The notes under the pieces: generated by a model
Told to the model about the DNA's origin: nothing
The model's input: the letters and a program-made list of their open reading frames with translations, nothing else
The model's database searches: none
In this document: one piece after another, positions 1-21,776 of the stretch
How the letters are laid out: every line of letters begins with the position of its first letter
Numbering within the stretch: the stretch's first letter is position 1
Position numbers and translations under genes: made by a program
Origin: a virus
IMG/VR virus record: IMGVR_UViG_3300009104_000134
Coordinates: 1 to 21,776 of that record
DNA: 21,776 nucleotides
Direction: 5' to 3' (one strand)

Positions 1-2
1 TA

Positions 3-470
3 GAAGCTATTGTACGAGAAGAGATACGTAATCTTATTAGAGAACATCTTAATATTACTAGTGAACATGTGCAGGTAACTGTCAATGATACATCTAAGAC
101 GGAGTCCCAATATGAGTATGAATTTCCACGCGAAGGTAAAACACGCCGTAATGCGGAGGAAATGGCATTACACAGGCAAGAGAAACTACTTGGACGCAGA
201 CTTACTCCGGAGGAAAAGGGAGAAGTCAAAGCTAAACTACACATGGACGACTCAGCTGAAAATACTGCTAAAGAAGCAGCTATTAAGAAAGCAAGGATAG
301 ATAAGATAGCTGAAGAAGGTATCAAAGCAGCTAACGAAGAACTAAAGCTAGAAGCTGAAAAACTAGCTAAAGCTCCTGAAAGCGGAGAAAAAGTTATAAT
401 TGAAGAAGAAATACCGGAAGTAAAAGAAGATAATTTACCTCAACTTAACCCTTCACTATTTAACAAATGA
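3..470 (+). CDS. Charged hypothetical protein, 5' end outside the window
   Basis: The function is not recognised. The first start codon in the window is a GTG at 69, but the frame stays open back to base 3 (22 more codons) and nothing like a Shine-Dalgarno precedes the GTG. The gene therefore probably starts upstream of the window and is listed as 5'-partial. The visible 156 residues are very rich in Lys and Glu, with a helical, coiled-coil-like middle (Ala/Lys/Glu periodicity) and an acidic tail ending in LNPSLFNK. No signal peptide, membrane segment or catalytic motif is visible. The stop codon overlaps the next start (ATGA at 467-470), so the two genes are probably translationally coupled. 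It is transcribed toward the late operon. In N4 the genes facing the polymerase gene are early or middle genes, so a middle-gene product is a reasonable guess, no more. Confidence 0.6.
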   Translation, partial: EAIVREEIRNLIREHLNITSEHVQVTVNDTSKTESQYEYEFPREGKTRRNAEEMALHRQEKLLGRRLTPEEKGEVKAKLHMDDSAENTAKEAAIKKARIDKIAEEGIKAANEELKLEAEKLAKAPESGEKVIIEEEIPEVKEDNLPQLNPSLFNK

Positions 471-751
471 ATACTAAATTCGATAAAGACAAGTATTATA
501 GGAATCTTGAACTAGTCCAACAAATGAAAGACGAAAAGGAAAAAGAACAAGCAATATACGAACTAAACGCTCCTATTCCTGATAGCACTCCAAAAGGACT
601 TACAACGAAAATAAAAGCTTTTTTCATAGCTGCTTTGATAATAGCAGTAGCTTTAATTATCTTAGCGGGTTCTGTAGTGATTATTCCGACTATCCTAGTT
701 ATGATAATGTTTTATTTACTATTCTACGCTGTAAAATTATCAATTAAATAA
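467..751 (+). CDS. Small membrane protein, 94 aa
   Basis: The first half (residues 1-45) is highly charged and should be cytoplasmic. The second half is a long hydrophobic stretch (about residues 49-90) with two likely membrane helices, separated only by a short turn near VVIIPT. The start ATG overlaps the stop of the preceding gene (ATGA) and has no separate ribosome binding site, so expression probably depends on coupling to the upstream gene. The 3' end overlaps the stop region of the convergent giant gene by 12 bases. Size and hairpin topology would fit a holin-like or membrane-remodelling protein. There is no endolysin or spanin beside it to support a lysis role, so it is called only a membrane protein. 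Confidence 0.65.
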   Translation: MNTKFDKDKYYRNLELVQQMKDEKEKEQAIYELNAPIPDSTPKGLTTKIKAFFIAALIIAVALIILAGSVVIIPTILVMIMFYLLFYAVKLSIK

Positions 752-3700
752 ATCCCTACCTTCATTCTTTAGAATATCGAATAGGGTAACGTTATTAGCT
801 TCGTCAAATAAATCATCTGTTTGAAGAAGATTTGGAGTAAATTTACCTGCTAACCATGAACTATTTACGTTACCTAAAGTAGGTATCCCAGTTGCACCCT
901 GGATAGCAGCCGACAGTGCTACTGATGTAGGACTACTTGCAGCTAATTTTCTAGAAGCTCTAGCATTCCGGAGATAGTAAGACAGAAATGATGTAGCTCC
1001 TACAGCTTCTAAAGTCTCTAACGCAGGAACTAAAGCTTCATCAAAAACTACAAATGCGTCTAAAGACTCGTGCATTACTTCATTAAAATCCCTTCCCTGT
1101 ACCTTAGTCCCATGCTCAATCATTACATACCTAGCTAAAAAGTCCGTCATTTGTACGATATGACGGGATATCTGATAAGGCTTACTGCCTTTAGTCATAA
1201 ATATAAATCTAGCTGCATCGCCTAATTCAGAAGGTATTTTATCTATATACTTCTGTGCTTGAGGAAAAGAGTATGGAATAGTCTTCTGTAATTTATTCAG
1301 CCATCCATCTGCTTGAGCATCATTAATATCCTCAACAATTAAAGAATTTAACCCAGCTTTACTGAGTCTATGTATTAAGTTACCTTGAATTCGATCATCT
1401 AACTCAGCTACTTCAATAGCTTCTGGGCTAGTATTTTTATCTAATTTTTGAGAATCTATTTCATGCTTAAGTTTTACACGCCGTTCAGTATCTTTACGGT
1501 ACTTGTTATACTCGTGTACACCTTCAAATATTTTATGAAATATGTAATCTAACGGTATCTTTCTCATCATAAGCTGATAAATATTAGACATCATATTACC
1601 TACAACTACTTTAGGCATAGCAATAACTACCCTGTTTTTACCGTAACCAACAGTCTGTTTAATTGCATGATGAGTTATTCCTGCAACTCTTTTACTAATT
1701 CTTTTCGTTGTAGTGCTCTCGTCCTGAAGCATTTTTAATTCAGATAGATCAAATGATTTATACCCAAAGACTTTATCAATTATGTCTTCTCTAATAAAAA
1801 ACCGACCATTCTTTGCATACTGTTTTATGTGATTCCTGACAGCCTCAGGTAACTTTCTATATCTATCAATATATGGAGAATCAGGATCCATAATATCGAT
1901 CCACTCTAATTGTGGGTTGGTTCCCATCAGATCTAGTTGCTCATATACAAGCAACTCTACAGTTCTCTTATCGCTTTCAATCGTCTCTCTACGATCAATA
2001 GCAGAAGATCTCATATGAGCAAATACATGATCTATTTGCAGATCTGGACGTAGAATCTGCTCAACATCCGAATGATTCATCATTACTCGATAGTCAACTA
2101 TATTATTCTGGGCATCCCTAAGCGGCGTCATTGTAGCTTCATTCTTCCACTTAAATGTAGTATTAGCTTTCGCAGACTTATTTTTAGCTTTAACAAATTT
2201 AGCTACCTCAGCTTGTATTATATAAAAATTAGGCTTACCTTTATTCGGTCCTTTTGTATGATGAAACTTAGGATCTCTAACTAGTATTTCAGTTAAGGTA
2301 GTACCCATATTACGCTGATTAGTTGTGGACATTACTCCAGATACATCTGTAACCTCTGGATTAGTACGAGTAACATACATAGTATCGATGGTTTGTCCAG
2401 GTACAACCTTCTTTACTGGATAGCTTTCAGAAAAACCTAGCTGTTTCATTTCCTTAACTTTATCTGCTCTATCCATTCTTATAGAAGTAAAATTATCTAC
2501 GCGCTCTACTATAAATCCTTTTACTATTTGTAATTCATTTCCTTCAAAATTCTCAGTAAGAACATTATTTTTATAAGTACGGTGGCTTTTAAGTAGATCA
2601 CTTATGCCATTACGATCAGGATCAGCTGCAAATTCTTTTCTAGCTAATTCTACAACAGCTCTGTTGTGTGAAGAATCCGTATAATCTAGTGCAGATAGAG
2701 TAGAGTACATATCTAGTAAGCGTATCTGTTCCTCGGTAGGCGCTTCCATATGATCCGTTGCAATAGAAGCCGCATTAGTAAATGCGTCATCTAACTTCCT
2801 GTTACCTGTAGCGATCCAATACCCTAGTTCTTTGGCGTAACTTAAAGCGGGGGATTTATGAGAAAGTCTTAGCTCTTTAGCTATCTGAGCTTTTAGTGTA
2901 TTTCTTCTGCCTTTTCTGTTATCTCCTATGAGATCCATAATTTCAGCAGGACTCATTTCCCATTCAGTGCCTTCATTTAAAAGTGCAGACAGATCAGCTT
3001 GGAAGAGAACTCGAGTTAACGCTACTTTAGTATCATTAGTTAACCCGTGCTTATCTCCTTCTTTAACTGATTTCCATATTCCTTCTATACCTTCGTCTTT
3101 ATTTCCATTAAACCAGTTCATGGTAAATGTTTCAGCTTGCTGACGAGCTTTGGAGATATTTACTTTGACATGAAGGAGCTGCTCAATCATTTCTTTAGTA
3201 AGAGCACCGTCTCCTATTTCATTAGCTATGCCTCTCATAGTTTTGTTTAAAGCGCCGTCTATCATTTGTCTAGCGCGTATAGTCCCTTCATTAGTGGCAA
3301 AGATATTAAATAATGTACCACTACCCATAGTAGCAGCTGCTCTGAGCATACTTTTTGGCTCTCCTGTTTTTCCTGCAATTTTAACAGCTATATCTTCTCC
3401 AAGCTGTTTGAAGAATTCATCTGCTTTATCTAATTGATTATACGTCTTGGTATTAAGCAGAGCTAACTTGCTCTCGTATTTAGCTTGAGTAGCTACTAAG
3501 TGCTCCGTGGCAGCCAGTATCTCTGCGAAAGCATTATCACCTTTAGCTTTATATGTTCTAGCTCCAAAAGCTTGTTTCAAGAAATTCATGATTTCCGTAA
3601 CTATAAACAGTATCTCATCTAGAATTCCTTCTCTTACGGCTTTAGGTTGCGTTTTAAGAAACTCAATCATTTGTCGATTGGTTGCGGCGTAAGCTAAAAA

Positions 3701-6700
3701 TTCATGTATCCTATTCTTCTCTCTACCTGCAAATACATAGTTGTATTGCTTCTTAGCCATGGCTTTGTCATTTGCAGAAGGATTGGTAATACCTGCTAGA
3801 AACACCTTGTAACCGGATCCTTTACCGTATTTAGCATCTAGTGCTCTTTTTGTTTGGAGATAGACTCTATCTACCCGATTAGCAATTAAAGGATTATCTC
3901 GTATAGCTAAAGCAGTAGTCGCATGTAATAACTCATGCACATAGACTTCCTGTGGGGATTGGTTAACGTTAAATGGAGACTGGTTACTTAACATCACTTG
4001 CATAGACTGATTGGCTATATCGTACTCGCCTTGAGTAATGCCATTAATTTCCTGAGTTGTTAATCTAATCCCGCCTATTTCAGTAATACCTTCTCCTAAA
4101 ATATCTAAAACGCTATCTAAAGTCTCCGTATGCCTGAGCATCTCCTGGGCACTGGCGTAATACTGATTTGAAAATTCTTTAAATTTATTGAATAATTTTC
4201 TGAAATTTCCTTCAGTAATATCGCCTAATTCTTTTCGTTCACTAGTAGGATCTTTTGGTAGATCGTCTATTGATTTTAACTTTTTGCCAATCTCGTCATC
4301 TATTGCATCCTGGATAAGAGGATCATTAATATTTTCTAAATTTTTTGTGAGTAGTTTATTTTCTGCTAGCTGTTCGCCAGTACCGAATTGAATATCATCC
4401 GTACCAACTAGTACAAGTCTATTTCTCGGTCTAGAAGTAGCAACGTATAGCGCTTTTACTCTAGTTAAAAAATCAGGACCCCATCTTTTAAGTTTTCCTG
4501 TTCTAGGGTCTATTTTTCTTATATCATCTTGTGCACTACGCATAATATTTTCATAGTCAACGTATACAGTATCGTAAGTGCTACCTTGCGCTTTGTGTGC
4601 ATTAATTAGATACGCTGCTCCTAAACCTTCTGTAAACATTTCAAGAGCCATTCTCTCTTCTTGCGTCTTCCTGTAAGTACCTCTCTCTTTCATCCTGTCT
4701 ATTATGTGCTGCTTAGAATCTTTATGTTCCAATACCAACGTATGTTCTTTTCCGTTATCTGTTTTAACTTTTAGAACAGATACAGTAATACGTGAATAAG
4801 TAGGAGCTTCATCCCCATAACCATCTTTAAAACTAGTATTTTTTTGTTCTTTAAGTTCTTCTACTACAGTTACTTCGTCTCCATTATTTAAATCCTCACT
4901 GCGTTTAATCATGCTACCTTTAATTTCTACTGCACTCTCGTCTATTACTATACGTTCTCCTACAAGAAAGGGTTTTGTTTCTACATCTCCAGCAAAAAAG
5001 TCATCAAAAAGTTCTGAACGAATTTTTTCACGAAGTTTTTTACTTCTCGAATGCTCTGCATTATTGTAATGAATGAATTTAATATTCTGCTCATTTACTG
5101 CTTGATTGAGTAGAACCCTTTTTTGTAATGGATCTGTTGCTTTTTCCGCTTGTTCTCTTAATTTTTTATCAGCATCTCTAGCAGCTTTATATTCATTAGT
5201 AAATGCCTTTATGGTAGCATCGGTAGCACCATCTTTTAAAGTACCTTCCATATACTCAACATTATCATTATTAATTATTGGCAAAACAAAAGACAGAGCT
5301 TTACTGCTCCATGTCTTTAGATATGTTTCATGCGTCTCATGAATACGTTCTGCTATATTCGCTAAGATATCCGTAATACCTAGAATAGGATTACCTGCAT
5401 CTTGCCTCATACGCTGGTTTAGTTTGGCGTAATGTTGCTTAGTATCTATATCCAATAATGGCTTTTTCTGCCCAATTTCCATGACAGTATCGAATACTTT
5501 AGAAACATCTACTTTGCCAACTAATAGTCCTTCTTCATTAGGTCTATCTTTTTCTATAGGTGGTAGTTGAACATTATCCCCCATAAATAATAAACGTATC
5601 TTCTGCTTTCTAGCTAGTAGAATCAAACCCGCTGTATGCTGTTCATTAACCATTGAAGCTTCGTCAATAACAATTAGTTTAACTCCTGCTAGTTTTTCTT
5701 GTTGTTTTACAGCTGCTAAAGGATCTCTTTCAAATGAATGGTACCATTCTCCTTTTGAATTCTGTCTAGGTTTAGGTACTTCCCCAAGAAAACCGGCAAT
5801 TGTATCAAAATCTTGAGGACCGTATTTTTTAGCAGATTGTTTAATTACTCGTTTAGCTTTATGCGTAGGTAATGCAAACTTAACTTCCCCTAATTCTATA
5901 CCTAAATCAGTAACAGCCTTCTCAACAATGGTAGTCTTTCCTGTCCCGCCTCTTCCTTGCAATACAAATATTCTATTTTCTTCTTTAACTTCAGGCTTTC
6001 GTTTCTCTGCTAACTCTTCCGCAGTTGCTTTAGTTTTATTCCACCACTGCTTCATTTTATGCATGGCTCGCCATTGATCGTCATTAGCTTTGTTATCCCC
6101 GAATAAAACAGGTCTATCAGCTTCGCTACCTGGCAATGGTTCTTCATCATTTATTTTATTGCGTATTTCTTGCTCAGCCTGTTTACGAACACTCTCTTCA
6201 ATTGGATCCCCTTCAGGCTTAGGCATGTACAGTTGATGAGATACCATATCTCTTTCAAATAAAGCATCTCTCTGCTCTTTAACATTCGCCACTTCCGATC
6301 TAAATCCGATTATAAATCTATCAGCATTCTTAGGATCTTTCTTATCCGTTTTAGACTCTTCGTCTAGATACTGTTTATTTAATCTAGCAATTTCCTGTGC
6401 AGTTAACGTAGCTTTAACTTTTTCTAACTGCTTAAAAGTATTTTCCATAATGCTAAATTGCTTGTTGTACTTTAAGTACATCTTTCCATAAACATTAGAG
6501 ATAGAAGACAATTGCTCTGGGCTAGCCATGAATGCATCATGTAACGGTAGAACATTTGCATCCACGTTAAAAGTCTGAGTTAAAATTACAGAATCCATAT
6601 TTTGAATTTGTCGGATTAATGCACTTACTCCTGGTTCAATAAATTCTAACTGCTTAGCCATAATAGCTCGGTTAAACTTCTCACCGTCTACTAGTAATTT

Positions 6701-9700
6701 ATTTTCAATTTTGTCACTATCTAATCCTAGACTTATATTTTTCTCTCTAGCAGTCCGGATCTCACTTAGGTCAAGAGCACCGTCTGTATACTCATTACCG
6801 TCCTTATCTTTTAGTATTTGAGATAAAGGTCCAGCAACTTGAGGCAATACCTCAGACAGTTCCTCACCTACTTGAGTTACCATTTGACGTACTTGTTGGT
6901 CAGTTAATCTATTTATAGGTTTAAATTTTAGCTTATCCTCATCACTTAGCTTAGCTTTGTACTCTTCATTGAGCTGGTCTACTTTATCTTTATACGCTCT
7001 CTCATACCGCAACATAAACATACGATGCAGCATTTGCCCCATTTTAATTAGGGAATTCCTAGAGTCCCTGGTTTTTCCTAGCATGGAATCTAAACCATAG
7101 CTAAATCTAGGCTCTAAAGTCCTGCCAATTACTTTAGTTAATTCCGCGTCATTAAAGTTATACAAAGCCTTTCCATTACGTACATCTAATGCTTTACCGT
7201 CTATTAATAGATTTTTATATCTTTCTTTAGGAGATATTTCTCTTCCGTCTTTTCCTTTTATGGTTGTTTTACCTTCAAATGCTCCTAATTTTTCCAACGA
7301 CTCTAGAAACTCATCGATTCTCATGTCCATCTCACCTAGAATACGCTGGGCTTCTCTTTCAGCTAATGGACCTTCATCTTTAATAATGTTGTCAATATTA
7401 GTGAGCATCTCTTGGTATTCAGTATGTAACGCACTAACTTGTTCGTAAATACCATCGACAACATCTGATGCAACTCCTCGAGAAATACTCTCAGTACCTC
7501 CTCCGTACATGAAAATCATAAAAGGATATTTAACTGTTTTACGCATTTCTTTAGTGTAGCTATACATAGCTGGATCTAAAGATTTTAACGCCGCATCTCT
7601 ACTATTATATAATTTCCTGTACTTCTCTAATTCCTCCCTGTTCTCCTTCTTTTGCCGTTCGCTTAACTTTTCTCCCCTTTTTGGGGTATGGTAATTAACT
7701 CCTTTTTCATGAACAAATCCATCTTTCCATGCAGTATCTTCATACCATTTTAATGCTTTATTAGATGTAGCCCCGGTTTTAATATGCCCAATTAATGTCA
7801 TATACACATCAGGCTTAGTAGGATCGTGCTGCGCATTAACATTAAAGTAGTTTCCTACCTGATTTAGATGTGTTTCTAAATCGTCTGCATCCTCAAACAT
7901 TGGGAATTGCATAAGGTTCATAGCAAACCCATTAGTAATTCCATCAATTTCCATTGCTATATCAGACTTAAATTCTGCTACTCCAATGCCATCGCCATTA
8001 GGCATGTAGTTAGCTAATGCTGTAATAGCAGAGATAAGACCTATACTCGCTTCCTCGTAACGCTCTTTATTTTTAATTGCTGATAAAGCTTCTGCTAATT
8101 TGTTAGCTGCTTCTTTATTATTTTTATTTTGTTTAAGTTGCTGTAATGCTTTTACAGCATCTTGTACATGTCCATCATTGATGATGTAATCAAATTCAGT
8201 TTCGGCGTAGGATAGTTTATTTTTATCAATATCTAATCCAAAATTCTGAGCAACAGCTAATTTAAATTTCCAAAGATTTTCTTTGCTGTAAGTTTGTGGT
8301 TCCCAGGATCTTAATAGATGTCTACTAACTTTACTATTTTGAGGATTAATTCGGCCCTGTTGCATGACCCTATGCTGATTCTGTAGCCGATAGGAAAAGT
8401 AGAATTCCTGCAATAGCCCTTCTTCATTAGCTTCTAGCAAGTGATCTAAATCATTATTCTTATCTCTATTAGCCGCTTCTGCAGAGTCCCGCTGTCGTTG
8501 ATGTAATTCTACTCCCTCTATAGGAATTACGCCCATCAACTGTTCCAACACAGCTCGATTACCCCCAGCTAATGCAACTACTGAATCCATAGATTCTGCA
8601 GTAGTCCACTTAGCATTATGTAATTTCTTAAGAGCTTTTAGTACTTTACGTGGTACTTTTTTGAAAGCTGTTTTAATACGGTTGGTAGTATCTACAGGTT
8701 TTTGAAGAACTTCTCCATATTCTTCAAATTCAATTTCTAATTTATCTGTTAGCTCTTCTAAAGATTCTTTACCTTCTTTAGATACCTGAGGAACTTTTTT
8801 ATTTTTAGTTTCTGGGAATAAAAGATATCGATAACTGGTTTTATCATCAGTATTGTTGTAATTTCTATCGTCTTTTTTAGCTTGGTCAAAATTCCATATT
8901 TTATTTTCTATGGTAAAGGAAGCACCCGAATCTGTTCCTGCAGCTATATCTAAAGCCATCATTCCTAGAGCAGGGATTAGGTTCTTGTAGTATAGATCGG
9001 CGCCTTCTTGAGTCAACGTAGGATCATCTAAAGCTATTTTCTTAGCTGATAATTGCAATAGGGATGCGACATCTCTACCTATACCATCAGCCGTATCATT
9101 AAAGCTAAGACCTAACCCCTTTAACTCCCGTTCTTCATCATGAGTTAAGTCTCTTTTTCCACTAACTAAAAACTGCTTCTTTTCCCACTCTGAAGTAAAT
9201 CTGGTATTAGTTGAGCTTCTAGTTTTAAAAGACAGTACTCCAATAAACATACCTAGTAGTACCTGATCTGGAAGTACTCCTATAGAATTAGCTGGATCTT
9301 TTTCATCCGTACGGAGTAGTAGACTTAATGGCTCTCTTAAAGCATAGCTACGTTCTATCAAACGCTCTACGGGCACTGGCTCCGCCATGCCCTTGAGCGT
9401 AGCTTTACCATCAGTAATTGATTCTATCTTATAAAGCTTATTAGGATCTTCTGCGTCTATAATACGTACAGATCTTCCTACTTCTAATTTGTTAAAAGCT
9501 ATTTTGTTATATCGTTTCTTAAAATTGGCATAGCCATTGGCTATATAATTGGCGCTGTTTTTAGAAAGACCTAATCCTCTAAGTGATTTCTTAAGCTTAA
9601 TTACAGAAAACTCACCAACTGTAATGTTGCTGTGCTTGCCTGAATCAACATCTTCTTGAGTCCAAGTAAATGCTGTATCTTCAAGAGTATGAAGACCCGG

Positions 9701-12700
9701 TGTATCCAAGTCTTTTCCTACCTGTACTAGATCTATAAATAAAGCGTTAAGAAGACCTAGCGTTTTTTCCTTACTACCTGCTAAAGCCGCAGTAACTATA
9801 GGCCAGTACTTCTTAACAGAGCTAGTTATAAAATCTTGTATTTTACCTGCTTTAGTTTTTGTTTCGGTCTCTGCGTCTGTTCCTGTTTCTTGAGTAGGTT
9901 GCTCAGCAGAATCAGGAGATGGTTCAGTAGCTTCAGTAGTTTCAGGAGGTACCTCATCTGATTCCACAGGTTGTTTATCGAGGTTTTTAAGGTAGGCGAT
10001 CCTGTCAAGAATTTCTTGTTTTCTTTTATCTCTTTCATCTGGTGTACTCCTTACTATGTCTCCTTTATCTGTTTCTGCTTTTTCTTCGTCAAGAATTTTT
10101 TGATATTCTGCTTCAAGTTCTGTTATTTCATCTTGAATAGTTTTTCCTTTAGGTGCTTCTTTTTTCTTAGCTTTAGGATCTGCAATATCTTCTATAGCTT
10201 CATCTGTTATTTCTTCTACAGGTGCTTTAATTTTGTCTTTTATCTGACTTAATCCCTCGACAAATTCCTTATCCTTTTTTTGTTTATATGCTCGTCTATC
10301 TAAGTTCTTTGCTATAGAACTTTTATCAAAGCTTTCCACCGCAGTAAGAGCACTCTTACCTAATTCTACTTCATCTTCAAGTACTCGAATTAGTCTTCCA
10401 GACTTCTGTGGACTAATTTCCCAAATAAAGCTTATACCTTCATCTACTTCTTTTCTTTTCTGCCTTTCGGCCTCATAAGCTTTCTTGGACATTTTAGCAA
10501 CAGTGTAGTTCATCTTACGACTATTTCCAGATTCTTTATCTCCTGCTACCGTCCATACTTCGTCCTTACCTAAAGTTCCAGATTGCGAGTTTTTATATGC
10601 TTCTTGGAATGCAGCCAGTTTGTTAGTGAGATTTGTGGCATGTGTCTGCATGGCTGCGAATACAGTACCAATTTCTTGTTGTAGTAATTTTGGAGCTTTT
10701 TTATCAGGATTTCTAAATAAATCTATTATTTGATCTCGATAAGCATGTAACCCTTTAAATCGTTTGTCTTCCCCTTGAACAACTTCACCATGTACATCTG
10801 CAAAATCTTTATCTTTACGTTTATTTTCCAGTTTCTTTTTATCTTCTTGGGCCTTGAGTACAGCTTTCAAATAAGCTTTAGTATCTGGATCTGTTTCAGT
10901 TTCAATTAATTCTTTTAGTTTTTTAGGATCTGCAGTCTGTGAATCAGAGAAAGCCTCAGGACCACTAAATAATTTATCAGTTACAGTTTTAGTTACAGTT
11001 CCTTCGGAATCTAAAACTCCTTTTTTAGTTAGTTCATCTATCTTCTTACGTACAACTATTTTTTCTTCATCATTTAAATCTCTATTAGCAATTTCGTTTA
11101 ATTTGTTTAATAACAGTTCTTGTCTGAGAGGATTAACTTCTTCAGGAGTTAATTTAGCAAACTCCGCTTTACGCAACTCATCCAGCTTTTGCATACCTTT
11201 CTGTCTATTAGCATCGAACTGTCTAGTTTCGTTTAGATATTTTTGATACTCAGTAGGACTATCAAAATCTTCTTGAGTTAGTCGTCTACCTTCATCATTT
11301 GTCCATTCTTTAGGTTCTTCTTTTAATTTAATAATATTACTAATTACTTTACCGTCTTCTGTTTCCTGAACTCTTTCTAACCCACTATCGTCATCAGGTA
11401 CATAATCATCAGCTACATCTATTGCAACTTCTTCTCCAGATTCTAAAGGAGCCAGCCCAGGATCTACGTCAGCTGCTATAATCGCTACCTCATCTAATAA
11501 GATAGGAAGTTCACCTTCTGCTAGTTTGGTGCCTTTACCTTGTAAGATAGCAGCTGTTTTTTCGTCATCTTTAAGATCTGTTTCTAGAACTTTTTCAACT
11601 TTAGATCGTTCTTCAACTAGCTTAGTTCTGAGGAATTTTAATTGTTTACTGTTAAGCTTGGTTTCTAATTTATCTTCTAAAGCTTTTTTATCATTCTTAA
11701 GTTTTTCTATTTTATCGGGATCTTTAGTCTCAGCCTCTTCAGCAGCTTTTATTAGCTGGTCTGTTTGAGCTATCTTTTGACGTATACCTAAGCTAAGAAA
11801 ATCATTGTCTTTAAGCTTTATAGTTTCCCCGGAGTCTTTTACTAACTGGTCTTTTTGCTTTTTTAAATGAGCCAGTTCCTTCGCTAGTATTGCTTTGGCT
11901 TCTACTATCGCGTCTTTATGTTTAAATTCCTTAGCTCTTAGATCATCATAGATCTGTCCAAACCGCACATTATCGCTTTCAATTCCTCCAGGAATCTCTT
12001 TAACTTCGACAGATAGATCAGTTATTTGTCTATCTAAATCATTTATGCGCTCCTCGGCAGTAACTCTATCTAACTGCGCATTTATTTGATCTAATCCATT
12101 CTGAGCTTCTTGTCTTCTTCTCTTTGTTCTAGTAGCTCTATTTACGCCAGCTTCAGTAAGTTTTTTAGTTACTACACCAGCTCCTACAGTAGCTTGAATA
12201 GTTGGCCCAGCAAGAGTTCCTCTAATAGTAGTTGATAGCCCTTCTTCATATGATAATACTTCTCCAGTCATACCTGCACGTTCAGCTAATTCACTACCTA
12301 GTTCTTGGACGCCTTCAGCTACTTGAGGAAGTGCAAGTTTTGTAACAGGTTTAACTAGTAACAAATCTGCAGCTTTACCAGTTACTGTACTTTTCAATCC
12401 TCTATTAATTGAATCTCCTACTTTATTCATCCACTCTATGGGATTTTTAACTAATGGTTTTCCAGTAAGTATTCCTTTCATGTAAGAAATACTTGCTTTT
12501 TCCAAAGCTAAACTAAATGCAGCAGATATCTCAATTCTAGCTTCTATTTCAGGAGTTAACTCTTGATTAGGATTATCTTTTATCCATTGATCCTTCATGG
12601 TTTTAGCTTTACCTATAGATAAGCTAGCTAGCATACCTATTTGGACAGGAATATTTCCGAAAGCTAGTGCCAATGTGAATCCTATACTGTCAAATCCTTC

Positions 12701-14842
12701 TTCTAAAAAGATCCCTACGTTATCAAATGCATATAATAGAGCATCCCCTGTACCTTCTTTTTCTGCAATAAGCTGTAAAGCCGTAGCAGCTCCAGCCATA
12801 TGTTTTCTATTTACTGGAAAATACTTGCTATAGCTTTCAGCCATTTCTTTAATATTAGCTCTACCTTCTGGAGTAGTAGCAAATGCACTAGCAAGAAGCT
12901 CAGCAGGGTAACGTATACCTTGCATAGTTCTGTTGAAATATTCCCCAAAAGAACCGTCAGCTGGAGCATTTGGATCTGCTTCCCAATTAGCTTTATTATA
13001 ATCATGATATGATTTAGCTATGACTTCAGGTAACCCACTAATAGGAACTCCCTCACGAGTCCTAACTGACCATGTTCCATCTTTGTGCTTAGTAGCATTG
13101 CCGTATGTTTCTATAACCGGACTGGTGCTTTCTAACGGAGCTAATTCAGTTTCCTTTTTAATTGCCTTCTCAATATTTGGATCCGTTGCTAATAAAGACA
13201 TTGGATCTAAGCTGGAGGATCCTAGTAAGGCATCCGCAGATGCACTAGGCCCCAAAACCGTAGCCGTGTAGTCAAGATCATAATTTCCTTGTCTACGAGC
13301 AGGTGTAGAAGGAAGTAATGGAGGAGGTTTAGTCTCGTCTACAATAGGTTCTTCTATAAAACGTCTAACTGGTTTTTTAGTAGGTTCTGGAGTGCCTACT
13401 GTAATAAATTCGTCAGAAGGTTGTATGTCAAGATTAGTGCTTATATTTGTAAGCCAATTTTTATTTAATGGATGCGCGTTAACAGGTGCATAAATTTCGC
13501 TATACCACTTTAAAAATTCTGAAGTAAAGTTCCCGTCTTTAATAGCTGAATTTTTTTCTGGATTGGCATTAATTAAACCTCGTTCTTGAGCACCAGCTAC
13601 GTCTGATCTAGATCCTCCTGCTTCCCACATTTTTATATGCCGGTCAATATGTTTAGATACTTCTGTTCTAGCTTCTTCAGGCGATATAGTTTCACCTGCT
13701 GCCAGCCGTTTTTCAAAAGCTTCACTAAAATAGCCATAAGGGATGCGGGCATCCTTCTTACCTTCAGCTATATTAATAGCATCTAATAGCCGCTCTTTAG
13801 TTTTTATAGTTTGTTTTGATGAAATGTCAGTTACTACAGGAGGTTTTGTTGGAGCTTCGGTAGGCTCTTCTATGCTGATTCCTAATGTTTTACCATACTC
13901 AGCAACAAACTTTTTAACTGCTTCTTCATTTTTATTTGCTGTATCTATACTATCGGGGCTTTCATCAATCCACATTAAATTGGGATACTTTTCAGCAAAA
14001 GACTTGAGAGCTACTTCTAATTCAGCTTCTGAAGCGGGTAAATTAAGCTGTTGGAGTGTTTTTTTAACACCAGATTTAAAAGCGTCAGGAGCTTTAGATA
14101 CACCTTCAAAAAATGCATCGGTTGCAGCAGTCCATTTATCTGCATCAAACAACGTATCTCCAGCTTTACTAATCCCTTGAACAAATTGATCGCCTGCACG
14201 ACTTAATTTGTCCATTACTGTTTCTTCAGTTTTTGGAGGGTTATCTTTTATCCAGTCAATTAAATCTTTAACATTATTGTTAAGATATTGTGTAGCTTGC
14301 TGACTATTCAATCCAGTAGCGCCTTTAGCCGTCATAAACTCTTTAGCGGCTACTTCTAAACTTTCCGCTCCTTTATCTAGTCCTAATAAAACTAAATCCT
14401 CAGTCTTTGCGATAGATGACAATAAACTATCCCATTCTTCAGGCATGTTTACTGGAGCCACAGGCTCCTGAGCTTTTTTAGCTACTTTATCGGCTATAGC
14501 TCCAGGAGTGTTACGATCCTGCTCTGTAATTTCCCCGTCTTCAAAATCATTTACATCAAGGGCTAAAGCAGGCTCTTGACTTGGGGTATCAGGAATTTCA
14601 GTATTATCTGGGGATTGGATATAAGCTTTTTGTGCAGCTACTCCCGAAGTATTTTTATGTCCATTGCCAAATACTTCAGTAGCTACTTGCAGCTTCTGCT
14701 GATTAAGTCTAGCTTTAGCTTCTAGTAAGCGATTAGTTAAGGAAGTTGCTTTAGGATCTGATGGTACTTGAGTGTAGTCAGGATCTAGAGTAGCAGTCTC
14801 ATCTCCAAACAGATCCCGCTTAATGCTATCAAATTTTCGCAT
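740..14842 (-). CDS. Giant N4-type virion RNA polymerase fused to SF1 helicase, metallopeptidase and murein hydrolase domains (4700 aa)
   Basis: One uninterrupted 4700-codon frame, longer than N4 vRNAP (about 3500 aa). Order of parts: N-terminal helical region (1-345); lysozyme/transglycosylase-like segment (350-470); Pro-rich linker (about 480-560); hydrophobic/glycine-rich segments (690-905); coiled-coil-like Lys/Glu-rich region (905-1620); acidic P/T/E linker (1623-1666); single-subunit RNA polymerase (1668-2914); Dda/RecD-like SF1 helicase (2915-3490); HExxH metallopeptidase (3580-3730); long C-terminal region to 4700. By analogy with N4 it should be packaged in a few copies per virion and ejected with the DNA to transcribe early genes. 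It is the last gene of the late operon. The ATG at 14842 is preceded by only a weak GGTGAT and there is no alternative in-frame start nearby; the gap to the previous gene is 33 bases. Polymerase and helicase assignments rest on complete motif sets; the other domains are less certain. Confidence 0.9.
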   Translation of the reverse strand: MRKFDSIKRDLFGDETATLDPDYTQVPSDPKATSLTNRLLEAKARLNQQKLQVATEVFGNGHKNTSGVAAQKAYIQSPDNTEIPDTPSQEPALALDVNDFEDGEITEQDRNTPGAIADKVAKKAQEPVAPVNMPEEWDSLLSSIAKTEDLVLLGLDKGAESLEVAAKEFMTAKGATGLNSQQATQYLNNNVKDLIDWIKDNPPKTEETVMDKLSRAGDQFVQGISKAGDTLFDADKWTAATDAFFEGVSKAPDAFKSGVKKTLQQLNLPASEAELEVALKSFAEKYPNLMWIDESPDSIDTANKNEEAVKKFVAEYGKTLGISIEEPTEAPTKPPVVTDISSKQTIKTKERLLDAINIAEGKKDARIPYGYFSEAFEKRLAAGETISPEEARTEVSKHIDRHIKMWEAGGSRSDVAGAQERGLINANPEKNSAIKDGNFTSEFLKWYSEIYAPVNAHPLNKNWLTNISTNLDIQPSDEFITVGTPEPTKKPVRRFIEEPIVDETKPPPLLPSTPARRQGNYDLDYTATVLGPSASADALLGSSSLDPMSLLATDPNIEKAIKKETELAPLESTSPVIETYGNATKHKDGTWSVRTREGVPISGLPEVIAKSYHDYNKANWEADPNAPADGSFGEYFNRTMQGIRYPAELLASAFATTPEGRANIKEMAESYSKYFPVNRKHMAGAATALQLIAEKEGTGDALLYAFDNVGIFLEEGFDSIGFTLALAFGNIPVQIGMLASLSIGKAKTMKDQWIKDNPNQELTPEIEARIEISAAFSLALEKASISYMKGILTGKPLVKNPIEWMNKVGDSINRGLKSTVTGKAADLLLVKPVTKLALPQVAEGVQELGSELAERAGMTGEVLSYEEGLSTTIRGTLAGPTIQATVGAGVVTKKLTEAGVNRATRTKRRRQEAQNGLDQINAQLDRVTAEERINDLDRQITDLSVEVKEIPGGIESDNVRFGQIYDDLRAKEFKHKDAIVEAKAILAKELAHLKKQKDQLVKDSGETIKLKDNDFLSLGIRQKIAQTDQLIKAAEEAETKDPDKIEKLKNDKKALEDKLETKLNSKQLKFLRTKLVEERSKVEKVLETDLKDDEKTAAILQGKGTKLAEGELPILLDEVAIIAADVDPGLAPLESGEEVAIDVADDYVPDDDSGLERVQETEDGKVISNIIKLKEEPKEWTNDEGRRLTQEDFDSPTEYQKYLNETRQFDANRQKGMQKLDELRKAEFAKLTPEEVNPLRQELLLNKLNEIANRDLNDEEKIVVRKKIDELTKKGVLDSEGTVTKTVTDKLFSGPEAFSDSQTADPKKLKELIETETDPDTKAYLKAVLKAQEDKKKLENKRKDKDFADVHGEVVQGEDKRFKGLHAYRDQIIDLFRNPDKKAPKLLQQEIGTVFAAMQTHATNLTNKLAAFQEAYKNSQSGTLGKDEVWTVAGDKESGNSRKMNYTVAKMSKKAYEAERQKRKEVDEGISFIWEISPQKSGRLIRVLEDEVELGKSALTAVESFDKSSIAKNLDRRAYKQKKDKEFVEGLSQIKDKIKAPVEEITDEAIEDIADPKAKKKEAPKGKTIQDEITELEAEYQKILDEEKAETDKGDIVRSTPDERDKRKQEILDRIAYLKNLDKQPVESDEVPPETTEATEPSPDSAEQPTQETGTDAETETKTKAGKIQDFITSSVKKYWPIVTAALAGSKEKTLGLLNALFIDLVQVGKDLDTPGLHTLEDTAFTWTQEDVDSGKHSNITVGEFSVIKLKKSLRGLGLSKNSANYIANGYANFKKRYNKIAFNKLEVGRSVRIIDAEDPNKLYKIESITDGKATLKGMAEPVPVERLIERSYALREPLSLLLRTDEKDPANSIGVLPDQVLLGMFIGVLSFKTRSSTNTRFTSEWEKKQFLVSGKRDLTHDEERELKGLGLSFNDTADGIGRDVASLLQLSAKKIALDDPTLTQEGADLYYKNLIPALGMMALDIAAGTDSGASFTIENKIWNFDQAKKDDRNYNNTDDKTSYRYLLFPETKNKKVPQVSKEGKESLEELTDKLEIEFEEYGEVLQKPVDTTNRIKTAFKKVPRKVLKALKKLHNAKWTTAESMDSVVALAGGNRAVLEQLMGVIPIEGVELHQRQRDSAEAANRDKNNDLDHLLEANEEGLLQEFYFSYRLQNQHRVMQQGRINPQNSKVSRHLLRSWEPQTYSKENLWKFKLAVAQNFGLDIDKNKLSYAETEFDYIINDGHVQDAVKALQQLKQNKNNKEAANKLAEALSAIKNKERYEEASIGLISAITALANYMPNGDGIGVAEFKSDIAMEIDGITNGFAMNLMQFPMFEDADDLETHLNQVGNYFNVNAQHDPTKPDVYMTLIGHIKTGATSNKALKWYEDTAWKDGFVHEKGVNYHTPKRGEKLSERQKKENREELEKYRKLYNSRDAALKSLDPAMYSYTKEMRKTVKYPFMIFMYGGGTESISRGVASDVVDGIYEQVSALHTEYQEMLTNIDNIIKDEGPLAEREAQRILGEMDMRIDEFLESLEKLGAFEGKTTIKGKDGREISPKERYKNLLIDGKALDVRNGKALYNFNDAELTKVIGRTLEPRFSYGLDSMLGKTRDSRNSLIKMGQMLHRMFMLRYERAYKDKVDQLNEEYKAKLSDEDKLKFKPINRLTDQQVRQMVTQVGEELSEVLPQVAGPLSQILKDKDGNEYTDGALDLSEIRTAREKNISLGLDSDKIENKLLVDGEKFNRAIMAKQLEFIEPGVSALIRQIQNMDSVILTQTFNVDANVLPLHDAFMASPEQLSSISNVYGKMYLKYNKQFSIMENTFKQLEKVKATLTAQEIARLNKQYLDEESKTDKKDPKNADRFIIGFRSEVANVKEQRDALFERDMVSHQLYMPKPEGDPIEESVRKQAEQEIRNKINDEEPLPGSEADRPVLFGDNKANDDQWRAMHKMKQWWNKTKATAEELAEKRKPEVKEENRIFVLQGRGGTGKTTIVEKAVTDLGIELGEVKFALPTHKAKRVIKQSAKKYGPQDFDTIAGFLGEVPKPRQNSKGEWYHSFERDPLAAVKQQEKLAGVKLIVIDEASMVNEQHTAGLILLARKQKIRLLFMGDNVQLPPIEKDRPNEEGLLVGKVDVSKVFDTVMEIGQKKPLLDIDTKQHYAKLNQRMRQDAGNPILGITDILANIAERIHETHETYLKTWSSKALSFVLPIINNDNVEYMEGTLKDGATDATIKAFTNEYKAARDADKKLREQAEKATDPLQKRVLLNQAVNEQNIKFIHYNNAEHSRSKKLREKIRSELFDDFFAGDVETKPFLVGERIVIDESAVEIKGSMIKRSEDLNNGDEVTVVEELKEQKNTSFKDGYGDEAPTYSRITVSVLKVKTDNGKEHTLVLEHKDSKQHIIDRMKERGTYRKTQEERMALEMFTEGLGAAYLINAHKAQGSTYDTVYVDYENIMRSAQDDIRKIDPRTGKLKRWGPDFLTRVKALYVATSRPRNRLVLVGTDDIQFGTGEQLAENKLLTKNLENINDPLIQDAIDDEIGKKLKSIDDLPKDPTSERKELGDITEGNFRKLFNKFKEFSNQYYASAQEMLRHTETLDSVLDILGEGITEIGGIRLTTQEINGITQGEYDIANQSMQVMLSNQSPFNVNQSPQEVYVHELLHATTALAIRDNPLIANRVDRVYLQTKRALDAKYGKGSGYKVFLAGITNPSANDKAMAKKQYNYVFAGREKNRIHEFLAYAATNRQMIEFLKTQPKAVREGILDEILFIVTEIMNFLKQAFGARTYKAKGDNAFAEILAATEHLVATQAKYESKLALLNTKTYNQLDKADEFFKQLGEDIAVKIAGKTGEPKSMLRAAATMGSGTLFNIFATNEGTIRARQMIDGALNKTMRGIANEIGDGALTKEMIEQLLHVKVNISKARQQAETFTMNWFNGNKDEGIEGIWKSVKEGDKHGLTNDTKVALTRVLFQADLSALLNEGTEWEMSPAEIMDLIGDNRKGRRNTLKAQIAKELRLSHKSPALSYAKELGYWIATGNRKLDDAFTNAASIATDHMEAPTEEQIRLLDMYSTLSALDYTDSSHNRAVVELARKEFAADPDRNGISDLLKSHRTYKNNVLTENFEGNELQIVKGFIVERVDNFTSIRMDRADKVKEMKQLGFSESYPVKKVVPGQTIDTMYVTRTNPEVTDVSGVMSTTNQRNMGTTLTEILVRDPKFHHTKGPNKGKPNFYIIQAEVAKFVKAKNKSAKANTTFKWKNEATMTPLRDAQNNIVDYRVMMNHSDVEQILRPDLQIDHVFAHMRSSAIDRRETIESDKRTVELLVYEQLDLMGTNPQLEWIDIMDPDSPYIDRYRKLPEAVRNHIKQYAKNGRFFIREDIIDKVFGYKSFDLSELKMLQDESTTTKRISKRVAGITHHAIKQTVGYGKNRVVIAMPKVVVGNMMSNIYQLMMRKIPLDYIFHKIFEGVHEYNKYRKDTERRVKLKHEIDSQKLDKNTSPEAIEVAELDDRIQGNLIHRLSKAGLNSLIVEDINDAQADGWLNKLQKTIPYSFPQAQKYIDKIPSELGDAARFIFMTKGSKPYQISRHIVQMTDFLARYVMIEHGTKVQGRDFNEVMHESLDAFVVFDEALVPALETLEAVGATSFLSYYLRNARASRKLAASSPTSVALSAAIQGATGIPTLGNVNSSWLAGKFTPNLLQTDDLFDEANNVTLFDILKNEGRDLFN
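923..1825 (-). other. C-terminal region of giant protein (about residues 4340-4640)
   Basis: This is a mixed helical region with features I associate with the C-termini of large phage polyvalent or ejection proteins. They include an asparagine-rich hydrophobic helix (VVVGNMMSNIYQLMM), a later LARYVMIEHGTK helix, and a closing SFLSYYLRNARASRKL segment before a low-complexity tail. In N4 the C-terminal third of vRNAP is needed for packaging the protein into virions, so a capsid-targeting role is plausible. No catalytic motif is visible. Confidence 0.4.
3653..4105 (-). other. Domain in giant protein: zincin metallopeptidase of polyvalent-protein type (about residues 3580-3730)
   Basis: VYVHELLHATTA gives an HExxH zinc site (H3636, E3637, H3640). 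About 75 residues later HEFLAYAATN supplies a candidate third ligand (E3714, possibly H3713). This HELLHA...HEFLAYAxT layout is the one found in metallopeptidase domains of large phage polyvalent proteins. Possible targets are the giant protein itself or host proteins met on entry; the sequence does not say which. Confidence 0.68.
4373..6100 (-). other. Domain in giant protein: Dda/RecD-like SF1 helicase (about residues 2915-3490)
   Basis: A full SF1 motif series is visible. Q motif: NDDQWRAM (Q2923). Motif I: GRGGTGKTT (G2963-T2971, K2969). Motif Ia: ALPTHKAKRVI. Motif II: VIDEAS (D3060, E3061). Motif III: MGDNVQLPP (D3089, Q3092). Motif IV: NQRMRQ (R3144, R3146). Motif V: NAHKAQGSTYDTVYVD (K3417, Q3419, G3420). 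Motif VI: YVATSRPRN (R3471). Between IV and V is a long insert with a beta-rich stretch (YSRITVSVLKVKTDNGKEH) resembling the SH3-like insert of T4 Dda. This family unwinds or translocates 5' to 3' using ATP. The domain starts about 154 residues after polymerase D2769; N4 mini-vRNAP ends 155 residues after D951. Confidence 0.88.
6101..9841 (-). other. Domain in giant protein: N4-type single-subunit virion RNA polymerase (about residues 1668-2914)
   Basis: All four signature motifs of the T7/N4 polymerase family are visible in order. The T/DxxGR-type motif reads MQQGR, with R2164 (the first position is Met here). Motif A reads EIDGITNGFAMNLM, with metal-binding D2300. Motif B reads RKTVKYPFMIFMYG, which is R-x3-K-x7-YG with R2434, K2438 and Y2446. 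Motif C reads LPLHDAFM, with D2769. Spacings are 136 (R to D), 138 (A to B) and 331 (B to C). Recalled N4 mini-vRNAP positions R424, D559, R666, K670, Y678 and D951 give 135, 111 and 281, so this is the N4 type rather than the compact T7 type. Substrate is single-stranded or hairpin promoter DNA in N4; promoter type here is unknown. Confidence 0.88.
9845..9976 (-). other. Acidic Pro/Thr/Glu linker before the polymerase domain (residues 1623-1666)
   Basis: About 44 residues consist almost only of E, D, P, T, S, Q and A, from QPVESDEVPPETTEATEP through the run ending ETKTKAG. They separate the Lys/Glu-rich coiled-coil-like region from a more globular-looking sequence beginning KIQDFITSSVKKYW. 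The composition indicates a disordered hinge and marks the likely N-terminal boundary of the RNA polymerase module. Confidence 0.7.
12128..12775 (-). other. Hydrophobic, glycine-rich segments of giant protein (about residues 690-905)
   Basis: This stretch contains several hydrophobic segments, for example around IGFTLALAFGNIPVQIGML and SAAFSLALEKASISYM. A VAEGVQELGSELAE helix follows, then the Gly/Ala-rich LAGPTIQATVGAGVV. Similar amphipathic and glycine-rich regions occur in phage ejection proteins that insert into the host envelope. A membrane-contact role during ejection is inferred, not shown. Confidence 0.45.
13433..13795 (-). other. Domain in giant protein: lysozyme/transglycosylase-like murein hydrolase (about residues 350-470)
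   Basis: The segment runs INIAEG (candidate catalytic Glu E360), then IPYGYF, a helical stretch with a conserved-looking W (KMWEAGG), then FLKWYSEIYAPVN and HPLNKNWLTNI. This AEG...PYG...W..G...YaP...LNKNW pattern matches, from memory, a family of small phage and bacterial lysozyme-like/transglycosylase domains. Cutting murein from inside the ejected apparatus is a known job of T7 gp16, whose N-terminus has a transglycosylase domain. The N-terminal placement here is parallel. The match is by eye, so the fold is an inference. Confidence 0.5.
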
Positions 14843-14875
14843 ATCACCATTATCTGTAGGGATTATTTTTTAGGA

Positions 14876-16771
14876 TCATTCATCCGTCAAATCACTTGCA
14901 GGAGTACGTATACTGCCGAGCCAATTATATACTTTGCGGCCCGCATCTCTAACAATATCCATCTCACTTCTAAAACCTACCTGTGGTTTTGATTGATTAG
15001 AAGATGGGGAGAAGAAATTTTTAGCTCCTGTTTTTAACGAGTCTAGCATACTTCCTTCTATTTCCTTATTCTGCCTTACAGCTGCAATCTTATCTTCAAG
15101 AAGTGTTGCTCCTTTTGCCTGTGACTCTGCGCCTCTAGTAGAAACTCCTGGAAGAAATTCTTGTAACGCTTCTAACAATTGGTTATCACTAAGGGAAGTC
15201 ATATCATCATTTTCGCTCATTCCCATTAATGTATAGAATGGATCATCGAATGGATTCCAATTGTTACCGTCTTTATCAATTCCTCCTTGAGATGTAAACA
15301 TCTGCATAATTGCACGTTTTAAAGTATGTTCTTGAGATTTGTTATCTAAATTATATTCACCAGTCTCTGGGTTTCTAAACATACGGTCAATACGGCGAAC
15401 AGTCTGCCGAACATGATTATACAGTTCTCCTAAATTAGTATCTCTGAGTTTTTGCTCGTCAGGATCGTCAGTTGGTGGCATTGTTTTATTAATCTTTGTT
15501 TGTAATCTATCAGCTACAACAGACCATACATTTCCCGCTCTTTCCATATCACGTAATTGGTTACGAACTTCTTTTTTGTACTGCAGTGCCTCTTTAAAAT
15601 TTTCTACTTCATCTTGAGTTCTAAATTGAGCAATTCGTTTGCCCGATTGAAATATGGCTCCTAGTTGACCATCTTGAATATCTTTAGCAACTTTTTTATC
15701 TATAATAGAGGTAGGTAACCATTTAAATTTTTCATGATACTTTTCAATCATAAGTTTTCTAAACGCATGTTGATTGTTTAGTGAGCCTTGACGAACATCA
15801 TTTGGATCTCCCTTAGCCTTTGTTATCATATCTGACCACGTACTAAATGCGTCTACTTTCATACCTTCTAGCGCTCTAAGTAAAGGACGTTCTATAAATT
15901 TAGCTTGGTCTGGTTTCAATTCATGCTGATGGCGTTGAAGATAATTGCTAGCATTATTAATAGCCGTTATTAATTGCTCATTAGTACCGTGATGTAATGC
16001 ATCAGTAACTATACCAGCCTGCTTTTCTAATTCTTTATCTACCGTACTTGCCTTGGTCTCTTTTTTAGCAACTCGCTCAAACATAGAATTGTATTTAGAT
16101 CTAGCAACAATGCCTTTATATGCATTTTTAATTGCTGATGTACTAGCGCCTTTGTTGTTCTTTTGTACTTGATCCAATACATCTTGTTCAATTCTCTCTA
16201 ACACATCTGGTGTAAGAGACCGTTCATCTAAGGGGTTACCTCCATGCTTCCTAATCAATGAATCATCTATGGTAACTTGAGTCCTTGCTAGTAATTCATT
16301 AGCAAACGGCTGGAGAATCTTATCATCATCCTTAATATTATTCTCCTGCCTGAATGTAGCCATTTCATTTAAATATGCTTTCTTATCTTGGTCAGTTTTA
16401 AGAGTTCTCAAATGAGCTAACTCATTCATTACCTCAGTTTTATCCCGTACTTTCCTTCTTGCAGGATCTAGTTTAGCTAGATCTGTTTCCATTGTATTTA
16501 GTACGTCCTCACCTACATAACTAGAACCAAAAAGACCAGCGTTAGCTGGGTCATTTCTAATTTTCTCTCGAGCTATCGCATCGTCAGCTGGAGACAGTAA
16601 TTCCATAGCTTGTCTTTTTCTAATATCTGCTACTACATCTTGCCCTTCGTCTATACTTGAAGCAACTTGAAGTAAACCTTCAGTTTGTTGTTTATTTGCT
16701 GTAGCCGCAGCTCGTAATGCTGCATCAAAAGAAGGAGCAGCTTGACTTCTCCATGTAGGAACATTTGCCAT
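14876..16771 (-). CDS. Helical internal virion (ejection) protein, 631 aa
   Basis: The protein is soluble, strongly helical, rich in Lys, Glu, Gln and Ala, and has no membrane segment or catalytic motif. It opens with MANVPTWRSQAAPSFDAAL, then Ala-rich helices. The rest is long alternating charged helices (for example around residues 95-150 and 390-440) and a tail ending in a DLTDE-type acidic end. Size, helicity and position directly before the giant gene parallel the T7 gp15 and N4 gp51 slots, so an internal core or ejection role is likely by context. The ATG at 16771 has GGAG nine bases upstream inside a 13-base gap after the 216-aa gene, supporting this start and a shared mRNA. I do not recognise a specific enzymatic function. 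Confidence 0.75.
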   Translation of the reverse strand: MANVPTWRSQAAPSFDAALRAAATANKQQTEGLLQVASSIDEGQDVVADIRKRQAMELLSPADDAIAREKIRNDPANAGLFGSSYVGEDVLNTMETDLAKLDPARRKVRDKTEVMNELAHLRTLKTDQDKKAYLNEMATFRQENNIKDDDKILQPFANELLARTQVTIDDSLIRKHGGNPLDERSLTPDVLERIEQDVLDQVQKNNKGASTSAIKNAYKGIVARSKYNSMFERVAKKETKASTVDKELEKQAGIVTDALHHGTNEQLITAINNASNYLQRHQHELKPDQAKFIERPLLRALEGMKVDAFSTWSDMITKAKGDPNDVRQGSLNNQHAFRKLMIEKYHEKFKWLPTSIIDKKVAKDIQDGQLGAIFQSGKRIAQFRTQDEVENFKEALQYKKEVRNQLRDMERAGNVWSVVADRLQTKINKTMPPTDDPDEQKLRDTNLGELYNHVRQTVRRIDRMFRNPETGEYNLDNKSQEHTLKRAIMQMFTSQGGIDKDGNNWNPFDDPFYTLMGMSENDDMTSLSDNQLLEALQEFLPGVSTRGAESQAKGATLLEDKIAAVRQNKEIEGSMLDSLKTGAKNFFSPSSNQSKPQVGFRSEMDIVRDAGRKVYNWLGSIRTPASDLTDE

Positions 16772-16784
16772 GTTTATTCTCCAG

Positions 16785-17435
16785 TTAAGCGATTAATGCA
16801 TCCATGGTATACCCGCCCGGTGTTTGAGCAGCTTTCCAATCGTTTCTCATTTGTGCATTAGTATTGTAAGCAATTTTTCTAGCATCGTAATCTTTATTCC
16901 ATGCAGCTTTTTGAAAAGTAAAAGCGTCCCTAGCTAATCTATTTTGGTCTTTAGCTGCACCAACTTGTTGAAGTCCTGCGTAAGCGCCTAAGCCTTTTAC
17001 TCCAAGATCTAGCCAACCTTTAAGCCCTCCAAGAGGACCGCTTGCACCTATTAGATCACCAGCGGTATCCCACCAAGTAGGTTCACCCTCTTGTGTTTCA
17101 ATAAGAGAATTTGTGTATCCAGCAAATTGCTGAGGAGTTAATGAAACTGTTCCTTGGTTCATTTGATCCGCATAAGATGGTTGACTTTGTTGTGCACGTT
17201 TAGCTAAAGCTAATTGTCTTTGTCTCTCATACTCCTCAAAACTTTCACCTGATCCAGGCATCATATTAGATAGATTTTTAAACGCAGAGCTATTAGATCC
17301 ACCAGATCGGTAGTTAAGATTGGGGTAATTCCCTGTTACAGAATTGCTCATACTACGTACATAGCGATCTTTAGGTATATTCTGTGTTCCCCATATTCGT
17401 TCAAAAGGGTTATCAGATTGCCATCGTGCTGCCAT
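16785..17435 (-). CDS. Small internal core protein, gp14/gp52-like, 216 aa
   Basis: The N-terminal half is polar and low in structure (Asn/Ser/Gln-rich). A glycine-rich hydrophobic stretch follows (about residues 126-160, around LIGASGPLGGLKGWLDLG and GLGAYAGLQQ). The C-terminus is an amphipathic segment rich in Asn, Arg and aromatic residues (LARDAFTFQKAAWNKDYDA through YNTNAQMRNDW). A short glycine-rich membrane-active part followed by this F-Q-K...N helix is characteristic of small internal virion proteins in podoviruses (T7 gp14 slot) and N4-like phages. Such proteins form part of the ejection channel in the outer membrane. The start at 17435 has an AAGGAGA ribosome binding site. It lies 13 bases ahead of the 631-aa gene, and a 61-base AT-rich gap separates it from the 916-aa gene. 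Confidence 0.7.
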   Translation of the reverse strand: MAARWQSDNPFERIWGTQNIPKDRYVRSMSNSVTGNYPNLNYRSGGSNSSAFKNLSNMMPGSGESFEEYERQRQLALAKRAQQSQPSYADQMNQGTVSLTPQQFAGYTNSLIETQEGEPTWWDTAGDLIGASGPLGGLKGWLDLGVKGLGAYAGLQQVGAAKDQNRLARDAFTFQKAAWNKDYDARKIAYNTNAQMRNDWKAAQTPGGYTMDALIA

Positions 17436-17463
17436 AATATTCTCCTTAATCTTTACTTAACTT

Positions 17464-17480
17464 ATAGTAAATATTACTAT
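17464..17480. repeat. AT-rich perfect inverted repeat, 7-bp arms, 3-base loop
   Basis: Arms ATAGTAA and TTACTAT flank a 3-base ATA loop. It sits in the 61-base gap between the 916-aa and 216-aa genes, 16 bases past the 916-aa stop and about 29 bases before the 216-aa start. It could be an mRNA processing or stability element. It is too AT-rich and lacks a U-tract to be a convincing terminator. Confidence 0.6.
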
Positions 17481-17496
17481 TAATTAATACAATTGT

Positions 17497-20247
17497 CTAC
17501 GCATAGATTCCGCCGCCTTGCACATTCTGCTGTATAGTTTCGCTAAATGCATAAGCTGTATACGGGACGTCATACTGTGCATTAAATAAGGCATAGGTGA
17601 CCTCTCCCCCGAATGCCGCACCTATATTAGTAGCTCTTACTGAACTTTCTAATAAATTTCGTTCGTAAGGTACGGTAGGAGCTATTAAATTTTTCTCTAA
17701 ATTACCTAATACATCATTCTGTTTATCTCTCCATTCATAGTATCCTGCTTTTTCCTGTTCTAGTTCTGCAGCAATCTTGTCTTCTTTTTTTAAACCTATT
17801 CTATTTAATGCGTTTATACCATCTAAAGCTATCTTAGCTAAATTCAATGGGTTAGTAAAAAAACTCGTATCAAACCCCATTCCACTATAATAAAAACTAG
17901 AAGGAGCGTCTAAAGGCATAGGGCCTATAAAGCCTGGTGCTGCTTGTCCATATGTAACGCCGGGATCCCAAGCTGAAATAGCAACCATCGATACTATACT
18001 AAGAAGAGCTGCTAATTCTGGGTTATCCCCAGCTATTTCTGTAATAACTAATTGGATAATGTACTGAGCTGCCATCTTAATCACCATATTAGGTAATGCG
18101 CTCAGGAATGCCCCCCAAGCTACTGAAAATGCAGCTGATAGGGAAGATGCAGCAGCAATATTACCTAACGTAGTCATCATATTGGCAAAGCCAGCTTTAA
18201 TTGCTGGCCATGCTACATATGCTATAACTACAATTACAACAATCATTACTAGAGCTGTAAGAAAGCTCATACCAGCATGCTCAATAACTTCGTAATGAGC
18301 TATGTAGATAGATGCGTGAGCACCTGCTAGGAATAGTCTGCTAACTTCTTGATTAGAAAGGTCTGCAATGAAATTATGAATAAACGGAGCCATAAGGTCT
18401 TCCTTAGCTCCAAGATTAAACTTAACTACTTTAAACTTACCAGTATCCCCATCTACTACTTTTAGAGCCCCTATAGGGGCATGTACTGTGTATGCATCCA
18501 ATCCAGAAGGCTTAACGCAATAATAAGTAATTGACTGTCCTATAGTTGTTTCAGGAGCTGCAGCTTCTACATATCTCAATACACCTGATCCATTATTCTC
18601 GTATACAGCATCTGGAGTTAAATATATGATTGAACTAGTACTACCATCCGCTTCCTGCAGCACTGGGCTAGGATTGTTATAGGACATCCGTGTAGTTACC
18701 TGAAGCCAATTAGTTGCTTCTCCAGATGTAGTACCGGGGTTAGTTACACCATTTCCATCTAAGAAATCCTGTACTTCATCTAAATCATCTGCTTTATACC
18801 CTACGTTATATGTTCCTTTACCTGAAGAAACATAATAGTTATATTTCAATAGGTTATTTGAATCAAACCTAGACATATCTGAGTAGTAGATACCGTTCTC
18901 AGTACTCCCGCTATTAGAGTTAATAGTAGCTAATGACGTAAAAGTATAGGTTATATATGACCATTGAAATGCATACTCGTAATCATCACACGTAATAAGC
19001 ATATTATTCTGAGGTTTGTCATCGCCTGCTGGGGTATTGTTATATGTTCCCTGCGTAATTCCTTGAGATGGGAATAAATTCTCGAACATATTAAACAGAT
19101 ATGACATACCTGCCTGTGAGGTATCCCACATTCTTACACCGAAATTTACATAGATATGATCTAAATCCCCATCCGTTACCCCAGAATCCGTTAATATAGC
19201 ATCCAGTACTTCCTCAGCTTCCAAATGAATTATGTCTAATATTGCCTCTATCTGCCCACGTTTAGTAGATCCAAAAGTAGTATAGTTTGCGTTATTTATA
19301 CGTAATGGAACCGCAGGCAATGCTTTAATTTCAGAACCATCTTCATCGATAGGTTCTTCTACTGTATCTAAATCTGAATACGTACCCGCACCTACTTGAT
19401 ATATAAATAAATAAAACCTAGACGGAGCAGAATTTCGATAGTAAGTAGATACATAATGTAACTGGGTGGGTTTAGTAGGTGCAGTGTAAGGAAGAGTTAT
19501 CGTAATACCGTTATTCTGATAAGCTGGTATTGTGTAAGTATCCGCACTAGAATTGTAGCTAATGGTATTGAGATTTATATACCAACGTTGATCCGCAGTT
19601 ACAGAATCACTAGTAGCAATTTCACTAGTAATATCTATATCAAAATGGTTAGTTGAAGGAGTAACTTGAACAGTATCAGCAGCTGGAGTAATAGGGGAAG
19701 TCGTAACAGTAGCATTGCCCACACCTAATCTATTAATTCCTACATCATACCCTTTATTTTCTTGTAGCCAGTATTTAACCCAGTCTGCTTTAGATAATGC
19801 TCTTAAATACGCATTTTCAACTGTGCAAGGAACGCCTGTTAAAGTTTGTAATGCTGTAGTTAATTCATCATAATCTATAGTTATAATATAGGATTCAACC
19901 GTAGGGAAGTTCTCGAAATAATTCCCGTTCTCAATAAAATCAAGAAATTCTTTTACATTGCCTTTAAGACTTCTAAATGCACTATGGTAAATAAGATTGC
20001 TGGTAACATCCTGCTCTTCTATGATGCTTTGGAGAAGGGAATTAAGGAGGGGATTCTTGTTATCTACATCATCAAATAATGGGACATTATGTACTTCAAA
20101 ATACTCAATAATCTGGGTACTCCCGCCGTCCCATCCGAGAAGTACCATAACTAACTGCACAACCGTTTCTACTACTTGTACAACCATTTCAACAATAGTA
20201 ACTACAACATCTACTACTGCCGTAAAAATACTAGCAACAAACCCCAT
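17497..20247 (-). CDS. Large virion protein with membrane segments, 916 aa
   Basis: Residues 2-38 form a valine-rich hydrophobic amphipathic segment (MGFVASIFTAVVDVVVTIVE onwards). Residues about 200-650 are Thr/Ser/Asn/Tyr-rich and beta-like, as in exposed structural proteins. Residues 658-756 hold a strong membrane region with a long helix around LVMIVVIVVIAYVAW, followed by Ala/Met-rich helices. The C-terminal 150 residues include a charged helix (KKEDKIAAELEQEKAGYYEW) and an Asn/Gln-rich end. The function is not recognised. Position in the gp53 slot between capsid-associated genes and internal proteins suggests a tail/conduit or membrane-inserted ejection component. The start ATG at 20247 is 5 bases after the previous stop, with AGGATAA overlapping that gene's end. 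The stop is TAG, unlike the TAA/TGA of its neighbours. Confidence 0.75.
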   Translation of the reverse strand: MGFVASIFTAVVDVVVTIVEMVVQVVETVVQLVMVLLGWDGGSTQIIEYFEVHNVPLFDDVDNKNPLLNSLLQSIIEEQDVTSNLIYHSAFRSLKGNVKEFLDFIENGNYFENFPTVESYIITIDYDELTTALQTLTGVPCTVENAYLRALSKADWVKYWLQENKGYDVGINRLGVGNATVTTSPITPAADTVQVTPSTNHFDIDITSEIATSDSVTADQRWYINLNTISYNSSADTYTIPAYQNNGITITLPYTAPTKPTQLHYVSTYYRNSAPSRFYLFIYQVGAGTYSDLDTVEEPIDEDGSEIKALPAVPLRINNANYTTFGSTKRGQIEAILDIIHLEAEEVLDAILTDSGVTDGDLDHIYVNFGVRMWDTSQAGMSYLFNMFENLFPSQGITQGTYNNTPAGDDKPQNNMLITCDDYEYAFQWSYITYTFTSLATINSNSGSTENGIYYSDMSRFDSNNLLKYNYYVSSGKGTYNVGYKADDLDEVQDFLDGNGVTNPGTTSGEATNWLQVTTRMSYNNPSPVLQEADGSTSSIIYLTPDAVYENNGSGVLRYVEAAAPETTIGQSITYYCVKPSGLDAYTVHAPIGALKVVDGDTGKFKVVKFNLGAKEDLMAPFIHNFIADLSNQEVSRLFLAGAHASIYIAHYEVIEHAGMSFLTALVMIVVIVVIAYVAWPAIKAGFANMMTTLGNIAAASSLSAAFSVAWGAFLSALPNMVIKMAAQYIIQLVITEIAGDNPELAALLSIVSMVAISAWDPGVTYGQAAPGFIGPMPLDAPSSFYYSGMGFDTSFFTNPLNLAKIALDGINALNRIGLKKEDKIAAELEQEKAGYYEWRDKQNDVLGNLEKNLIAPTVPYERNLLESSVRATNIGAAFGGEVTYALFNAQYDVPYTAYAFSETIQQNVQGGGIYA

Positions 20248-20252
20248 TGCTA

Positions 20253-20777
20253 TTATCCTGTAGGTTCTGCGTTAGATATCTGGGTGTTGATATTACCCGT
20301 TCCGGTCTCATTAATAGCAGTCACACCAGTAGCTGCCACTCCCGCAGTAGAAATATTGATGCTCCATGCATCCAATATAGTTTTAAGGTATTTTTGATCT
20401 GCATTCCATTTAAAGCCTTTAGCTTGTTCAGCAGATAAGGCAGCAGCTCTACCCATAATACTAGTAGAACTTGGAGCTACTTTAGTTGATTTATCTGTTT
20501 GAGCAAATTCAGTAATTTCTTTTTGAAAGAGTAACGACTCTTCAGCGTTACCTTTCTGCATTCCGATAGTATAGGCTACGGCCTGTTGGACCGTAGCCTG
20601 CATAGCTGTAAGGTAAACTGTTGCATAATCACTGCCGGTTATCCTACCTAAATTAAACTGAGCAGCCATATGAGCATTGACAGTTTCCATCATGTCGTCA
20701 AATACGCCAGTACCCGTAACTACATTGTTTGAATCGGTGGATACCCCAGCAGTTAGATTAGCAATAGTTATAGCCAT
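20253..20777 (-). CDS. Virion structural protein, N4 gp54-like slot, 174 aa
   Basis: The compact order is GVFDDMMETVNAHMAAQ, GRITGSDYATVYLTAMQ, a Gln/Ala helix, then LLFQKEITEFAQTDKS and a TILDAWSINISTAG segment before a Thr/Gly/Asn-rich tail. The same helix-DYA-helix-QKE arrangement is familiar from small structural proteins encoded near the capsid gene of N4-like and other podoviruses, whose exact role I cannot name. It has no signal peptide or membrane segment. The start overlaps the stop of the 208-aa gene (TAATG at 20775-20779) and is preceded by a strong AGGAGATAAC site, so it is probably translationally coupled. It is likely a minor virion or head-tail component by context. Confidence 0.65.
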   Translation of the reverse strand: MAITIANLTAGVSTDSNNVVTGTGVFDDMMETVNAHMAAQFNLGRITGSDYATVYLTAMQATVQQAVAYTIGMQKGNAEESLLFQKEITEFAQTDKSTKVAPSSTSIMGRAAALSAEQAKGFKWNADQKYLKTILDAWSINISTAGVAATGVTAINETGTGNINTQISNAEPTG

Positions 20778-21403
20778 TAGTTATCTCCTATATGGAACGC
20801 TGGATTAGCTGCTTGGGCTGCTGCTAATCTTTCTAGCTCCTCTTTAGTAAGAGGATCTAAAACGCGTACATTAAACTTCTGCGTAATATAGGGCTCTAGT
20901 ACTTTCTCGCCATTAGGACGAGTAACAGTTTTAAATTTCTGCATTTCAGCATGTTTTATTTGATTATAAATAATATTAGGAACATGCCATCCGTCTTCAT
21001 TATTAAACGGAACAAACTTTTTAATCATTTTTCCATTATTTAAACCAGAAGCGCCTACTGTAAATATAAGTCCTGGGTACCCACTCATAAGAGGATCGTT
21101 AGGAGTAACTACAATGCGTATAAGTTTCATAGCTTCTTTTTTTCCAGTTCTTTTTAAAGCTTTAGTTGCTGCAGCTATAGCAGCTTCACTTGCATTAGGC
21201 AAACCGCCTTCATATGGACGATCTGTAGCTACTTCTTCATTATCAAAATCCTGCACCATACTTTCAGGATTTTTTCTTACATCAGCTAAGAGCTCTGCTA
21301 ACTTAGCTTGACCCGTTTTATGGTGAAACGTAACTCCATACTTTTTTAATTCTGCTTTAATTTCTTCGTAACTAAGTTCACTAATTGGTGTTAAAACTTC
21401 CAT
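20777..21403 (-). CDS. Capsid-proximal protein with HeH/LEM/SAP-like N-terminus, 208 aa
   Basis: The start chosen is the ATG at 21403 (MEVLTPISEL), because it has AAAGGAGA at proper spacing. An in-frame ATG 60 bases upstream (21463) lies inside the terminator hairpin and has no ribosome binding site. Residues about 8-40 (ELSYEEIKAELKKYGVTFHH and KTGQAKLAELL) resemble the helix-extension-helix (HeH/LEM/SAP-like) fold seen in phage head proteins, which may contact DNA. The second half (about 95-208) has a conserved-looking pattern: VTPNDPLMSGYPGLIFTVG, then KKFVPFNNEDGWHVPNIIYN, then FNVRVLDPLTKEELERLAAA. This matches, from memory, a family of unknown function found next to phage capsid genes. 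It is likely head-associated. Transcription probably continues past the upstream terminator or starts from the short gap. Confidence 0.7.
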   Translation of the reverse strand: MEVLTPISELSYEEIKAELKKYGVTFHHKTGQAKLAELLADVRKNPESMVQDFDNEEVATDRPYEGGLPNASEAAIAAATKALKRTGKKEAMKLIRIVVTPNDPLMSGYPGLIFTVGASGLNNGKMIKKFVPFNNEDGWHVPNIIYNQIKHAEMQKFKTVTRPNGEKVLEPYITQKFNVRVLDPLTKEELERLAAAQAANPAFHIGDN

Positions 21404-21416
21404 TTCATTCTCCTTT

Positions 21417-21434
21417 GAGAAACTGTCATTTCTC
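21417..21434. repeat. Short inverted repeat before the 208-aa gene
   Basis: Arms GAGAAA and TTTCTC (6 bp) with a 6-base loop lie immediately upstream of the ribosome binding site of the 208-aa gene and about 6 bases past the U-rich tract of the terminator. A mRNA processing or translational control hairpin is possible. Confidence 0.4.
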
Positions 21435-21439
21435 GAGTT

Positions 21440-21473
21440 AAAAGAGAAGCCCCCCGAGGGCATAGCCCTCGGG
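21440..21473 (-). terminator. Intrinsic terminator after the major capsid gene
   Basis: On the minus strand a perfect 9-bp stem CCCGAGGGC/GCCCTCGGG with a TAT loop is followed by GGGCTTCTCTTTT. The GC-rich stem stands out in an AT-rich genome and begins 16 bases past the capsid stop codon. The U-tract is interrupted by C residues and separated by GGGC, so read-through into the late operon is likely. That would suit high capsid and lower downstream expression. Confidence 0.8.
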
Positions 21474-21488
21474 TGGCGTTCTTGTTAT

Positions 21489-21776
21489 TTATACAGCTGC
21501 CAAGGCAGTCCAAATAATTCCTAGACGTTCTGGGCGAAGTGCCATAAAACCATAGTACCATTTGATAGAGTAGAACCCTACTTCACCATATGGATCATCC
21601 AAAGAAGCTATTTCTTTACCAGGCTTCTTATGGTTGATGGTAAATTTAACACTTTTGCCATCTGTCTGGAAACCGATAGTAGTGAAAGCACCATCACCAA
21701 CAACCAACATTGGATAGATGTCTGCACCATTATCTCCGGTACCTGCAGTATCAGCGGCAGATGCACCACCGTTTTC
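21489..21776 (-). CDS. Major capsid protein, N4 gp56-like, C-terminal fragment
   Basis: Only the last 95 codons are in the window; the frame is open to the right edge, so the start lies outside. The visible part reads [11 protein letters not shown] near the edge, then [32 protein letters not shown], and the ending [20 protein letters not shown] plus [16 protein letters not shown] DPxGxxGxxxxKxxYGxxxLxxxRxxxI-type C-terminus after a Y-PMLVVG strand is typical of the N4-gp56 family HK97-fold capsid proteins. The methionine at 21710 is internal to this sequence and is not taken as a start. A strong terminator follows, so the capsid gene can be expressed above the rest of the operon. Confidence 0.75.

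Follow-up and report, generated by a model that had tools for sequence, protein, structure and literature searches.

A predicted SF1B helicase at the hinge between the polymerase and C-terminal domains of an N4-type virion RNA polymerase

In the virion RNA polymerase (vRNAP) of phage N4, a flexible linker of 22 aa (residues 2102-2123) connects the RNA polymerase (RNAP) domain to the C-terminal domain (CTD), and the CTD autoinhibits the RNAP (PMC12633501). Apart from inhibition, no function of the N4 CTD is known; the authors of the N4 structure speculated that it may bind or unwind DNA in early transcription (PMC12633501). Transcription by the vRNAP has a role in N4 genome entry, and the early promoters of N4 require host gyrase and host SSB (PMC4496689); the initial annotation of the locus studied here had likewise stated that the hairpin promoters of N4 rely on host gyrase, to which the literature adds SSB. 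Early promoter opening and genome uptake in N4-type phages are only partly understood. The N4 RNAPs have also been surveyed among polyvalent proteins, a described class in which HExxH domains were proposed to release other domains; the surveyed N4 RNAPs contained ART, lysozyme or PBECR modules and no helicase (PMC5512222).

Domain architecture of the vRNAP

The window analysed here is the whole 21,776-nucleotide stretch of IMG/VR record IMGVR_UViG_3300009104_000134, and all features described below lie on its minus strand. A homologue of N4 gp50 was found as an ORF of 4,700 aa (740-14842) with an ATG start and zero internal stops, which contained the helicase and matched phrog_2206 (virion RNA polymerase, 4.6e-189). 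The surrounding late-gene neighbourhood revealed the N4 gp50-gp56 order. In particular, a 631-aa protein (14876-16771) occupied the position of the ejection protein gp51, placed by synteny only and with no family match, and a 216-aa protein (16785-17435) occupied that of the ejection protein gp52, placed by synteny with little sequence support. A 916-aa protein (17497-20247; phrog_2220, 3.9e-46) was found at the position of the tail plug gp53, followed by two ORFs at the gp54 and gp55 positions (20253-21463; phrog_2050, virion structural protein, and phrog_2130) and by the C-terminal part of the major head protein gp56 (21489-21776; phrog_1357, 1.9e-28), which was truncated by the record end.

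The N-terminal domain (NTD; residues 1-1667, 9842-14842), positioned according to the N4 domain map (PMC12633501), was the least conserved part of the vRNAP, with 45-47% identity to the closer fused relatives. It was followed by a single-subunit RNAP domain homologous to the N4 mini-vRNAP (residues 1668-2815, 6398-9841). Upon alignment, all five catalytic residues of N4 were present: R2158 (8369-8371), D2300 of motif A (7943-7945) and D2769 of motif C (6536-6538), each invariant in 34 vRNAPs and corresponding to mini-vRNAP R424, D559 and D951 (N4 R1421, D1556 and D1948), as well as K2438 and Y2446 of motif B (7505-7531), corresponding to K670 and Y678 (N4 K1667 and Y1675). The RNAP-family profile matched the N4 vRNAP structures with E=3e-158. 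An AlphaFold2 model of the domain (pLDDT 84.8) had the N4 mini-vRNAP as its best match (E 1e-19, TM 0.62), and N4 vRNAP accounted for 10 of the top 10 PDB matches (E 1e-19 to 5e-17). The N4 hairpin-contact residues K114, R119, W129, D901 and R904 were unconserved in the window, as they were across the family. Additionally, a scan that recovered two N4 promoters as a control revealed no repeated N4-type GGA hairpin promoter in the available stretches of fused and unfused relatives, the genome ends of which, including the left one, are uncertain.

The RNAP homology stopped near residue 2815 and gave way to a poorly conserved linker (residues 2816-2914, 6101-6397); the initial annotation had extended the polymerase to residue 2914, so that its upper bound had to be moved, while its bounds for the helicase (residues 2915-3490, 4373-6100) were retained. 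All SF1 motifs that were checked were found in this module: motif I (Walker A) GRGGTGKT (residues 2963-2970, 5933-5956), motif Ia PTHKAK, motif II (Walker B) IDEASM (residues 3059-3064, 5651-5668), motif III GDNVQLPP (residues 3088-3095, 5558-5581), motif V AHKAQGST (residues 3415-3422, 4577-4600) and motif VI YVATSRPRN (residues 3466-3474, 4421-4447). Together with the uninterrupted ORF and the complete set of RNAP catalytic residues, these motifs bear out the original proposal of an N4-type vRNAP fused in frame to a complete SF1 helicase. The module matched Pfam AAA_30 (2.9e-17) and the PHROG Dda-like helicase (1.4e-46), and its best profile and fold matches were of the SF1B type, namely Dda (T4 3upu and Leptospirillum 9kwf), DSH9, RecD and Pif1. 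The structure search suggested by the initial annotation placed the RNAP on the N4 mini-vRNAP and the helicase nearest to T4 Dda and SF1B, the latter with a weak model (pLDDT 51; mostly 62-84 in the first RecA-like domain) that limited the PDB fold search and made missing matches to other folds uninformative. Since the model is weak, the identity of the helicase rests mainly on motifs and profiles, by which we assign it as nearest to Dda, RecD2 and Pif1, that is, as an SF1B helicase with a complete motif set.

A third homologous block was found after the helicase. This CTD (residues 3601-4700, 743-4042), homologous to N4 C1/C2, begins with the zincin-like HExxH motif HELLH (residues 3636-3640, 3923-3937), the equivalent of IHELVHA in N4. 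Because this HExxH and C2 block follows it, the helicase has to be read as inserted between the two domains and not as a C-terminal tail. The gap between the RNAP and CTD homologies measured 786 aa in the window and, when determined in the same way, 433 aa in N4; in unfused relatives its median was 296 aa and its range 154 to 1,131 aa. Since gap length varies so widely in the family, a long gap does not disqualify the protein as an N4-type vRNAP, and the missing short linker (22 aa in N4) marks a variant that keeps its membership. Taken together, the sequence assigns the ORF to an uncultured N4-type phage as its vRNAP, with an SF1B helicase inserted at the RNAP-CTD hinge.

Recurrence of the fusion and other hinge modules

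Profile-based scans revealed the helicase fusion, or its start, in eight further metagenomic records (L007, L009, L011, L089, L008, L196, L197 and L199); when the RNAP-helicase segment served as a single query against viral and genome contigs, zero matches were obtained. L007, L009, L011 and L089 showed per-domain identities to the window of 45-79% with the same order, in frame, on independent contigs from several metagenomes, and the more distant L196 and L197 had the same in-frame RNAP-helicase order. An assembly or gene-calling artefact that joined two genes could be imagined for a metagenomic contig to which a near-identical record was not found, but the same in-frame order in these independent contigs leaves it practically no probability, and a chimera was ruled out on these grounds. 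The survey of homologues proposed in the initial annotation therefore yielded the same fusion in a small set of uncultured relatives and none in the cultured phages detected. As had been stated there, N4 vRNAP is without a helicase; neither N4 nor any cultured phage detected had the fusion, and it was not described in the papers searched, in keeping with the arrangement having been put forward as undescribed.

In every fused protein the helicase was C-terminal to the RNAP, and the SF1 motifs were retained in every fused copy that covered them. The dN/dS of the helicase was 0.26-0.37 (full length), compared with 0.21-0.28 for the RNAP, with dS near saturation, which indicates that the fused helicase is under purifying selection. 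These values, well below 1, the retained motifs and the recurrence of the same helicase family in three lineages make it very improbable that the insertion has decayed or is neutral and lacks activity, even though sister vRNAPs without it exist and the RNAP-CTD gaps of unfused relatives are as variable as described above.

In the trees, the fused helicases formed one clade (support 99/95) apart from stand-alone Dda, and among the rows used in the tree its sister was a protein from a Bacteroidota MAG. The stand-alone phage Dda clade (100/100) left the fused helicases outside, and one record (G001) encoded both, with the stand-alone Dda near the fused vRNAP. Descent of the helicase from the phage's own stand-alone Dda was ruled out by these trees. 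The fused helicase was present in three vRNAP lineages, as placed with a quick version of the RNAP-domain tree. Between lineages the identity was 38-58% for the helicase and 22-30% for RNAP and CTD, while within the clade of the window the helicase identity was equal to or below that of RNAP and CTD. As the helicase is far more similar between lineages than the polymerases that carry it, the module probably moved between vRNAP lineages. A single vertical gain in one clade, which we first favoured, was dropped after L196, L197 and L199 were found in other vRNAP lineages, and the same identities make repeated loss after one ancient fusion the less likely history.

The hinge also held other modules in relatives of the window. 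We found an AlkB-like 2OG-Fe(II) oxygenase in L197 (PF13532, 1.3e-12), a NADAR domain in L199 (PF08719, 4.9e-11), DUF7831 in L011 (3.5e-28) and an extra HExxH in L196; the domain scan found no confident known domain in the large hinge gaps of L020, L029 and L134. In L199, the RNAP and helicase shared one ORF and the CTD was the next, separate ORF. Hinge insertion, sharing by uncultured relatives, probable movement between lineages and the other hinge modules had been missed by the initial annotation.

Proposed role of the helicase

The hinge helicase may be a co-ejected 5'-3' motor that partners the RNAP in template opening or clearing and in genome entry, a reading to which we give just short of an even chance. 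In the following scheme we infer that the vRNAP is ejected, that the helicase is an ATPase with the stated polarity and that it affects transcription or DNA entry. By homology with N4, the vRNAP would reside in the phage head and leave it by way of the tail tunnel before the DNA, and its N-terminal part would remain at the inner membrane, so that RNAP and helicase would jointly encounter the first entering stretch of the genome. There, the helicase would most likely use ATP to move 5'-to-3' along the entering DNA as a partner of the RNAP. It would expose or clear the single-stranded template required by the vRNAP, which in N4 becomes available with the aid of host gyrase and host SSB, and would thereby help to bring in the genome. 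Such a motor, if placed on the non-template strand, would move in the same direction as transcription. Additionally, the RNAP-CTD contact by which the N4 RNAP is inhibited may be loosened where a motor of 570 aa replaces the 22-aa linker. In favour of the partnered motor, the helicase of L199 has remained in the ORF of the RNAP although the CTD is encoded separately; against it, the hinge of relatives holds modules without an obvious transcription role, and sister vRNAPs that lack the helicase, among them L092 near the fused clade, evidently function.

The other modules make hinge position alone a weaker argument for a role in transcription. As AlkB, NADAR, DUF7831 and an extra HExxH occupy the same hinge, the helicase could be separate cargo, and this is the main rival to the partnered motor. 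The hinge would then be a cargo bay for modules that enter the cell together with the vRNAP, and the helicase would act apart from transcription, for example by repairing, remodelling or protecting incoming DNA from host nucleases, perhaps after HExxH-mediated release. The apparent movement of the helicase as a cassette between vRNAP lineages, the ART, lysozyme and PBECR modules of N4 RNAPs and the release proposed for this class (PMC5512222) are consistent with such a role, but L199 keeps the helicase in the RNAP ORF despite its separate CTD gene, and the helicase is always C-terminal to the RNAP in fused proteins. N4 vRNAP was moreover reported to be packaged unprocessed (PMC5512222), so that release by cleavage before ejection is unsupported. 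On balance we regard separate cargo as unlikely, though a serious competitor.

Alternatively, the helicase might serve the membrane-anchored vRNAP in hauling in the genome or in unwinding the end that enters first, with no direct role in promoter opening. In N4, vRNAP transcription is required for entry past the first 500 bp (PMC4496689); the NTD of N4 inserts into lipid, and the vRNAP presumably stays at the ejectosome (PMC12633501). The helicase itself belongs to a family of DNA translocases. However, SF1B enzymes track along single strands whereas the entering genome is duplex; an entry motor would thus need a loading site, and we consider this role improbable.

The broadest version of the partnered motor, a virion-delivered, cis-acting polymerase-helicase machine that opens or clears the template, draws in the genome, frees early transcription from host gyrase and SSB and is exchanged as a cassette at the hinge, is on the unlikely side. 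The findings suggest that phages with the fusion carry a motor of their own with which to open their DNA or pull it into the cell. A natural vRNAP with a DNA motor at the RNAP-CTD hinge offers a direct test of whether unwinding limits this step, and one helicase family in three vRNAP lineages, together with the varied hinge modules, points to a site, within a protein delivered into the cell, at which modules can be exchanged.

Comparison with known systems

N4 gp50 (Schitoviridae) and the window vRNAP have in common the RNAP fold, all five catalytic residues, the CTD with HExxH and C2, the gp50-gp56 gene order and a giant single ORF. They differ in length (3,500 aa in N4, 4,700 aa in the window), in the hinge, where the 22-aa linker of N4 contrasts with the 570-aa SF1B helicase, and in the hairpin-contact residues of N4, which are unconserved in the window. 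The helicase shares the SF1 motifs with T4 Dda, RecD2 and Pif1, and its best profile and fold matches are the SF1B enzymes named above. In contrast to phage Dda proteins, to which it is about 22-30% identical, it lies inside a polymerase and forms its own clade, with a predicted polarity and activity. The stand-alone helicases of the same N4-like phages (e.g., G001, 13.7-15.0 kb) are also SF1B and Dda-like by PHROG, but they are encoded by a separate gene in the replication block and belong to the separate 100/100 clade.

Polyvalent proteins resemble the window vRNAP in being giant and multidomain, in their late-gene region, in combining RNAP and HExxH and in their expected entry into the host with the DNA (PMC5512222); several enzymatic domains, an HExxH domain and a late-gene neighbourhood were all present in the window. 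The helicases in that survey were different, comprising SF2 SWI2/SNF2 proteins accompanied by methylases, as well as a UvrD encoded on a Streptomyces plasmid (PMC5512222). The fusion is a variant of the polyvalent vRNAPs, which are already known.

A helicase module at the hinge of a virion RNA polymerase

The window, which spans an entire 21,776-base IMG/VR record and represents a fragment of a single virus genome, contained a stop-free open reading frame (ORF) of 4,700 codons on the minus strand (14842 to 740), which matched the virion RNA polymerase (vRNAP) family phrog_2206 in PHROGs (4.6e-189). BLASTP aligned the vRNAPs of phi50-12, PT15-A5, KPP21 and N4 to this ORF on both sides of the helicase. 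The RNA polymerase (RNAP) signature motifs reported in the initial annotation were borne out: when 34 vRNAPs were aligned, all five catalytic residues of N4 were present in the window (R2158, D2300, K2438, Y2446 and D2769), and four of the five catalytic columns were invariant. An RNAP profile built from 31 family members retrieved the N4 vRNAP structures (E=3e-158). When residues 1681-2821 were modeled with AlphaFold2 (pLDDT 84.8), the ten best PDB matches were N4 mini-vRNAP or vRNAP, followed by the T7 and mitochondrial RNAPs. The upstream genes had the same order and strand as N4 gp51-gp56, ending with the major head protein (phrog_1357, 1.9e-28); synteny places the proteins at the gp51 and gp52 positions, for which sequence similarity gave little or no support. 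On the other strand, two small ORFs (window 3-470 and 467-751, +) converged on the vRNAP gene.

A complete SF1B helicase module, conserved and under selection, is attached on the RNAP side of the hinge. Residues 2790-3487 gave a separate PHROGs match to the Dda-like helicase phrog_325 (1.4e-46), and Pfam placed AAA_30 at residues 2953-3100 (2.9e-17), with a weak match to UvrD_C_2 at 3410. The SF1 motifs previously proposed for this segment were found in the window and kept in the fused relatives. A profile of five fused helicases detected Leptospirillum Dda (9kwf, 5e-14), DSH9, RecD and Pif1 in the PDB, and a wider profile that also took in stand-alone phage Dda proteins detected T4 Dda (1.5e-19), RecD2 and Pif1. 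The helicase model was poor overall (pLDDT 51), but its first RecA-like domain was mostly at 62-84, and T4 Dda was its first Foldseek match (3.6e-11); VIA-align superposition on T4 Dda showed a Z-score of 14.8 and an rmsd of 12.8 Å over 310 residues, and DSH9 and Leptospirillum Dda tied with it. The Dda, RecD2 and Pif1-type families are SF1B helicases of 5'-3' polarity, and by analogy the window helicase is predicted to share this polarity. The dN/dS of the full helicase module was 0.26-0.37, compared with 0.21-0.28 for RNAP, with dS near saturation.

The published map of N4 gp50 comprises RNAP (1007-2101), a flexible linker (2102-2123), the HExxH subdomain C1 (2124-2375) and C2, which extends to 3500; the docked C-terminal domain (CTD) inhibits RNAP (PMC12633501). 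In the window, RNAP homology stopped at about residue 2815 and CTD homology started at about 3601, with HELLH at 3636; the helicase is thus located at the RNAP-CTD hinge.

Distribution and descent of the fused helicase

Among 50,697 cultured-phage records searched, none matched both the RNAP and helicase parts; the former matched vRNAPs and the latter separate helicase genes, with query coverage of at most 34% at every place among the matches listed. Profile scans of IMG/VR yielded 137 non-redundant vRNAP ORFs, 114 of which held RNAP and CTD in a single ORF, and within these 114 the helicase was present only in the window and three other records (L007, L009 and L011). A further pair of fused records, L089, which is truncated at its 5' end, and L008, which breaks off at the Walker A region, came from a single metagenome and may represent two halves of the same genome. 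Searching with the fused helicases as the query added L196, L197 and L199; in total, the window and eight further records carried the helicase or its start.

The fused helicases formed a single clade (support 99/95); the stand-alone Dda proteins of such phages fell outside it, in agreement with another tree. Its sister, among the sequences used, was a Bacteroidota MAG protein, a stand-alone 501-aa SF1 helicase (L200:4706-6208, +), which may hint at a source or host range. One 53-kb contig (G001) encoded a 434-aa stand-alone Dda in addition to a fused copy. The stand-alone gene lay next to those for DNA polymerase, exonuclease and primase; the fused copy is therefore not simply a relocated replication helicase. 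This contig also carried, together with N4-like genes, a second set of DNA polymerase, exonuclease and gp2.5-like SSB (L183:6871-10839), and is either an unusual genome or chimeric.

In the vRNAP trees, of which the RNAP tree was a quick version, the fused proteins occupied three places: the window clade; L196/L197, adjoining the unfused L029 and L124; and L199, a long branch that was far off. Between lineages, the helicases were 38-58% identical, compared with 22-30% for RNAP and CTD, whereas within the window clade this order was reversed or equal. The L011 vRNAP belonged to the window clade, yet its helicase was 58% identical to the L196 helicase and only 50% identical to the window helicase. 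The simplest reading is that vRNAP genes exchanged the helicase module at this shared hinge.

Other hinge modules and possible roles of the helicase

In the 5,963-aa vRNAP of L011 (L011:12680-17992, +), the stretch between helicase and CTD contained DUF7831, C-terminal to the helicase, and several hundred residues without assignment. In the N4-type vRNAP of L197 (L197:3-2195, +), an AlkB-like 2OG-Fe(II) oxygenase at residues 44-198 (PF13532, 1.3e-12) directly preceded the helicase, and L196 had an extra HExxH ahead of it, so that two such motifs (residues 2748 and 3575) flanked the helicase. On the 90.8-kb contig L199, the vRNAP was split at the hinge into an ORF with RNAP, a NADAR domain and a HEYVH motif, both ahead of the helicase, and the helicase itself (2897-11368, +), and a following CTD ORF (11362-15792, +); the vRNAPs of L061, L069 and L035 were likewise split close to the hinge. 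L092, near the fused clade, contained a different hinge insert without a helicase, and the RNAP-CTD gaps of L020, L029 and L134 (900-1,131 aa) held no confident known domain, with a weak Peptidase_M90 match in L134. Because unrelated modules share this hinge, the main rival explanation is that the helicase is separate cargo, which we consider rather unlikely.

We tentatively prefer the reading that the helicase works in cis with RNAP on entering DNA, at just under even chances. The module would be ejected together with vRNAP and would act on the earliest-entering DNA, most likely alongside RNAP. N4 early promoters require gyrase supercoiling and host SSB, and N4 genome entry beyond the first 500 bp is driven by transcription (PMC4496689). 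That the helicase is purely a genome-entry motor appears improbable, more so than separate cargo.

The fusion was unreported in the literature searched, which lay mostly outside subscription papers and preprints, and priority is accordingly not proven. The part of the polyvalent-protein survey consulted (PMC5512222) describes HExxH, ART, lysozyme and PBECR modules as fusion partners of N4 RNAPs, as well as other polyvalent proteins with other kinds of helicases, and contains no RNAP-helicase fusion. The word "helicase" is absent from the 2025 N4 vRNAP structure paper, whose authors speculate about DNA binding or unwinding by the CTD (PMC12633501).
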